A program made the translations under genes and the position numbers. A model generated the notes under the pieces. The model did not search any database. It was not told the DNA's origin and saw only the letters and a program-made list of their open reading frames with translations. Source: Thermoproteus sp. (GTDB lineage Archaea; Thermoproteota; Thermoprotei; Thermoproteales; Thermoproteaceae). Taken from it: DNA of 64,000 nt. Below, in pieces: positions 1 through 64,000 of the stretch (within the stretch, counting starts at the first letter, position 1; every line of letters begins with the position of its first letter). The stretch spans positions 62,001 through 126,000 of the forward strand of contig JAWARJ010000001.1 of NCBI GenBank assembly GCA_038893495.1. The letters run 5' to 3'.

Positions 1-864
1 GGTCCTAAGGCCAGGCGGCTTTATGAAAATCCTGCCGGCATATCTGTTCTTAACCACGGCGTCCACCAACGGCTTGCCTAGCGCCTCCGCATAGCCGATC
101 GCCGCCGCGCGGGCAGTCTCGGGCACATACGCCACTACGTCCACCTCGGCCCCCTCGCCTCTAGCCAGCAGTCTGCCTAGACTCCGCCTGACGTCCCAGA
201 TGCCCCTGCCCGAGAGCCTAGACGCGGGATGTGCGAAATAGACATACTCCAAGGCGCACAGCCTCTCGGGCCCTCTGGAGACGTCCGCAAGCTTAAGCGA
301 GCCTTTGGAGTAAAAAAGCGCCTGGCCGGGCGCCAGCTCCTCTGCGTCTAGGCCCAGGGCCACGGTCTCGGAGGCCACGGCGGCCGTAGAGAAGGCGAGA
401 GGTCTTATGCCTCTCGGATCCCTAGCCGCGACCACCCCATCGGGGGTCAACGCGATTAAGGAGGCGGCGCCCACCAGCTCGTCGAACAAGGCCCTCAGCC
501 CGTCGAGCGGCCCGTACTCCCAAAACAACACGGCCAGCCTCTTAGCCAGGGCCTCTGAGTCCGAAGAAGCTCCCGGCGCCAGCCTCCTGTAGTTCACAAC
601 AGTCCCGTTGAACGCCACCGCGACTTCGAAGTCCCTATGTTTTGCGAGGACGGGCTGGATCTGGACCCCGTAGGGCCCCGTCGTGCTGTACCTCGTGTGC
701 ACCAAGACGGCATCGGCGCCGTCGCGAGGCCGCCCCAGCTCGACGCGTCCGCCGGAAAGGTAGGCGAAGCCGACCCCCTCCTCGCCTCTATGCATCAACC
801 ATCGCGCCAGAGCCCCCGCCCTCTCGTAGGCCCCGTCGCCCCATACGGCCCCTATTCCGCACAT
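1..864 (-). CDS. purF: Amidophosphoribosyltransferase, C-terminus beyond the window
   Basis: Catalyses the first step of purine synthesis, PRPP plus glutamine to phosphoribosylamine. Translating the minus strand from the ATG at 862-864 gives MCGIGAVWGDG, so the Cys that becomes the N-terminal glutamine-hydrolysing nucleophile directly follows Met. The frame stays open for 288 codons to the window edge. Other family features are HTRYSTTG, the AFNG region and a DPRGIRPL segment. Nearly the whole glutaminase domain and the start of the phosphoribosyltransferase domain are present, while the PRPP loop lies outside. An A/T-rich stretch at about 880-905 upstream is a plausible promoter. Confidence 0.93.
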   Translation of the reverse strand, partial: MCGIGAVWGDGAYERAGALARWLMHRGEEGVGFAYLSGGRVELGRPRDGADAVLVHTRYSTTGPYGVQIQPVLAKHRDFEVAVAFNGTVVNYRRLAPGASSDSEALAKRLAVLFWEYGPLDGLRALFDELVGAASLIALTPDGVVAARDPRGIRPLAFSTAAVASETVALGLDAEELAPGQALFYSKGSLKLADVSRGPERLCALEYVYFAHPASRLSGRGIWDVRRSLGRLLARGEGAEVDVVAYVPETARAAAIGYAEALGKPLVDAVVKNRYAGRIFIKPPGLRT

Positions 865-1093
865 GGCGAAAAGTCCTCATGTAGTTAAAAATTTTACTTA
901 AAAAAACAAAGGCAAATATGAGACACATACGGCGCCGCATTTAATGTAGCGAATTAATAAAATTGCGGCGCTAACCTCCATATCAAGCTAAACCTAGAGC
1001 GCGGTAGCGCCACGAACAGTAATGCAAGACGAATGCGGCCTCGCGTGTAGCCGCGCGGCCGAGGGCTCAAGGGCCCGGCCGAAGAACACGGGG

Positions 1094-1447
1094 TTAATAA
1101 AGCAACAATGCACGCTCTTTCAACTTGCCTGTAGTCGGGTCGACCTCCAGCTCTAACACCTCTAATGTAGTGACGCCGATTAGCACCTTGTCGATTATAT
1201 CGGATATGAGCACGGGCACTACCTCGCCCCTACCCTCAATTTCGACCCAAGCCCTAGACCTCTGTAGTTCTATTATCCCGCCGCCCGTCTCGACTCGGGA
1301 GGTGCCAGTCGGGCGTAGCCCCAGCCTATTCGCCAATTCGCGCGGCACTACGGTCAAGGTGGCCCCCGTGTCGACGAGGCCTCTAGTCTCAACTACGGCG
1401 GATCTGTCCTCATTGCCTATCTTCACCAAAACCCACACATGGCCCAT
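1094..1447 (-). CDS. Retropepsin-like (clan AA) aspartic protease
   Basis: A 117-residue protein with the single-domain aspartic protease signature. VDTGAT at residues 25-30 holds the catalytic Asp26 and is followed by LTVVPRELANRLGL. A later hydrophobic segment, DKVLIGVTTLEVLELEVD, matches the family's second conserved hydrophobic-Gly element. Such proteins act as homodimers, each supplying one Asp; the natural substrate is unknown. The start is the ATG at 1445-1447, with a TATA-like CTTTTAACTT at about 1465-1474 upstream, which suggests a leaderless single-gene transcript. The neighbours give no functional clue. Confidence 0.82.
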   Translation of the reverse strand: MGHVWVLVKIGNEDRSAVVETRGLVDTGATLTVVPRELANRLGLRPTGTSRVETGGGIIELQRSRAWVEIEGRGEVVPVLISDIIDKVLIGVTTLEVLELEVDPTTGKLKERALLLY

Positions 1448-1521
1448 ATGAGCAAGCGCGGCTAAAGTTAAAAGTCTGTCGGCCCAAACAGCCGGCTAAA
1501 CGCCCTTCGGCAAATCGGTAG

Positions 1522-2074
1522 CGATATGCCCTCACAAGGCCGTTGGCCCTCGAGGTCAAGCCCGGCGAGCTCGTGATCATCTACGGCACCAACGGTGTGG
1601 GCAAAACCACCCTGGCCAAGGTCCTAGCCACCCTGTTGCCCCCTCTGGGCGGGTCCGTGGAGCTCGACGGAGCGCCCATAAGGAAGATGCGGAGGTCCAT
1701 ATTCTACCGCCCCGAGATGGTCGAGGTGTCGCCTAAAATAAAGGCCTTCGAGTACGTGGAGGCACTAGCCTCCTTCTACGGCGCCTCCGACTCGGCGGAG
1801 GAGGCCCCTAAGGGCCGTCGACGTCCCCCGAGGCTGGATGGACAAGATGTCGCAAGGCATGCGGAGGAGGGTCCAGCTGGCCTCGGCTCTGGCGGTCGCG
1901 CCTAAAGTCAAGCTGGCCGTGCTAGACGACCCCTACGTGAGTGTGGACCTGGAGGGGGCGGCCGCGCTCCACGAGGCGGTCCTCTCGGCGTTTGGCAATG
2001 CCGTGTTGGTCCTCACGTCGCGCTCGCCGCTCAAGGGGGTTAGGAACATAGACTTCCTCACGTTGAAGCCATGA
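1522..2074 (+). pseudogene. ABC transporter ATPase, truncated and frameshifted
   Basis: The first reading frame holds the Walker A region (YGTNGVGKTTLAK, near 1590-1620). It has no ABC-type N-terminal strand before it: a stop codon lies at 1519-1521 and the only possible starts are weak (TTG at 1543). After about 1800 the frame is lost, and the signature segment MSQGMRRRVQLASALA and Walker B region KLAVLDDP continue in another frame (from 1838 to the stop at 2074). Together they match one small ABC ATPase missing its N-terminus and carrying one frameshift. The downstream permease-like gene is also frameshifted, so true decay is more likely than one sequencing error. Confidence 0.72.
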
Positions 2075-2486
2075 GGCCGCTCCTATCGGCACTGGCGGTC
2101 ACGGCGTGGGCCTACGCGGCGCTCGAGGCCTATAGGGGCGCCATCTTGGACCGCATAAGGGACATAGTTGCGGCTCGGGTGATCCAAACCTCGTCGGGCG
2201 CCATAGTGGACTGGGCCGCCTCCCTGCGGGCGTCGTGGTATGGAGTGGTCCTAGACGTCTTGTTGTTCACGTTCATAATCCAGCTGGTCATCTACGGCCT
2301 GTGGAGCCTGACCTATAGGGCCACACGGGGCTTCTTGGCGTGGTGGTGGTCTTCTTCGTCGCCGCCAGCGTCGTGGGGGTCCTGTGGCTCTTCCTCTGGC
2401 TGTTCCTATCCACAAGCCCGGATGCTGTCCCAAGTCCCTACCTCTTGGCCTATCTGGCCGTCAACGGCGCGCTCATAGCGGCCTAG
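2071..2486 (+). pseudogene. Small membrane protein (ABC permease-like), frameshifted
   Basis: Begins with ATG at 2071, overlapping the TGA of the ABC ATPase remnant (ATGA), as in an ATPase-permease operon. The first frame encodes two hydrophobic segments, ending around YGLWSLTYRATRG. At about 2325-2330 the hydrophobic coding moves to another frame, where it reads LGVVVVFFVAASVVGVLW and ends at a TAG at 2484-2486; the original frame turns into an implausible Ser/Trp-rich tail. The protein family is not recognised. It is called permease-like only from the neighbour and the membrane segments. Confidence 0.6.
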
Positions 2487-2529
2487 CACCTCAGCGATAG
2501 GCGCCGCGGGGAAGGCCGCTAGGCGGGAG

Positions 2530-3633
2530 CTATTCCGGCCGCCGTATCCTGCTAACCGCGATTAGCAACACCAGGGCGAGCGCGGCCGACGCCATGACGA
2601 ACGCTATGGAGGCCTCGGCTCCCGCCGCGGCGTATATATAACTGAACGCAAGGCTCCCCAAGACGCCGCCCGCCGCCTTGGCGGTATAGAGGATCCCGTT
2701 ATTCGCCGTGGCGTACTTTGCGCCGAATATTCTGCTCGAGGCGTTTAGGTACAACAATATCAGAGAGCCGCCGAAGAGGCCTATCACGGCAGTGCCCGCG
2801 GCCTTGAGGCCCAAGGCGAACAACGCTGAGCCCAACATTGAAGCAGTTAGGGCTATATACAACGCGTTCATGACGCCCCAAGCGTCGGCGATCTTGCCGA
2901 AGAGGGGACGCGCCAGGCCCACCAACAGCGGATATACGGAGGCCAACGCCACCAGCTCGGCCCCCGAACTCAAAAACTGGAGCGACGACGCCAACGTCAA
3001 GAGCGGCACCGAGCCCAATATATACGAAGCGTATAGGAGCCAAAACCTGAGGTCCCGCGCGGCTTGCACCGGCGACTTGCCCGCCAGGCCCTTGGGGTAG
3101 TCGGCCATGGCCGTCAGGGCCGGCAACACGGCTAGCTCTATTAGGCCTATGGCCAGGGTTGCCTCCTTGAAGTTGCCGATTTTGGCGATTATGGGGTTGG
3201 CGATGGCCGAGCCCAAGCCGAAGCCTAGAGACACGAGGCCTGTGGCGAGCCCCATCTTGTCGGCGAACCACTTGACGGCCAGATTGAAGGCTATGCCGTA
3301 GAGTACGCCCTCGCCCGCGCTACCCAAGGCCCAGAAGAGGTACAGAAGGGCTATGTTGGGCGAGAGAGCCGCTCCGAGGAAGCCCAACGCCGATAGGACG
3401 GAGGAGACGACTCCCACAACCTTTGGGCCCTTGATGTCGGCGAACCCGCCGCCTGCCGGTTGCGCCAACGTGGAGACCACTACGTATATGGAGAACCCGG
3501 CGGCCACTAGCACGGCCCCGACGCCCAGCTGGCGCCCCAGAAGGGGCCCCAACACGTTCCATGTGTACTGATATAGGGAGTTGAAACACATTACGACGAA
3601 CCCAATTATTAGGTATCTGCCCCGCCCGACCAC
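2530..3633 (-). CDS. Major facilitator superfamily transporter
   Basis: A 367-residue polytopic membrane protein with about 11-12 hydrophobic segments and the two-bundle MFS layout. The loop GGFADIKGPKVVG after the second segment corresponds to the MFS A-motif, with a second such loop, GKIADAWG, in the C-terminal half. Overall it resembles the oxalate/formate antiporter-type and monocarboxylate-like archaeal MFS group, but the substrate cannot be read from the sequence. It starts with GTG at 3633, nine bases from the divergent VWA gene. It is slightly short for an MFS protein (400 is typical), yet all the segments appear to be there. Confidence 0.85.
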   Translation of the reverse strand: MVGRGRYLIIGFVVMCFNSLYQYTWNVLGPLLGRQLGVGAVLVAAGFSIYVVVSTLAQPAGGGFADIKGPKVVGVVSSVLSALGFLGAALSPNIALLYLFWALGSAGEGVLYGIAFNLAVKWFADKMGLATGLVSLGFGLGSAIANPIIAKIGNFKEATLAIGLIELAVLPALTAMADYPKGLAGKSPVQAARDLRFWLLYASYILGSVPLLTLASSLQFLSSGAELVALASVYPLLVGLARPLFGKIADAWGVMNALYIALTASMLGSALFALGLKAAGTAVIGLFGGSLILLYLNASSRIFGAKYATANNGILYTAKAAGGVLGSLAFSYIYAAAGAEASIAFVMASAALALVLLIAVSRIRRPE

Positions 3634-3642
3634 TACACTTTA

Positions 3643-4986
3643 ATGGAACTCCATTTAAATGTGGGCCTCCTGCTCAATGTAGACTATGGCGAGCCGCTGG
3701 CCAAGATCAGGGCAAGGGAGGTGTTGAGGCGACTGGAGGCGTTGAGGTACGTGGGGGAGGAGGAGGCGATAGACGCGTTTTATTTACACTACAGGAGGCC
3801 CATATTTGGGGGCAAGGCGGACAACGAATCGTGGTCGTATTTCGTCAAGGCCTACGTCTCCTCCGAGTACTACAAGGCTGTCTGGCCCATGTGCAGGCTG
3901 AACCCCAAAGCCTCTCGGGAGGCCGCAGTGAGGCTCCTCAAGGCCTACCAGGCCTTTTTAGACTCGTTGGAGTCCGGCAAGGACAGATTTTGGAGGGGGA
4001 GGGGCCTCTGGCTTAAATGGTCTGAGGCCTTGAGGAACATAAGGCGCCTCTTCGGGGATCCGGCGGACGTGGCCAAGCTATATGCCTCCTTGAGGAAGCT
4101 CGGCGAGATCTTGGGGTCGGGCAGATCCGGAGATCCGGCCTCTCTGGCGATGTCCATAGCGGCCGATCCGACCCGCATGAAGCTGGCGGACGTCATAGCC
4201 GACATCGCCGAGTTGCTCTCAGCCAGAGGCGTAGTCGATCCGGAGGGCGGCGAGTCCTCGGGCGGGACGTACGCAATCGACGGCGTCCGGAGCGCCTCGA
4301 TAGGGCGCTTGAAGGAGGCGACTGACTCGACTAGGGCGTTATATCTAGTCGCGCGGGAGCTCTTCGCCTACAAGGCCGCCACCTCCACGCTCTCCGTAAG
4401 GCACTACGTAGTGAAGAGGGCCCCGCCCCTCTACATACTCCTCGACAAGTCGGGCTCCATGTACGACGTGGTACCAGGGCTGGACATCAGGCGTATATCT
4501 GTGGCGGCGGCCCTCGCCTTAGCCCTCTGGCGGAGGAATAGGGGCTCTCTGCTCCGCCTCTTCGACGTCGAGGTCCACAAGCCCGAAGGCGGAGAGGGGC
4601 TAGTCGACGTCCTCCTAAGGGTAGTCCCCTCGGGGGGCACCAGCCTCTCTAGGGCTGTGCACTTCGCCGTGGAAGAGGCCATCCGCCTCGGCGTGAAGAG
4701 GTACGCCCTCGCGCTCGTGACCGACGGCGAGGACGAGGCTGTCGACGAGTCGGCCTTCGAGAGGGCCAAGGCCGTCTTCGATGGGGTTGAGGTGTACCTC
4801 GTGGGCGGAAAGGACCTAAAAATAGGCGGGATTCGCGTGAGGCGCGTCGCGCTATCTCTTAAGGAGCCTCACAAACATGCCGAATATAACTATGGCGAAC
4901 CCGGCGGCGGCTACGAGGTCGCCGATCATTCTGAGCCACACCACGTCGACCACTATGGGCTCCTGCCAAAAGCCCGGCGCGCCTGA
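3643..4986 (+). CDS. VWA-domain protein (CoxE/NorD-like)
   Basis: The C-terminal half is a von Willebrand factor A domain with a complete metal-binding site: DKSGSM near residue 268 (DxSxS), the Thr of GGTSLSRA, and the Asp of VTDGEDE. The N-terminal half is helical, as in CoxE-like proteins. Family members such as NorD and CoxE work with MoxR AAA+ ATPases to mature metalloenzymes. The adjacent gene encodes a nitric oxide reductase, so a NorD-like role is an inference; no MoxR gene is in the window. The final 135 bases overlap the 3' end of the convergent reductase gene, and the last 40 or so residues look unlike a VWA domain. A GTG at 3661 is an alternative start. Confidence 0.78.
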   Translation: MELHLNVGLLLNVDYGEPLAKIRAREVLRRLEALRYVGEEEAIDAFYLHYRRPIFGGKADNESWSYFVKAYVSSEYYKAVWPMCRLNPKASREAAVRLLKAYQAFLDSLESGKDRFWRGRGLWLKWSEALRNIRRLFGDPADVAKLYASLRKLGEILGSGRSGDPASLAMSIAADPTRMKLADVIADIAELLSARGVVDPEGGESSGGTYAIDGVRSASIGRLKEATDSTRALYLVARELFAYKAATSTLSVRHYVVKRAPPLYILLDKSGSMYDVVPGLDIRRISVAAALALALWRRNRGSLLRLFDVEVHKPEGGEGLVDVLLRVVPSGGTSLSRAVHFAVEEAIRLGVKRYALALVTDGEDEAVDESAFERAKAVFDGVEVYLVGGKDLKIGGIRVRRVALSLKEPHKHAEYNYGEPGGGYEVADHSEPHHVDHYGLLPKARRA

Positions 4987-7005
4987 GGGCGTGAAGAGCG
5001 TCTTTATGAACCAATAGCCCCTAGAGAGCTCTTGTTGCATCTGGAGGACCGCCAAGGGCTCTAGCGTCAATAGGACCTGGAGGTAGAAGCCCACGCCAAT
5101 GATTACGGCCGCCCACCTCATATACTTTAGGTCCCTATCGCTGAACTTGCCCGATAGATAGTAGGCGACGACCCACATCAATATGCTGGGTACGCCGTAG
5201 GCCAACGGAAACGCCACGTGGGCGTGGGCCATGGTGCTCTGGGCGTCATGTAGGAAGTAGTTGAGAATCGGCGCGTTAATGAACGCAGCGCCGAAGACCA
5301 CCACACCGATGGCGCCCCCAACGCCTGCGACTAAGGCGTAGGTGACGAGGGTCTTCTGGAACTCGGTCTTGACCTCGCCCCTCCTCCATATCACCAAGGC
5401 GTATATTATCATGAAGCCCAGCGGCACCGCCTCAAGGACGCTCGTGACGGCGCCCACGTACATCCAGAAGGTCGGCAGGCCGTTGAAGTAGTAGTGGTGG
5501 GCCGTCCCTATCATGCCCGTTATGATCTCACTCGTCGCGTCGAGTCCCACCACGGCCAAGGCCAGCCTCTGGGGCACCAAGCCCGCTATGAGCAACAACA
5601 CAGCCACCACGGTGACTACCACGGGCGGCCAGAAGCCCTCGACGTAGGCGTGTATGGTCATCCACCTGAAGTACTCGTCCACCTGGAAGTCGGGCCACGG
5701 CGCGACGATAGGGAGGGCCCCTATGAAGGTGCCCGCCGCTATGCCGGCTATAGCTATAGAGAGTATCTTGGCGAAGGGCCTAAGGGGCTCTGCGGCGGTC
5801 CTAGATGCCTTCAGCCACAGATAGGAGACGTAGATAAGCACCCCCGTCAGCAGGAGTAGCCAAAGGGTGCCCTGGTCTATTACGTCTCTGCCTTGGGACC
5901 CAACTATGAACCACCACGGCGAGGGGATATAGCCGAGGTAGCTCAGCCAGATCCCGAAGAGGTCGCCCAAGGCCACGAGGACCCCCAACGTCAACACGAG
6001 GAGGAACTGTCTCTTCGTGACGTTCAAGCCGAAGTAGGGGAAGACGAAGAAGGAGAAGGTTATCCACGTCAACGCTATCCACAATATGGCCAGGTTGTAG
6101 TGGAGGGCCCTAGAGACGTTGAAGGGCAGTATCGAGATGAGGTTGATGCCGTACAGTGAGACATCCGTATATAGGTGCATGGTGTAGCCGCCGAGAAGGC
6201 CCTGTACGCCCAACGCGATGCCGAACAGCATGAACGCGTATAGCGAGAGGCGTTGTACCTGATTGGGCGGAGGCAGCTGTATGGGCGCCTTGGGGTCGCG
6301 CCAGTAGTCCAGGAACTTCATGACTATGTAGGCGGCCATGGGCATTACTATCAGCAAGATGGCTATGATCATGCCCCAGGAGGCGTACAGGACGTTGTTG
6401 GTTGGCGACAATATGCCGGGGGTATAGGGGAATCCATTGGTGTAGTTCTCCAGGGCTATTAGGGCCGTCCAGGTGAAGTAGGCGGTTAGGTACTTCACTA
6501 TGGTGCGGTTAGTTATCAGGTCGGGCTTGAGCCGATACTCCGAGGAGTTGGGGCCCAACATCTCCGCGTAGAAGTTCACTGCGTCGTAGAAGCCCTGCGC
6601 GAAGGCATTGCTGACTACGACCTTATTGCCGTCGGGGTCGGGCAAGAGGGCCGCCCTTATGGCCGCCATGGCCGTCGCGTTGTTTTGAGGCACGGCGTTA
6701 AAGCCCAGGCTGTGGGCCGCCGCGTCTTCTAGAATCCTGAGGGTGTAGGCCGTGAAGTCGACCCCGAAGTATCCGCCCATGCCCAAGACCGACCCGTAGT
6801 CCATCAGGCCGTACTTCTGGAAGTAGTACTTGCCCAAAACCACGTCCTCGCTTGTGAAGAGCACCGTGCCGTTGGCCGAGACCACCTCGCTGGGTATAGG
6901 CGGTATGTGGGTGAACGTATAGTAGGCCATCGCTATATACGCGACATACACCAAGATGGTCACCGCCAACACCACAGTGGGCCATATGCTTTTGCCGTTG
7001 GGCAT
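4852..7005 (-). CDS. norZ: Quinol-dependent nitric oxide reductase (qNOR)
   Basis: A membrane enzyme that reduces 2 NO to N2O with electrons from quinol. The start chosen is ATG at 7003-7005 (MPNGKSIWPTVV), giving 717 residues; an upstream in-frame Met would extend the protein through the promoter and over the divergent regulator. After one TM helix comes a soluble domain without a CxxCH haem-c site, which is characteristic of the single-subunit quinol type. A 12-helix haem-copper core follows. It includes a His in MTIHAYVEGFWPP, the His pair of GTAHHYYFNG and the His residues of STMAHAHVAFPLAYG, matching haem b, haem b3 and FeB ligands. Pyrobaculum is known to denitrify with this type of enzyme. 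It is divergent from a putative regulator, so it may be controlled by it. Confidence 0.9.
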   Translation of the reverse strand: MPNGKSIWPTVVLAVTILVYVAYIAMAYYTFTHIPPIPSEVVSANGTVLFTSEDVVLGKYYFQKYGLMDYGSVLGMGGYFGVDFTAYTLRILEDAAAHSLGFNAVPQNNATAMAAIRAALLPDPDGNKVVVSNAFAQGFYDAVNFYAEMLGPNSSEYRLKPDLITNRTIVKYLTAYFTWTALIALENYTNGFPYTPGILSPTNNVLYASWGMIIAILLIVMPMAAYIVMKFLDYWRDPKAPIQLPPPNQVQRLSLYAFMLFGIALGVQGLLGGYTMHLYTDVSLYGINLISILPFNVSRALHYNLAILWIALTWITFSFFVFPYFGLNVTKRQFLLVLTLGVLVALGDLFGIWLSYLGYIPSPWWFIVGSQGRDVIDQGTLWLLLLTGVLIYVSYLWLKASRTAAEPLRPFAKILSIAIAGIAAGTFIGALPIVAPWPDFQVDEYFRWMTIHAYVEGFWPPVVVTVVAVLLLIAGLVPQRLALAVVGLDATSEIITGMIGTAHHYYFNGLPTFWMYVGAVTSVLEAVPLGFMIIYALVIWRRGEVKTEFQKTLVTYALVAGVGGAIGVVVFGAAFINAPILNYFLHDAQSTMAHAHVAFPLAYGVPSILMWVVAYYLSGKFSDRDLKYMRWAAVIIGVGFYLQVLLTLEPLAVLQMQQELSRGYWFIKTLFTPSGAPGFWQEPIVVDVVWLRMIGDLVAAAGFAIVIFGMFVRLLKR

Positions 7006-7090
7006 GTGGGCATAAAAGGCTTCTGTAGAGTTATTCCTTGTGGTTAACCCCGTAAACCCAATCTTTAAAAATAGGTTACGCGAAACGTAC

Positions 7091-7552
7091 ATGGAGTTTC
7101 TCCGCGTCCGCTTGAAGGTCTGCGACGCGGTGCCTAAAGACGCCATTTCCCATTTGGGCTTTAAGGTGGAGGACGGCGTGGTGCGTCACCTAGTGATGAC
7201 GCCTAGAGGGCCTGTCGTGGTCTCCAAGAGGTGTGAGGACTGTGTCTTCTACAAGTTGGCGTCGAGCACCTACGTGTTCGGAGCCCCCTCGATACATAAA
7301 GGCGTAGTCAAGTTGGTGGTCGCCGATACTCGCGTCGTCAGGAAGATCCTCCACGAACATAGAGGGCAGGTGGTCTCCGTGGAGAGGCTGAAACATACGT
7401 CTATAGTCATAACAGAGAAACAAAGGGAGGTCCTATCCGCAATGGCTAACGGAGGCTCCATAGCCGTCGTGGCCCGTATGAGCTCGCGGTCGAAGGTAGC
7501 CGTCTATAAGCTCTTCAAGAAGACTCTAAAAAAGATAGCGGAGTTGGTTTAA
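7091..7552 (+). CDS. HTH transcriptional regulator, Bat/HTH_10-like
   Basis: A 153-residue protein. The C-terminal 50 residues (ITEKQREVLSAMANGG through VAVYKLFKKTLKKI) form a sigma-region-4/LuxR-like helix-turn-helix of the kind found in archaeal bacterio-opsin-activator regulators. The N-terminal part is a possible sensor with a CxxC pair (KRCEDCVFY). The start chosen is ATG at 7091 (MEFLRVRLKV), because the TTTAAAAATA box at about 7062-7071 lies the right distance upstream; an earlier Met at 7040 would put this box inside the gene. It diverges from the nitric oxide reductase gene with about 85 bases between the starts. Control of that gene, perhaps through NO or redox state, is an inference. 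Confidence 0.75.
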   Translation: MEFLRVRLKVCDAVPKDAISHLGFKVEDGVVRHLVMTPRGPVVVSKRCEDCVFYKLASSTYVFGAPSIHKGVVKLVVADTRVVRKILHEHRGQVVSVERLKHTSIVITEKQREVLSAMANGGSIAVVARMSSRSKVAVYKLFKKTLKKIAELV

Positions 7553-7580
7553 ATATAAGTCTGGAGGTGTAGTATATAAT

Positions 7581-9539
7581 GTGCCATTTGAGAGGCTGTT
7601 GTTTGTTAGGTTTGCAGCTCCTCCGGACATAATACTGGAGGTCATATACCGCCTGGGCCTCGCCGGCGTTGCCGTAATTGAGGACAGGCCCCCCTATTTC
7701 TCATCACCGCCGCCTTCAAGTCTCGAGAGGGATATAGAGGCCCTTGGCGGATATCTAAACAGACTCGGACTCATCGACATGGAGCCACGTCCCCCGGGGA
7801 TCCTCCGCCTTTCAGACGCCTTGAAGAAGTCGCTGAATGCTCTCTCTATATGTACGGCTGGCTACCAGCCGGATGACCTCATAAAGCGGGAAGCCGTCAA
7901 GCGTTCTGTTGTGCGTTGTCTTGCTGAAAGAGGTCTTGACGTCAAAGAGGTCGTGGGTATATATAGAGCCGCCCAAGATGTGGTGAACACCTATAGGAAA
8001 TGTGCGTACTCCGAGGGGCCCGACACGGGGAGGACCATAGGCGCCATGGCCGCCGAGATATCAGCCAAAGAAGAGGAGCTGAGGAAGATGGGGTTGCTCT
8101 ATGCGTTTTTAGAACGCCTAGAGAGGCAGGGCTACTCAGCTATAAAGATGCCGGAGGGGTACCGCCTAGTCCTAAACGCGACTGGGTCCATCCGGGAGCC
8201 CCACCAGATTTTCGAGCTCGACGGGTTTAAGGTCGCCTTAATAGCGGGTGGGAGCGATACGTATGGCGGGGTCGAAGTGCCGAGAGAGTACCTGCTGGAC
8301 GTGGCCACCTCTAGAGCTCTATTGGGCCAGACTGTGGAGAGTATAAGGTCGTCGGTGGAGCGGCTGAAGGCGCTGTACGCCAACATAAACGATGTATATA
8401 GGAACTACTCGGCCTTTGGGGACTATAGGTGGGAGGAACACAGCGGAGTCGCCACAATAGCCTTCTATATAAGAGAAAAAGACTCGGACAGGTTGGAGGG
8501 CCTATTGACAGATGTCTTGGGCAAAATCTATATACCAAGAAAATATATTTCGTACAAGATCAGTAGCTCATATAAATTTATAAGGATACCAATAAGCGAA
8601 AGGTGGCCCTACCCCATACAAGCCTTCACGAAGATCCTATACATGTACGGCGTGCCGGAGCCCGGCGAGATATCGCCGTTGCCACTAGTGGCGTTTTTAT
8701 TCCCTCTATTCTACGGCTGGATGTTCGGCGACATAGGATACGGCATGCTTCTAGTACTTCTATCGCTAGTTCTGATGAAGACAGGCCGTAGGGACTGGGG
8801 CGTGATATGGCTTACCGCCGCCATCTCCACAACAGCCTTCGGCCTCTACTACGGCGACTTCTTCGGGCTCAAGCTGTGGGGCGTAAGGCCGGAGCTAGAA
8901 TATATGACTGGAATAGCCGCGGCCCTTTTGTTCGGGTACTACTTAATTGCGCTGGCCTTCATCCTCAAAATAGCCCAAGCCTTCATGTCTGGAGATAAAT
9001 ATATAGCATTAATTCTTTATATCCCGATAACAATATTATATCTATCTATAGGATCTATATTACTTAGATATATAAATATACAGATGTATCTATACGGGAG
9101 GCCGGGGCTCTGCCAGCTGGCCACAGCTTGCGGCGTGTTGAGCATGCCCCATGTGGCAGCTACGGGCGCCCTCTGGCTTGTGGGAGGCATTGTGGCCACT
9201 GTGGCGAAATACGGCGTGGCCTATCTGCGCGACATAGGGGGAGAGGTCATCTTTATGGTCATAGAGGCGTTCATCGCGGCTACGGCTAACATATTGAGTT
9301 TCGCCAGACTTGCAATTATTTACATAGCCCACGGCATATTTGCGTCGGTTACGGCGATCTTGTTGTCGTTCCCTCTAGGCATAGTCCCCTACATCTTCAC
9401 ACAAATCCTAATTGCGGCCTTTGAGGGCTTCCTCACAGCCATACAGTCGCTCAGATTGATATACTACGAGACCCTCTCGAAATTCTACAAGGGATCCGGC
9501 AGGCTCTTCGAGCCCTACAAGTTGGCCATAGAGGCGTAA
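7581..9539 (+). CDS. atpI: A-type ATP synthase subunit I (a subunit)
   Basis: The membrane stator subunit forming the ion half-channels of the archaeal A1A0 ATPase. At 652 residues it has the normal length. The N-terminal half is cytoplasmic and coiled-coil rich. The C-terminal half has about eight TM helices, including the family-typical FPLFYGWMFGDIGYGM segment and the helix ILSFARLAIIYIAHGIF with the conserved Arg facing the rotor ring. The start is GTG at 7581, supported by GGAGGTG at 7563-7569. The other ATPase subunits are not in the window. Confidence 0.95.
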   Translation: MPFERLLFVRFAAPPDIILEVIYRLGLAGVAVIEDRPPYFSSPPPSSLERDIEALGGYLNRLGLIDMEPRPPGILRLSDALKKSLNALSICTAGYQPDDLIKREAVKRSVVRCLAERGLDVKEVVGIYRAAQDVVNTYRKCAYSEGPDTGRTIGAMAAEISAKEEELRKMGLLYAFLERLERQGYSAIKMPEGYRLVLNATGSIREPHQIFELDGFKVALIAGGSDTYGGVEVPREYLLDVATSRALLGQTVESIRSSVERLKALYANINDVYRNYSAFGDYRWEEHSGVATIAFYIREKDSDRLEGLLTDVLGKIYIPRKYISYKISSSYKFIRIPISERWPYPIQAFTKILYMYGVPEPGEISPLPLVAFLFPLFYGWMFGDIGYGMLLVLLSLVLMKTGRRDWGVIWLTAAISTTAFGLYYGDFFGLKLWGVRPELEYMTGIAAALLFGYYLIALAFILKIAQAFMSGDKYIALILYIPITILYLSIGSILLRYINIQMYLYGRPGLCQLATACGVLSMPHVAATGALWLVGGIVATVAKYGVAYLRDIGGEVIFMVIEAFIAATANILSFARLAIIYIAHGIFASVTAILLSFPLGIVPYIFTQILIAAFEGFLTAIQSLRLIYYETLSKFYKGSGRLFEPYKLAIEA

Positions 9540-9573
9540 ACTTTTTAAAAACGGGCAAAAAGCCTCCAAGAAG

Positions 9574-9693
9574 GGGCCCGTAGCTCAGCCTGGTAGAGCG
9601 GCGGTGGACCCCCAGGTCCGACGAGGCTCTTAGAGGCGGCGCGAGCCGCCTGTAGAAACCCGTAGGTCGTGGGTTCGAATCCCACCGGGCCCG
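9574..9693 (+). tRNA. tRNA-Lys(CTT) with two introns
   Basis: The acceptor arms GGGCCCG and CGGGCCC pair perfectly, and the T arm is GTGGG-TTCGAAT-CCCAC. Removing 9605-9625 (21 nt, inside the anticodon stem at about position 30/31) and 9633-9657 (25 nt, canonical position 37/38) yields a 74-nt tRNA. It has anticodon stem GCGGG/CCCGT and loop CTCTTAA, so the anticodon is CTT. Each intron can form its own hairpin (GGACC/GGTCC and GGCGGC/GCCGCC), as expected of bulge-helix-bulge splicing. Exact splice points may slip by a base. The TATA box CTTTTTAAAAA is at 9541-9551. CCA is not encoded. Confidence 0.92.
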
Positions 9694-10108
9694 CTTGCAT
9701 CTTTGTCATCTGAAGGGAGAAAACGCGAGGGCGGCCGACGTCTTGTGTGGACGCCCTACGTCTAATGTGGCACGTCGCCTCTGCCTCGCCAACTTTAAGC
9801 CCGATGGTTCCCGATATGGTATTTAGCGAGAGCTCGGAGGCTAGATTCGACGTCCTCTCTGCCAGGCGCCCTCCGCCTAGCGTGGCTCCTTCTGTCCAGT
9901 CGTGTCTATTTGCTACGTCTTTGGGGTCTGTGGTCGTACTACAAGTCGTGGAGGCTTAGGGCTGGATCTGTAAGGGTGTCTGCCGGCAAGAGGTCTGCCG
10001 CTGGCGCCTCTACGGGGGTGCTACTGGGTCGGCTCAGTCCATTAACGCCCCTGGGCATCCCCGCAACGGCGTCTCGCATATGTCAGCCGCATTGGCGTGT
10101 CTCCGGGC
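9694..10108 (+). other. Gene-free interval
   Basis: These 415 bases lie between tRNA-Lys and the 3' end of the glycosylase gene. No reading frame on either strand looks like protein. The stretch is G+C rich and has a TATA-like ACTTTAAG near 9790 on the plus strand. A structured RNA is possible, but no known RNA family was recognised. Confidence 0.4.
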
Positions 10109-10873
10109 CTATGTGGTCTGTCGCAAAAACTTGTTGGCGTACCTATTCGAGGAGAGCCACACGACTGTCTGCACCCAGCCGGCCAGCCTCCCCAATTTAG
10201 ACTCCGCCTGGGCCCTCAAGCATCTATCGGCTAGAGGACACGTCCCGCACGTGTAGCGCCTACAGTACTTAGCGTCAGGCGGCTTTCCCGCCAGGCCGAG
10301 CCTCGGCGCGTAGCGCACAAAGTGTTTGTCTACGGGGGCCGCCTCGATGTGGCCTGTAAACAAGAGGTATAGGTCTGCCGTCTTGGGCCCCACCCAGCTT
10401 ATCTTCAATAGGTCTGCCCTGTCTCTAGGCTTGGCCTTTAAGTATTCCCTCACGGCGTCGCCTAGCCGCCGTAATTGATAGCTGTTTCCTACACGGCGCG
10501 CCTCCTCTGCGATTTCCTCCAGTCTCTCGGATTTTGAGAACAACGCCGATGTCCACCTCAACACGTTGACATAATAGCTCGTGTTCTGCGTGAGGAAGGA
10601 CACGACGAAGATGAGCCCTTCGTCTCCTGGCGATACGGATATGCCCACACAATCGCCGTATTCCTCCAAGAGCTTCCACACGGCGGCCTCTAGCTTCTTG
10701 TCGACGTCGCCGGAATAACGCCAGGGGTCGTACCACCTGCCCGATAGGTATAGGTCGTCGCCGACCTTCAAGCCCTTCTTGACTCCGAACTTCTTGACGT
10801 ATTCCCCACCTCTCTCCTCCACTAGGGCCAAGACGGGGCTGGGCAGTAGGGTGAGCTTGAGGCAGTCCCTCAT
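10109..10873 (-). CDS. HhH-GPD DNA glycosylase with 4Fe-4S cluster
   Basis: A base-excision repair enzyme of the endonuclease III superfamily, 254 residues. The helix-hairpin-helix is ISWVGPKTADLYLLF, with a Lys at the position used for catalysis in bifunctional members, followed by PVDKHFVRYAPRLG, where the catalytic Asp is found. The C-terminal cluster loop has four Cys in the spacing CRRYTCGTCPLADRC (C-x5-C-x2-C-x5-C). The first roughly 90 residues are unusual for EndoIII, so the base preference (pyrimidine damage, mismatched G/T or adenine) cannot be assigned. Its ATG overlaps the stop of the radical SAM gene by four bases, which indicates one operon. Confidence 0.82.
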   Translation of the reverse strand: MRDCLKLTLLPSPVLALVEERGGEYVKKFGVKKGLKVGDDLYLSGRWYDPWRYSGDVDKKLEAAVWKLLEEYGDCVGISVSPGDEGLIFVVSFLTQNTSYYVNVLRWTSALFSKSERLEEIAEEARRVGNSYQLRRLGDAVREYLKAKPRDRADLLKISWVGPKTADLYLLFTGHIEAAPVDKHFVRYAPRLGLAGKPPDAKYCRRYTCGTCPLADRCLRAQAESKLGRLAGWVQTVVWLSSNRYANKFLRQTT

Positions 10874-11643
10874 ATCATCGAGGCCGGCACGCCCCGCGGG
10901 TCTACCGCCCTGATGGGCCTCAGCCCCCTCGCCCCCATGAGCCTAACGACGTGGGGGTACAGTATTACGTACTCCGCGTCTATACATTCGGCGAGTTTCG
11001 GATGTATTTCTGCCAGCGCCTTCTCGAGAGACTTCAAGGACTCGTCTGTGGAGAAGCCTATCATCGCCGCCGGATACACCTCGACACACGGCTTCATCCC
11101 GGCATCCACTAAATTCTTCAAGGCCTCTAGTTGCTTGTAGAAATACTTGGGGGGCGACATAGTTATCAACTCGAACTCCTGGGGGGTAGCGCCCTTAAGG
11201 GACACCCGAACCGCCACGTTGTGGAGCTCGGCCAGCCTTCTCGCCAGCCCTCCGTCGATCAAGATGCCGTTGGTCTCCACCACGAAGAGGTAGCGGTCCG
11301 GCACCAGCCTCAACACAGCCAGGAGGTGCTCCGGCGCTATGGTGGGCTCTCCCCCCGAGATCCTCAACTGTGCGTACCCCCGCTCCTTTGCGAGCGAGAT
11401 CAGCCTCTCGGCGACTTGGGCCGGCGTTAGGAAGGTCCCTACGTCTACTCGAAATGAGCTTTTAAGCCAGGCCCAACAGACTCCACACCGCAAGTTGCAA
11501 CCGACGACGTCGGCTGTGGCTATCCCGCCGTACCAACGGTCGGCCCTAAACCTCACATAGCGTCTCAAAACCTCGCCGTCTCTCTGCCGTACGGCGTACT
11601 TTAAGACCAATTGCGTCAACGTCTCGGGGTCAATCACGAACAC
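10870..11643 (-). CDS. Radical SAM protein
   Basis: A 257-residue TIM-barrel type radical SAM enzyme. The cluster motif is GCNLRCGVCWAW (CxxxCxxC) near residue 50, followed by ISGGEPT, the SAM-binding GGE motif. It has no extra C-terminal cluster (SPASM) and is close to the minimum length. Similar archaeal proteins are annotated as activating-enzyme or MoaA-like without known substrate. It is translationally coupled to the downstream DNA glycosylase (four-base overlap), suggesting a link to DNA or nucleotide repair, but this is inference only. Confidence 0.82.
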   Translation of the reverse strand: MFVIDPETLTQLVLKYAVRQRDGEVLRRYVRFRADRWYGGIATADVVGCNLRCGVCWAWLKSSFRVDVGTFLTPAQVAERLISLAKERGYAQLRISGGEPTIAPEHLLAVLRLVPDRYLFVVETNGILIDGGLARRLAELHNVAVRVSLKGATPQEFELITMSPPKYFYKQLEALKNLVDAGMKPCVEVYPAAMIGFSTDESLKSLEKALAEIHPKLAECIDAEYVILYPHVVRLMGARGLRPIRAVDPRGVPASMI

Positions 11644-11661
11644 TATTCACGCCTAAATATT

Positions 11662-11733
11662 TTACCGCCTCGGCCTCTCGAACTTTCTGTCTAACACCTC
11701 CAGGACTATGTTCCTCAACTTGGCGTAATCCAC
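11662..11733 (-). CDS. Possible 23-residue microprotein
   Basis: GTG at 11731-11733 opens a short basic frame (VDYAKLRNIVLEVLDRKF, then ERPRR and stop) in the gap between reverse gyrase and the radical SAM gene. A TATA-like TTATATTTTT lies about 15-25 bases upstream, the usual place for a leaderless gene here. The sequence looks helical and amphipathic, but with so few codons chance cannot be excluded, and it could be the tail of a lost gene. Confidence 0.25.
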   Translation of the reverse strand: MDYAKLRNIVLEVLDRKFERPRR

Positions 11734-11755
11734 GATAATATCCTAAAAATATAAG

Positions 11756-14700
11756 CTACTGACGTTCGAGGACCTCCTGTATGAACTCTGTGAATAGCTC
11801 GTCCAGCACCTCGGCGTAGTTCTTCCTCCCGTTCTCTACGTCGTCCATATATTTCTCTATGAGCCTAGTCCTCTCCTCGCTTACGAGCTTTCCGTAATTC
11901 TCTTTGAGATATTTATAGACCTCTATACCCCTCTTGGTGGGTATCATGAACTTCCTACGGCCTCTAACCACGACGTATCCCCTCCTCGATAGGACCTCTA
12001 GTATCTTGGCGTAGGTGCTGGGCCTTCCTATCCCCCTCTCCCTCATCATTCTCAACACATCCGCCTGCGACAGGAGCTCCACGAGCCTCTTCGCGTAGAC
12101 CACCTCTGCCTCGACCTCGCCTGTCGGCAACCTAGGCTCCACCTCTACCGATTTGTACTCTGCCAGAAATCCAGCCGAGTTCACCTCGACTACCCGCCTG
12201 ACCTCGAAGTTGGCGCCGTCTATGGATATGGAGTACCTCTCTGTGGTGACTTCAGCCTCACGCATCTGGCTTGCCATAAACCTCCTGAAGATCAGATCAT
12301 AGGCGGCGTAGTGGTTTCTAGTGAGCCTTATGGCCGGCTGTATGACGCCAGCCGCTACTAGGCCCCTCAACTCCTCGGCGTCGATCGGCCTGGTGGGCCT
12401 TATGGCCTCGTGGGCCCCCTCCTCGCCGGCCGCCCATACGCGCGGCTTGAAGGAGTCGGCGCCGTATCGCTTAGATATATACTCTTTGGCTATGCCTATG
12501 CCGGTCGCAGAGACCCTCGTGCTGTCGGTGCGGTGGTAGGTTATAAAGCCGCTTTCGAAGAGGTCCTGTGCTATCCTCATGGCCTCCTCCGCGCTTATGC
12601 CTAACTTATTCACGGCGTCTCTCATGTATTCATCTGTGGTGTACGGCGGGGGTGGCTGGATCGTCTCTCTCTTCGCCTCTAGGAGCGATATGGAGACGGT
12701 GCCTCGCTCTTTCAGCTTCTTATAGGTCTCTTCGGGCAGGGCGAGCCTCACTTGGCCCTCCCCTATTCTCAACACTACGTCGAACTTGCGCTCAGCCTTG
12801 GAGCTTTCATAGCGCTCTACTATCCAGCCGAGAACTGGCGTCTGGACCCTCCCGGCCGAGAGGAAGGAGAGCCCGTGGGCCTCTTGGACCTTGCGGCTGA
12901 GGCCAAATCCGAGCCACCTATCCTCTATCCTCCTGACTGTCTGAGCGGCCACCATGGACAGATTTACATCTCTAGGCGACGACAAGGCGGCCGCGATGGC
13001 GCGCCGCGTGACTTCGTGGAATTCTATCCTCTTTATCGCGCCCACGTAGGGCCTCAATATTAAGTATACATCATACGCTATCTTTTCGCCTTCAGAGTCT
13101 GGGTCTGTGCCGAGGTACACCAAATCGACTTCCGACGCGAGTTCCCTTAGAGTCGAGACGATATCTAGAGGCCTACATTCGGGAGGTAAGTCCAGGTCGT
13201 CCACATAGGACCCGCTTGGACATTTATAGATTTTGTTGTAGATAGGGACGTAGCCCTCTTCGGTCTTCACCACGGCGTAGTCCATAGGGCTGTAGGGCCC
13301 CGCCTCTACGGGCTTTATGAGTCTCCAGACCTTCTTCCCCTCCCCCTCCTCTATCCTCTTCAAGTTGGTAGGTAGCTCGAATATATGGCCCATGGTGGCT
13401 ATTACTGTGAGCATGGAGTCGCCTGTAGAGACCTCGTAGGCGGGCATCCCGCCAATTATCAACATATTGGGCCTCCCGAAGAACGAAGCTATGGTCCTCG
13501 CCTTGGTGGGCGACTCCACTACGAGCAGTATGCTCCTCATTAGGTCTCTGGCCGAGAGCTCCTCGGGCCTCAACTGGCCCGACATTATGCGCCTAATAGT
13601 CCTCCTGTCCTCGTCAACCTCCTTGAGTATCTTGTCTAGGTCGGCCTTAGAGAGCTCCTCGAAGCGCACCTCGTCAAATCTAAGCTCCAGCTCCCTCCTC
13701 AACGCGTTCAGTACCTTCTCGTCGTCGACGAGAATTACGCTTAGTCCCCTCGAGAGCCCTCCGGCGTAGAGCCGAGAGGTCCTCCCGCTACCCTGAATGT
13801 AAGTAGTGACGTCAGGCAACAAGACGTAGAGCTGGCCGTCTATATATGTCAATTTTACTTCTGTGGAGGCCTCTATGGCTTTTTTAATCCTCTCATCTTT
13901 CAAGAGGCTGTCTACCAGCTCTACGGCCGACTTAGCGACGTTGAGCACGTACTCCTCAAAGGAGTTGGAGGCGCCCTCCTTTAAGATCTTGTCGAGTCTC
14001 GCCGAATAGGGGGCTATACGCCTTAACTGCGCTATAAGCCTATCCACTTTAAATTTCAGCTCTTGGGGCACTATGGCGCGCACGTTGTAGAGGAAACTGA
14101 GGTATGCAGGCACCGAAAACTCGTCTAGCCTCACCCTAAACTTATATTTAGGTATCCCCACAAATATTACATATCTTATCACGTGGGGCAGATCTATCCC
14201 TCTAACCAGCGCCGATCTGGACGAGGCGAGGCCCACCAAGACCTCTAACTGGCCCTGCTCGAAGGCCTCTAGCGCCTTCCTCCTAGGCCTAAAGAAGTGC
14301 TCGGCCTTTATTCCAGACTCCTGTAGGTGCTGAACGAGCTCCCTTCCGAACTCTCTATCCGACACATAGATTATGCCGCCTCCTCCGAGTCTCCTCACCA
14401 GCTCCGCCACCTGGGCTTTAGGGTCTTCAGACAGCTTCACGTATAGGTCGTATACATTCCTAAGTCCCTCGGCCCTGCCGCCCACGTCGAACCCCAAGAT
14501 CTCTCTGAACAACAGGAGCCTCGTAGTGCGTCTGGCTTTAGCCAAAGCGCCCGACGCCACGAAGACGCCCAGCTCCAACTTAGTCGTCAGTTTCCTTAAC
14601 TCCTCTCGGAGTTTTGTCATCTCCCTTTCGGTCTCCTCTACGGCCTTCTCGTCGCCCCCCAGAAGCGCCTTCCCCCTCTTCCTCCCCAACTCTATGAGCT

Positions 14701-15430
14701 CTAACGCCTTGTTTAACACCTCGTCGTTGACGCCAAGCAACCTCAAAATCCTCTCTATGTTCTTGCTGGTCGCCCTCAAGACGCTATCCACGTCGTCTGT
14801 AGCTATAAAGGCGAACTTATAACGGGACAGAAGGTCGAAGTATTTTGGGAGGAACGCCGAAGTTATGACCAGGACGTCAAAATCGCCGCTCTTAATCCTA
14901 TTGAGGGCCTCTTCCCTCTCCTGAGGCCTCAACATGGTGTTGTAGGTCACAATCTTCACGTTAAGGCCGGCGCGTTGTGAGTAGTCTAGGAGCTTCCTGT
15001 AGGCTTGATACGCCAACGCCGAGGTAGGGAAGACCAGAAGCGCCTTCCCCCTACCGGCCATGTACAGCGATGCGACCAACAAGAAGGTCGTCTTTCCAGA
15101 TCCCGTCGGCGCCACCACGGCGAAGCTCTTCCCGGCGGCCAGCCGCCTGGCCCAAAGCCGCTGGGCTCCCCACATGCCGAACCCCACTATCTTTTCGAAC
15201 AGGGCATTTATCTCCTCATACCTCTTGAGTTTCTCTTCCAATCTCGACAGACCGTCTAGGGCCCTCCGTCTCTTCAATTCCTCAATTACGCGCCTTAGGT
15301 CGGCCTCCCCGACCTCCAACGGGAGGCATTCGGAACAAGGGAGCCCTCTAGCCAGTCGCCTAGACTCAATGGCCCCTCCACAGTTGGGGCAACTATGGAG
15401 ATATACGGCAGGCAACGCCTTGAAGTCCAC
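11756..15430 (-). CDS. rgy: Reverse gyrase
   Basis: Introduces positive supercoils into DNA and is a hallmark of hyperthermophiles. At 1224 residues it has the normal single-chain length. An N-terminal zinc finger has Cys14, Cys17, Cys32 and Cys35. The helicase-like half has Walker A APTGSGKTTF and a TDDVDSVL motif II. The topoisomerase IA half begins at VVESPTKARTIASFF and carries the catalytic Tyr in FITYHRTDSTRVS. A second cysteine site (KCPSG...PPECRP) in the topoisomerase half keeps only part of a zinc finger. A TATA-like element precedes the ATG. It is transcribed in the same direction as the Etf cluster but separately spaced. Confidence 0.98.
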   Translation of the reverse strand: MDFKALPAVYLHSCPNCGGAIESRRLARGLPCSECLPLEVGEADLRRVIEELKRRRALDGLSRLEEKLKRYEEINALFEKIVGFGMWGAQRLWARRLAAGKSFAVVAPTGSGKTTFLLVASLYMAGRGKALLVFPTSALAYQAYRKLLDYSQRAGLNVKIVTYNTMLRPQEREEALNRIKSGDFDVLVITSAFLPKYFDLLSRYKFAFIATDDVDSVLRATSKNIERILRLLGVNDEVLNKALELIELGRKRGKALLGGDEKAVEETEREMTKLREELRKLTTKLELGVFVASGALAKARRTTRLLLFREILGFDVGGRAEGLRNVYDLYVKLSEDPKAQVAELVRRLGGGGIIYVSDREFGRELVQHLQESGIKAEHFFRPRRKALEAFEQGQLEVLVGLASSRSALVRGIDLPHVIRYVIFVGIPKYKFRVRLDEFSVPAYLSFLYNVRAIVPQELKFKVDRLIAQLRRIAPYSARLDKILKEGASNSFEEYVLNVAKSAVELVDSLLKDERIKKAIEASTEVKLTYIDGQLYVLLPDVTTYIQGSGRTSRLYAGGLSRGLSVILVDDEKVLNALRRELELRFDEVRFEELSKADLDKILKEVDEDRRTIRRIMSGQLRPEELSARDLMRSILLVVESPTKARTIASFFGRPNMLIIGGMPAYEVSTGDSMLTVIATMGHIFELPTNLKRIEEGEGKKVWRLIKPVEAGPYSPMDYAVVKTEEGYVPIYNKIYKCPSGSYVDDLDLPPECRPLDIVSTLRELASEVDLVYLGTDPDSEGEKIAYDVYLILRPYVGAIKRIEFHEVTRRAIAAALSSPRDVNLSMVAAQTVRRIEDRWLGFGLSRKVQEAHGLSFLSAGRVQTPVLGWIVERYESSKAERKFDVVLRIGEGQVRLALPEETYKKLKERGTVSISLLEAKRETIQPPPPYTTDEYMRDAVNKLGISAEEAMRIAQDLFESGFITYHRTDSTRVSATGIGIAKEYISKRYGADSFKPRVWAAGEEGAHEAIRPTRPIDAEELRGLVAAGVIQPAIRLTRNHYAAYDLIFRRFMASQMREAEVTTERYSISIDGANFEVRRVVEVNSAGFLAEYKSVEVEPRLPTGEVEAEVVYAKRLVELLSQADVLRMMRERGIGRPSTYAKILEVLSRRGYVVVRGRRKFMIPTKRGIEVYKYLKENYGKLVSEERTRLIEKYMDDVENGRKNYAEVLDELFTEFIQEVLERQ

Positions 15431-15460
15431 TGAGATTATTGCGGGTATAAAAAACTTGGC

Positions 15461-16351
15461 TTATCTCTTGAGTTCAGATACCTTCTTTATGAGTATCGGG
15501 ACGATCTTATAGAGGTCCTCCACTACTCCATAGTCGGCGTATTGGAATATCGGCGCGCTTGGGTCGTTGTTTATGGCCGCTATTATGCGCGAGTCGAGGA
15601 TCCCCGCTATGTGTTGCGGCTGGCCCGATATGCCTATAGCCAAATAGAGCTTCGGCCTGACTTTATGTCCCGACAGGCCGACCCAGTGGTCCTCCGAGAG
15701 CCACTTCAAGTCCGCCGCTATGGGGCGGGAACACCCCACCTGCCCCCCAAGGGCCTTTGCGAGATCGAAGGCCATTGCGAGATCCTCCTTCTTCTTGAAG
15801 CCCCTGCCGACCGACACTATTATTTCGGCCTCCTCTATCTTGACGCCGCCTGAGGCCTTGGGCTCCACGCCGGCCACCCTATACGCAAGCCCCGCTTGCG
15901 GCGTCAAGTCGACCACTTTGGACTGTGCCTTGGGGAAGTCGCCTAGGAATTTGCCAGGAGCCACCGTCAAGACCGCCGGGACGCCTACCCTCACCGCGGC
16001 CACGGCCTTATTGCCGAAGACGTACCTCTCGGCGAGGAGCTTGCCCCCCTCGACCTTCAAGGAGGTCACATCGACCACAAACGGCGCGTCCAGCCTTTGG
16101 GCCACATAGCCGCCTAGGGTCTTGGCGTTTTTGCTGGAGGGCATGACTATCACGTCGTACTCTTTGGCCAGTTGCAACACCGCCGAGATCCTAACGCCGA
16201 GGTCTCTGGGATCGCCCTTCACGCGATATACCACAGGCGCCCCCTCGGCGTTTTTGAACTCCACATCGCCGACGGCCAAGGCCGCAAATTCGCCGATCAG
16301 AGAGGCGGCATATAGCGCCTCCCTATTGGGATATACCACGAGCGCCTTCAT
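15461..16351 (-). CDS. etfA: Electron transfer flavoprotein alpha subunit
   Basis: A 296-residue FAD-binding subunit (FixB-like). The C-terminal half has the family FAD site: GRGFKKKEDLAMAFDLAKALG, GCSRPIAAD, VGLSGHKVRPKLYLAIGISGQPQHIAGI and AINNDPSAPIFQYADYGVVED. The N-terminal domain is shorter and degenerate, as usual for alpha subunits. Its start overlaps the etfB stop by four bases, giving an etfB-etfA order. It should form the EtfAB heterodimer moving electrons between dehydrogenases and quinone or NAD. The reverse gyrase start lies 31 bases downstream. Confidence 0.94.
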   Translation of the reverse strand: MKALVVYPNREALYAASLIGEFAALAVGDVEFKNAEGAPVVYRVKGDPRDLGVRISAVLQLAKEYDVIVMPSSKNAKTLGGYVAQRLDAPFVVDVTSLKVEGGKLLAERYVFGNKAVAAVRVGVPAVLTVAPGKFLGDFPKAQSKVVDLTPQAGLAYRVAGVEPKASGGVKIEEAEIIVSVGRGFKKKEDLAMAFDLAKALGGQVGCSRPIAADLKWLSEDHWVGLSGHKVRPKLYLAIGISGQPQHIAGILDSRIIAAINNDPSAPIFQYADYGVVEDLYKIVPILIKKVSELKR

Positions 16352-17127
16352 ATCACCCCCTCCTGCCTTAAGTACTGTAGTAATTTATCTGCCTTCTCTT
16401 CGGGCGTTCCGTCTTTAATGATAACCTTCTTGCGTTGAATCACCACAGGCCTATACTCGACTAGCTCCACCTTCGGCTCGGCCTTAAGCCCCAAGTCCGC
16501 CAGCGTCAATTTGTTCACCGGCTTCTTCATGGCGGCCCTAATGGCGAGGAGCGTGGGGATGCGCGGCTGGTTTATCTCTCTAGTTACCGACACCACTACT
16601 GGAGGCTGGACCTCTACGACCTCCACTGAGTCCTCCAAATCGCGCTTGGCGACTATCTTGCCGCCTTCTGCCTTCATCTCGCGGACATATGTCAAAAAGG
16701 GCCAACCGAGCTCTGCGGCGACCCGCGAGGGGACCTCGCCCGTGTAGTTGTCTATAGAGGCCTCGGCCGCCAGGACCAAATCGGCCCCCACCTTTTTAAT
16801 CACCGCCGCGATCGCCCTGGCCGTAGCGGTCTGATCGGCCGCGATGAGGCTCTCGTCGGCGACCAAATAGGCCTCGTCAAGCCCCATGGCCAAGGCCTCG
16901 CGTAGGAGGTTCTCGGCCTCCTGGACTCTTCTGGACAGCGGCGGCCACTTCAACACAGAGACTGCGTAGGCCTTATCGCTACCCTTCAGCTTCAACGACT
17001 CCTCTATGGCGTTCCTATCTATGTCGTTTATCTTAAGAGGCGTCTCCTCTATTACTACCCTCCCCTCTCTCACTCTCAATTGACTTGTATCTAGGGCGGG
17101 CTTTACTAATACTGCTATTTTCATCAA
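16348..17127 (-). CDS. etfB: Electron transfer flavoprotein beta subunit
   Basis: A 259-residue FixA-like subunit. It shows the beta-family start MMKIAVLVKPALDTSQL, the INDIDRNAIEESLKLK segment, the DLVLAAEASIDNYTGEVPSRVAAELGWP region and the C-terminal LADLGL linker. It pairs with the downstream alpha subunit, and the two reading frames overlap by four bases. In Pyrobaculum, EtfABCX complexes are known to bifurcate electrons. Whether this copy bifurcates cannot be decided here because the neighbour is a GltD-like enzyme rather than a recognisable EtfC/EtfX pair. Confidence 0.94.
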   Translation of the reverse strand: MMKIAVLVKPALDTSQLRVREGRVVIEETPLKINDIDRNAIEESLKLKGSDKAYAVSVLKWPPLSRRVQEAENLLREALAMGLDEAYLVADESLIAADQTATARAIAAVIKKVGADLVLAAEASIDNYTGEVPSRVAAELGWPFLTYVREMKAEGGKIVAKRDLEDSVEVVEVQPPVVVSVTREINQPRIPTLLAIRAAMKKPVNKLTLADLGLKAEPKVELVEYRPVVIQRKKVIIKDGTPEEKADKLLQYLRQEGVI

Positions 17128-17181
17128 GACCTCCTCGACCCCATTATTTAATAATATTTCTCGACTAAACGAGTGACGTTG

Positions 17182-18258
17182 TTACGCAGTGCGCCAGCCC
17201 AGCTCGCCCCTCAGGTATTGATCCACGTAGGGCACTACGCGCATGCCCGCGCCGAGGGCCTTCCCTATGAGCGAGGGGCCGTGGACCACGTCGCCAGCGG
17301 CGAAGACGCCCTTCCTAGTGGTCCTAAAGGCCTCGTCCACATTTATTGTGCCGTCCGGATTCAACTTTATGCCGGCGCAACCGTCTGAGAACGGCGGCGT
17401 CGGCTCTTCGCCCAAGGCCAGAAGGACCGTGTCGAACTCCTCCGAAAACTCGCTACCGGGTATGGGCTCGGGCCTCGGCCTCCCCGACTTGTCGGGGGCG
17501 CCTAGTCTCATCCTCACGAACACCACCCTCTCCAACTTGCCGGACCCCTCGAACCTTACTGGATTTATCAACTCCCTAAACTCTATGCCCCTATCTATCA
17601 ACTCCTTCTTTATGTTGGCCTCGCCCGCAGGGGCCTCCTTTATGGTGCGCCTATAGGACACTACGACCTTCTTCGCCCCGTGCATTAACGACTCCACGGC
17701 GGCGTCTATGGCGGTTAGCCCCCCGCCCACTACAAGCACCTTAGAGCCTAGAGGGTAGGTCTTCTCCTTGGGCAGATAGCCGAGCTCGTGGGAGTAGAGC
17801 CTAAACAAGAAGTCGAGAGCCTGGTAGACTCCAGGCAGGTCCTCGCCGGGGACGCCCATCTTGCGGCTACGCCAAGTCCCCGTGGCTATAACCACCGCGT
17901 CGTACTTCTCTATTATTTCGTTTAGGTCGGCGAAGTTCTTCACGAGGAGCAACGCGTCGTGTTCATGCGGCTTCTCTTTGCCGCAATAGACAAATGTAGA
18001 GGTGTAGAAGGTGACCCCCACTTGTCTCAGCTCGGCGACGCCCTCCCTAACCCCCTCCTTAGAGACCCTAAAGCCAGGTATGCCGAAAATGAGAAGGCCG
18101 CCCGGCTCCGGCAACGCGTCGTATACATGTATCTCGTGGCCGAGACAACGTAATTGCCCCGCGGCGCCAAGTCCGGCAGGACCCGCGCCTATAATTGCCA
18201 CCTTCTTGCCAGTAGGAGGCTTTATCGTGTTCGGTTTGCAACGCAATAGGAACTTCAT
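17182..18258 (-). CDS. GltD-like FAD/NAD(P) oxidoreductase
   Basis: A 358-residue flavoprotein of the glutamate synthase small-subunit (GltD/NfnB) family. It has the FAD-binding GAGPAGLGAAGQLRCLG near the N-terminus, the NAD(P)-binding VVGGGLTAIDAAVESL, and the C-terminal TTRKGVFAAGDVVHGPSLIGKALGAG. It lacks the N-terminal domain with two 4Fe-4S clusters found in GltD, so it is about 100 residues shorter. No glutamate synthase large subunit is nearby. It lies 54 bases upstream of etfB on the same strand, so it may be the NAD(P)H-linked partner of EtfAB; this is inference from context. Confidence 0.85.
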   Translation of the reverse strand: MKFLLRCKPNTIKPPTGKKVAIIGAGPAGLGAAGQLRCLGHEIHVYDALPEPGGLLIFGIPGFRVSKEGVREGVAELRQVGVTFYTSTFVYCGKEKPHEHDALLLVKNFADLNEIIEKYDAVVIATGTWRSRKMGVPGEDLPGVYQALDFLFRLYSHELGYLPKEKTYPLGSKVLVVGGGLTAIDAAVESLMHGAKKVVVSYRRTIKEAPAGEANIKKELIDRGIEFRELINPVRFEGSGKLERVVFVRMRLGAPDKSGRPRPEPIPGSEFSEEFDTVLLALGEEPTPPFSDGCAGIKLNPDGTINVDEAFRTTRKGVFAAGDVVHGPSLIGKALGAGMRVVPYVDQYLRGELGWRTA

Positions 18259-18293
18259 ATTTAAAGCGGAATCGAGCCGTTAATATCTTTTAC

Positions 18294-18857
18294 TTACGTC
18301 CGAAGACAGACCTCCTTCGAGAACTTGGCAGATAGGGCAGTACATACAAAATCCAGTGAAATCCTCACCACATCCGTCTGCGACAAATAGGTGGTGTCCA
18401 CCACCAAATCGAAAGGCGCGAGGTCCGTTATGTCTATATTATAGATCTGTTTATATCGCCGCCTATTGAGCTCCTCACGCTCTAAGATCTCCCTCAACGC
18501 CTCCTCGAAGCTACGCCCGTCCCTCAACGCCACCCTCCTAGCCCTTACCTCAGGCGCTCCCTTGAGGTATATACAAATGTCGGCGTAGGGCCTCACCACC
18601 CACGCCGTGAGGTGGCCCTCCAGCACCACATCGCCCCTCTTCGCCTCCTCTACCGCCAGCGCGTCGACCTCCCGATCTATTTCTGGGTGCCCCTCGGCGT
18701 ATTTATGGAACTCTATAAGGTCCATCCCATATCTCTTTGCGAGGTCCCTAAAAATGGCGCCAGACGACCTAAGCCTCAGACCCAAAACCCTCGCCACTTC
18801 TCGAGCCACTGTGGTCTTCCCGCTACCCGGCTGGCCCGAAATTGCGATAACCGGCAT
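18294..18857 (-). CDS. cmk: Cytidylate kinase, archaeal type
   Basis: Phosphorylates CMP/dCMP with ATP. The 187 residues match the archaeal Cmk family. They comprise the P-loop GQPGSGKTTVAREVA, the nucleotide site SSGAIFRDLAKRYGMDLIEFHKYAEGHPEIDREVD, and the LID segment RRVALRDGRSFEEALREILEREELNRRRYKQIY, then VVDTTYLS. The start codon directly abuts the stop of ribosomal protein L34e, an arrangement (L34e then Cmk) common in Crenarchaeota. Confidence 0.94.
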   Translation of the reverse strand: MPVIAISGQPGSGKTTVAREVARVLGLRLRSSGAIFRDLAKRYGMDLIEFHKYAEGHPEIDREVDALAVEEAKRGDVVLEGHLTAWVVRPYADICIYLKGAPEVRARRVALRDGRSFEEALREILEREELNRRRYKQIYNIDITDLAPFDLVVDTTYLSQTDVVRISLDFVCTALSAKFSKEVCLRT

Positions 18858-19112
18858 TTAAGACCTCACGGCGAGCCGCAAGGCCCGCTCCAACACCTTA
18901 TGGGAGACGTAGCCTCCATACGGCCTCGAGGGCATCCTCACAGGCCTCCTATCGGTCTTTACCCTCTTCTCAACGCCTTGGATGGGCTCTCCCGTTATGG
19001 CGCTCTTGGGCGGAGAGGCGAAGCGCTTATAGTAATAGGTGGCGGTGCGCCCGCCCGGCGTCCTCTTCTGGACCCTCCTGAGGGACCGAGAACGCAAAGC
19101 AGGCCTTACCAT
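18858..19112 (-). CDS. rpl34e: 50S ribosomal protein L34e
   Basis: An 84-residue basic protein starting MVRPALRSRSLRRVQKRTPG, with GRTATYYYKRFASPPKSAI and the conserved PSRPYGGYVS near the C-terminus. The start at 19110-19112 is chosen from family length and from the TATA-like ATTTAAAG at about 19132-19139. A longer upstream frame runs through the tRNA gene and is not coding. The two zinc-binding Cys pairs of many L34e proteins are not seen. Cmk follows without a gap. Confidence 0.93.
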   Translation of the reverse strand: MVRPALRSRSLRRVQKRTPGGRTATYYYKRFASPPKSAITGEPIQGVEKRVKTDRRPVRMPSRPYGGYVSHKVLERALRLAVRS

Positions 19113-19172
19113 GAAGGCGGATGCCAGACACTTTAAATACATTATGCCGAACTCGCCAGAGGACGAGTTTGG

Positions 19173-19279
19173 CGGGCCCGGCGGGATTTGAACCCGCGAC
19201 CTACGGCTTAGAAGGCCGCCGCTTTGGACTGAAAGCCGGCCTCGCCGGCCCTCAACTGTCCATGCTGAGCTACGGGCCC
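19173..19279 (-). tRNA. tRNA-Arg(TCT) with a D-arm intron
   Basis: Acceptor GGGCCCG/CGGGCCC, T arm GCGGG-TTCAAAT-CCCGC. Removing a 32-nt intron (19224-19255) restores the D stem GCTC/GAGC, anticodon stem GCGGC/GCCGT and loop CTTCTAA, giving a 75-nt tRNA with anticodon TCT. The intron interrupts the D stem at about position 22/23, a non-canonical site. The promoter element AAGCTTTAAAA lies at about 19302-19312. The 5' exon, the first five intron bases and the promoter are repeated exactly, inverted, at 57.4 kb. Confidence 0.9.
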
Positions 19280-19418
19280 TCGTGGAGGCCACCTAGGCTG
19301 TTTTAAAGCTTTTTCTGCAGTCGGTCGGCCGCAAAATATATACCTATGTAGTTACTACATAGGTATGTTGTTTCTCGACAGGCCCGCCGAACGTCCCGAC
19401 GAGCTTTTCGACCGCCAG
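19251..19418. repeat. 168-bp perfect inverted repeat, left copy
   Basis: This copy matches the reverse complement of 57333-57500 at every one of 168 bases. It contains the first 24 bases of tRNA-Arg plus five intron bases, the tRNA promoter, the promoter and palindrome of the AAA+ ATPase gene, and the first 18 codons of that gene. Identity stops sharply at both ends. Perfect identity implies a recent duplication or continuing gene conversion. Confidence 0.95.
19342..19364. promoter_or_regulatory. 23-bp perfect palindrome between TATA box and ATPase start
   Basis: The half-sites ACCTATGTAGT and ACTACATAGGT are exact reverse complements around one central T. The palindrome directly follows the TATA-like AAAATATATA (19333-19342) and ends at the base before the ATG of the AAA+ ATPase gene. 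A protein bound here would block initiation, so it is probably an operator. Its binding protein is unknown. An identical copy lies in the right inverted repeat at 57387-57409. Confidence 0.7.
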
Positions 19419-20447
19419 GAGGAGGCGGAGAGGTTGAGGCGCGCGTTGGAGGATAGAGCGGCGGCGGTAGTGGTGGGCATGAGGAGGGTGGGCAAGACGT
19501 CGTTAATAAAGGCCGTGACGTACGGCGTGCCGAGAGTGTACCTAGACGTGAGGGCATTCGAGGAGAGGGGATATATAGCGTACGCCGACCTTCTGGACGT
19601 CCTCTCAGGAGAGTTGAGACGACTTCTGCCAGCCTTTAGGCGCCTCGCCGAGCTCTTGAAGTCGGTCAGAGGCGTCTCAGTGTCGGGCATAAGTGTGGAG
19701 TTCGACAGGGGGAAAGACGCGCCGAGGCTTATAGAAATATTAGAGGCCCTCGACAAGCTCGGAGAGGAGACGGGGAGGAAGGTCGTCTTGGTCCTAGACG
19801 AAGCGCAGGAGCTGGCCAAACTGCGAGGCAGGACGATACTCCCGGCCCTCGCATATGCCTACGACCATTTGAGGCACCTAACTGTGGTCTATTCCGGCTC
19901 CAAAGTGGGCCTCCTATATAGATTCCTCAAGGTTGAGGACCCCGAATCTCCGCTCTACGGCAGATATCTAGAAAGGATAGAAGTGAGGCCGTTCCCGAGG
20001 GAGCTCTCGCTTAGATACCTAGAGGCGGGGCTCCGCGAGGCCGGCGCGCCCGTCGATAGGGAACTCCTAGAGGAGGCGGTGGATGCCTTAGACGGCGTAG
20101 TGGGCTGGCTGGCCTACTTCGGCCTCCGCGTGCTGGCCGGCTCCAAGGCGGCGCTACAAGAGACGTTGGAATACGCCGAACGTATAGTCGTCTCGGAGTT
20201 TTGCCACTTCGTGAAGGCGATGGGGAGCCCCAGATACGTCCACGTGTTGAAGCTAGCCGCGAGGGGAGCCAGGTGGTCAGACGTCAAGAGGTACCTCACG
20301 GCAGTCGAGGGGAGGGCCATCACAGACAGCGAGACGACAAAGCTCTTGAGGAACCTCGTCGACTACGGCTTTCTGGAGAAAAGGGGGGAGGAGTACGTAG
20401 TGGCCGACCCGGTGTTGAGGCGAGCCGCCCCCGATCTGGCGTGTTGA
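19365..20447 (+). CDS. Archaeal AAA+ ATPase (Archaeal_ATPase family)
   Basis: A 360-residue protein of the archaea-specific STAND/AAA+ group. The first 20 residues (MLFLDRPAERPDELFDRQEE) are the family's entry motif. Walker A is GMRRVGKTSL near residue 40, Walker B is VVLVLDEAQEL near 145, and sensor-like VVYSGSKVGLL is near 175. A winged-helix-like C-terminus follows (RWSDVKRYLTAV, then LLRNLVDYGFLEKRG). Many such genes are mobile and lineage-variable, and their function is mostly unknown. It appears leaderless: the TATA box and a 23-bp palindrome directly precede the ATG. Its first 18 codons and its promoter recur in the inverted repeat at 57.3 kb. Confidence 0.85.
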   Translation: MLFLDRPAERPDELFDRQEEAERLRRALEDRAAAVVVGMRRVGKTSLIKAVTYGVPRVYLDVRAFEERGYIAYADLLDVLSGELRRLLPAFRRLAELLKSVRGVSVSGISVEFDRGKDAPRLIEILEALDKLGEETGRKVVLVLDEAQELAKLRGRTILPALAYAYDHLRHLTVVYSGSKVGLLYRFLKVEDPESPLYGRYLERIEVRPFPRELSLRYLEAGLREAGAPVDRELLEEAVDALDGVVGWLAYFGLRVLAGSKAALQETLEYAERIVVSEFCHFVKAMGSPRYVHVLKLAARGARWSDVKRYLTAVEGRAITDSETTKLLRNLVDYGFLEKRGEEYVVADPVLRRAAPDLAC

Positions 20448-20484
20448 GGGCGGCGGGCTTTTATATCTGCCGCCCGGCGCAGTA

Positions 20485-21453
20485 GTGATCGCCACAGTGT
20501 TGGCCCACGGCGATTCCGACGGCGTGTGCTCCGCGGCGTTGATAAAAAGGGCGTTGGGAGGAGCCACGGAGGAAGTGAAGGTGTACTTCACACATCCGGC
20601 CGGGCTCCTGGAGGACTTCGCTCAGTTCGCCCAGGGCGACGTCTATATAGTGGACATAGCCATAGACGAGGCGAAGGCCAGAGAGATAGAAAAGGCGCTT
20701 GAGCGGCACAAGGGGAAGGTCGTGTATATCGACCACCACCCTCTGCCCGAAGGCTTCGCGCCTAGAGGCGTCGAGGTGGTACATCAGCCGGGGGCATCTG
20801 CGTCAGAGCTGACCTATAGATATCTAGAGGGGTCGTTGCCGCAGGGCTACGACAGAGTGGCGCTCTACGGCGCCATAAGCGACTATCTGGACCACACACC
20901 CTGGGTCGAAGAGGCGTTGGAGAGATGGGACAAGAGAGTCGTCTACTTCGAGGCCGGCGTCTTGATGCAGGGGCTCGAAGGCTCTAGGAGGCTACACGAC
21001 CTCAAGAGGGCCGTCGTGGACCACCTAGCCCAAAACAAAGCCCCCTCAGAACACCAAGAGTTGTTGACGAGGGCCCTAGAGCAGAGCAAAATAAACGAGG
21101 AGCTGGCCAAATGGATCCCCCACAACGCCGAGAGGCGAGGCCGCGTGGCCTACGTGTTGGACCCGCCGGGCCCTCTAGGGCTGGCAGCAACCCTCGCGAG
21201 GGGACTGACTGGGGCGGCTGTGGGCCTCGCGGCTGAGTCAAGGAGAGACATATACGTGGTTAGCCTCAGAGCCAAGGCCGGCGTAGACCTAAACGCGTTC
21301 CTTAGGGCCTTCGCTAGGAGGCACGGAGTGTCCGCCGGAGGCCACCCCAACGCCGCCGGGGCCAGAATACCCAAAGGCCTCTTGGGCGTATTGATAGAGG
21401 AGCTGGACGCGTGGCTGTCGGGCGGCGCGCGCCAGCAAAGCGAAAAAACTTAA
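20485..21453 (+). CDS. DHH-family phosphoesterase
   Basis: A 322-residue protein with DHH motifs: VLAHGDSDGVCSAAL at the N-terminus, VYIVDIAIDE, and the family motif IDHHPLPEG. A DHHA1 domain follows, with GGHPNAAGARIP near the C-terminus. These metal-dependent enzymes include RecJ-like exonucleases, nanoRNases and cyclic dinucleotide phosphodiesterases; the archaeal members are mostly RecJ-like or nanoRNase-like. It starts at GTG 20485, since a TATA-like TTTTATAT lies at 20458-20465 and the first residues already form the DHH strand. The ATPase gene ends 37 bases upstream. Confidence 0.88.
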   Translation: MIATVLAHGDSDGVCSAALIKRALGGATEEVKVYFTHPAGLLEDFAQFAQGDVYIVDIAIDEAKAREIEKALERHKGKVVYIDHHPLPEGFAPRGVEVVHQPGASASELTYRYLEGSLPQGYDRVALYGAISDYLDHTPWVEEALERWDKRVVYFEAGVLMQGLEGSRRLHDLKRAVVDHLAQNKAPSEHQELLTRALEQSKINEELAKWIPHNAERRGRVAYVLDPPGPLGLAATLARGLTGAAVGLAAESRRDIYVVSLRAKAGVDLNAFLRAFARRHGVSAGGHPNAAGARIPKGLLGVLIEELDAWLSGGARQQSEKT

Positions 21454-21476
21454 AAGCGAACTGTTGTGTGGAACTA

Positions 21477-21592
21477 GCGGCGGTAGTCTAGCCTGGTTTA
21501 GGATGGCGAGGAGGGCGGCGACCCTCCCCACACGCCTTCCAAGCACAGACGGGAGAAGCCGTTGATCCCGGGTTCGAATCCCGGCCGCCGCA
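21477..21592 (+). tRNA. tRNA-Gly(TCC) with two introns; element integration site
   Basis: Acceptor GCGGCGG/CCGCCGC, T arm CCGGG-TTCGAAT-CCCGG, discriminator A at 21592. Removing 21509-21533 (25 nt, anticodon stem, position 29/30) and 21542-21556 (15 nt, position 37/38) gives a 76-nt tRNA with anticodon stem GCGGC/GCCGT, loop CTTCCAA and anticodon TCC. Promoter ACTTAAAAG lies at about 21447-21455. From the 3' side of the anticodon stem, 25 bases recur directly at 57513-57537, marking this gene as the attachment site of the adjoining element. Confidence 0.92.
21556..21580 (+). repeat. Direct repeat in tRNA-Gly 3' half (putative attL)
   Basis: The segment begins AAGCCGTTGATCCCGGGTT, starts at the anticodon stem and ends in the T arm of tRNA-Gly. 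It matches 57513-57537 with one difference (C to T in the T loop). Archaeal integrases commonly recombine in this part of a tRNA and restore the gene on one side, as seen here. Confidence 0.75.
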
Positions 21593-21656
21593 TGTCCCCC
21601 GTCGTGGCCATTAGGAGGGCCTTTAGTTTAGGGCCGCAGAGCAGGTGGGGAAGCGC

Positions 21657-24600
21657 CTATCCCGCGCCCATCAGCCTCAAGTCGCCTTTGCTCAACACAA
21701 GACGCCAAACTCTGCCGTTGGGCGTCTGTTTGACCTCGACCTTCCTGCCTATCGGCGCGCTTAAGGCCTCCGCGTGGGCTTCGGCGACGCGCCTATCGGC
21801 GTGAGCTAACTCGACCCTGCCGTCCTTCGCCGTCTTTCCGCCCATGGCGGTCCACTTCCTCTCGCCTCTGGAGTCCTCCGTGTATAGGACCGAATATACA
21901 TAACGCCCCTCCTCTGCCTCGACTAGGAATACGTAGTGGCGCGCCTCCGGTCTCGCCTTAAGCAACACGATGCTTGGCGGTAGCTGAAGCGCCTCGCCCC
22001 TCCTCGTAGCTTGTTCGATAGCGCTAGCCAGCAGGCCCCACAGACCGTCGCGCCTGATTCTTACCTCGGCACCTGCCAGGTCGACCTCGACCCCAAGGGC
22101 CCTCAAGGCCGGATATAGGTCTGCCGGCGCCGATATGTGCTCAGTGCCCTTCACCAGCTTGAAGGGCACCTCGTACCTCCGTCCCTCCACATATATGGCG
22201 ATTGAGGACCCCTCCACGTGAGTCTCCACGGCCTTAGGCGCCTCCCTCAACGCCGACCTCTCAAAGGCCTCTAGGGCGGGGCGGTATACGTAGAGGTAGT
22301 AGGCGTGTTCATCCTCGCCGATCTTGCCCACTCCTCCCTCGACGCCCATCCGCCTAAGCCTCTCGGCCAGCGCTATTCGTAGCGCCTCAAGCACTTCGCG
22401 CTCGGCATGATTGAGCATGACGCTTCGGTTCCTCTCCTCATATCTGCCTTCGACCGCCCTCCAAAGCCCCTCGTGCTTGAACATGAAGCGGTAGTATGCA
22501 ACATCACTCTCGACGTGTTTGTATACGCGCAACCCCTCGTCCGCATAAAGCCGACGGTAGCCCTCGGGCTCTACGCCAGCGGCCGTCAATAGGCCCCAGT
22601 AGGACTCCTCGTCTAGCCTCACCTCCCTCCCGATCGCCTCCGCGTATATGCCGGTCGCCCTCAGCCCTCGGTAGAATCGAGCCGTCTCGTCCTCCGAACC
22701 GAACTGCAATACGGTGTATGGCTGGAGCTTGCTGTGGAGCACCCTCTCCTGGAACTCCACTACGTGACCGCCTACCTCGAACTTCATCCCGCCGAGATGC
22801 CTAACGGAGACTGGCTCGGCCGCCGTCACGCGCTCCGGCCTATAGCCCAGCCTCTCGAGGAGGGTCTTACGGAAGCCGCCGGTAAAGACTATCCTCACGG
22901 TGTGCTCTCCCCTCTTCGCGAGGTACGCGTGTAGCCCCTCTGCCTCAAGCATCTGGGCTATCTCCTCTAGATGTTCGGCGTATATGCCCTCCGCCTCATT
23001 CCTATAGAGCCGGCCGACGAAGCGCCCCCTTCCCTCGCCCCACTCGACGTACTTCACATCCACGTCCACATAGGGCTGACGGGGCCTCGTGTCGAGCCAT
23101 CTGTAGTACCAAATTCTGAACTTCACGTCTCCGTTGTCTCTCACCTCTAGCAGTTCTACCCTCGCTCTGTCGAGCCACGGCCCCGCCTTTCCACCCATGG
23201 CGACCGAGAGCTCGTGCCTACGCGCCAGCAAGTGGCGCAGTACCCTGCCCTCTTTGGCGCTCAACACGTACCTACCGCCCTCCGCCTTGGCCTTCAACTG
23301 TTTTGCCAGCTCTCCGATGCCGCGGCACTGCCGCTCGGCGCATTCCAGACGGAACTCGCCTCCTCTATCCACAAGCCGGTAGAGCTCCCAACGCCCGGCG
23401 GCGGGATAGGCGAACTCGATCTTGAACGCCTTTTCGCCCTCTTCGGCCTCCTCAAACGCCCTCACTACGTACGCCCTCTCCCCAACGACCTTTATGTGGG
23501 GCATTTTCTCCAACGCCCTTCTGTACACCGCATCTTGATACTCCACAACCATGATTTTTGCGCTCACCCTTAAATCCAGCTCGCCGCCGGCAAGCTCGTA
23601 TAGGGCCAAGAGCTTCACTAGCTTCGGCGGGTCAGAGCCTCCCGGCATGCCCCAGTCGTACCACCTGTTCACGATTTCGGCCAGCACTCCCTTCGTCCTC
23701 TCCGACAGGCTGTCGAAAAGCCTCTTCACAAGCCGTTTGGATAGATCTTCGTGGAAGTAGAGAGCCTCGACGTCGCGCGTAATCTTGCCCCTCGCCGATT
23801 CGCCGTACGCAAGGGCGAATATGCGCAGTAGCAGTTCGGCCTCGTCCCTATACGCCTCGTGGACAGAGTAGCCCAGCCTCCCCCTCTCCACATCCACATT
23901 GCCGTCCCCCACGAAGAGGGCAAGCCAGAAGCCCGGGTTTTCCAGATGGTCTGCGATCGGCGCCAAAACGGGCCTTTCGCGAAGCACCTCCTTGACCTTC
24001 TCGAAGGCAGACCTAAACCTCTCCCGGTCGTTCGCCAAAAGGGCGCTCTCGGCCTCGACTACCGCCTCCTTCAGCCTACCGCCTACCTCCTTCAAAGCGC
24101 CCCACGCCTCCGCCTTTGTGGGCATCACCACGTTGTTAATACGCGTTTCAAGCTCCACGTCCAGGCCCTGCTCGGTGTAGCGGGCCCTCGATAGGTACAC
24201 AACAAGCTTCGGCCCGTCGGGGTCATTCCAATCGCGTTCGTTCACAAACGTGGAGAGGACAAACATGTTGGCGGGCACATCGGGCGAGTCGAACTTAATC
24301 CTCTTGTTCTTCTTGTCGACGCCTAGGTCCGTCAAGCCCAAGGCAGGCCTTGCCCCTTCAGCCTCCCTCTCGTCGAGACTGCCGGCGTAGAGGTGGGCCG
24401 GGTCTAGCCTCTCCATCTCTAGGTTGATGGTTAGAGTCATGTTTCTGGCCTTGCCCTCTTCGTCTCTCTTGACGCTCGCGCTGAGGGACGCCAGCCGATA
24501 CAGCTCCCCCACCGACGTCTTTACTCTCTCGGTCTCGAGCCCGAAGACCTCTCTTGCAAGTATTTCAACCCTCAGGACGGTCTCGCCGCTCCTAAAGGCG

Positions 24601-27600
24601 AGGACGTAGACTCCCCTCGCCTCGACGTTGCCCACCTTGACGTCCGGGGCTCTGTACCAAAAGCCCACCGCCGGCTCCGCGTCGGGCCTAAACGCCCTCC
24701 TCTCCTCTTCGGTCAGCACGTGCAGATAGCTCTCGCCGACCAGCGTCTTTTTGGCTATCGGCCTCAGCTCTCCGCCCAAAGCCTTCGCGACAATCCAGTC
24801 CTTCAGCTGGGCCGCATCTGAGCTTTTGGCGATGTCGTCTGGCGCCTTACCCCTCCCCTTGAAGAAGCCGGGCCCTTCCTCCCTAAGGCGTAATATCGAG
24901 CCGACTGCCTCCGCGACCTCCACGCCGACGCGCCCCTCCTCGGCGGGGTCGACGGCCTTGCGCTGTTTAGCCAGCTCGGCGAATTCCTTCAAGCGGCCTA
25001 ACGCCTCGGCGACCTCCGTAGCGACCTCCTTCACCACTTCCCCTCTCTCCCTCTCGGCCTTGCCGTAGAGGAAACCGGCCTTTGCGAGGAGGGCGGCGTG
25101 GTCGATAAACAGCGCGTGTTGTATCTGGTGGGCCGCGAGCCACGTCACCAGCCCGGCTGCCGCGGCCGCGGCGATTAGAGCGACGGCCCTCCAGTGCCCT
25201 CCAAGCCATTGGACTATACGGGCCGCCGCCTCCACCACCGCCTCGTATAGGCGCTCGACGGCCAGCTTTATGCCTTCGGCCGCCCCCTCCACCGCCATCC
25301 TCACCTTCTCCACGGCGGTCTTGATTACGTGGACGGCGTCTCTGTACTTGCCCGCAAGCGCCATCGACGCCGCGGCGGTGGCGGCGTAGACAAGCTCCGG
25401 CCTTACGACGCCATGCAACGCCTCGGCCAGCGCGACCCCGCCGGCCGCGGTGAGCGTCGCGTATAGGGCTCTGTCTATTGTGGTTACGGCCTTCTTCACG
25501 ACGTCGCCGTACGACGTCACCACCTGTAGGTACCTATCGACGGCGGAGCGATAGGCGTTCCACAGCCTTGTCGCCTCTATGCCGTAGCGCTCCGCCAGCT
25601 CCTTCACAATTTTGAAATCTTCGCGGAATAGCCAGTGTCCCCACTCCTCCCACAGGCTTCTGGTAGGCAGAACTCCCTCATAGGCCCACAGCGCGGCGTG
25701 GATGAAGTCGTAGGCGTTGGGGACGCTTGCCCTCTCCGCCCACTGGGCCGCAAGCGCCTTCAGCCTATTGACCATAGCCTCCACGGCCTCGGGGTCGTGT
25801 CGGGAGGCAAGCGCGGCGGCCCACCTATTGAGCTCGGCCGCGGCCCTCCTCTCGGCCTCCCTCCTAACCCTATCCGGCACCGCGATTGAGCCGTAGCGCT
25901 CGGCCAACAGTGACAATGCCCTCCTCCTCGCGGCGGCCCTATCCCTAGCCGCTTCGAGCTTGGAGAGCTCGAGCGACGCGAGGCCGGCCCTAAGCTCCAG
26001 ATAGGCCTCGGGAGTGAGCTTGAGGTGCCAGTTCTCGGGATGCTCCACGGCAAACGCCCTAACCACCGCGTTGTCAATGTGCGTCGACTTGACGTAGACC
26101 TGGCCCAGCTTTACGTAGGAGACCTCCTCCCCGGCCCTCTCGGCCTCAGCCGGCTTGGCCTCCTCAGCCGGCCCTTCGGCCTCCGGCACCGCGGCCTTAG
26201 CCCCCTCAGGCCTTTCCGCCTTGACGGCTCCCTCAGCTCCAGGCCTGGCCCTCTCCGCCTCCTCCCTCTTGACTTGCCCGGCCTCCTCAGCCCTCGCCTC
26301 TTCTGCCAGCTTTGCCCTCGACCTCGCCTCCCTTACGCCCCTAATTCTCTTCATCTCCTCCTCCCTCCTCTTCTGCTCTTCCATGAGCTTCAGCCTCTCC
26401 TTAGCTACCTCCTCGGCCTTCAGCTGTTTGGACGTCCTAATCGACTCGATAAACCTCTTTACGGCCTCCTCGGCCTCTCTCATCTTCAGATTTCCTCTCA
26501 GTGCAATCCTCAAGGCCTCTTCGTCCCACCTGGCCACGTCGTTGTTGCGGCGCCACGAATCGAAGAGCGAAAGGGCCTCCGAATACGTAGCCCACCCGCC
26601 CTTTATCGCTATGTTGAGGGCCTTCAACGTGGCGGCCTGCCTGAAGTCGGGCTCAAGTAGCTCGTAGAGAGAGCCCCTGGCGTTCCTCTTGGCCCACCAA
26701 ATGAGGCGGGCGTAGGCCTCGGGATCGGAGGGCTTGTATACTGCCAGCTCTCCCCTCTGCCTCCTCGAAACGGCATATGCCCCCTTGAGGAAGTCGACTA
26801 CGTCGAAGCCCAGCCTATTGAGAGACAACATACGCACATGGCGCTCGAAGGCCGGCGTGAAGCGCCTCCGATACTCCTCAAGAGCTCTCTCCACATCGGC
26901 AGGCCCAAAGGATTCCCACCTAGCCATCCTCCTCAAGAAGAGGTATGCATTCACCGCGGCCAGGCCATCCTCCCAATGGACTACAGACCACCCCACGCCC
27001 AAGGCCTCTCTCGCCAAGTCGGGTCTCGCCCTCTTCAACGCCTCCCAGACCTCCCTCCTATACGGCAGAGGCCTCTCCAAATCGATCAGCGCCTCGACGC
27101 GAGGCCTCAAGGCCACTCCCCTATCGGTGCGGTCTACTGCAAAGCCCAAAGCCTCAGCCACAGACCAGTCGGCAAGCCAGCCGGGCCGGCCGACCACCTC
27201 GACTCCCCTAAGCGCGTAGAGAGCCTCGCGGATTTCCTCAATGGGCGCGTTGCGGGGCGCCAATATATATACTCTCTTGGGTCCAGTCAACGTGGATATG
27301 TACTCCTCAACCACGAGGCCTCCCCCTCTGGCCCAAGCCCTCGCCGCCTCCTCGTCGGTGGTTGCAAATATGGACGATCTATACTCGGCTTGAGGCCATG
27401 TGAATTCTCCCCTCGCGGCGGCCTCCAATGCGGCCTTAAGCTCTGCCCTAATGGAGGAAAGCTCTTCCGACGTGAACTCGGCTCTCGCCGCCAGCTCCAA
27501 AAGCTCAAGCGGCACTCCCCTCACGCCAAACCTACGGACAGCGCTGAAGGCCGCCTTTGCGGCCTCGGCCTCAACGCCCTCTATCAGCGCCTTAATCCTC

Positions 27601-30600
27601 TCCACGGTTGAGTAGTTGCCGTTGGCCAGCTCCGCAATTAGTTTAAGCTCGTCGGTCGCCATCAGCTCACGTCTAAGCGACTCGACGGCGGCCTGGACCC
27701 CCTCAGCCTCCACGGGGAGGCGCGAGGCGAGGCGGCCTAACTCCTCTGCGTACCTAGCGGCGCCCTCAACGACGCCGTACCTCGCATATTCGACGGGGAT
27801 GCCGGCCTTTGCGGCCGCCTCCTCAAGCTTTGCGCGCAACTCGTCGGCCAGCTCCGCATATAGGCCCGTCGACATCTTCGCCTCAAGCTCCTCTGAGGCG
27901 GCCGGTATGCGCCTAAGCGCCTCTAGGCGTTGTGTCGCTGGCGCCCTCCACGCCTCCCTATAGGAGTCCCAATTCCGTTTGACTTCGGCCGCTAACTGCC
28001 TAGCCCACTCCTTAAAGGACCCCCTCGCCGTAGAGGCGGCGTTTACCAACTCACCGAAAGCTTCGGGCGAGATTCTTACAAGTTCCCTTATCTGTCCCAA
28101 CGCGGCCAAAGTTTCCGAATGCCTCAAGCCGTACCTCTGGGCCAGAGCCTCGGCCTCCCTCACGAGGCGCGAGGCCGCCTCCCTCGCGATTTCGTCCACA
28201 GCGCTAGTCCGCAACGTCGGCAGAGGCCTCTCCAAAGCCCTAGCCACACGCAAGTCGGCCTTGGCCGGAGGCACTTTCGGCCTCCCCCTTATGAACTTCT
28301 CGAATTCGCGTAGGAGCGAATAGGCCATCACGACCGAAAAGGCCTCCTCAGCCACTTTGCCCTCCGTCAACGCCGCAAGCCGCGACGGCGTAAGGGCCTT
28401 GGCGGTATACTCAAGGGCCCTCTCGGGCTCCGGAATGACGTAGGTTCTAGTCAAGCCCAACCTGGACTCAAGGGCGCGGTAGTCCACGGCGGCCCAGACC
28501 TCCTTCAGCTGTCTGACGGCCTCCTGCGCGTCTTTAGGCTTTAGCTCGCCGCCCGTCAGGCCTAACGCACTGCGTATCTCCGCCACCACTTCGGCCAGCT
28601 GGCCGATGTCGGAATGTTGATACTTCCGATACGTCTTGGCCGCCCTATACGCCAACGCGATGGCCAAGGCCAAGTCCTCCTGTCTGCCCTCTTTGGCGTA
28701 GCGCTCCAAGAAGTACCGGGCGGCGTGTACGTCCAATACCGCCTCGGCCGTTCTCGCCTCTAGATACGCAAGCTCTCTGTACTGCCTTCCCCGGCCCGAA
28801 TAGTAGTCCTTGACTGCCTGCCTCAACGTCGGGGCCTTCGTTTCTGCTATCTCCTCGACGTAGGGCCTGGCGTCGCCCTTGACGGCCCTCTCCCAGCTTA
28901 TGACGGGGCCCAGCTTCTCGCCCTCAGACACGGGCAGATAGACTACCGTCGTCGCGGCCTCCCTCTCGTATTTCGAGAAGGAAGGCCTGAAGGCCTCGGC
29001 GGCCTCTCTCAGAAGGGAGCCCTCCAGCGTGGCGGCGACATACGCGCTCAACGGAGCCCTCAACAGCAACGCATCCACGCCGCGTTGATGCAACTCACGC
29101 CAGACGGGCGCGCCTACTTCGTAGGTGTAGTGGTGCCTAAGGAGCTCAACCTCCCTCCTCGCCTCGGCCAACCTCCCCAAAGGCCCCTTTAGCGACTCTC
29201 TCGTCTTTTCGTCTAAGGCCTTAAGCGCCGCCCTCACGTGGGACGGCCTTTCGTACTCTCTGCCCTCAAGCAGGGCGGAGAGGCCCTCCGCGACCTTCTC
29301 AGCCTTTTGGAGCTCCGCCCTTGCCTTGGCCTCAAGAGCCTTCAGCCTCCTCTCGGCCTTCGAGTATTCTTTCAGAGCCTTGGCGCCCTCCTTCGCCGAC
29401 GCCGCGAACCCCGCCAGCTCCTCGAAGTATTTGGCGGTTGCCTCAAGCCCTACGCGCCTCGCCGCCTCCGCGGCCCTCTTCAGCTCCCCTACGTCGAGCT
29501 TAGACGCCCTTGCGATTAGGTCGGCAGGCGACTCGGCGCTAGCCTTCTCCATCAGAGCCTTTAGCTCTGTAGCCGCCTTTGCGACCATCTCGGCTTTAGC
29601 CTTGGCCCCAGAGGCCTCCTTTACGGCCTCCTCGTAGAGGGGCTTGAGCTCCAAAACGCGGCTGTACCAATCGCCGAGGGCCTTGCCCTCAGCCGCCATT
29701 GCGGAGGCCTCCTCCGCCAGCCTGCCCTCAGCCAGAGCTCTGCCGAGGCGGTTCACCACCTCAAGGCCGCCTCTCTCCTCCGCTTGTCTTCTTAACGCCG
29801 CCCAGCGCTCCAAGAACTGGGCGGTCTTGGCGAGGCCAGCCTCTCTAGCCGCCTTCGCCGCCTGTCCGAACTCCGCAGACAGTCCTATACGCCTCAAGGC
29901 GTCTTCAGCAAGCGAGATCCGCCTCAGCCTCTCCTTGGCGGCTTGGTGTTCTTTCACGACGCGCTCGTGCATTCCGGCGAGCCTCCCCAAGGCCACAGCC
30001 GCCTCGGAGGCCGCGGAGGCGTACCTCTCCCTAGCCTGCCCGTGTCTGAGGTACTCCTCCAGGAATTGGGCAGTCCTCTCGAGGCCGAGTTGCCTGGCGA
30101 ACTCGATGCCCCTTCTGACGTCCTCCTCTGTGGCGGTCGGTAGGGCCTTAAACAGAGACTCCAGATACGTCACGTCCTCCACACGCTTGACCGCCTCTGC
30201 CCTAATGGCCTCCTCGCGCTCCTTGACCGCGGCCCTAAGCTCCTCTCTAGCCCTCTGAAGCCTCTCCTCAAGGGGCTTCAGTTGCTGGTATATGCGGTCG
30301 ATGCGTCTTACATCCCTCCCCTCCCTCTGGTACTGTTCCCTCAACCGCCTATAGGTCTCGTCGAGGCGGCCCTCAAGCAAAGCCCTCCTAAGCTCGATAT
30401 ACGCGGGGTCGACCTCACGCCTCACCCCCTCAAGGACTCCCCTATAGCTACGGGCCGCGCGCTCCAGCGCCTCCCTCGCCTCTACGGCCAGCCTACGCCT
30501 GGTCTCGGCCAGCCTCTCCTCAACGCGAGAGAGACGTTGTTGCAATTCCTCTATTTCTCTATAGGTCTCTTCTAACCGCCTCTGCCTCCCCTCAAGCTCC

Positions 30601-33600
30601 TTGGGAGGCGCGGACTGGCGTAGGGCGTCGACCTCGGCCTTGATGGACTCGGCTCTCCTCCTCAACTCTTCGATCTTGGATAATAAGCCGGCCCTCTCCT
30701 CTTCAAGCCTCGCCGCCTTCTCCGCGGCCCTCCTCACCGCGCCCAGCTTCACTTCGGCCGCCCTTGCGGCCCTCGCCACCTCCTTCGCCTTTAGGGTCCG
30801 CACAACGTCCTCTACGCCCTCGCCAGTGGCGGCATATCTACGGGCCTTCGCGACTGCCTCAAGCAGAGGCGTCGTCCTAACGATCTGCCTACTCATCTCC
30901 TCTCTCGCCACGTCCTTGACCGACAGAGGCGCGTGTGCGTAGTGTTGCGCGATAAGCTCCTTGGCGCCTTGGACTATCGAGTCCAGCCTCCCGCGCCTCT
31001 CCCACAGGAATTCCGCAACCTCCCGCGTCGTGCGGAAGCCTACCGGCCGCCCCTCTGCCGCTACGCCGATGGCCTCCCAAAGCCTTGAGGCGCCCTTGGG
31101 GTCTATATTCTGCAGATGGGAGGCGGCGTACCTAAGGCGCCTCTCCAGCTCCTCCTTGGTCTTGGCGTACCGCGCCAGTTCGAGCTCCTTTAGGGCGTAT
31201 TGGACGTACCTCTCCCTATACTCCAAGACGTATTTGAGGTGCTTAGAGTCAACGCCCTTCTCGGCCTCAGCCGCCCTCGCTTTTGCCTCAGCCGCGGCGG
31301 CCCAGAGGGCGGTCCTAAGTCTCCTCAACTGGTCGGCCTCTGCCCTTGTGATCTTGCCCTCGGCCTCCCATCTGCGTATTATGGGCTCCGCGAGGAGGTA
31401 GAGATAGCCGTACTGGCCGCGGTACGTCAAGACGTAAAGCTTGTAGAGAGTCGGATGGCGTTCCGCCAGCCTCTCCTCGACCCTCGAAATGAAGGCGTCC
31501 ACGCGGGGAGAGAGCCTTCTGGCCAGCTCCACCACGTCGTGTGCCTGGACGGCGCTGTACAGCCTTTTGAGCGCCTCCCTAGCCTCTTCCCTCCAGCGGC
31601 GCTTCTCCTCCATACGTATCTCCCAATCCTCCTTCCCGCCCGGGCGGGACAGCCTCTCCTCTATCTGCCTGCGCTTCTCCTCCTCCCACCTCCGCGTCAC
31701 TTTCTCCTCCACAAGCCTCCTTCTGGGGTCTCTCAGCCACTCTCTAGAGGGCAGGCCGAGGCGGGGCCTTGGGAGTCTAGGCAACTTCGCCGCTATGAGG
31801 CGGGAGGCTCTGGCCAGTCTGGCCCTAATGGGCTGTACCAGCCTCCTCCCAAGCCCCGTCGTTAGGCCCGCGCGGAAGCCCATCCAGTATCCCAACTGCG
31901 ACAAGACGTCGAAAGCCACTGAGTACAGGAGGCGCGCGGGTGTGGGGAAGCCGAATAGGAAGCTCATAGCCTCGAAGACGCCGAGCACTAGGATGCCGGC
32001 GAAGATCAGCCTCTTCCACTCCTCGCCGTACGCCATGGCCACCTCGAAGGTGTTGTACATCTCTTGCGAGAAGAAATTGCCAACTAGAGGAACTCCCCAA
32101 GGCCCCATCGGGAACATGTCCAGCCTGACGTAGCTACCGCAATCGTTCACGCCGTAGGGGCAGGGCCCTCCCCAATAGACTCCCTTGAGGACTCCGGCCA
32201 GATATGGCGCCCCGCATATGCTCCCATTGCCCACCGGGATACAGACCTCGGCCGGCGCAGGCGGGAGGAATCCCTTCGACAGAAAGTGATGTAACATTGT
32301 GTTAGTCACGTTTAGGAGCGTCAAGGTGGCGTTGGAGTAGGCGAGGGGCGCGTCGACTGCCCAGATCTCTCTGCCTGGCGTAAGTCTCAACGCGCCCAAC
32401 ATCTTCACGCCGCCGGGAGGCCACCTCGTCGAGTTCCACTCGAAGACGATACAGGCGGCGTATAGGTGGTACAGCCGGTAGGAAGCCGGAATGGGCTCCG
32501 GCATGGGGTGCCACAAATAGCCGTGCCAGTCGCCGTTGGCATACCTCAGACCCTCCTCAAGCGCGGGGACGGCCCACTGGCCGGGAGTGCCCTCCACCAG
32601 CCCCAACATCCACTGGATGCCGCTCGGAATCTGCCTCACCTGGTAGTAAGAGGCGGTGGCGTTACGTAATACGAGAGAGGCGAAGAGGCCCTCCCTATTT
32701 ATCTCGTCGACAAGCGGCAGTGCCCTAAGCACGCCCCTCCACCCGCCGTAGGGCTCCTCCACGACGGCCGAGGAGCAGTAGACCGCTTGCTCCGCGCCCC
32801 AGAGGTAGTAGTCTGCCGGCAGCCCGTCTTTAGGCCTCGCCTCGGGCGGCACTTCCGACTCAGATAGCCTGTCCGGGAGGGTCGGCTGTGCACTGGGACT
32901 CACGTTTACGTTTGCGCCGCTGAGCCAAGCCCAGTAGTACACCACGCGCACGTAGGGCTGAGGCACGTGGAGCAGAACTACGTACTTGTAGGGCGTCTCC
33001 GGCGTGAAGTAGTCGCTATTGCAGTAGGGAGGCGTCTGGGGGTACCAACCGCCATGCACCCAGTATTTGTCTATCGACCAAGTCCTCAACAGGTACGTCA
33101 CGTTTAGGGCTCCGACGGTCCCCGGCGGGCGGCGCCAAGGCTCTGGCGAGTAGGGCCTCGGCAGAGTGTAGTTGGCGCGAGACAACACCTTCTTGGCGGT
33201 GTACTCCTCCCACCAGTCCCTATAGGCCGTCTTGTAGGTCCCGTTTACGTACCACGTGCATATCTCGGTCTTGCGGTAGAGAGGTATCTCGTCGGTGGGG
33301 TATGGCCTCCCCGACGACAGCTGTAGGGACGCGTTGAACTGGGCTTGGGCCGGGTGGGTCGCGGGCTCTATCCACGTCAACGTGCCGTTCGGCATCTCGT
33401 ATGTGAGCAGTCCCGGCGACGCCGTGACGTTCATTAAGTCGCAATTAACGGCGTGGCCGGCGACGAGGCACTTCTCTCTATCTGGCCCGTAGCCGGCAGC
33501 CCAATCCCACAGCCCCACCGCGCCGCTCGCGTTGGACCTACTCAGCAACGCGGTGGTGTTTCCCCACATGGCGGATAGGCTGTACGTATAGCCGGCAACT

Positions 33601-34910
33601 AGCGTTCTGTACCTACCGACGTAGTTGAAGACTAGATCTGTCAAATTCGCCTTCTGTAACCACGCGCACGTCTCGTTTGCGTCTCGCTCCACCATGGCTG
33701 TGACGTTGCTGTTTAGCTCCCGCCCCATCTGGAAGAGGCCCTCCACCTCAGTCGGTATGAGGGAATTGCATTTGGCCACGCTCAACGTCACGTCCATCTC
33801 CAGCCAGTCGTACCAAACGGAGGCGTTCATCGCCTTGTCGCCCCACTCCAAGGCGCCTACGGCAGGCCCCGCGGCCGCCAGGACTCCGTCCGTTATGTTT
33901 TTGGCGTAGAGAGAGGTCTTATTCAGCCAGCCCTTCAATACGGCTAGATACTCCTGCCTCCTCTCCTCTGCCAGTTGTTTCAAATAGGTGTTGTTGGCGT
34001 ATTGGTCTACCAGCGTCGTCAAGAATGGGTTCTCCTCCATGGCCTTTTGCACCGCCGAGGCGTGGTAGGTGTTGTTGTATATGACGTAGTATACGCCGTC
34101 GCCGCCGAATACCGCCAGCTGGGGCGCTCCGTATGGCACCGCCGTGGAGTTTATCTGCAGGCCGCCTGTGGCGTTCTTTAGGTTTTGGGCGAAGGCGCCT
34201 CCCCACAACGCCATCCCATATACGTCAAGCGCCGTGACGAAAGCCAGATGGGAGACCGCTATCGAGATCGCGGCTAGGGCGATGGCGACTCCGCCCAAGT
34301 CTCTAGTCCGCCTTACGGCCACCAGAGGCACCCCCACCGATATGAGGAGGGGCGCCCATAGGGCGACTCTCGCCATGACCACCACTATGTGCCAGATTAC
34401 GGTGAGGGACATGTAGATGTAGACCATAGCCAGTATGGGCTGGGTCAGCGCGTTGACCCAGTTCTGCAACCCCATAAGTCTCAAGGCGGACTCGGCGTAG
34501 TCTAAAGCCTGCCATGCCCCTCCCGTTATGACAGTCAATATGCCGTCTATGACCGTCAGCACGGTGGTCGCCGCGGCGTATGTGTTGACCAGACTGAGCG
34601 TAGTCGACTCCAGCCTGTTGTAGACGTATTCCGCCACGGCTAGATTGCGGCATAGGTCGTTGCTGGAGACCACCGTGTACATGTTGAGCCCGTCTACTCC
34701 GTATAGGGGCGTCGGCATGCCGAAGGCGTTGAGCACTGCCGTAAGTGCGGCGGGAATCAACACCGTCGGCAGTAGGGCCGCTATTATGGGCCTCCACCAG
34801 CCCTCCCAATCCCTAAAGGCGAAGAGCTTCAAGAGGCCTAGGGCTATCGAGGCGTATACGGCCAGCTGTAGTAGGTCCCCGCCGAAGGGGCTGGGTACCG
34901 CACAGTTCAT
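21657..34910 (-). CDS. Giant membrane-anchored protein, about 4417 residues
   Basis: Start at ATG 34908-34910, overlapping the upstream stop as ATGA. Residues 1-235 carry about five TM helices. Residues 236-965 form a presumably extracellular region with about twenty N-x-S/T sequons. One or two TM helices follow at about 965-1015. The remaining 3400 residues are presumably cytoplasmic: a long Ala/Arg/Glu-rich helical and coiled-coil region (to about 2850), an Ala/Pro/Glu linker (about 2850-2945), a segment with two Ala-rich hydrophobic stretches (near 3150-3270), and a C-terminal part of about 1000 residues that resembles the PaRep2b family of Pyrobaculum. That part includes FVGDGNV near 3670, reminiscent of LAGLIDADG motifs. 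Its place after the pilin and membrane-channel genes suggests a structural role in DNA transfer, with the N-terminus possibly VirB6-like. The function is otherwise unknown. Confidence 0.85.
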   Translation of the reverse strand: MNCAVPSPFGGDLLQLAVYASIALGLLKLFAFRDWEGWWRPIIAALLPTVLIPAALTAVLNAFGMPTPLYGVDGLNMYTVVSSNDLCRNLAVAEYVYNRLESTTLSLVNTYAAATTVLTVIDGILTVITGGAWQALDYAESALRLMGLQNWVNALTQPILAMVYIYMSLTVIWHIVVVMARVALWAPLLISVGVPLVAVRRTRDLGGVAIALAAISIAVSHLAFVTALDVYGMALWGGAFAQNLKNATGGLQINSTAVPYGAPQLAVFGGDGVYYVIYNNTYHASAVQKAMEENPFLTTLVDQYANNTYLKQLAEERRQEYLAVLKGWLNKTSLYAKNITDGVLAAAGPAVGALEWGDKAMNASVWYDWLEMDVTLSVAKCNSLIPTEVEGLFQMGRELNSNVTAMVERDANETCAWLQKANLTDLVFNYVGRYRTLVAGYTYSLSAMWGNTTALLSRSNASGAVGLWDWAAGYGPDREKCLVAGHAVNCDLMNVTASPGLLTYEMPNGTLTWIEPATHPAQAQFNASLQLSSGRPYPTDEIPLYRKTEICTWYVNGTYKTAYRDWWEEYTAKKVLSRANYTLPRPYSPEPWRRPPGTVGALNVTYLLRTWSIDKYWVHGGWYPQTPPYCNSDYFTPETPYKYVVLLHVPQPYVRVVYYWAWLSGANVNVSPSAQPTLPDRLSESEVPPEARPKDGLPADYYLWGAEQAVYCSSAVVEEPYGGWRGVLRALPLVDEINREGLFASLVLRNATASYYQVRQIPSGIQWMLGLVEGTPGQWAVPALEEGLRYANGDWHGYLWHPMPEPIPASYRLYHLYAACIVFEWNSTRWPPGGVKMLGALRLTPGREIWAVDAPLAYSNATLTLLNVTNTMLHHFLSKGFLPPAPAEVCIPVGNGSICGAPYLAGVLKGVYWGGPCPYGVNDCGSYVRLDMFPMGPWGVPLVGNFFSQEMYNTFEVAMAYGEEWKRLIFAGILVLGVFEAMSFLFGFPTPARLLYSVAFDVLSQLGYWMGFRAGLTTGLGRRLVQPIRARLARASRLIAAKLPRLPRPRLGLPSREWLRDPRRRLVEEKVTRRWEEEKRRQIEERLSRPGGKEDWEIRMEEKRRWREEAREALKRLYSAVQAHDVVELARRLSPRVDAFISRVEERLAERHPTLYKLYVLTYRGQYGYLYLLAEPIIRRWEAEGKITRAEADQLRRLRTALWAAAAEAKARAAEAEKGVDSKHLKYVLEYRERYVQYALKELELARYAKTKEELERRLRYAASHLQNIDPKGASRLWEAIGVAAEGRPVGFRTTREVAEFLWERRGRLDSIVQGAKELIAQHYAHAPLSVKDVAREEMSRQIVRTTPLLEAVAKARRYAATGEGVEDVVRTLKAKEVARAARAAEVKLGAVRRAAEKAARLEEERAGLLSKIEELRRRAESIKAEVDALRQSAPPKELEGRQRRLEETYREIEELQQRLSRVEERLAETRRRLAVEAREALERAARSYRGVLEGVRREVDPAYIELRRALLEGRLDETYRRLREQYQREGRDVRRIDRIYQQLKPLEERLQRAREELRAAVKEREEAIRAEAVKRVEDVTYLESLFKALPTATEEDVRRGIEFARQLGLERTAQFLEEYLRHGQARERYASAASEAAVALGRLAGMHERVVKEHQAAKERLRRISLAEDALRRIGLSAEFGQAAKAAREAGLAKTAQFLERWAALRRQAEERGGLEVVNRLGRALAEGRLAEEASAMAAEGKALGDWYSRVLELKPLYEEAVKEASGAKAKAEMVAKAATELKALMEKASAESPADLIARASKLDVGELKRAAEAARRVGLEATAKYFEELAGFAASAKEGAKALKEYSKAERRLKALEAKARAELQKAEKVAEGLSALLEGREYERPSHVRAALKALDEKTRESLKGPLGRLAEARREVELLRHHYTYEVGAPVWRELHQRGVDALLLRAPLSAYVAATLEGSLLREAAEAFRPSFSKYEREAATTVVYLPVSEGEKLGPVISWERAVKGDARPYVEEIAETKAPTLRQAVKDYYSGRGRQYRELAYLEARTAEAVLDVHAARYFLERYAKEGRQEDLALAIALAYRAAKTYRKYQHSDIGQLAEVVAEIRSALGLTGGELKPKDAQEAVRQLKEVWAAVDYRALESRLGLTRTYVIPEPERALEYTAKALTPSRLAALTEGKVAEEAFSVVMAYSLLREFEKFIRGRPKVPPAKADLRVARALERPLPTLRTSAVDEIAREAASRLVREAEALAQRYGLRHSETLAALGQIRELVRISPEAFGELVNAASTARGSFKEWARQLAAEVKRNWDSYREAWRAPATQRLEALRRIPAASEELEAKMSTGLYAELADELRAKLEEAAAKAGIPVEYARYGVVEGAARYAEELGRLASRLPVEAEGVQAAVESLRRELMATDELKLIAELANGNYSTVERIKALIEGVEAEAAKAAFSAVRRFGVRGVPLELLELAARAEFTSEELSSIRAELKAALEAAARGEFTWPQAEYRSSIFATTDEEAARAWARGGGLVVEEYISTLTGPKRVYILAPRNAPIEEIREALYALRGVEVVGRPGWLADWSVAEALGFAVDRTDRGVALRPRVEALIDLERPLPYRREVWEALKRARPDLAREALGVGWSVVHWEDGLAAVNAYLFLRRMARWESFGPADVERALEEYRRRFTPAFERHVRMLSLNRLGFDVVDFLKGAYAVSRRQRGELAVYKPSDPEAYARLIWWAKRNARGSLYELLEPDFRQAATLKALNIAIKGGWATYSEALSLFDSWRRNNDVARWDEEALRIALRGNLKMREAEEAVKRFIESIRTSKQLKAEEVAKERLKLMEEQKRREEEMKRIRGVREARSRAKLAEEARAEEAGQVKREEAERARPGAEGAVKAERPEGAKAAVPEAEGPAEEAKPAEAERAGEEVSYVKLGQVYVKSTHIDNAVVRAFAVEHPENWHLKLTPEAYLELRAGLASLELSKLEAARDRAAARRRALSLLAERYGSIAVPDRVRREAERRAAAELNRWAAALASRHDPEAVEAMVNRLKALAAQWAERASVPNAYDFIHAALWAYEGVLPTRSLWEEWGHWLFREDFKIVKELAERYGIEATRLWNAYRSAVDRYLQVVTSYGDVVKKAVTTIDRALYATLTAAGGVALAEALHGVVRPELVYAATAAASMALAGKYRDAVHVIKTAVEKVRMAVEGAAEGIKLAVERLYEAVVEAAARIVQWLGGHWRAVALIAAAAAAGLVTWLAAHQIQHALFIDHAALLAKAGFLYGKAERERGEVVKEVATEVAEALGRLKEFAELAKQRKAVDPAEEGRVGVEVAEAVGSILRLREEGPGFFKGRGKAPDDIAKSSDAAQLKDWIVAKALGGELRPIAKKTLVGESYLHVLTEEERRAFRPDAEPAVGFWYRAPDVKVGNVEARGVYVLAFRSGETVLRVEILAREVFGLETERVKTSVGELYRLASLSASVKRDEEGKARNMTLTINLEMERLDPAHLYAGSLDEREAEGARPALGLTDLGVDKKNKRIKFDSPDVPANMFVLSTFVNERDWNDPDGPKLVVYLSRARYTEQGLDVELETRINNVVMPTKAEAWGALKEVGGRLKEAVVEAESALLANDRERFRSAFEKVKEVLRERPVLAPIADHLENPGFWLALFVGDGNVDVERGRLGYSVHEAYRDEAELLLRIFALAYGESARGKITRDVEALYFHEDLSKRLVKRLFDSLSERTKGVLAEIVNRWYDWGMPGGSDPPKLVKLLALYELAGGELDLRVSAKIMVVEYQDAVYRRALEKMPHIKVVGERAYVVRAFEEAEEGEKAFKIEFAYPAAGRWELYRLVDRGGEFRLECAERQCRGIGELAKQLKAKAEGGRYVLSAKEGRVLRHLLARRHELSVAMGGKAGPWLDRARVELLEVRDNGDVKFRIWYYRWLDTRPRQPYVDVDVKYVEWGEGRGRFVGRLYRNEAEGIYAEHLEEIAQMLEAEGLHAYLAKRGEHTVRIVFTGGFRKTLLERLGYRPERVTAAEPVSVRHLGGMKFEVGGHVVEFQERVLHSKLQPYTVLQFGSEDETARFYRGLRATGIYAEAIGREVRLDEESYWGLLTAAGVEPEGYRRLYADEGLRVYKHVESDVAYYRFMFKHEGLWRAVEGRYEERNRSVMLNHAEREVLEALRIALAERLRRMGVEGGVGKIGEDEHAYYLYVYRPALEAFERSALREAPKAVETHVEGSSIAIYVEGRRYEVPFKLVKGTEHISAPADLYPALRALGVEVDLAGAEVRIRRDGLWGLLASAIEQATRRGEALQLPPSIVLLKARPEARHYVFLVEAEEGRYVYSVLYTEDSRGERKWTAMGGKTAKDGRVELAHADRRVAEAHAEALSAPIGRKVEVKQTPNGRVWRLVLSKGDLRLMGAG

Positions 34911-35821
34911 TCTCCGGCGAGGGAGACTCCGGCGTGGTCGAATATCCTCGATATGCCGTATGCCAACGCCCCGTATACCGCAAGGACCAGCGCCGCGTAT
35001 GCGGCTATTTCGGCTAGGTCGAAGGCCTTCGACGCCGCATCGGCCCAGAAGACCGGCACGAAGGGGTTCCACGCGGGCAGGGACAGGCCGCCCATTGCGT
35101 CTATCTTCGCCTTTAGGAAGTCTGCCCCCAATATGAGCGTCGGCGACGCGCCGTATACGCCGAGAACCCCCGCCGCCAGCCCTCTAGTCCTCTCGTGTAG
35201 GACCCCTACGGCGGCTAGGTACAACAGCAGAGATGTCCCCAATATGCCCGAGGCGAATAGGGAGGCCACATATGCCGATACTGCCAGAGGCCCCAGGGTG
35301 AAGGCGGTGCTGACGTACGCCATGAGGATCTGGCCGAAGTTTATCAACATGTTCTGTAGGATGGGGACAGACCCGCCGACCCCCACAATTGCCAGTAGCG
35401 TCGAGAGCGACCCGGCGAGGTCTCCGACCCACTTGCTGTAGTTCCCCGCGGCGCAGTTCAGCCCGGCCGATGCCCACTCGGCGTATCTATAGAGGGCGAA
35501 GTTGTCGGGCGTGAAGGACGGCGCCTCGAAGCAGCCGCCCGTTGCGTTTAGTCGAGAGGCGAAGTAGGCGGCAAATTGGGCCGCCAAGTAGCCGATGGCT
35601 AGCGCCAAGGCGAAGAGCGCCGCCGAGATGGCTCCCCTATACAATACGTCGTAGGCCTCCTCTTTGAGCCTTCTGATCCCGGAGAGCATGAGGATGCCTG
35701 CATATGCCGCGAAGCCCCCCAGGATCGTGGCGCCTGTGCCCACCACGTCTGGGTACTGGGCGTACGCCAGGGGGGCCAACAAAAGCAACGAGAGGAGGAG
35801 GGAAAAGGGGAGTTTCCTCAT
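34907..35821 (-). CDS. Polytopic membrane protein of the transfer apparatus (CedA/TedA- or VirB6-like)
   Basis: Start chosen at ATG 35819-35821, which overlaps the pilin stop (ATGA) and gives a signal peptide MRKLPFSLLLSLLLLAPLAYAQ; an upstream frame extends further but runs over the pilin gene. The 304-residue protein has about seven hydrophobic helices after the signal, with an extracellular loop containing Cys residues (GGCFEAP and LNCAAGNYS). Size, topology and position between a VirB2-like pilin and the giant protein resemble the membrane channel of the crenarchaeal Ced/Ted DNA-exchange systems, which are homologous to conjugation machinery. The family assignment comes from context and topology, not from a motif. 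Confidence 0.65.
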   Translation of the reverse strand: MRKLPFSLLLSLLLLAPLAYAQYPDVVGTGATILGGFAAYAGILMLSGIRRLKEEAYDVLYRGAISAALFALALAIGYLAAQFAAYFASRLNATGGCFEAPSFTPDNFALYRYAEWASAGLNCAAGNYSKWVGDLAGSLSTLLAIVGVGGSVPILQNMLINFGQILMAYVSTAFTLGPLAVSAYVASLFASGILGTSLLLYLAAVGVLHERTRGLAAGVLGVYGASPTLILGADFLKAKIDAMGGLSLPAWNPFVPVFWADAASKAFDLAEIAAYAALVLAVYGALAYGISRIFDHAGVSLAGE

Positions 35822-36276
35822 GCCAAGCCTAACGCCTGGAGTATAGGCTTGACCAACAGGTCGTTCAGCACTTGAGCCGGGCTCACGGTGGCCTGGACCC
35901 CGAAGGCGCCGGTGATTGCCGATATGCCCGCCACAAGGCCGACGATGCCGGCGCTCACGATGAATACAGCAAGCAGCCAGCCTTTGACTGTGTCTATGAA
36001 GTCGTACATGGCGCCTAGGCGGGTGAACTTCGTCGGCCCGAGCCATGTGAGTATGGCGTACATAAGCAACAACGCGAGGGAGCCCCAAAAGGCCGCCGCG
36101 AGTACGCCCTTCATGAAATTCACGACATTCTGCGCGGTCGTCTGCCACCAGCCAGCGCTAGTGACCCCTGCAGTGGCGTTTGCGGCGGTGGTTGTACTAC
36201 TGGTGGCGGTCTGGGCGTAGGCCAGCGCCGCCGTCAATACGGCCGCGACGAAAGCGACCAAGGTGCCTCTCCGCAT
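35818..36276 (-). CDS. VirB2/TrbC-like pilin (TedC-like)
   Basis: A 152-residue protein with signal peptide MRRGTLVAFVAAVLTAALAYA, a Thr/Ala-rich mature N-terminus, two long hydrophobic helices (VLAAAFWGSLALLLMYAILTW and LLAVFIVSAGIVGLVAGISA) and a basic loop between them. This is the layout of VirB2/TrbC conjugative pilins and of the Pyrobaculum TedC pilin, which builds pili for DNA exchange. It is first in a three-gene operon with ATGA overlaps. A TATA-like ATTTAAACC lies at about 36288-36297, followed closely by the ATG. Assignment to the TedC family is from size, topology and gene order. Confidence 0.7.
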   Translation of the reverse strand: MRRGTLVAFVAAVLTAALAYAQTATSSTTTAANATAGVTSAGWWQTTAQNVVNFMKGVLAAAFWGSLALLLMYAILTWLGPTKFTRLGAMYDFIDTVKGWLLAVFIVSAGIVGLVAGISAITGAFGVQATVSPAQVLNDLLVKPILQALGLA

Positions 36277-36279
36277 GTA

Positions 36280-36300
36280 TATAGGGCAGGTTTAAATCTA
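36280..36300 (-). promoter_or_regulatory. Promoter of the transfer operon
   Basis: On the minus strand the sequence GATTTAAACC lies about 12-24 bases before the pilin ATG, and a second A/T-rich TATATA is adjacent to the start. It fits the short-leader or leaderless promoters used throughout this window and would drive pilin, channel protein and giant protein together. Confidence 0.5.
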
Positions 36301-36510
36301 ACTGAGCCGTCCTCTCCCGCCGACGGCCTCCCAGCGTGACGCAAGATCCCGCGGTTAGAACAAATGCTGTTGAGGTGCTCGACCTTTCCTAGTCGAACAG
36401 CAGGAGGTTGTTAATATACTCTATACGTAGTGTTGAAAGGTGCCGATCAAAACTATGAGCTTGATGTTGGGCTTAGGAGTGGGGGGAACTCTCAGCCTGT
36501 AGAGAGGCTC

Positions 36511-36534
36511 GACGAAAAGAAAAAACTTTTCGTC
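36511..36534 (-). terminator. Hairpin after the 611-residue gene
   Basis: GACGAAAAG at 36511-36519 and CTTTTCGTC at 36526-36534 are perfect inverted repeats around a six-base A/T loop, just six bases after the stop codon of the minus-strand gene at 36540. It may end that transcript or protect its 3' end. Archaeal terminators are usually plain T-runs, so the role is tentative. Confidence 0.45.
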
Positions 36535-36539
36535 GTCCA

Positions 36540-38375
36540 TTAGGGCCTCAGCGTGTCTTGTATGATCTTGCCGAAGTAGGCGTCGGCGAAGCCCACGGCG
36601 AACGGCAGAGAGCCGGTGGTTATGTAGTGGTCCACGTCCTCCCTCCTCAGCCACATCGCGTCTTGCACTAACTCCCACATCTTCAAGTACAGGTCGTTGT
36701 CCGTGGTGAAGACCTTCTCCAAGGCCCTGTAGAATTTGAGCTCTCTGTCCACGAAGAGCTTATTTGCGTACTTCTCCGCCTCGGCGAAGTCGAAGCCCAG
36801 CGACTCCAAGTCCGGCGGATCTTTGTTCCCGTCCGTGAAGTAGAGGTATCTGGCCAGTTTGTCCATCTCGTCGAACGTCACTTCGTGCATCGGGACGTAC
36901 CTGCCCTCCTCCTTGTAGGCGAAGAGCAGACCGCCCGGGTGGACGTTGTCCTTGGAGAAGGTGAAGACGACGGGGTGGACGAACCAAGTGAAGAAGTTGC
37001 GCTGGTGGTTGGAGTTCTTCGGGTCGAAGCGCTCTCCGGCCCGCATGACGGGGTGGAAGCCCACAGCCGCGTAGAACCTATGCCTGGAGGGAGACAGCGT
37101 GGAGTCCACCGTGTAGCCAGACAGCGGAATTACGGCCGCGGTCCTCTGCATCAACGTGCGCAACATCGGCGCCAGGTTGTGCTCCCTGGCGTATTCGTCC
37201 CAGTTTATCCTGCTGAAGTTCTCGGCTATGAAGTCCAGAGTGGCGCTGACCTTGCTGGAGCCGTACCTGATTTTGAGCCAGGTAAGGGCGTTTATCAGCG
37301 GCAGGTTGATCAGCGGGTGCATGTAGTACGTCATGACGAACGCCGGGGTGGAGATGCCGAGGACCTTCACGTCCTTGCAGGCCTGCACCAACGCGTCTGC
37401 CGGCTCTAAGAACTCGGGCGGGTAGTTCTTCACAAGCTTCGAGACCTCGTCGGCGTACTGTTTGACCAGCCGGGCCTTCAGCATCACCGGGCAGTCGTAG
37501 CTGAAGGCGGTAATTATGGGTATGTGGTCTTTCGCCATGACGGCGTAGATCAGCGGGTAGCGCAACCAAGCCTCGGCTTGGTACTTGCCCTTCTCCAACA
37601 ATAACTCTCCGCCACCACGCTTGAAGAACAGCGGGATGTTGAACGGCGGCCAGACGCCCGGGCCGTAGCTGAAGTTTGAGAGAGTCCGCAAGACGATGTT
37701 GGGCTTGGCGCCGCCTATCAGGTCTTCGTATTTGATGTCGTTTATCTCCTCCATCGGCGGGAAGGTCTCGTCCGTGTAGTGCCAAGTGAAGGGTATGGCC
37801 ACGCCGAGCCTCCCCTCGACTCTAGGCGTGAAGCCGTAGATGTTCAGGAAGACGTACGACGGCCAGAACTTGACCGTAGTTATGTAGTACGGCACCTTCC
37901 TGTACCAAACGAACATGGAGCCGCCGGTGGACTCAACCTCCTCCAGCCTCTTGATGAAGGCCTGCCTGTTGTCGCCCACGTCGATGGGCTTGACCTTATC
38001 GGCGTTGTTCACCAAAGCCTCCACGCCCTCCTTGACCGCCCTCTGCAACAAATTCGCCTTGTCTCTAACTTTAAGCGCCTCAAGCCCGAAGTCCATATAG
38101 GGAATCAAAAGCTCCAAGGTGGCGTCGTTGGTCATAGTGCCAGGATAGCTCCTCGGCGCCAGCACCATCGCCCCGAGCATCTTCAAGTAGATGGCTATGG
38201 CCACGTCGTCGAAGTCCTTGCCGTCGAGGAGGGCGTCGACGGGGTTGTAGAACCGCAGGTCTTCAACCGCCTCGTAGATGTTGGGGGCCAGGTTGGGGCC
38301 GTTAAAGCCCAGAACGAATCCGCCGACCCAGTTGTCCACGTCTTTGGAGTACTTAACAGCCGTCAAAGTCCACAT
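36540..38375 (-). CDS. Unknown protein, 611 residues
   Basis: I do not recognise the family. It is rich in aromatic residues and proline, with no signal peptide and no clear TM helix. Hydrophobic segments such as YPLIYAVMAKDHIPIITAFSYD look like buried strands of a globular protein. It has only a few Cys residues. Its start lies 13 bases inside the end of the 320-residue HExxH gene upstream, so the two are one operon. It sits between the transfer module and the proteasome-like gene. A virion, pilus-tip or enzymatic role would all be guesses. Confidence 0.75.
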   Translation of the reverse strand: MWTLTAVKYSKDVDNWVGGFVLGFNGPNLAPNIYEAVEDLRFYNPVDALLDGKDFDDVAIAIYLKMLGAMVLAPRSYPGTMTNDATLELLIPYMDFGLEALKVRDKANLLQRAVKEGVEALVNNADKVKPIDVGDNRQAFIKRLEEVESTGGSMFVWYRKVPYYITTVKFWPSYVFLNIYGFTPRVEGRLGVAIPFTWHYTDETFPPMEEINDIKYEDLIGGAKPNIVLRTLSNFSYGPGVWPPFNIPLFFKRGGGELLLEKGKYQAEAWLRYPLIYAVMAKDHIPIITAFSYDCPVMLKARLVKQYADEVSKLVKNYPPEFLEPADALVQACKDVKVLGISTPAFVMTYYMHPLINLPLINALTWLKIRYGSSKVSATLDFIAENFSRINWDEYAREHNLAPMLRTLMQRTAAVIPLSGYTVDSTLSPSRHRFYAAVGFHPVMRAGERFDPKNSNHQRNFFTWFVHPVVFTFSKDNVHPGGLLFAYKEEGRYVPMHEVTFDEMDKLARYLYFTDGNKDPPDLESLGFDFAEAEKYANKLFVDRELKFYRALEKVFTTDNDLYLKMWELVQDAMWLRREDVDHYITTGSLPFAVGFADAYFGKIIQDTLRP

Positions 38376-39325
38376 GTGTTGTCTTCATCGCCCACCTTAG
38401 CCGATTTCTCGCAACAAGTCCAGATCTCCGTGAACTCCGAGAGGTCTCTCCTCGGCCCCGTGAACGCCAAGTCTATTCCCACTACATCTATCTGGACGAT
38501 CCCGCGGTCGGTCTTTTCCCGCCAGCCCCCTCCGTCCCTCCACGGAAGGCGGACCTCTACTCTAAGGGGCACGCCCGCCTCGGGGCTGGAAGGCCGTAGC
38601 GTGGTTACGCTAAAGGGCCGGCGCGCGCCTGCGGCGTCTACTTCTAGATACTTCACGAAATCCCGGTAGCATGGTTGCAGGAGGTGTTCTATTGCCAACT
38701 CGACTAAGGTGAAGTTCACCGTTAGGTATAAGTAGAGGTATTCAAGGGGGTCTTTGAGGGGCTCATATGGAATTTTATAAAACTCCAAGGCGTCCGCCCG
38801 CCGCGCCGCTATGGACAGGCCGTAGGCGGTGGCCAAGGCCTCCTCGTCGCAGTGGTCCTCGACGGGGCTTTCGCAGTGATATCGCTCATGGGCCTTTAAA
38901 TATGCCCAAGACATGAGATCAGTAAGCGACACGATCTTCTCTCTAATTCCGGTAATCCGGCCCTTCTCAAAACTACCAAGCCCAAGATACCGTTCAAGTT
39001 CCGACATATACATGCCGATACGGATAGCCACCTTATGGGCCAAATCGTCTTGCCACTTTTTAATTCTGTCTAGGTTGTAGATAACCGTTTTTCTACAGCA
39101 AACTGCCAAATATTCCATACAGGGCGCCTTGCAACATTCTTTACCTTTTTTTATATTCATTTTTCTAACCTTTTCAATTAGATCGTAAAGGTCGTCGGGA
39201 ATCTCGAAATCAGGCGGCAAGCAAATGCATTCTACGTCATCTTGCAACGTAGATATGTCGATGGGCAAACACTCAACTTTGCAGTGGTCGCAGATGTGCT
39301 CATAGCGCCTACAAGTCGCGGCCAT
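38363..39325 (-). CDS. Cys-rich protein with HExxH metallopeptidase-like motif
   Basis: 320 residues. The N-terminal 80 residues carry about twelve Cys, including CxxC, CC and CxC groupings (ICDHCKVEC, CIC, CCKAPC, VCCRKT), which suggests metal binding or disulfides. In the middle is AYLKAHERYHCESPVEDHCD, followed by EEALATAYG: HERYH at residues 146-150 fits the zincin HExxH consensus, and the downstream acidic D-E-E/A-x-Y-G segment is where zincins have a third ligand. The family is not recognised; peptidase activity is an inference from this motif. It ends with another CC and C. It is in an operon with the 611-residue gene (13-base overlap). Confidence 0.72.
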   Translation of the reverse strand: MAATCRRYEHICDHCKVECLPIDISTLQDDVECICLPPDFEIPDDLYDLIEKVRKMNIKKGKECCKAPCMEYLAVCCRKTVIYNLDRIKKWQDDLAHKVAIRIGMYMSELERYLGLGSFEKGRITGIREKIVSLTDLMSWAYLKAHERYHCESPVEDHCDEEALATAYGLSIAARRADALEFYKIPYEPLKDPLEYLYLYLTVNFTLVELAIEHLLQPCYRDFVKYLEVDAAGARRPFSVTTLRPSSPEAGVPLRVEVRLPWRDGGGWREKTDRGIVQIDVVGIDLAFTGPRRDLSEFTEIWTCCEKSAKVGDEDNTCGL

Positions 39326-39371
39326 AACGATAAGGCTAGAAATGTTTTTAACTTTATAATCGACTCCACAT

Positions 39372-39698
39372 ATGCGTGTAGCTAAGCCCTTCCCTGACGA
39401 AAGGAAGTTGGGGACAGCTCAGGGCAGAGGGGCATGGGAATGGATTGCGTATGACATCGGAGATCCGACATTCACGCTTCTAGTTTCGGCCCTTAACGTG
39501 GAGGCCTTCAATACGGCCTATCCCTCCGCCAAATTGGTCGAGGGCATCAAAGCGCTACGTCGTGACAACTTCGTAGAGATCAGCTACGGGCTCGCCAGAA
39601 CCCGCCAGACCCTCGGACGCGAGCTGAAGGCAGAGGGCAAAAGCCCGAGGGGGGCCAGAGGCGTCACGTGTTCAGAACGCCACATCCTAATGGTTTAA
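39372..39698 (+). CDS. Uncertain small hypothetical protein
   Basis: A 108-residue frame in the gap between two minus-strand genes. The middle part (WEWIAYDIGDPTFTLLVSAL to VEISYGLARTR) has a protein-like composition, and CTTTATAAT lies about 15-20 bases before the ATG. The C-terminal third (KSPRGARGVTCSERHILMV) looks random. It may be a real small gene or a remnant. No family recognised. Confidence 0.35.
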   Translation: MRVAKPFPDERKLGTAQGRGAWEWIAYDIGDPTFTLLVSALNVEAFNTAYPSAKLVEGIKALRRDNFVEISYGLARTRQTLGRELKAEGKSPRGARGVTCSERHILMV

Positions 39699-39888
39699 GC
39701 TCCTCCAGTCCTCAAGGCGATCCCCCACGTGGCGGCTGAATGGGCGTCCTCTACGGCGGTTAAGCCGCGCCGTATGTGCCTTCACGCTGGGGGAGGTCGC
39801 AATAGGCATCTTGTCATGTTATTTGTATCCGTCAAGTGTCTGGCGGCTCCTATCGTCTCGCCGGTCGTGCCGCCGGCGGCTCTGCCTT

Positions 39889-40695
39889 TTACGTCTCGGG
39901 CCTAGCGGCCAGTCGCCTCTGCATCAAAGACTTTAGCACATCCTCCACTTCGTCCTCCTCCACGCCTCTTTCTAGTAAGTCCCACATCATTTTTATCAGC
40001 GCCCTCCTCCTCGCCGCCTTCCCCTTAACCGTCTTAAAGACGTCCTCTCTGAGGGGGCCCATCACGACCTTCCTACCGTCGTGCCATATGTACATAGTGT
40101 CTTGAAAGCTCGCTAGAGGCGACACGGTGGGCACCACCTCCGCGATTGTGTCTATGACGAAAGCCGCCAGCATTTCAGCCCCCCACTCGGCCTCGGGCGT
40201 CCACCCCAACATCTTGAGGAGGACTTGGGCGCTCTGCTCGGCTATTCCGATCACCGCATACCCCGGCGAGCTGTGTCTGGGCTCAAAGACCCCGTCGGGC
40301 CTAATTAGGTACAGATAGGGCTTCCCCTCTAAGGACACTGTTGCTAATATGTGCAAAACGTCGGTTCCGATGCCCCTCGCCCTTAAGTACGAGTAGAAGT
40401 TAACGAAGTCCCTCTGCAATCTGTTTACGATCTTCTGGACCTCCGCGTCGGTGGGGCACCTTCCCTCCTTTTCATAAAAGCCTTTGAATGCGCTTTCAAT
40501 CCTCTCGAAGCCTTGTTTTACAAGCGCCGCATCTCCTGCGCCGGCCGCCACAGCCAGGTCCACCTCCTCTCCTTCCTTCACCAAGTAGACCGGGTATATT
40601 TTTCTCTCCTCATAGGCTACGTCGGGCCCCGCGGCTCTGCTGTCGGCAAATACCACAACTCCTCTTCCATATACTGTGGCAAAGATCAAAGTCAT
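39889..40695 (-). CDS. Proteasome-beta/HslV-like Ntn hydrolase
   Basis: A 268-residue protein with the N-terminal nucleophile fold signature. After the initiator Met comes Thr2, then LIFATVYGRGVVVFADSRA, matching proteasome beta subunits at the catalytic Thr1, Asp17 and Arg19. Later segments GAGDAAL and YAVIGIAEQSAQVLLKML match the family's glycine-containing elements. The loop that carries catalytic Lys33 in proteasomes is shortened (PDVAYEERKIYPV) and the Lys is not at the usual place. The C-terminal 60 residues are an extra charged helix. It resembles the Anbu/HslV or a stand-alone proteasome-like branch rather than the housekeeping 20S subunit. It is divergent from the ParA-like gene, with a TATA-like TTTTTATTTTTA about 28 bases upstream. 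Confidence 0.72.
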   Translation of the reverse strand: MTLIFATVYGRGVVVFADSRAAGPDVAYEERKIYPVYLVKEGEEVDLAVAAGAGDAALVKQGFERIESAFKGFYEKEGRCPTDAEVQKIVNRLQRDFVNFYSYLRARGIGTDVLHILATVSLEGKPYLYLIRPDGVFEPRHSSPGYAVIGIAEQSAQVLLKMLGWTPEAEWGAEMLAAFVIDTIAEVVPTVSPLASFQDTMYIWHDGRKVVMGPLREDVFKTVKGKAARRRALIKMMWDLLERGVEEDEVEDVLKSLMQRRLAARPET

Positions 40696-40798
40696 GTTAT
40701 GTATTCAGGATAAAAATAAAAACAGGGAGGTTGGTATTTGAGGTATCACGAGACTCCCAGCAAAGCCAAATCAGAGATCTAAACACAATTGAAACTTA

Positions 40799-41437
40799 GT
40801 GACTAGACGGCCCGCGGCCTCAAACAGCAGGCGTAAGTTGGATTTTAAGCCCCCTACATATGTGTTGATACACATCTGGCATCCAAAGGGCGGGACCGGC
40901 AAGACCACCGTCGCCGTCTCGCTGGCTGTCGCGCTCTCTAGGAGCTGGGGCAGGGCGCTCTATGTAGAGATCGGCCCCGTCCCCCTCGGAGTGAAGCTCC
41001 TCGGCGTCCCGCCTGACGGCCAGATACACAGGGGGAGAGGAGGCGTCTTGGCCGTATATGCACCGGACGTCGAGAAGGCGCAGCCGCTCTTCACGACGGA
41101 GAGGGCCATGGCCGTAGTGGCGGACTACCCGCCCTGCATAAAGCCCGAAGAGGGCGGCCTGCTTCTGCCCGTAGCGGATTGGCTCTCGGCGTCGACGCTT
41201 GAGGCCTTCGGCAATGTGAAGATAGCCGTCCTCAACAAGGATAGGGGTTGGGAGTCGAAGTTGCCGACGCCCTACGAGCTGGTCAGACTCCCGCACAGCT
41301 ACGCCGTGGAGAGGGCAGTGGCGGAGGGCGTCCCTCCCGTCCTCGTGAAGCCGCTGTCGAGCGAGCACAGACAGTTCGTGGAGGGCGTAAAGCGGCTGGC
41401 CGACCGCATAATAGAGCTGGCTGGCGTCAAGAAATGA
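40799..41437 (+). CDS. ParA/MinD-like P-loop ATPase
   Basis: 212 residues with the deviant Walker A motif PKGGTGKTTVAVSLAVAL near residue 30 and a VVADYPP segment as motif II. Such ATPases partition plasmids or position cell machines, and some accompany conjugation systems. It is shorter than most ParA proteins (250 or more), and the first 25 residues are basic and may be leader-like. GTG at 40799 is the first start; a later GTG or TTG just before LIHIWHPKGG is possible. It starts a three-gene operon ending in the VirB4-like ATPase, with the next gene overlapping as ATGA. Confidence 0.8.
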   Translation: MTRRPAASNSRRKLDFKPPTYVLIHIWHPKGGTGKTTVAVSLAVALSRSWGRALYVEIGPVPLGVKLLGVPPDGQIHRGRGGVLAVYAPDVEKAQPLFTTERAMAVVADYPPCIKPEEGGLLLPVADWLSASTLEAFGNVKIAVLNKDRGWESKLPTPYELVRLPHSYAVERAVAEGVPPVLVKPLSSEHRQFVEGVKRLADRIIELAGVKK

Positions 41438-41832
41438 AGCTTCCAGCCGCAGTCGAGGCCGTCGTCGGGAAGCTCGCCAAGCTGTTTAGGCGGAGGAAAG
41501 AGCCGTTGATCTACAGATACCTCCGCGAGGAGGAGAGGAGATACCGCCGGGAGACCCGCGGGAGGCTGAAGTACGACGAGAAGTGGTTTAAGCCCTCCTG
41601 GAGGGACAGAGAGGCTTGGCGCCTCGCCCGTAGCTGCAAGGACCCTAAGGAGTGCTACCCCGCGATTAGGTTCATCGCGTATAGATACGGAAAGGAGGCC
41701 TTCCAGTTCTTGCAGAAGCTGGCCGAGAAGGACGTGGATCTAGACGCCGTGGTCCGCCTCGTGGAGAAGTACGGCGCGTCCGACCGCCGCGTCGAGGACT
41801 GCATAAAGTTGGGCCTCTGCGAGGAGGCGTGA
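41434..41832 (+). CDS. Small basic protein of the transfer operon, unknown
   Basis: 132 residues, start at the ATG overlapping the ParA-like stop (ATGA). The N-terminal half is strongly basic (FRRRKEPLIYRYLREEERRY), and the C-terminal half is helical with two Cys pairs (SCKDPKEC and DCIKLGLC). The family is not recognised. It lies between the ParA-like and VirB4-like ATPase genes, so it may be a coupling or nucleic-acid-binding subunit. Confidence 0.75.
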   Translation: MKLPAAVEAVVGKLAKLFRRRKEPLIYRYLREEERRYRRETRGRLKYDEKWFKPSWRDREAWRLARSCKDPKECYPAIRFIAYRYGKEAFQFLQKLAEKDVDLDAVVRLVEKYGASDRRVEDCIKLGLCEEA

Positions 41833-41836
41833 CGCC

Positions 41837-43741
41837 ATGAAGAAACACGCCAAGAATTGGTACGACCTCTCGCTTTATGCATTGGCCGGCTCGCTGGCGG
41901 GCGTCCTCTACAGCCCCGCCGCGTTTGTATTCACCGGGGCGGTCCTCTGGGCTCTTGGGGATAAGATCTTCGCCCGCTTGTCGCCGGAGCCCATCGAGCC
42001 TAGACGTGTGGAGAAGGCTTTGGGAGACCTCAAGGCCGCCTACGACCCGGACGCCAAGTGTTGGCACTTCCTCTGGAGGGCCGAGCCCGTCGTGAGCGCT
42101 CTGGGCGCCGAGGCCTATCCCGAAATACACAAGCTCATTAACGCCCTCGCCCTAAGCTACAACGAGGCCTTTACGTACATCATGCTTGAGAGGAAGTACA
42201 TTAGGTTTACCACATGCGGCGTCGACGAGAGCCAAGCCCTCCACAGAGCGCTGGAGGTAGAGGAGGCCTTGAAGTCGCAGTACAACCTCAAGCGGGAGGA
42301 CCCCTGGCTGGGCACGCGCAAGCCGCCGGCGGAGAGGCCCTTCTGGATTGTGCTGGGTGCCGTGCTCGCAATAGGCTTCCTGGCCAGAGCCCTCCCGTTC
42401 GCCATACCCGTTGCGGCTCTCGCCTACTACAAGTGGCGTAAGTTCAAACGCCGCTACTCATACACGGTGCTCCCCTTCGAGGCGTATGCGGCCTCCTTCG
42501 AGGGCTTCTACCAGTCGCCGTCGATTGTGGACAGGATAGCCGCCACGGAGGCTACCTCCTTCAGTAGGGCCCAGAGGCATTGGGCCGTGGTCTTCACGCC
42601 GGCGCCTGACCATGTCATGATCAAGAAGTTTAGCAAGTACTACGAATCGGTGAGGGAGAAGGGCCATATCTACGTCAAGATGCGCCGCTACGCCGAGGCG
42701 CTTGAGCGTATACAACGCGGCGAGAAGTTCCTCTACCTCATGGCCTTCGGCGAGAGCTCATATCGAGGCTCGACGACACAGTTGAAGAGGGCGCCTGGCG
42801 TCGCCGGCGCCATGTTTTGGCGTCTCGACTACTGGAAGGAGGCGTTTAGTTTCGACCTGGCTAGGTTTCCCATCCTATACGGCGGCTTGCATCTGGAGAC
42901 CGAGAGGAGGTATATCAACCTCGGCGTGGAGCACCTCACGAGGAGAGACGTCGTGGTTGACATAGACTCACTGCCGGCGCCGCACCTGTTGGTCTTCGGC
43001 GGGTCGGGGATGGGCAAGTCGAAGACTATGGCCTGGCTGATTCAACAGCTACACAACAAAGGCGTGAAGATCGCGATAATTGACCCCCACGGGGACTACC
43101 GTTGTGTGGCCGAGGAGCTCCGTCTGGCGGACCTCCCCCGTAACGTCCTCCCGCCTCTAGACGAGGCTTCGCTCACGAAAATCTCGACGGAGTTCGGCTT
43201 CGGCAGGGCTGAAGACGCCTTGAAGGCCCTCGGCTTCGAGCTGGGCGAGGAGCCCCCCGAGCAGTACCGCATCTCCCTGTTGGGCATAGACCCAGTAAGG
43301 CAGTCCTTCGCCGTCACCGCATGGACGCTATACGAGCTGTCTCGGGCTATGGACAAGAGGGCGGAGAAACTGGAGAGGGTGTTGATTGTAGACGAGGCGT
43401 ATCTGGCCAGGGGCCCGGTCCACGAGATGCTTGAGTTTATGAGCCGCGGCGCGCGTAAGTTCGGGCTGGCGGTGTTCCTCATTACGCAGTTGCCCATGGA
43501 CGTGCCTAAGTCTCTCGTGGATATGGCCGCTGTTAAGCTAATTCTGGGCGGCTCTAGCGAGTACATTGCGGACGCCGCGGCGTATTTGAACCTCACGGGC
43601 AACGATGTGTCTTGGCTGAACTCGGCGAGGGCGCCTAGAGAGTCTGGAGGCGTTGTGAGGGCGGTCGCGTCGCTGGCGCCGGGGGCCTTGAGGCACCACG
43701 TGGAGATACAGCTACCAACGGAGGTCTTCCAGTGTGCATGA
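41837..43741 (+). CDS. Membrane-anchored VirB4/HerA-type ATPase (CedB/TedB-like)
   Basis: 634 residues. Two pairs of hydrophobic helices occur in the first 170 residues (near 10-40 and 115-155). The ATPase core follows: VFGGSGMGKSKTMAWLIQQL (Walker A, about residue 392), IAIIDPHGDYR, ERVLIVDEAYLA (Walker B, about 515), and FLITQLPMDVPKSLVDMAAVKLILGGS with the HerA/FtsK-type sensor Gln. N-terminal membrane anchors plus this core are the arrangement of CedB, which powers DNA transfer in crenarchaea and is related to VirB4/TraC. It is separated from the preceding gene by only four bases. With the pilin and channel genes on the opposite strand it makes a near-complete transfer apparatus. Confidence 0.82.
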   Translation: MKKHAKNWYDLSLYALAGSLAGVLYSPAAFVFTGAVLWALGDKIFARLSPEPIEPRRVEKALGDLKAAYDPDAKCWHFLWRAEPVVSALGAEAYPEIHKLINALALSYNEAFTYIMLERKYIRFTTCGVDESQALHRALEVEEALKSQYNLKREDPWLGTRKPPAERPFWIVLGAVLAIGFLARALPFAIPVAALAYYKWRKFKRRYSYTVLPFEAYAASFEGFYQSPSIVDRIAATEATSFSRAQRHWAVVFTPAPDHVMIKKFSKYYESVREKGHIYVKMRRYAEALERIQRGEKFLYLMAFGESSYRGSTTQLKRAPGVAGAMFWRLDYWKEAFSFDLARFPILYGGLHLETERRYINLGVEHLTRRDVVVDIDSLPAPHLLVFGGSGMGKSKTMAWLIQQLHNKGVKIAIIDPHGDYRCVAEELRLADLPRNVLPPLDEASLTKISTEFGFGRAEDALKALGFELGEEPPEQYRISLLGIDPVRQSFAVTAWTLYELSRAMDKRAEKLERVLIVDEAYLARGPVHEMLEFMSRGARKFGLAVFLITQLPMDVPKSLVDMAAVKLILGGSSEYIADAAAYLNLTGNDVSWLNSARAPRESGGVVRAVASLAPGALRHHVEIQLPTEVFQCA

Positions 43742-43820
43742 GCAACCCCTCCGACTACCCCTATAGGGACGTTTGCCGCGAGTCGACGAATTCCACTAAC
43801 GCTTCTTCAAGCGGCCTTAG

Positions 43821-44593
43821 TTACCTCCACTTGAGGTGCTGGGCCGCCTTCCCTCTGGCTGCTCCGGCCAGCCCATCTGCGGCCTTACCCAACAGCTCCG
43901 CGTACCGCTCGGCCTCGTCCAGCTCGCCTCTTGCCCCGAGCCAGCGGGCTAGGGAGTAGTACGCCCCCGAGGCCAATAGGCGCTCCTCGCCGCCGAGTTC
44001 TCCCAACAGTTTCTCTGCTACACGCGCCGCCTCTTCCAAGCCGCACGTCGCGGCGGCTTGGGCGAAGGCCTCAGCCAAATACGCCCTGTAGGTCCAGCTC
44101 TTGCCCTCGGCGCCTAGGTACAACACGTCCAACAGGGACTTCGCCCCCTCGCAGACGCCGGGGCGGTAGCCGTACCTATCTAAAATCGTCCGGAGTACCT
44201 GCGGCGCGCCCTCCACAGCGCCCAGTCGCCACAGCGTTGCGAAGACCGTGTCGATGGCGGCCTCGGCGAAGGGGCCGACGTGAGGGATTGACCAGTTTAG
44301 GGCGTATAGGGCCTTCTCCACACATCCGCTATCCTGCCCTGCGTAAGCGCCGCGTAGGCATAAGCCGCACGGACGGCGGCGTCCAAGAGCTTATTCTCCC
44401 CTATTGCGTCCGACAGACTTCGGCGCGCCTCTTGCGCGCCTGCCAGCGGTTCTCCGCCTCTCGCGGCCAGATATATTAATACGGCTACTAACGGCGGCGC
44501 CTTGCCGTCTACCGCCAGTAGGTCTAAGTCGCACTCTCCCTCGCCTATAAACGGCTTTATGTAGTAGTGGCCTAACAGCACCGCCTCCGGCAC
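43821..44593 (-). pseudogene. TPR-like helical protein, frameshifted
   Basis: Two minus-strand frames fit end to end. The first (44297-44593) ends AALTQGRIADV and then goes out of frame. The second (43821-44321) continues with EKALYALNWSIPHVGPFAEAAID. Joined near 44310-44325 they give about 260 residues of Ala-rich helical pairs with Tyr/Trp spacing (for example YYSLARWLGARGELDEAERY), like tetratricopeptide repeats. A change of one or two bases would restore the frame, so it is either a recent pseudogene or a sequencing error. It ends 79 bases from the VirB4-like gene on the opposite strand. Confidence 0.6.
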
Positions 44594-44830
44594 AGCGGCG
44601 TCAGGACACTTTGACGCGCAAACTTTGTAAACTTATTAACTTCTTACTACGCATTTGAACATTTGTATATCCTTTCTCTGTCTTCTTTAGTGATATGGCT
44701 ATGCAATGCGGAGAACTTGTCTAAATATCACGCCTAAAATCGCTGATATGAATATCTGTGTATATCAAGCTGGGCATATTTCAGGAAAGATGGAACTTTG
44801 TGTATGAGATTTAGAGGTCAGTTATGTGCG

Positions 44831-47704
44831 TTATGGGCATTGGGCAACTAAAGAGAAGTCTGGACGGACTATGCGCTCACGTAGAGCCTGTTCTATGAGT
44901 TTAAACTCTTTGTAGTTTACAACCGCCTTTAGTGCGCATTTCTGGTCTTTGCAACTGGAATACGTCAACTGTTTTTGCGACAGCGCCTTTGACCATCTCG
45001 CCACGTCGTGTTGCCAAGGCTCGTCGCGCCAAACCAGCCCGCTCTGGAGTATTAAGTACAGCGGGCGGGCAAACGCGTGGTGCAAAGCCGTGCATCCACG
45101 GCTCATGGCCTCGTAAGCGAGGAAGTTCAACACGGCGGCATAGTAATACGCTTGCTCCTCGCGACGACATTTAATAGCGCTAACATGGCTGTCTAAAAGA
45201 TGATCATCACCCTGTGGACTGACCACAGCTGCGGTGAACCACCTATCTGCTCTATACACCACGTAGTGGTAACCCGCTTCAAGCGGCGTTGGAACGTTGT
45301 GCTCAACCTCTTCGGCCAGCTCCTCTATCTTGGCCTTGTCCTCGCTTCTTTCGGTTTCCCCTGCTAATGCGGTAAGGAATTTCTTCGTATAGTCCTTTCC
45401 TTTATCGGAGAGAATAATCTGAATTGGCTTCAGCCACTTAAACGGCCAAATCTCTCCCACGTATATAAGCGTGTATATACGTATTCCATAATCACGTAGG
45501 ACATTTTCAGGCAATTCAATCCACGAATTCGTGTTGTGCAACCTAATAGCTATGACGTTTCCACTCTTTTGTTTTATATCACACGAAAGGCCTGCATATT
45601 TCTTAGACGCCTTCTTTTTTTCGCCACCTAAAATTCCTCTGATGTATAATCCCATTGGTATCACTTGAACTACTCCAAGCTCTCTGGCCAGCTCTTCTGG
45701 AGACCCCCCGAGGTAGAGTAAAGAGGGCTTGATGTATACGTCGTACGTAACGTCTATTTTTTCCTCTTCGAATTCGGCGAAACTGGCAGTCTTTTGCGGT
45801 CTCTGCTTAAATACAAGTCTGTACAGGCCCCCGTCTCCTCCGCGGGCAATTATGAGGGAGGGCGGTACGCCGTGTCCAAATGCGTCTATTACGACGTCTA
45901 CCAACTTTAGTGGCTTGACGTCTCTTAACGTAGCATAGGTTGCGACTAATCCAGCAGGCATTGGAGAATACGAATTAAAGCCTTGGTCTCTCGCCACCAC
46001 AAAGCCGACTCCATCCCTGGCCACCTCTAAGGCCTTGCGCAACGCGGCCACGGCGACGTCGGTAGCGTTTAAAACACTGGTGGGCCGCACCCCCAGGCTC
46101 TCAATAATATTTGCCAGATAACTTCTTATAGCGTCGGCATAGCTGGCCCTGAATTCGGTTATGTGAATCCACGGCGGGTTGGACACGATTACGTCCGGGC
46201 GGAGTTTTAGGGCGAGCTTAGCCGCCGCCACTGAGGCCACTGCAGATGCCCACATGGCGTTACCATATTCAGCAATTCGCTGAGCTAACACGGTTGCAAG
46301 TTTTTTACATATACACCTCACAGCAGCCTCAGCTCCATATCCAACAAGCTGGCAATTGTCCAACAATCTTTTAATTTCTTTTTCCAAGCATTCAGCCGTT
46401 CTTTCGCCACTTTCTCTACACCTCATCCTAGCCCCTCTTAATACGGCTGACAGCTTGTACTCTAACTCTTCTATGTCGTCAAAACTTTGCAAATTTCCGA
46501 CGCACTCCCCTACGGCCCAAAGGTCTTTGTATGCGGGGTCTTCGGTGCCCGTAAGGAACCATGCCCTGAGGGTGTCAACGTGGTAGACGCGAGGCGGCTT
46601 AGAGGGACTTCTCCCAGTTCTCCGCATGTAGGCTAACACAAGCTCCGACCTGGCGATTGCCACGGCTAGAGGGTTGACGTCAAAGCCCACAACGCTGTTA
46701 TACGCAATGTCGGGGTCTTCCCCCTCGTCTACCTTCTTGTGGAAGGCCCTCACAAGGAACGTGCCCGAGCCGCAGAACGGGTCGAGCACCGTCTTGCCTT
46801 TAAGCGAAAAGTGGTTCAGTATGTAGTTGACCAGCCACAGCGGCGTGTAGTACTCGCCTATCTTAACCCTAGTCTGTTGATCCACCAACAGCTCGTAGAG
46901 TTCTCTAAAGACGTCCTCCACATCTCTTGCGTTCCAATTTACGGCGTTTGCCAACCCTACAACCTTTGCCGCAATTTCTGATGCACCGTCCGCAACCCTC
47001 CACCAGTTTAGGTGAGGCACTGCGATGTCGACTTCCAGCTTCTCGCCAGCGGCTAGCTCCTCGGGAGACCCGTTGAGATTTAGTGCGGCCGACAGCGAAG
47101 CCAACACGGCCATTTGTAACAAAGTATGTCGCACAAACAGGTCTAGGTACTCCTCTTCAGGCGCATCTCCGTATAGGCCCTTAATAATTTCGACATATGA
47201 CCTGTAGAATCTTTCTACTTGTTTTTCGTTTCTCTTAAAAATTTCCTTCAGCCGATCTTTAAGTTCTTCTAACGCTTTGAAATGATTTGAGATGGACTCC
47301 ACCGTGGGGTAGATTAACGAGTCGCAAACATACTTCTGAATAGTAGGTCTCGTTTTGTTCCAATCGCCAGAGGTTATTTTCCCTAGATGTATCTGACCCC
47401 CTTCCCTTTTTACCTCATACAATTCCCATTCAAGACCGTCTGTTACCACATAAAGCTCAACCGTGGGAAGGCGTGGGAGGTACTTTTCTTCGCCTTCTCT
47501 AACCGCCTCGGGGAACTCCTGTTTCTTGCCCTTTATGCTTATGGCGACCTTATCGCCCACCAACACGTCTATTCTCTCCCTCTCGTTGACGTAAACCTCG
47601 TGAAGCATATAGGAGTCGGGGTCTCTACCACAACTTCTTAACAACATACCTATCCTTTCAATCACGATTTGTCTCACATTTTCATGAGGAGCGACCCGTT
47701 TCAC
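44831..47704 (-). CDS. Type IIG-like restriction-modification enzyme (N6-adenine methylase)
   Basis: 957 residues. The first 200 have a nuclease-like domain (ERIDVLVGDKVAISIKGKKQEFPE with a D...xK-type core). A helical domain follows, then the SAM site VLDPFCGSGTFLVRAF near residue 300 and the catalytic VIVSNPPWIHITEF near 505, which is the NPPY/W motif of gamma-type N6-adenine methylases. The remaining 400 residues match no motif I know and probably recognise DNA. Restriction and methylation in one chain would be type IIG; if the N-terminal domain is inactive it is an orphan methylase. Three hundred bases around it are AT-rich compared with the chromosome. Confidence 0.8.
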   Translation of the reverse strand: MKRVAPHENVRQIVIERIGMLLRSCGRDPDSYMLHEVYVNERERIDVLVGDKVAISIKGKKQEFPEAVREGEEKYLPRLPTVELYVVTDGLEWELYEVKREGGQIHLGKITSGDWNKTRPTIQKYVCDSLIYPTVESISNHFKALEELKDRLKEIFKRNEKQVERFYRSYVEIIKGLYGDAPEEEYLDLFVRHTLLQMAVLASLSAALNLNGSPEELAAGEKLEVDIAVPHLNWWRVADGASEIAAKVVGLANAVNWNARDVEDVFRELYELLVDQQTRVKIGEYYTPLWLVNYILNHFSLKGKTVLDPFCGSGTFLVRAFHKKVDEGEDPDIAYNSVVGFDVNPLAVAIARSELVLAYMRRTGRSPSKPPRVYHVDTLRAWFLTGTEDPAYKDLWAVGECVGNLQSFDDIEELEYKLSAVLRGARMRCRESGERTAECLEKEIKRLLDNCQLVGYGAEAAVRCICKKLATVLAQRIAEYGNAMWASAVASVAAAKLALKLRPDVIVSNPPWIHITEFRASYADAIRSYLANIIESLGVRPTSVLNATDVAVAALRKALEVARDGVGFVVARDQGFNSYSPMPAGLVATYATLRDVKPLKLVDVVIDAFGHGVPPSLIIARGGDGGLYRLVFKQRPQKTASFAEFEEEKIDVTYDVYIKPSLLYLGGSPEELARELGVVQVIPMGLYIRGILGGEKKKASKKYAGLSCDIKQKSGNVIAIRLHNTNSWIELPENVLRDYGIRIYTLIYVGEIWPFKWLKPIQIILSDKGKDYTKKFLTALAGETERSEDKAKIEELAEEVEHNVPTPLEAGYHYVVYRADRWFTAAVVSPQGDDHLLDSHVSAIKCRREEQAYYYAAVLNFLAYEAMSRGCTALHHAFARPLYLILQSGLVWRDEPWQHDVARWSKALSQKQLTYSSCKDQKCALKAVVNYKEFKLIEQALRERIVRPDFSLVAQCP

Positions 47705-47789
47705 GTTTGCATCTCATAGGCTGATTAATAAGATAAATACTGAAATCACAAGGGGCTGACTCTTAGTCAGTAGCCTATAGCTGAGCTTT

Positions 47790-47957
47790 AGTAAGTGGAG
47801 CGTTAGAGACCGAGACGACAAAGTTTTGGACACAAGCTGTGGCCTTGGGACCTTCCTTGTTGAGATCTACGAGAGACTGGCTGAGCTTAAGCTGGAAAGA
47901 CCCTTTAGCGAGATTGGACACATGCCAAGCGATGTCAGCAAACAGACCTTGAAATGA
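47790..47957 (+). pseudogene. DNA methyltransferase remnant
   Basis: The plus-strand frame from 47790 to the TGA at 47955-47957 reads WSVRDRDDKVLDTSCGLGTF and then LVEIYERLAELKLERPFSEI. This is clearly motif I of an adenine methylase (DPxCGxGTF with Pro changed to Thr). No start codon or complete gene surrounds it. A stop lies just before it, and the catalytic motif is absent. Confidence 0.7.
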
Positions 47958-48324
47958 CTCTACGATATGGATATAAACGAGTTTCTAATTTATTTAATTG
48001 TCATAAACCTTTTGGTGAATTATTAAATTTCCAATTTTATTATGTTAAGGGAGTTGCTGATTTATTCAATAGGCTTGAATCTGAAGCCAAGAGACTGGGT
48101 GATGCTAACTGCCGAAAACGTTTTCAAGTCTCAACTCGCCAGAGAGTTAACAAGTAGGACCGATGTTAAAGAAAGCGTTGGAGGCTTGTTCAATGCTCAG
48201 AGGATCTGAGGAGGTCCGCGAATTAAGGCCTGCCAGAAGGAGAAGGGGTGGAGGAAGTTCTCAGCCCCCTACCAGAAGGCTTGACGAGTGGTTTTAATTA
48301 CGAAAGGACTATCTCTCCTATCGC
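47958..48324 (+). other. Interval with decayed coding sequence
   Basis: These 367 bases follow the methylase remnant. A plus-strand frame around 48055-48210 has protein-like sequence (LIYSIGLNLKPRDWVMLTAE, then NVFKSQLARELTSRTD) but is cut by stops on both sides. It is probably debris of the same or another defence gene. Nothing intact is seen. Confidence 0.45.
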
Positions 48325-48825
48325 CTATTGTTTACCTGCTTTACCTCTCCGTGCGCCAACCCTCAACACAAACTCTTTCCCTCTCCCCACGTAGTGGTTG
48401 AACAGGCCTCCGCAATCCCTACAGCGGTAGTGCGTCACGTCGTATCCCTGCCTGGGCATTTTCCACGTCTTGACGGCCTCTACGTTTTCCGAGCCGCAGT
48501 AGGGACACTTCACATCTCGATGCGTACCCACAAATTTATCTCTAACTTTTACGCATAGAGGAGTCTTGGAGTAGTACTGCATTAATGTGGCCTGTGGATC
48601 TATCCCCGATATAAGCTTTACGGCGAGCCCCTCCTCGGTTAAGACCTCAGCGACGCCAGCGGCGTAACACACCTCGGCGGGCTTGTAGCCGCGCCTCTCT
48701 GCCTCGACGACGGCCATGCGCATGAGCTCCTCCGGGCTGGGCTCGCCGTCGCCCACCGGCGTAAACACGTCGAGAAAATACAGCCAAATCACGACACAGC
48801 CACGCCAGATATTTAATTCTTTCAA
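48325..48825 (-). CDS. Zinc-ribbon protein, unknown function
   Basis: 166 residues. The C-terminal third is a zinc ribbon (CPYCGSENV ... YRCRDCGGLFNHYVG), resembling transposase- and TFIIS-like ribbons. The middle includes GYKPAEVCYAAGVAEVLTEEGL, which may be helical. The first 12 residues are probably not translated: a GTG giving MIWLYFLDVFTPVGDGEP is an alternative start. It may bind nucleic acid. No family recognised. Confidence 0.7.
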   Translation of the reverse strand: MKELNIWRGCVVIWLYFLDVFTPVGDGEPSPEELMRMAVVEAERRGYKPAEVCYAAGVAEVLTEEGLAVKLISGIDPQATLMQYYSKTPLCVKVRDKFVGTHRDVKCPYCGSENVEAVKTWKMPRQGYDVTHYRCRDCGGLFNHYVGRGKEFVLRVGARRGKAGKQ

Positions 48826-49154
48826 GCCCTCCCTCTGCCGCCGGCAAGCTAGGCTAGACGGCGCAGTGGTTTACAACCGCCAATAGTTGATATAAACTTT
48901 CAACCCAAGAGCCGCCACCACATGGTGCCTTGCTGTCTCAATGCCGCCAACTCCAACATAGGAGGACAAAACCTAAGAAAGCAATTAGTATGACGTAAGT
49001 CTGGGATGCCTAGGCTAAAGGTGCAGTGCCTTGCGGCAAGGAATGCTGTCTCCTCTTCTATAAGGCCGACCTAGAGGAGCTAAAGACGCGAGGAAAACTG
49101 TAATATGCAATTTGATTGGTTTTAGCCTAAAATTAACAATACACAATTTGCTTG
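48826..49154. other. Interval with possible gene debris
   Basis: These 329 bases separate the zinc-ribbon gene from the Cas4-like gene. Near 49028-49101 a plus-strand frame reads CGKECCLLFYKADLEELKTR before a stop, which may be a gene fragment. The last 50 bases are A/T-rich and act as the likely promoter of the Cas4-like gene. No intact gene or RNA is seen. Confidence 0.4.
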
Positions 49155-49775
49155 ATGCAGAACATCGGTGTTAAGAGAACTGCGGGTGCCGTGGTTGGCG
49201 GATGTCCTCATTTTGTGCCTAATGAGGAGTTTGAGAGGATGCTTGGGGAGAGAGCTCACCTCCATGATTATGTTAAAAATGAGATCAGAAGGGAGCTTGA
49301 GGGGCAGGGTTTTAAATGCGAAGAGGAGTATCCGGTGGAGTATGTATTACCAGAGGATGGGAAGGCCTTGGGTAAGGCGGATCTTTACTGTATCGGTAAT
49401 GGCATAGGCATAGTTATTGAGATTAAGTCGTCATTCATAAGCAACGGAATGCCCAGGGATGTTGTGCAACTATACTTGTACCAACACCTACTCAGGAGGG
49501 CGGGCGTCAAGGCAGACTATGCATTGTTGGTTTACAGGAACTTTGAAGAAGTAAGTAGTAGGACTGATATCGAATTAGACGGCAATGTCATACTTAGGCT
49601 GCCTAGTAAGTACGTATACGCAAGGCTGAGGGTTGGTGATGAGTTAGAACAGTCTCTAAACCCAGAGGGGGTCGCCCGTGAACTAGCCACGGACGGTTAC
49701 GTGATAGGCCGTGACTGTGAGAAATGTGTGAATACATTATGCCCACTGGTTAGGCTTCGATTACGAGGTACTTAA
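49155..49775 (+). CDS. Cas4-like PD-(D/E)XK nuclease with Fe-S cysteines
   Basis: 206 residues from ATG 49155. Nuclease core: GKADLYCI (Asp76), VIEIKSSF (Glu89 and Lys91), then VVQLYLYQHLL (the RecB-family QhxxY motif). One Cys near the N-terminus (GGCPHF, Cys17) and a C-terminal CEKCVNTLC provide the four ligands of a Cas4/AddB-type 4Fe-4S cluster. His35 or His37 may be the active-site His. No CRISPR array or other cas gene is present. It is convergent with the adjoining methylase (26-base overlap), so it more likely belongs to the helicase-methylase defence cluster. Confidence 0.82.
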   Translation: MQNIGVKRTAGAVVGGCPHFVPNEEFERMLGERAHLHDYVKNEIRRELEGQGFKCEEEYPVEYVLPEDGKALGKADLYCIGNGIGIVIEIKSSFISNGMPRDVVQLYLYQHLLRRAGVKADYALLVYRNFEEVSSRTDIELDGNVILRLPSKYVYARLRVGDELEQSLNPEGVARELATDGYVIGRDCEKCVNTLCPLVRLRLRGT

Positions 49776-50862
49776 TGCCCTTGCCTGCCCCTAGTCTGCG
49801 TGGCGCATCCACAGTGACTACGTGTTCCTCATGCCCACCCCAAGTCTCCCTCACTAAATCCCTAACTTCCATTAGTAACTTCTCATCCTCACCATCGAAC
49901 ACGAGGACCTTTCTCTTCATGTGTCTCGTCAATTTTAGAAAGGTCCTCATTCTAGCCAGGTATTCCCTCATCCCGACTCCTCTAGCTTTGTTAATCACCA
50001 ACTCTTTATTGAAGGAGTAGGTTACCCTTGTGCCTAGGAGGTTTCTCATTATGTCAGGCAATTTGCTTGTCCTAAGCCACGCCCAGTAGAAGAAGGATAG
50101 TTCCATGTATTGAATATCCTCGCCGAATGGAGGGTCTGTTATTAACGTCCACTCACGCCTATACTTAAGGCTCAGCGCGTCCTTTAGCAGCAACACCGCA
50201 TCGTCGCTGCACTGCGGGTTGTAGCACACAGGCCTTGGTTGGCCTAATGCGCTGACTAACCTGGCGGTGACTCTCCTAAAAGCCTCGTAGGCATCTAGGG
50301 GCTGGCTTACTGGTCCGACCCAATAGCACGGCACGGCCCAGGCGCCCCCTGATGGTCTCCTCATGTATGAGGATAAATGCAGAGTATTCGCGAAAGCTAG
50401 GTAAAGAGTCAATTTAGTATTTATAGAGACCTCTATCTCGTCTATTGCCCTTAGCATTGCTATAAGCCTCTTTAAATTCTCCGTGGGGAAGAACCCACTA
50501 ACCCTGTCATAAACTCTTTTCTTAAGGAACCAATGTCCATTTGAGTACCTAAGCCAATCCCTGGGTAGTGCTGTCATCTTCACCTTAGGCTCGATGTCAA
50601 CTGCCTTAGACAAGACGTCATTAGCCGCCTCCCTAAACTCCTCCCTATCCGCTCCTATCATGGTTACGTGAGCTATTAACCATGCGTATGGGTTAATCTC
50701 GGAGTAAATGGCCTTTTTACCCGCCCTCAAGGCCTCTTGCACAATGATTCCAGCTCCGCCGAATGGATCTACGATTACTTCGTCATCATCCCTTAACAAT
50801 TGCCTAATGAGCTCAGGAGGTTTCCTACCCCAGTACCTGGCTATTGCCTTTATCATGGGCAA
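49750..50862 (-). CDS. DNA methyltransferase of the helicase cluster
   Basis: 370 residues with motif I EVIVDPFGGAGIIVQEAL near residue 30 and the catalytic ITDPPFGEDIQYMELSFFYW (DPPF) near 240. This circular order, and the opening IKAIARYWGRKPPELIRQLL, resembles the DUF1156-type adenine or cytosine-N4 methylases of archaeal defence loci. It lies 37 bases after the DUF1998-like gene on the same strand, so helicase, DUF1998-like protein and methylase are one operon. It would mark self DNA. Confidence 0.8.
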   Translation of the reverse strand: MPMIKAIARYWGRKPPELIRQLLRDDDEVIVDPFGGAGIIVQEALRAGKKAIYSEINPYAWLIAHVTMIGADREEFREAANDVLSKAVDIEPKVKMTALPRDWLRYSNGHWFLKKRVYDRVSGFFPTENLKRLIAMLRAIDEIEVSINTKLTLYLAFANTLHLSSYMRRPSGGAWAVPCYWVGPVSQPLDAYEAFRRVTARLVSALGQPRPVCYNPQCSDDAVLLLKDALSLKYRREWTLITDPPFGEDIQYMELSFFYWAWLRTSKLPDIMRNLLGTRVTYSFNKELVINKARGVGMREYLARMRTFLKLTRHMKRKVLVFDGEDEKLLMEVRDLVRETWGGHEEHVVTVDAPRRLGAGKGIKYLVIEA

Positions 50863-50899
50863 ACTTCGTTACGTTTGATGGCGGTAAGGAAATCGGGCA

Positions 50900-52966
50900 T
50901 TAAAGAAGGCCTGCATAGCTAAGCAGATAAAGCGCAGCTCGCTTGCTGGTCTTGAGTTCCTGTGTGAGCGGTGGCATATCACAGGTGGTGCTCCTAATGT
51001 TCCTCTCCATGATCACGCAACTATAGCAACCATCAACACACTGCTCCAGATAGTACGGCCACATAAACTGGACATACCTATTAATCTTCCTACGGAGGTT
51101 GTCAATATCGCTCTGATTGGTTAAACTGGACTCATTAGCCACATAAGTTACCACATCTCTAACCAATCTACGCCCAAACAATAACCTGAAGAGCGACCTA
51201 GGTAGCTTGTAAAGTGGTGCCGCTGTAGATGTCGATATTAAGCCCTGAATTTTCTGATCCGCACTTAATAGTTGTTTATCGTTGTTTACGAATCTAAGCC
51301 TTGCGTAATATAAGCTTCTCTTCTCCAAGCGCCAGTTGTACATGCACCTATCGTCGTTGTTTATGAAGAGGAACCCCTTCATAACATTCACAAGCTTATT
51401 TACATTAATGGAGTTCGGGGAGACCCGTAAGGAATTCCAGAAGTGATCATATATATACCTATCCCTGCCGAATACCTTAATAGTGAGCTCAAAGCTTGAG
51501 CCTAGTTTTACGTGAAATACATTTTCACTATAGATGTCATAGTTTTGACCGAATAGGTACTTGTTTAACACCTCGATCACTCTGTCCGGCAGACCCGTAC
51601 TATCCACAGTTACCTCTATTAACTCGCCGTAATTCTTAATACCCGTTAATGCTGTGAGCGCTTTCATGAGTAAGTGCGAGATTCCGTGGAGCCCATATAT
51701 CAATGCGTATATGGCCAGCACCTTCTTCACAAGCTCCTCATCATTTGGTGTAATTTGCACATTATTAGCCCCATAAATACTAAGCACATCTCGAACTATA
51801 TCACCAATTGATGAGTGACCTTTTCTAATTCTATAATATAGATCTAGGAAACGCCCGATAACTATTGAGTGGTTAATTAAATATTTGTCGTAAAGTTGCG
51901 TACTAACCGTATACTCCGTCAAGGGTATGTAAACATTACCTAAGTACTGACTGAAAATACTACGTAAACTCTCGATAACGCCTGCATTGAGGAATAACTT
52001 GAACAACGCATCTGGGTAATTATTCCATAATTGATCAACAAGCTCTAAAGCCCTATTCCAATCAAAGCCGCGTATGTTAAGCCTAAGCACCGCCGTCTTG
52101 AATATGCGGTCGGTGGGTAATGCTACGTCGTTTGTGTCCTTTGGTAGTTTGGCTGGATAAGATATGACTATAGGCATCACGTAATACGTATACCACCTAC
52201 TCCTTTTCTTACCATTTGATATGTAATCCGCGAAGCCTTTAAGCATTAGTTGCGAACCCAGGTGTATTATTTCGACATCGCCGGGACATAACGAGAACTT
52301 CGCATTATTAAAGTCGGTTTCCACACAACCTTGGTCATAAACACTTAGGTCCATGAATGTCCTCTCGTAAACGTTTACATATTCCTTGTTAATTATGTAC
52401 AAAGTAATATTATTTGTATCAAGCTTAGTATTGTTGTCAATAATTATCGTTAAATTAACTTTATTTCCATCAGGTATTACATGTGCTAATTCTTTATCGA
52501 TTAATAACGTAAGATATAATTTACAAATATCAGAATTATTATTTCTTTGGCATATGGTGGTATTGATCCACTTATTTATGTATATCCTGGCTTTGCTGTA
52601 ACCAACCATGTACTGTATATCATTCTCGTTCGTGTTCTCCCGCAACGCAACGCCGCCTAGAAACGCCACTGATGTGCTTGATGATGGGTTCAGCCTTCCA
52701 TAATCCGGATTAAAGACGAAGAGTATCGGATATTCATCATTGCCGCGCCTCACTCCCCTCAGCATGTCCTTAATCGCGCCTATACCAAGCCTTACCGCTT
52801 GCAGGCCCAGTGGATCTACGGGTATGCTTGGGCGTAGTGTCAACGTGTCCCGCCTTATTATGGTAATAGTTGTTGTGTTGGTGTGCTGGTCTGTGCTTAT
52901 GCGTAGGACCCCTCTATAAACCCTGGCGTATTCATATGCTGGTAGTGCAAAGGCCATATCAATCAC
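50900..52966 (-). CDS. DrmB-like (DUF1998-type) protein
   Basis: 688 residues. The C-terminal segment (YVQFMWPYYLEQCVDGCYSCV to the Cys near residue 668) has a CxxxCxxC...C set as in the DUF1998 domain of helicase-associated DrmB proteins. The rest is AT-rich in codon choice, rich in Asn and Ile and unlike neighbouring proteins. Its ATG overlaps the helicase stop by four bases. Assignment rests on the Cys set and the neighbouring helicase, so it is less certain than the helicase. Confidence 0.62.
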   Translation of the reverse strand: MIDMAFALPAYEYARVYRGVLRISTDQHTNTTTITIIRRDTLTLRPSIPVDPLGLQAVRLGIGAIKDMLRGVRRGNDEYPILFVFNPDYGRLNPSSSTSVAFLGGVALRENTNENDIQYMVGYSKARIYINKWINTTICQRNNNSDICKLYLTLLIDKELAHVIPDGNKVNLTIIIDNNTKLDTNNITLYIINKEYVNVYERTFMDLSVYDQGCVETDFNNAKFSLCPGDVEIIHLGSQLMLKGFADYISNGKKRSRWYTYYVMPIVISYPAKLPKDTNDVALPTDRIFKTAVLRLNIRGFDWNRALELVDQLWNNYPDALFKLFLNAGVIESLRSIFSQYLGNVYIPLTEYTVSTQLYDKYLINHSIVIGRFLDLYYRIRKGHSSIGDIVRDVLSIYGANNVQITPNDEELVKKVLAIYALIYGLHGISHLLMKALTALTGIKNYGELIEVTVDSTGLPDRVIEVLNKYLFGQNYDIYSENVFHVKLGSSFELTIKVFGRDRYIYDHFWNSLRVSPNSINVNKLVNVMKGFLFINNDDRCMYNWRLEKRSLYYARLRFVNNDKQLLSADQKIQGLISTSTAAPLYKLPRSLFRLLFGRRLVRDVVTYVANESSLTNQSDIDNLRRKINRYVQFMWPYYLEQCVDGCYSCVIMERNIRSTTCDMPPLTQELKTSKRAALYLLSYAGLL

Positions 52967-55900
52967 TTATAGTGTTTAAATGGCACGTTCCTTAGGACGT
53001 CCCTCCTGGAGGAGCTCCGGCCGCCTCTTCTCCTTCTACTCCTGCCGCCACATTGAAGGTCTATATTATTTCTATTTCTGCTGACACTGGCACTATTGCA
53101 CATCAATGTCGTGCCTGTTATACCCTCATTAATAGCTGGATTCGGCATCCGCAAGCCCATTATTAAATCCACAAGCGATGACACATCACCACTACTGGTT
53201 GGTACACCTGTTGTTATGAGCTGGACGAGTTTTTCCTGGGCACGGCTTAGGCTTTCTATGGTGTACCTCAGAGAATTAAGAACAGGCCCAATATTCTGCG
53301 TGTAAGGAGCCCTTATACCGGTGGATCTAATAATGTCATTATTAATATTCTCAATAACATATCTAATTTTGTTTAATTCATCCATAATATTTAGTAACTC
53401 CATTGTTATAAGCTTTGATCTTGGCATCTCATCAATACGCCTAACTATTTCCTCTAGTTTAGGGCTGAGGATGGTGATATTATCGATATAGTTCGTGAAT
53501 GTGTTACCAAGGCTCTTGAGCGCCTTTTTTAGGTCCTCTAGGTTTGACCTGACATCGTTTATGTCCCTCCTTAAATCCTTAATGATAACACCCATACTAT
53601 GAATACCGATGATGTTCCCGCTACCTACAGCATTCCTAATCATGTTTTCTACCTTAGTATAACTATCCACAAGTTTCATAACTTCAGTGACAATGTTGGC
53701 GCTTCTACCGTAAAGCTGCTTAACCACAAGCCTCAGCACATGACCCCTATCGGGTATATTAATGTTATTAAGGTCCCTGTACAACCACGTCATATATCTA
53801 ATTAACGTCTCATCATCAACATCCCTCATGTATCTGGGTTGTTCAAGGTTGAACAGGAACTTGAAGGCTTGTGTTTCGTCTATGTATGATATGTCCTTCC
53901 CAGCATTCCTAAGGAACAGTGCGCCGAAGGATATGCGGAGGGACTTGTAAGAACCAACGTCCCTGCCAGCCCTACCAACCCTTTGTATGAAGCTTTCACT
54001 CGACGGTGGTGCGCCGAACTGTAAAACCACGGCCACGTTAGGTATATTAACACCCAGCTCAAGCGTCGACGTGGCTATGGTTAATCTCCACCCGCCGCTA
54101 GTTAGTATGTTCTCAACCATATTCCTTAATTGTAGGTCCAGGTCTGCGTTGTGTAGTGCAACATAATGAATGTTGTTGTTAGTATTCACGTAAAGTATAG
54201 GATTAGCAAATTGCGCATCGTGCAACGAATGGGCAAAAGCTAATGGGACACTTACTATTGTCCTAGCTTGTTGCCTATCGCCCTTCTTTAATGCATTTAC
54301 GTAATGACCAATGTCGCTATGTGTAAGCATTAACTGTAGGTGGGAGTATGTCCGTAAGTATGGGTCTGTAAGTGGGTCTTTACTTGTCATTAACAAATCC
54401 CCTATTATGTTACTTCCTCGTGTAGATAATCCCATTAATGGACTTATGAGGAGTTTATCGGCATGAAGCACCTCCTGTTTCAACCCCCTCTCTATCAATC
54501 TACGGAATACTTCACGTTGGCTCTCCTTACTGTCGATGAAGGCAAGCGCGTGTATTTCCCCATTAACACCGTAAGTCTTTCTTAATCCCTCACTTACCCC
54601 CTCAGTCCATATTATGGTGGACACCAATCCCTCTATGAACGGGTTCTGTGCCGATTCGGCTGGTGTTGGGAAGTTTAGGGCAGTCACTATCAACCTCCTT
54701 TTGCGTTTAGAACTCTCCTTAACCTTATCGTAGTAATCCACGTAAATGGGTTTATCGTATAGATCTAGTACCCACTTAAGCAATGGTCCTAGGTCGGGTG
54801 GGCTCTTAATGCTTAGATCGGCCAAGTCTACGCCGCCAAGCTGGTTTATCGTCATGCCCTCGTCAATGACCTTTCTATCGCCGAGGGTGGCACTAGAGAA
54901 TATAACGTCAACACGTCTCCTTCCAACAAAGCTTTTGATTCCCTCCTCTATGTCGTTTATGCTATCTACTCTTCCGCTATTCCTAAGGATATCCATGATG
55001 GTTGCAGTTACTAGTAATCTCGTCAATAGGAAGTGTAGAATTAGTGACTTAGCGAGATCGTTTATAAAGATGTGAGCTTCATCGACAACTATTGTATTAA
55101 GTTTTTCCACTAATTGCCTAGCCCATGTGGATCCCTTTGATAGATGTAGCGAGAGCATTGCATGGTTTGTAATCACTATAGCTGGCTCATTAATGGTTGC
55201 GGACCTATCCTCATGAATCCATTCGAGGATCTGATCATTAAGTGCGACCCTACCATTACTATTGTACATTAGTATATTATTGCCGATCTTAATTCCTCCT
55301 CTAAACGACGCATTCCTAAGCGGTCTACTCGGACTATCTTTATCGAATATATAGATATGGATTTTGTTGTTAGATAAGGTCTTATTAAGATAATACAGTA
55401 TGTTTATCATAGTCCCAAGTTGTTCTCTGGCTAATGCCTTGGTTGGGTATATGATTACGGCAACGCCACCATATTTCAGGAGTTTCAGTAATATGTATGT
55501 CATAAATATTACGGTCTTGCCAGAGCCTGTGGGCGCAGAGATTACGACTAATTTATGTTTGTCTAGTCCATTGACCATTTGCTTGATGAATTCGGCTTGA
55601 TAACCATCCAAGCTGTTTATCCCGGCATTAGATAGAGCGTCGCGTACGTATTGGGCTTCCTGACCTAGGTTATTAATTAAATAAGCAAATACCTCGTTGA
55701 ACAACTCTTGCTCTCTTATCAGGGTGTAATCTTCTATGAAGGGTAGTATGTAGGATTCAAGCACTCTGTATGGAGTGTCTACAAAGGGTGATGTATTACG
55801 CGGTAGTGCCGTTTCGTATCTGAAGAGCCTAATTAATTCGCCGTAGGCTGTCTTAAAACACTTATCTAAGTTATTCTTAATGTACCTTTTGATCTCATCA

Positions 55901-56370
55901 TAATCAGGTCTCCTCCTTAACTTATCGATCATGCGATAATAAATGAAGGGATTCTCACCAGGCTTAATATCTAGCACGTTATTGACATTAACGGCGTTCT
56001 CGACCATACGCCTATAATCAAAGTCGCAAGGCATGTCTATTAACAACCTACTCTCTACAAGTTTATCTAAGAACTTTCCGAAATCTTTCTCATTAAACCT
56101 GTAGTCGTTCAGTAGACTTAGTACTTCATATGCTATATCCAGTGTTGTCAATTTAGCATCGACGTTATGCACCGCAGACTGCATAGACGCAGACACGTAG
56201 AAGCCGTTCTTCTTGATGCACAAGTCGCCGAGTCTCATTAGGCATAGCTCATGCTTGAGCAACTCTTGGTAAATATCAATAAATAAGTCGTCATTGGGGC
56301 TTAATCGGCTCAGCGCTAGATTACTGGCCATAGCCCTCAACTCGGCAGGTCCTTGAAATATAGCTGGCAA
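52963..56370 (-). CDS. DISARM/Druantia-like superfamily 2 helicase
   Basis: Up to 1135 residues. Walker A SAPTGSGKTVIFMTYILLKLL is near residue 280, DEAH box NTIVVDEAHIFIND near 430, motif III SSATLGD near 495. The C-terminal helicase domain has TLELGVNIPNVAVVLQFG and SFIQRVGRAGRD near 800. The order and large flanking regions match the DrmA/DruE class of defence helicases. TTG at 56370 opens the frame, but ATG at 56329-56331 (MASNLALSRLSP) is a more likely start. It is rich in Asn, Ile and Lys compared with its neighbours, which suggests import. It is probably the motor of an anti-virus system with the DUF1998-like protein and methylase. Confidence 0.83.
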   Translation of the reverse strand: MPAIFQGPAELRAMASNLALSRLSPNDDLFIDIYQELLKHELCLMRLGDLCIKKNGFYVSASMQSAVHNVDAKLTTLDIAYEVLSLLNDYRFNEKDFGKFLDKLVESRLLIDMPCDFDYRRMVENAVNVNNVLDIKPGENPFIYYRMIDKLRRRPDYDEIKRYIKNNLDKCFKTAYGELIRLFRYETALPRNTSPFVDTPYRVLESYILPFIEDYTLIREQELFNEVFAYLINNLGQEAQYVRDALSNAGINSLDGYQAEFIKQMVNGLDKHKLVVISAPTGSGKTVIFMTYILLKLLKYGGVAVIIYPTKALAREQLGTMINILYYLNKTLSNNKIHIYIFDKDSPSRPLRNASFRGGIKIGNNILMYNSNGRVALNDQILEWIHEDRSATINEPAIVITNHAMLSLHLSKGSTWARQLVEKLNTIVVDEAHIFINDLAKSLILHFLLTRLLVTATIMDILRNSGRVDSINDIEEGIKSFVGRRRVDVIFSSATLGDRKVIDEGMTINQLGGVDLADLSIKSPPDLGPLLKWVLDLYDKPIYVDYYDKVKESSKRKRRLIVTALNFPTPAESAQNPFIEGLVSTIIWTEGVSEGLRKTYGVNGEIHALAFIDSKESQREVFRRLIERGLKQEVLHADKLLISPLMGLSTRGSNIIGDLLMTSKDPLTDPYLRTYSHLQLMLTHSDIGHYVNALKKGDRQQARTIVSVPLAFAHSLHDAQFANPILYVNTNNNIHYVALHNADLDLQLRNMVENILTSGGWRLTIATSTLELGVNIPNVAVVLQFGAPPSSESFIQRVGRAGRDVGSYKSLRISFGALFLRNAGKDISYIDETQAFKFLFNLEQPRYMRDVDDETLIRYMTWLYRDLNNINIPDRGHVLRLVVKQLYGRSANIVTEVMKLVDSYTKVENMIRNAVGSGNIIGIHSMGVIIKDLRRDINDVRSNLEDLKKALKSLGNTFTNYIDNITILSPKLEEIVRRIDEMPRSKLITMELLNIMDELNKIRYVIENINNDIIRSTGIRAPYTQNIGPVLNSLRYTIESLSRAQEKLVQLITTGVPTSSGDVSSLVDLIMGLRMPNPAINEGITGTTLMCNSASVSRNRNNIDLQCGGRSRRRRGGRSSSRRDVLRNVPFKHYK

Positions 56371-56400
56371 TACCTAATCTCCGATACCTCACACATAGTC

Positions 56401-56499
56401 ATGGTTGAACTTGTTAATAAGCTTAAAATACTTAAGCATAGAGGTGATGAGGTAATGTTGATTAATTACTTATTAATCCTCAAGGCACGATATGGATGA
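56401..56499 (+). CDS. Possible 32-residue peptide
   Basis: ATG 56401 opens a short frame, MVELVNKLKILKHRGDEVM and then LINYLLILKARYG, which looks like a helical protein segment and has the AT-rich codons of the neighbouring helicase gene. It is divergent from the helicase. It could be a small regulator or the tail of a lost gene. Confidence 0.3.
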   Translation: MVELVNKLKILKHRGDEVMLINYLLILKARYG

Positions 56500-56588
56500 T
56501 ACGCGCCTCAGATAATAACTATATGCATAGTACATCCTCCTTTGGAAGCTAAACTAGAATTATAGCGCTCTCTTATGCGCTAATCCTT

Positions 56589-57149
56589 ATGTCATTGAGA
56601 AGGCGTATAGCAAAGCAGACTGCAACCCGCCGTTTCTTATCGTCGAAAAGGACTAAAGGGGGACGTACACATATGCCCTTCACGTATGGGAGCGTGGTGG
56701 CAGCCATCGACATAGACCCCATTAAGATGTACGTATGGGTTGCGGTAAGAAACGGCGTGCGTTACCTCTACGCACAGCTCTATGCGGGGTTGGCGAAAGA
56801 GGAAGACCGTGTACCTCGGCAGAGACGTCGGCGAAGTGGCGGGGAAGATCAGATCATTTCGGCGACGGCGGAGCTCGGCCGCACTACGCAGTGGTCTACG
56901 GCGGAGAAGATAGTGAAGAGGCTTTTGCGCGAGTTCGCCGTCGTGAAGGCCGTCTACGATGCACTGAGGGCTAGGGCGAGAGAGGCGTCCGCGGCACAGC
57001 CCGCTCGTGGGTTAGAGACTTAATCGAGGCTGTCTTCGACCTAACGCAGTCGATGTCGACATTGAGGTGGACTAACTCGAGTTGGCCTACAGGCTAGAGA
57101 CGGTAAAGGCCGTCATAAGCGAAATGGCGGAGTACGTTGAAGGTAGCTA
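56589..57149 (+). pseudogene. Decayed protein gene near the element's right end
   Basis: Protein-like pieces occur in successive frames: MPFTYGSVVAAIDIDPIKMY and VWVAVRNGVRYLYAQLYAGLA (56672 to about 56795), then KTVYLGRDVGEVAGKIRSFR, then EKIVKRLLREFAVVKAVYDAL, DLIEAVFDLTQSMST and LAYRLETVKAVISEMAEYVE before a stop at 57147-57149. They read as one protein of about 160 residues with three or more frameshifts. Family not recognised. Further broken sequence continues to the inverted repeat at 57333. Confidence 0.5.
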
Positions 57150-57332
57150 ACCGACGGCTAGAAGAGGGGAAGACGCGGAGCCCCCGAACCTCCCAATAAT
57201 TAATTTTGTCCAATAGTTCATGAAGGAGTTGGGGAGGAGGGAGCCGCTTTGCGGACGGCCCCGCGCTCTACTCCCGCAAGGCGTCATTCGAGGGGCTCGC
57301 CCTTGAGTACATTAGTACTTTGAAATCGACTT
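57150..57332. other. Broken sequence before the inverted repeat
   Basis: Contains a short protein-like frame (FADGPALYSRKASFEGLALE, about 57248-57312) cut by frameshifts, and an AT-rich patch AATAATTAATTTTG at about 57196. Nothing intact is seen. Confidence 0.35.
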
Positions 57333-57500
57333 CTGGCGGTCGAAAAGCTCGTCGGGACGTTCGGCGGGCCTGTCGAGAAACAACATACCTATGTAGTAAC
57401 TACATAGGTATATATTTTGCGGCCGACCGACTGCAGAAAAAGCTTTAAAACAGCCTAGGTGGCCTCCACGAGGGCCCGTAGCTCAGCATGGACAGTTGAG
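57333..57500. repeat. 168-bp perfect inverted repeat, right copy
   Basis: Exact reverse complement of 19251-19418. On the minus strand it carries a fragment with the ATG and first 18 codons of the AAA+ ATPase (57333-57387). On the plus strand it carries the tRNA-Arg promoter and the first 29 bases of the tRNA-Arg gene (57472-57500). The complete promoter and palindrome are preserved, so both truncated genes could still be transcribed. Confidence 0.95.
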
Positions 57501-57537
57501 AGCCGATGTTCTAAGCCGTTGATCCCGGGTTTGAATC
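57472..57537 (+). pseudogene. Chimeric tRNA fragment (tRNA-Arg 5' part, tRNA-Gly 3' part)
   Basis: Begins with the exact tRNA-Arg 5' exon (GGGCCCGTAGCTCAGCATGG) and five intron bases, passes through 12 bases of unclear origin (57501-57512), then continues with the tRNA-Gly 3' half through the T arm. The 3' acceptor strand is missing and the anticodon stem cannot pair, so it cannot give a working tRNA. It records both the inverted duplication and the putative integration event. Confidence 0.75.
57513..57537 (+). repeat. Direct repeat of tRNA-Gly 3' half (putative attR)
   Basis: Matches 21556-21580 at 24 of 25 bases. Similarity to the tRNA stops in the T arm (TTTGAATC followed by TATC), so the 3' acceptor strand of the expected attachment site has been lost or the crossover ended here. 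Confidence 0.7.
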
Positions 57538-57568
57538 TATCTTTTTATTAACGACAGTCGGGAGCTAT

Positions 57569-58270
57569 GTGTCGTGTCTCGAGGCGGTGGGGCTGGTTAA
57601 GTATTACGGGAGCTTTAAGGCGCTCGACGGGGTCTCTTTTGAGGTGGAGTGTGGCGGGGCGGCGGCGCTTCTGGGGCCCAATGGGGCGGGGAAGTCCACT
57701 ACTCTCCGCATTCTGGCGGGCCTCCTGAGGCCAGACGCGGGGAGAGCCTATGTCTACGGCTATCCCGCCGGCTCCGACGAGGCGAGGAGGGCGTTGGGCT
57801 ATCTGCCGGAGGACCCCGAGCCCTATTTGGCCCTCTCCGTGAGGGAGAACTTGGAGTATGTGGCCGCGCTGAGGGGCGTTAGCGACTGGTCTTGGGTGGA
57901 CGAGCTGGTGGAGGCCTTGGAGCTAAAACGCTATTTGCGCCATAAGGCCTCGGCGATTTCGAGGGGGATTAGGCAGAGGCTCGCGATAGCCATGGCGTTG
58001 GTTCATAAGCCTAAGGTGGCTCTCCTCGACGAGCCCCTTAATTATCTGGACATACCGGCGCAGGAGGTCGTCGTCTCGCTTTTAGAGTCGCTCAAATCGA
58101 CCTTGTTGGTCTCGACACACATACTCTCTGTGGCCGAGAGGCTTGCCGACGAGGCCTTTATACTGTCGGGCGGCAGGATCGTCTGGAGGGGCCCTCTGGC
58201 CGAGATTCCCGGCGCCCGCGAGAAGGGCCTGGAGGCGGCCGTGGCCGATATGATTAGAAGGGGCCTATGA
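57569..58270 (+). CDS. ABC transporter ATP-binding protein
   Basis: 233 residues with Walker A LLGPNGAGKSTTLRI, signature SRGIRQRLAIAMALVHKP (a diverged LSGGQ) and Walker B VALLDEPLNYLD. GTG start at 57569, about 20 bases after the A/T box TTTTTATTA, so probably leaderless. The promoter abuts the chimeric tRNA fragment, and the gene lies just outside the element. Coupled to the following permease by a four-base overlap; together they form an ABC-2-type exporter of unknown substrate. Confidence 0.9.
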   Translation: MSCLEAVGLVKYYGSFKALDGVSFEVECGGAAALLGPNGAGKSTTLRILAGLLRPDAGRAYVYGYPAGSDEARRALGYLPEDPEPYLALSVRENLEYVAALRGVSDWSWVDELVEALELKRYLRHKASAISRGIRQRLAIAMALVHKPKVALLDEPLNYLDIPAQEVVVSLLESLKSTLLVSTHILSVAERLADEAFILSGGRIVWRGPLAEIPGAREKGLEAAVADMIRRGL

Positions 58271-59622
58271 CCCTCCTGGGCCTTATAGTCAAGTCGCGTT
58301 TCACAAACGCATATATCTTCTTGTTGGCGGTCAGCACGATATATCTAATCATCCAGGCGGCGTTAGTGCCGAAGCTCGACTTCGCCCCTCTGGCCCACCT
58401 GTCGGTGTCCCTAACTGCCGTCATCGCGGCCCTCGCCGCGCTTGGCGGCGGCCCCCTCATATTGAGGGCAGACTTAGACTTCTTGCTACAGATCCCTCTG
58501 AACAGACTGGCTCTGGCAATATCTCTATATTTCGCGCAGTTGCTCCTATACTGGCCCTTCTTCCTCTATGTCGTCAGCATGTCGTTGATGGTGCCCTATT
58601 TGGGCCTCGCGAGGGCGGTCTTGACCTCCCTACTGTCCACCTCGCTAGCCGTCTCGGCGGCCGTGCTCTTCTATAGGTTTTCCTTTAAGGCGAGGGCCCT
58701 CGCATCTGCGCTGTTGGGGCTCTGGCTGGTCTCGCCTATCTTCGGCTTCGTCTACTCGCCGACGGCCGCGCTTTTGGGCTCCAACGTCGGTCTTGCTGTC
58801 TCGGCGGCGGCCGCCGCGGCCTCTGCGGCGTTGGCTGTGAGGTCTTTAAGGAGTCCCGAGGCTTATGTCGTGGGCCGAGAGGGGGGCGAGCTGTCCGGCG
58901 GCGAGGTGTCCTTCAGGGGCGTGGGTCCCGCTAAGGCCATATACCTCATGAGGCTCTATAACGTCAGCACTGTGGGCAGAGGCGCGTGGGGCGGCGTCCA
59001 GTTCAGGTCGGGCAGGTTGGGCATGGGGAGGGCCGTGTTGGCCGTCGCCGCGGCCTCTTCGATATATCTAATGGCCGTCCTGACGTATAGGGACCCACTG
59101 CCCTCGGTGATAGCGGTGTTCGTAGCATCCGCCGCCTCGGCCTCCTTGATGGGCACCAGCTCTATCGCAAACGAGAGGTTGTGGATCTCAGCATCGGCCC
59201 TAGGCCTTAGGTACTTCAAACACGCCTTCTGGGGCATTGCGGCCGCCACGCTCGTCTTCCTCTCTCCGCTCTCTGCGGCAGGCATTGCGGCTTGGCTTCT
59301 CGGAGTCCCCTCGGCTCTCGGAGTCGCCGTAGCCTCTCTGGGCCAAATACCGCCGTTCGCCGCAATCTACGCCTACCTCTTCTCTCTGATCTCTCCCTAT
59401 CAGGTGAGGGGCGAGCACACATGGCCCTTGAGGATCGGCCTCAAGACGTTCCTACTGAGCCTCTCGGCCTTCGCCTCGTTCGTGGCTGGCGCGCTGGCGG
59501 TGGCCTCGCCGGCTCTGGGCCTCTACGCCTCGGCTCTCTTCTACCTCCTCCTATTTGTAATCACTCGGAGGAGGCCCCTAGAGAAGGCCCTAGAGAGCCT
59601 GGTCTTGAATGGATTTGTGTGA
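58267..59622 (+). CDS. ABC transporter permease, multi-spanning
   Basis: 451 residues with about ten to twelve hydrophobic helices and a soluble loop near residues 195-240 (EAYVVGREGGELSGGEVSFRG). It overlaps the ATP-binding gene as ATGA and should be its membrane partner. The family is an archaeal ABC-2-like permease; substrate unknown. Confidence 0.8.
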   Translation: MTLLGLIVKSRFTNAYIFLLAVSTIYLIIQAALVPKLDFAPLAHLSVSLTAVIAALAALGGGPLILRADLDFLLQIPLNRLALAISLYFAQLLLYWPFFLYVVSMSLMVPYLGLARAVLTSLLSTSLAVSAAVLFYRFSFKARALASALLGLWLVSPIFGFVYSPTAALLGSNVGLAVSAAAAAASAALAVRSLRSPEAYVVGREGGELSGGEVSFRGVGPAKAIYLMRLYNVSTVGRGAWGGVQFRSGRLGMGRAVLAVAAASSIYLMAVLTYRDPLPSVIAVFVASAASASLMGTSSIANERLWISASALGLRYFKHAFWGIAAATLVFLSPLSAAGIAAWLLGVPSALGVAVASLGQIPPFAAIYAYLFSLISPYQVRGEHTWPLRIGLKTFLLSLSAFASFVAGALAVASPALGLYASALFYLLLFVITRRRPLEKALESLVLNGFV

Positions 59623-59630
59623 GCCGGCCG

Positions 59631-60047
59631 CTACTTGAGCCTAAAGGGCTTGCCTTCGTATAGTATCTTCTTGGCGAGGTCCGGCGCCGTCTTCTCCAGC
59701 TCGTCCTTTATGGACTTGAGGAATTCTACCTCCTCCTTCTCGTTTCTAAGCTCGTCGGGGAGCATCCTAGGGATCTCCTCAATTATGGGGTACCAGCGGC
59801 CGCATGTGGGGCAATATATCACGCCGGTTTCTATCTCCCAGCGGTGGCACTCCTCGCAGGGGAGCGCATCAGGCTTGGGGTGCTCTTTGATCTTGAGGTC
59901 GCGGTAGGCGCAGTACTCCTCGCAGAAGGGCTTTCTTGGCCACGTATATTGACGCTCCGGATGTTCAGTCCTCTTCAGCACCACGAGCTTGAGGGGGAAG
60001 GTCTTGTCGTATGGACACGCGAGAACGTCCATGAGTCTGTACTTCAT
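59631..60047 (-). CDS. Trm112-like zinc-binding protein
   Basis: 138 residues beginning MKYRLMDVLACPYDKTFPL, the Trm112 family entry with a Cys, then CEEYC, PCEEC and VIYCPTCGRWYPIIEEIPRMLPDELR. The last is the Trm112 C-terminal motif with CxxC and IPxMLPDE. Trm112 activates methyltransferases acting on tRNA, rRNA and translation factors. This version carries an inserted Cys-containing section of about 50 residues between the two halves, as in other crenarchaeal forms. It is convergent with the permease, eight bases away. Confidence 0.85.
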   Translation of the reverse strand: MKYRLMDVLACPYDKTFPLKLVVLKRTEHPERQYTWPRKPFCEEYCAYRDLKIKEHPKPDALPCEECHRWEIETGVIYCPTCGRWYPIIEEIPRMLPDELRNEKEEVEFLKSIKDELEKTAPDLAKKILYEGKPFRLK

Positions 60048-60100
60048 GACGTCAAGGATACTACGCCTTAATATATTTTGGCCTCTTCGCCGCCGTTGCC

Positions 60101-60835
60101 CTAGATCTGCCTCCAGCGGGCGACTCTAGCGAGGAGTACAAGCGAAATTACGGTATAGGCCGCGAGGGCGGCCCACGCGGCCGTCAATACCTCCGGCCGG
60201 TATCGAGCCATGCCGAGGGCGGCCTGGCCTATGATACCCGCGGCCCCTGTGGGCAGTATCACGCCTAGGAGTTGGTTGGGCAGTATGGTGGCCGGCCAGT
60301 AGACCGGCGCCATGGCCGAAAGCACTGCGCTCAAAATACCCGGCACGGCCCATGAATATCGCATCTGGCCTATGAGCGTAGAGATCACGAAGCCTAGCCC
60401 GGCCGTCGAGACCCACAACAACGCCAATGAGGCGGCCACCACCAGTGCGCTCCAGGCGGTGAAGGCCTTTAGCGCGGCCAGATAGGCCGCGTAGAACGCC
60501 ACTGCCGGCGCCGCGAATATGAGAGAGCTGAGGGCTAGGCCCAAGGCGTAGGCGATGGGGCTGACGGGAGCCGCCACTAACATCTGTTGGAATTTGAGCT
60601 CAAGCCTGTAGAAAGTCGCGTCGCCTATAAGCGAAATCCCGTTTGAAGCGACAGTCCAGATGAGCCCGCCGAGAAGGCCCCACCTCAAGCCTGTCTGCCC
60701 CGCATATATGGCCAACACCACCAAAAAGCTCAGCGGAGTCACCGAGTTCGCCACAAGCCAGATCCAACTACGCACCAGCGGGACCCAGCCGTTGAGCCAC
60801 CCGATCACTAGTATGTCCCTCAGGAGCTTCTTCAT
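60101..60835 (-). CDS. ABC-2 type transporter permease
   Basis: 244 residues with six hydrophobic helices and the ABC-2 family look (FYRLELKFQQMLVAAPVSPIAYALGLALSS and PVYWPATILPNQLLGVILPTGAAGII). Its ATG overlaps the stop of the ATP-binding gene by four bases. Together they make a drug/lipid-type or Nod-like exporter; substrate unknown. Confidence 0.87.
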   Translation of the reverse strand: MKKLLRDILVIGWLNGWVPLVRSWIWLVANSVTPLSFLVVLAIYAGQTGLRWGLLGGLIWTVASNGISLIGDATFYRLELKFQQMLVAAPVSPIAYALGLALSSLIFAAPAVAFYAAYLAALKAFTAWSALVVAASLALLWVSTAGLGFVISTLIGQMRYSWAVPGILSAVLSAMAPVYWPATILPNQLLGVILPTGAAGIIGQAALGMARYRPEVLTAAWAALAAYTVISLVLLARVARWRQI

Positions 60836-61707
60836 ACCTCCTCCGATATGACGCCCACTCTATATAGGATATAGTCCTCTAGCGACTTCTGCCTAATGCT
60901 CACCTTGGCGCCGGTCTCCATTAGGGTATCCATCACCTCTTTGGGGTTCTCGACGAAGTATATGGCCCTCTCGCCTATAGCTATATGGGGCTTTTTGGCG
61001 TTCGAGGCGCCGTACGCCTCCACCACGTATTTGCCCGGCACCTTCTCCACCAGGGCCTCCGGGGTGCCCATATCCACTACTTCCCCCTTATTGAGGACCA
61101 CGACATAGTCGCTGAGGGCCTGCGCCTCCTCCACGTAGTGAGTAGTTAAAAGTACTGTGACCCCCCTACGTCTCATAGAGGCCACCGCGTTCCAGACGAT
61201 CCTCCGCGAAAACACGTCGAGGCCTGTAGTCGGCTCGTCCAGAAAGACCACATCTACGTCTGCAGCCAACACAGCCGCTAGGAGGACACGGCGCTTGGTG
61301 CCTCCAGAGAGCGTCTGGATCTCTCTGTCCTTTACGTCTAGCAGTTGGAGCTCTTTGAGGGCCTCCTCCGTCTTTCGTCGAGCTTCCCGTCTGGGATAGC
61401 CGCGGAGCAAGAGGTACGCATAGACGAACTCGCGGGGCGTCAAGAAGCCTATGGGGGAGCCCTCTTGCGGCACCGCCGCTATTTTGCGCCTAATCTTCTC
61501 GGCCTCCCTCACTACGTCGTGCCCCGCCACATAGGCCTTCCCGCTCGTCGGCAAGAGCTCCGTTATTAATATCCTCACGAGCGTCGTCTTGCCGGCCCCG
61601 TTGGGGCCCAATATGGACACAACCCGCCCGCCCTCAACCGAGAAGGTCACGTCCCTAAGGGCCCAGACCTCTCCGAACTTCTTGCTTAGGTTCTCGACGA
61701 CGATCAT
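60832..61707 (-). CDS. ABC-2 transporter ATP-binding protein
   Basis: 291 residues: Walker A ILGPNGAGKTTLVRI, signature LSGGTKRRVLLAAVL, Walker B VVFLDEPTTGLD, H-loop LLTTHYVEEAQALSDYVVVL. The C-terminal 80 residues form the regulatory extension common to DrrA/CcmA-type exporters. Operon with the downstream permease. Confidence 0.92.
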   Translation of the reverse strand: MIVVENLSKKFGEVWALRDVTFSVEGGRVVSILGPNGAGKTTLVRILITELLPTSGKAYVAGHDVVREAEKIRRKIAAVPQEGSPIGFLTPREFVYAYLLLRGYPRREARRKTEEALKELQLLDVKDREIQTLSGGTKRRVLLAAVLAADVDVVFLDEPTTGLDVFSRRIVWNAVASMRRRGVTVLLTTHYVEEAQALSDYVVVLNKGEVVDMGTPEALVEKVPGKYVVEAYGASNAKKPHIAIGERAIYFVENPKEVMDTLMETGAKVSIRQKSLEDYILYRVGVISEEV

Positions 61708-61725
61708 AGAGGCATCGAGACTTGA

Positions 61726-62058
61726 CTAAATATAGATTGTGGGTTGCCCGCCGACTTCTGCAGTGACCTCGACGTCGACACCTCTATAGGTCGACCTCAC
61801 CACCACCTTCACATACAATGGCGAGATTAACGCCCTTATCTTTTCGGCTATATCTACGGCGAGCTCTTCGTGGAGAATCTCGACGCCTCTATAGCCCTCC
61901 AGGATCTTTTGAAACTCCTCTATCAGCAGGGCCGCCTCCCTCGGCACGTATTCGACCTCCACTATATATTCGTCGACAGTCTTGCTTATAGGGCAGACGG
62001 CCTCGGCCCTGCCTTTGAGCTTCACCCTAGACGGCCTTTTGGACAGTCTCAACGCCAC
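61726..62058 (-). CDS. QueF-like amidinotransferase for archaeosine
   Basis: 110 residues of the T-fold (QueF/GTP cyclohydrolase I) superfamily. CPISKTVDEYIVEVEYVPRE includes the Cys that forms the thioimide with preQ0, and YRGVEILHEELAVDIAEKI corresponds to the FHE motif. QueF-like proteins in Pyrobaculum convert preQ0 in tRNA position 15 to archaeosine without using NADPH, and the size here matches that short class. The next gene downstream encodes a tRNA-guanine transglycosylase, the enzyme that makes its substrate, which strongly supports the role. The ABC operon upstream is on the same strand. Confidence 0.85.
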   Translation of the reverse strand: MALRLSKRPSRVKLKGRAEAVCPISKTVDEYIVEVEYVPREAALLIEEFQKILEGYRGVEILHEELAVDIAEKIRALISPLYVKVVVRSTYRGVDVEVTAEVGGQPTIYI

Positions 62059-62100
62059 GCAGAGAGGCGCGGGCCCCCTAAATAAAAGTTCCCGTAGCGG

Positions 62101-63033
62101 CTACACCTCGCGGGAGACCTTCAGGGCCTCGACGTACAGCCTCCTAAAGGCCTGCGAGCGCGGAGGCACCCTGCTGTTTAGGACCACCCACGCGTTCACC
62201 AACGCCCTATACTCGAAGCTGGCCTTAATGCGGCCTAAAAAGTCGGCGAAGCCGTCGAGCGCGGGGAAGCCCGTAGCTTTAAGAAACTCGTAAAGTTCTC
62301 TAAGCTCGCCCTCACCCGCCTTCTTCCTGCCGAAGTTGACGGCCCTATCGGTCACATGCCTCTCGCCTCCGCCCGGCATTACGACCTTGCCGTAGGCCGC
62401 CTTGAGCCTCCAAGTCGCCGAGTCCGTAGAGTCTATCCCCAAAGCCTCTAACGTCGGCGACACCGAAGGGCTCCCCAGCCCCAATGCGTGTAGCCTCCCG
62501 CGGAATTCGCGACGAGCCAAAGCCATAAGGCGTAGCGCCACGGACCTCGACCCCCTGGGGACCCCCCTAGATATCAAGATGTAGGGCACAGCCCCGCCTA
62601 TGGCCAGCTCCTCCACATCCTCATAGCGCCTTATCCACTTCAAGAACAGCCTCTCGTCGGGATATACGTGAACCACCGGCACGATCTTCGCGTCGGGTAG
62701 CTCCGATTTGAGCGCCAGCCAGTTCCTATAGGTCGCCTCGGCCTTCCTTTCGGCCTCCTCCGGCCTATCGCTCGGCGAGGGGGGTATGTCTAATGAGAGG
62801 CATACGTCACATCCAATTTCGCGATATCGCTTGGCCAGAAGCGAAGGGCTTACGGAAAGCCCGCGTTTGAGGATCTGATAACCTCCGGAGTCGACCCAGA
62901 GCTCGCCCTCGAAGCCCAAATGGGCTCTGGCCCTCCCGTCGGCCTCCAGCGCGTTAATCATCAGCGAATCCACCCTGAAGTACAGCCAGGGCTTGGGCTC
63001 CGTCCGGACTGGAGTGCCAAGGATGACCCGCAC
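62101..63033 (-). CDS. tRNA-guanine transglycosylase family protein, short form
   Basis: 310 residues with the TGT TIM-barrel signature: LWVDSGGYQILKRG (catalytic-site DSGGxQ), CLSLDIPPS and VHVYPD, HALGLGSPS, and DSTDSATWRLKAAYG (the second catalytic Asp region). Archaeal TgtA exchanges G15 of tRNA for preQ0 and normally carries additional C-terminal C1/C2 and PUA domains (550-600 residues in total). These are missing, so this is either a minimal catalytic protein working with a separate PUA partner or a paralogue. The zinc-site Cys residues typical of TGT are not evident at the C-terminus. It lies 42 bases before the QueF-like gene in the same direction. Confidence 0.82.
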   Translation of the reverse strand: MRVILGTPVRTEPKPWLYFRVDSLMINALEADGRARAHLGFEGELWVDSGGYQILKRGLSVSPSLLAKRYREIGCDVCLSLDIPPSPSDRPEEAERKAEATYRNWLALKSELPDAKIVPVVHVYPDERLFLKWIRRYEDVEELAIGGAVPYILISRGVPRGSRSVALRLMALARREFRGRLHALGLGSPSVSPTLEALGIDSTDSATWRLKAAYGKVVMPGGGERHVTDRAVNFGRKKAGEGELRELYEFLKATGFPALDGFADFLGRIKASFEYRALVNAWVVLNSRVPPRSQAFRRLYVEALKVSREV

Positions 63034-63113
63034 GGCTAAATTAACTGTAGGATTTTTATAGTAGAGTTGGCCGAAAGTTTTAGAGAACTCTGGCGAACTC
63101 CCGCTAGACCAGC

Positions 63114-64000
63114 TCAGGCGGCGTATACCGCCTCCTCAACTACATACTTCTTGCGCGCCAGGTCCATAAGGCGTCGGGTAAAGAATATAGAGAATAATAC
63201 AACAATAATACCGAAGAGCAATGAGGCCCAAGCCGCCAGGGCTATATCGCCGGCGTCTGTGGCGGCCACTATGAGCTTCATGAGGCCAGTCGCCACCCCT
63301 AAGTCGTGTCCGTCGTATATACCAGGCCAGTACTCGCCTATGGCCAGGCCGCCCCAAGCGCTGTCTATAGTGGATGACAAGCCTGCTATTAGGTAGGGCA
63401 TGGTCCCCGGCAGGAGGACATATCGTAATTTCTTCGTGAACGAGAGGCCCAGGTTATCTACGAGCTCCCAAACCTCGTGGGGCATGGCCTTTAGGCCCAT
63501 CCAGAAGCCATAGAAGACGTAATAGAACGTGGAGATGAAGCCCAGGAGTATCACGTAGATCTCGTTGGCGTAGTAGCCCAGGGCTCCGTAGAGCGCGGCG
63601 TATGTGGCGGCGAAAATTAGGGGGAAGTAGACGGGGGCCGGGTAGGCCGAATACACCTGTAGGATCGGGATGAACATCCTCTCGGCCTTGTGGTGGGTGG
63701 CGAGATAGTAGCCTAGAGTCACCGCCAGGGCCAGCGACGCCAAGGTGACCGCGAAGACCCTTAAGTAGTCCAGCGCGAGCGCCAACAGGACGTAGGGCGT
63801 CTGGGCCAAGAGCCGGCTCCAGACGTAGGCGGGGGTGGACGTGACGACTTTCGCGGCTCCGTAGGCTATGGCGCCCAGAAGCGCCAGGCCCGCCGCGGCG
63901 CCCAGCGCCCTCAAGAGGCGCTCGTGGCCCTTCTCTTCTTCGTACCACGCTGGGGGAGGGGGCGGTTGGGCCGGCCTTCTTTGAGTCGCCGAGATGATTC
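63114..64000 (-). CDS. ABC transporter permease (SsuC/TauC-like), 5' end beyond the window
   Basis: The frame is open from the stop at 63114 to the right edge, at least 295 codons. About seven TM helices occur, with the BPD_transp_1 coupling loop in ELVDNLGLSFTKKLRYVLLPGTMPYLIAGLSSTIDSAWGGLAIGEYWPG, which is typical of nitrate, sulfonate or taurine-type ABC permeases. The part beyond 63914 reads QPPPPPAWYEEEKGHERLLR, a Pro-rich cytoplasmic lead, so the gene either starts at the TTG at 63914 or is the C-terminal half of a longer (two-domain) permease outside the window. Confidence 0.85.
   Translation of the reverse strand, partial: IISATQRRPAQPPPPPAWYEEEKGHERLLRALGAAAGLALLGAIAYGAAKVVTSTPAYVWSRLLAQTPYVLLALALDYLRVFAVTLASLALAVTLGYYLATHHKAERMFIPILQVYSAYPAPVYFPLIFAATYAALYGALGYYANEIYVILLGFISTFYYVFYGFWMGLKAMPHEVWELVDNLGLSFTKKLRYVLLPGTMPYLIAGLSSTIDSAWGGLAIGEYWPGIYDGHDLGVATGLMKLIVAATDAGDIALAAWASLLFGIIVVLFSIFFTRRLMDLARKKYVVEEAVYAA

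Follow-up and report, generated by a model that had tools for sequence, protein, structure and literature searches.

The ted locus and its giant gene

The window, by which we mean the whole 64,000-nucleotide stretch of DNA analysed, belongs to a complete genome (a single contig of 1,995,394 bases) and contains on its minus strand a single 13.25-kb frame encoding a giant protein of 4,417 residues (21657..34910). The frame is open already from a GTG at 35072; its natural start is the ATG at 34910 and its stop lies at 21657, and the plus-strand reading is riddled with stops. The ATG of the giant overlaps the TGA of the preceding gene, tedA (34907..35821, minus strand), as ATGA, and the ATG of tedA overlaps the TGA of the pilin gene tedC (35818..36276, minus strand) in the same way. 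The tedA product is a VirB6/CedA-like polytopic protein of 304 residues with 7 transmembrane (TM) segments, whose P. calidifontis counterpart is the Pcal_0766 named in PMC9905601. The tedC product is a VirB2-like pilin of 152 residues which matches the solved P. calidifontis TedC pilin (PDB 8dft) with E = 2.2e-25. On the plus strand lie a ParA/MinD (VirC1-like) ATPase (40799..41437, from Pfam), 68% identical to the copy in the P. calidifontis ted locus, and tedB, a VirB4/HerA-like ATPase (41837..43741, from Pfam and NCBIfam), 52-54% identical to its P. calidifontis copy.

With a TedC pilin, a 7-TM TedA directly downstream of it and a VirB4-like TedB nearby, the operon is that of the published Ted DNA-exchange system, whose components TedC, TedA and TedB were named and described in 2023 (Beltran 2023; PMC9905601). 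The initial annotation of this DNA had described a single frame coupled through ATGA to a channel-like gene, in a conjugation-like operon with a VirB2-like pilin, and the locus bears this out. In P. calidifontis the TedC sequence shows the AVA/QA cleavage site that PMC9905601 reports, and it corresponds to the protein chain in 8dft. The same pilin, channel and ATPase are found there, and a giant of 5,058 residues follows TedA, its gene coming after Pcal_0766. The text of the Ted publication describes no giant component, and Pcal_0767, the P. calidifontis giant, is not mentioned in the literature searched.

Three further genes lie between the ted genes of the window. Two on the minus strand (36540-39325; 611 and 320 residues) separate the pilin gene from ParA/TedB; they gave no family match, and the other ted loci examined lack a counterpart of either. 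The third (39889-40695, minus strand) encodes a proteasome-subunit-like protein (Pfam, E = 6e-5), of which a 42% identical copy is found near the ted locus of another genome, G039.

Domain organisation of the giant

Neither the whole giant nor slices of it gave a match over the cut-off in Pfam, NCBIfam, PHROGs or PADLOC, and its organisation was read from hydropathy, composition and profile comparisons. Residues 1-240 (34191..34910, minus strand) form a TedA/VirB6-like TM cluster with six hydrophobic segments within residues 1-225, VirB6/CedA proteins being recognised here by at least five. Comparison by hhalign of 20 rows of the TM cluster with 12 rows of TedA gave E = 5e-6 and a probability of 86; a second run aligned 213 columns with a probability of 92, E ranging across runs from 5e-6 to 7e-8. 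Reversed controls reached a probability of 0.2, and the best of 40 block-shuffled controls scored 25.6 against 42.1 for the real comparison. From this homology the giant is most likely a paralogue of TedA, that is, a second subunit of the VirB6/CedA type, TedA itself having been tied to CedA and VirB6 in PMC9905601. The initial annotation was right about a channel-like N-terminus. A PDB profile search with the N-terminus found no match to bacterial VirB6. The AlphaFold model of residues 1-1060 was poor (pLDDT 49), a beta core at ~520-720 being the exception, and none of its Foldseek matches was significant; with this low-confidence N-terminal model as the query, the VirB6 of R388 appears in the list at E about 1.

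The following ~730 residues (241-967; 32010..34190, minus strand) are predicted from their N-glycosylation sequons to be extracellular and glycosylated. They hold ~24 sequons together with conserved Cys and Trp; for residues 241-1010 the count is 24 against 4.2 in shuffled sequences. All five orthologues show the same enrichment, with 20-24 sequons each where 3-4.6 are expected, and the N-x-T at N750 is invariant. The domain is closed by a TM helix found by hydropathy at residues 968-986 (31953..32009, minus strand). The 250 residues after this helix carry a net charge of +21, a positive-inside pattern, and past it sequons occur only at chance level. Every orthologue has the same topology, as have the ten shorter counterparts described below, and a large central or C-proximal hydrophilic domain is present as in extended VirB6 proteins. 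A sequon-rich region of this length with a further TM segment behind it had been noticed from the start. The companion proposal, that the remaining ~3400 residues are cytoplasmic, is favoured by the positive charge and the chance-level sequons as far as a second hydrophobic helix at 3242-3260, beyond which the last ~1,100 residues could lie on either side of the membrane.

The middle of the protein (residues 987-3241; 25188..31952, minus strand) is a charged, mainly helical region of about 2,200-2,250 residues with almost no cysteine and with conserved blocks at ~1950-2250 and 2400-3240. It belongs to no known family in Pfam, NCBIfam, PHROGs or PADLOC and has no useful PDB profile match; F-BAR proteins appear at E 0.03-0.65, which we take as helix similarity. 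We considered the 'Rad50' near Ted (PMC9905601) and rejected it as a candidate, the sole SMC-like signal here being a weak match at residues 1366-1480 which may reflect coiled-coil composition. Towards its end the middle runs into a hydrophobic linker (residues about 3141-3281; 25068..25490, minus strand) that contains the strong, conserved helix 3242-3260. The linker is common to all giants and to the N-termini of stand-alone PaRep2b proteins, with identities of about 28-44% and, over the linker set, E values as low as 1e-19. Its helix could place the C-terminal tip outside the cell.

The tip itself, residues 3300-4417 (21660..25013, minus strand), is delimited by synonymous divergence, by orphan copies and by Pfam matches in orthologues. 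Pfam assigns the final ~430 residues of the giants of P. oguniense and of genomes G029, G036 and G039 to PaRep2b (PF07775), with E = 1.8e-107 for P. oguniense. The window giant itself falls below the Pfam cut-off, its module being too divergent, and a PaRep2b profile built without its clade did not find the window tip; alignment-based matches of this tip depend on the rows of P. oguniense and G039 and cannot count as separate evidence for it. The PaRep2b-like end claimed by the initial annotation therefore holds for the orthologues, and for the window giant's own C-terminus we have dropped it. Stand-alone PaRep2b proteins of ~1,160-1,380 residues occur in many copies (35 matches in genome G027, 28 in P. 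oguniense), also in genomes that lack Ted.

An AlphaFold model of the G039 tip, made from 42 sequences, reached a pLDDT of 82 and consists of units of beta-beta-alpha-beta-beta-alpha type, which we read as four. The PDB entries matched by this model in Foldseek are nearly all LAGLIDADG endonucleases, plus WhiA, the best being I-AabMI (E = 3e-4, probability 0.99). Global TM-scores are low and the match is thus local, probably because the domain arrangement differs. The PaRep2b tip of the orthologues is accordingly predicted, on this model, to have a LAGLIDADG-type fold, sharing with the LAGLIDADG homing endonucleases (I-DmoI, I-SmaMI, I-AabMI) and WhiA both this fold and an invariant acidic motif: the Asp-Gly of the motif, acidic residue included, is invariant in all 36 of the sequences that cover it. 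It differs from the homing endonucleases in being fused to a membrane protein and in having one acidic motif among four units, units 2-4 having no conserved D/E at their starts comparable with the first and the second catalytic motif being absent.

In the window giant the corresponding motif is FWLALFVGDGNV (residues 3655-3675, with the acid at D3669; 23886..23948, minus strand). The window tip matches Pfam LAGLIDADG_3 with E = 0.0012, below the cut-off of that family. When the cytoplasmic part was scanned in 150-residue segments with a profile of the LAGLIDADG unit, the correct segment came top with a score of 28.9, the next reaching 19.4, and the segment centred on the motif gave E = 1.8e-4. 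With this moderate support, the first LAGLIDADG unit is probably recognisable in the window tip and the rest of the module is not. PF07775 as a whole, a repeat family of Pyrobaculum with loci such as L115-L127, has this predicted LAGLIDADG-type fold and a hydrophobic linker at the N-terminus.

Conservation, distribution and apparent exchange of the tip

A second copy of the cluster lies ~100 kb away in the same genome and encodes a giant of 4,857 residues. Besides that of P. calidifontis, orthologous frames of 4,372 residues in P. oguniense and 3,992 residues in G039 align with the window giant over long stretches. Giants are 24-31% identical in pairs over the N-terminal ~1,100-2,000 residues, and in the middle region copy 2 and the P. 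calidifontis protein reach up to 45%. The order TedC-TedA-giant is found at both loci of the source genome and in six other genomes (P. calidifontis, P. oguniense, G029, G036, G038 and G039), a conserved order that the initial annotation had asked for in Thermoproteales. An order-wide search found the giant N-terminus and TedC in the same 8 of the 19 genomes of the family and neither in the other 11 (p = 1.3e-5, a statistic that ignores shared ancestry). Homologues restricted to genomes without pilin and ATPase genes, which would have told against the initial annotation, were thus not encountered; in the family the reverse holds. Of the four giants in G029, one is broken and another has neither TedA nor TedC beside it. 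The broken copy (L062 and L132, about 279-290 kb), split into several frames beside TedC and TedA, looks like a decaying one.

Between the two giants of the source genome dN/dS is 0.11-0.28 over residues 1-3300 and 0.25-0.42 thereafter. Since the frame occurs independently in other genomes in the same order and is under purifying selection, it is neither a chance ORF, a pseudogene nor an assembly fusion. The extreme length and the G029 copy broken into several frames are what an artefact might look like, and the initial annotation had itself named an assembly-error fusion as a danger; the second copy and the orthologous long frames refute this, and we give it practically no weight. The giant gene is real and constrained.

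Other families and orders belonging to the class have shorter counterparts of 608-1,444 residues built on the same plan. They follow a TedC or TedC-like pilin or a TedA-like gene, except in the two genomes read from genus g8, where the counterpart lies elsewhere in the ted region; in the remotest orders the pilin was assigned from its size, its signal peptide and a weak profile match. The ectodomain is enriched in sequons in ten of ten. Giant size was found only in one family (Thermoproteaceae by content). The shorter proteins of the same plan in related families and orders indicate that gigantism is the derived state. The viral contigs searched contained no relatives.

The C-terminal module seems to have a history of recombination of its own, apart from that of the remainder of the gene. 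Compared in windows of 200 codons, the two giants show a dS of 0.2-1.1 as far as residue ~3200, of 0.9 at 3201-3400 and of 1.2-2.1 from ~3400 onwards, the change falling at about residue 3300, near the linker. The source genome also holds orphan modules, one of which shares 69% identity with the C-terminal 214 residues of copy 1. Another, the frame-broken L169 (G000:C1:1809000-1817000), joins copy-2-like sequence (76%) to copy-1-like sequence (71%). The jump in dS at the module boundary, together with these mosaic orphan copies, suggests that the tip has been exchanged.

A proposed role in Ted

We propose, with a probability of about 0.58 for the whole explanation (channel subunit, outer domain, inner arm and DNA module), that the giant is an extended VirB6-like subunit of Ted which keeps a module for DNA binding or nicking attached to the channel. 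The proposal starts from what the sequences give directly, namely the operon, the TedA homology, the topology signals, the conservation and the exchange of the tip, and from the predicted fold of the orthologue tip. The giant would be the third Ted gene product and, as a paralogue of TedA, the second VirB6/CedA-type subunit. We infer that its TM cluster is placed next to TedA at the foot of the TedC pilus, where it would form part of the channel or the pilus platform. The cysteine- and sequon-rich loop of ~730 residues would lie outside, probably as a surface collar or mating contact, and behind the helix at 968-986 an arm of ~2,200 helical residues would reach inward, bearing the C-terminal module. 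This LAGLIDADG-type module may bind and, more speculatively, nick chromosomal DNA, which would so be brought to the pore powered by TedB. A second VirB6-type subunit in Ted is plausible, since Saccharolobus cannot import DNA without CedE, a paralogue of CedA (PMC11868833). The Ced system of the Sulfolobales likewise has two VirB6-like paralogues in one DNA-transfer system, CedE being a 5-TM protein for which no ectodomain or tail is described.

Monomeric LAGLIDADG enzymes carry two motifs, and the one acidic motif among the four units of the modelled tip counts against the proposal. So do the want of a direct match to bacterial VirB6, the poor N-terminal model, the divergence of the window tip from PaRep2b, the helix at 3242-3260, the unmatched middle and the G029 giant that has no TedA or TedC next to it. 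In a stronger version Ted would have its own DNA-processing enzyme covalently bound to a channel subunit, a LAGLIDADG-derived nickase that selects and nicks chromosomal DNA from the end of the ~2,200-residue arm, stands in for both relaxase and coupling protein and has its specificity renewed by recombination with orphan PaRep2b-type cassettes; this version we consider decidedly unlikely. No relaxase is known for Ced or Ted (PMC9905601), which have to obtain and deliver DNA without one, and Ted has been called the most simplified type IV secretion system (T4SS; PMC11868833). A third conserved gene, with a channel-type domain, a putatively glycosylated surface domain and a predicted nuclease-fold tip, would alter its parts list, and the orphan PaRep2b repeat family would gain a predicted fold and a context.

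The evidence for exchange of the tip would also suit an effector with a polymorphic tip, in which the membrane part and arm display or deliver the nuclease-fold module against rival cells or mobile DNA and the module is replaced from orphan cassettes like the tips of Rhs/CDI proteins. The step in dS, a linker that is common while the modules differ, the orphan modules in the same genome with one mosaic among them, and the hydrophobic helix preceding the tip are all in keeping with this. We find it unlikely, however, as an unsystematic look recognised no immunity gene beside the giant, the tip is under purifying selection, its chance-level sequons argue for a location inside, and the usual target of LAGLIDADG proteins is DNA of the cell that makes them. 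The multiplicity of PaRep2b, its presence in Ted-less genomes, its not being found in genomes with the shorter counterparts and the description of PaREP2b as putative transposons by the authors of the P. oguniense genome (PMC3558965) point instead to a selfish passenger, a LAGLIDADG-derived mobile element fused to or riding in a ted gene of which Ted needs only the N-terminal ~1,000 residues. This too is improbable, given that all essentially complete giants keep the C-terminal module in frame and that purifying selection extends over the whole length, the middle arm being conserved as well.

A third possibility is that the tail is a structural scaffold with a purely mechanical task, an arm or a tether to hold TedB, ParA or the cell envelope, with a LAGLIDADG fold that is dead or binds nucleic acid as in WhiA. 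The helix-rich, charged middle, its weak SMC-related match, the single acidic motif and the presence of WhiA among the fold matches would agree with such an arm; the invariance of the motif acid in 36 of 36 sequences is unexpected for a dead site, and we hold the scaffold to be very unlikely. Among the partners that the initial annotation had suggested for a fused channel were a scaffold and a DNA-processing module, and the homology to TedA in the channel part and the predicted fold of the orthologue tip lend this some substance.

Its further statement that no secretion component of this design had been described needs qualification, because the operon is that of Ted and giant VirB6-like proteins, a precedent in size, are known in Anaplasma. 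The VirB6-4 proteins of Anaplasma (4,322 and 9,935 residues; PMC7648143, PMC12857230) likewise combine a VirB6-type TM region with a giant hydrophilic C-terminal extension, and their genes lie in a T4SS operon that has more than one VirB6 gene, a setting like that of the giant. In them the extension consists of tandem repeats and is apparently exposed on the surface, whereas that of the giant is probably cytoplasmic, carries a LAGLIDADG-type module and has a sequon-rich loop before it. Each of the three elements, Ted, the extended VirB6 proteins and PaRep2b, had been described before; the literature searched does not report them in combination, nor the conservation of that combination within the Ted operon, nor a LAGLIDADG fold for PaRep2b.

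Two other features of the window may be recorded. A block of low GC content (42-52%) at 44300-56400 encodes an N6 DNA methylase, a second DNA methylase, a DEAD helicase with PADLOC matches and a partner protein of 688 residues, and looks like a defence island. At 11756-15430, on the minus strand, a protein of 1,224 residues with helicase-like and topoisomerase-like parts reads, by eye, like a reverse gyrase.
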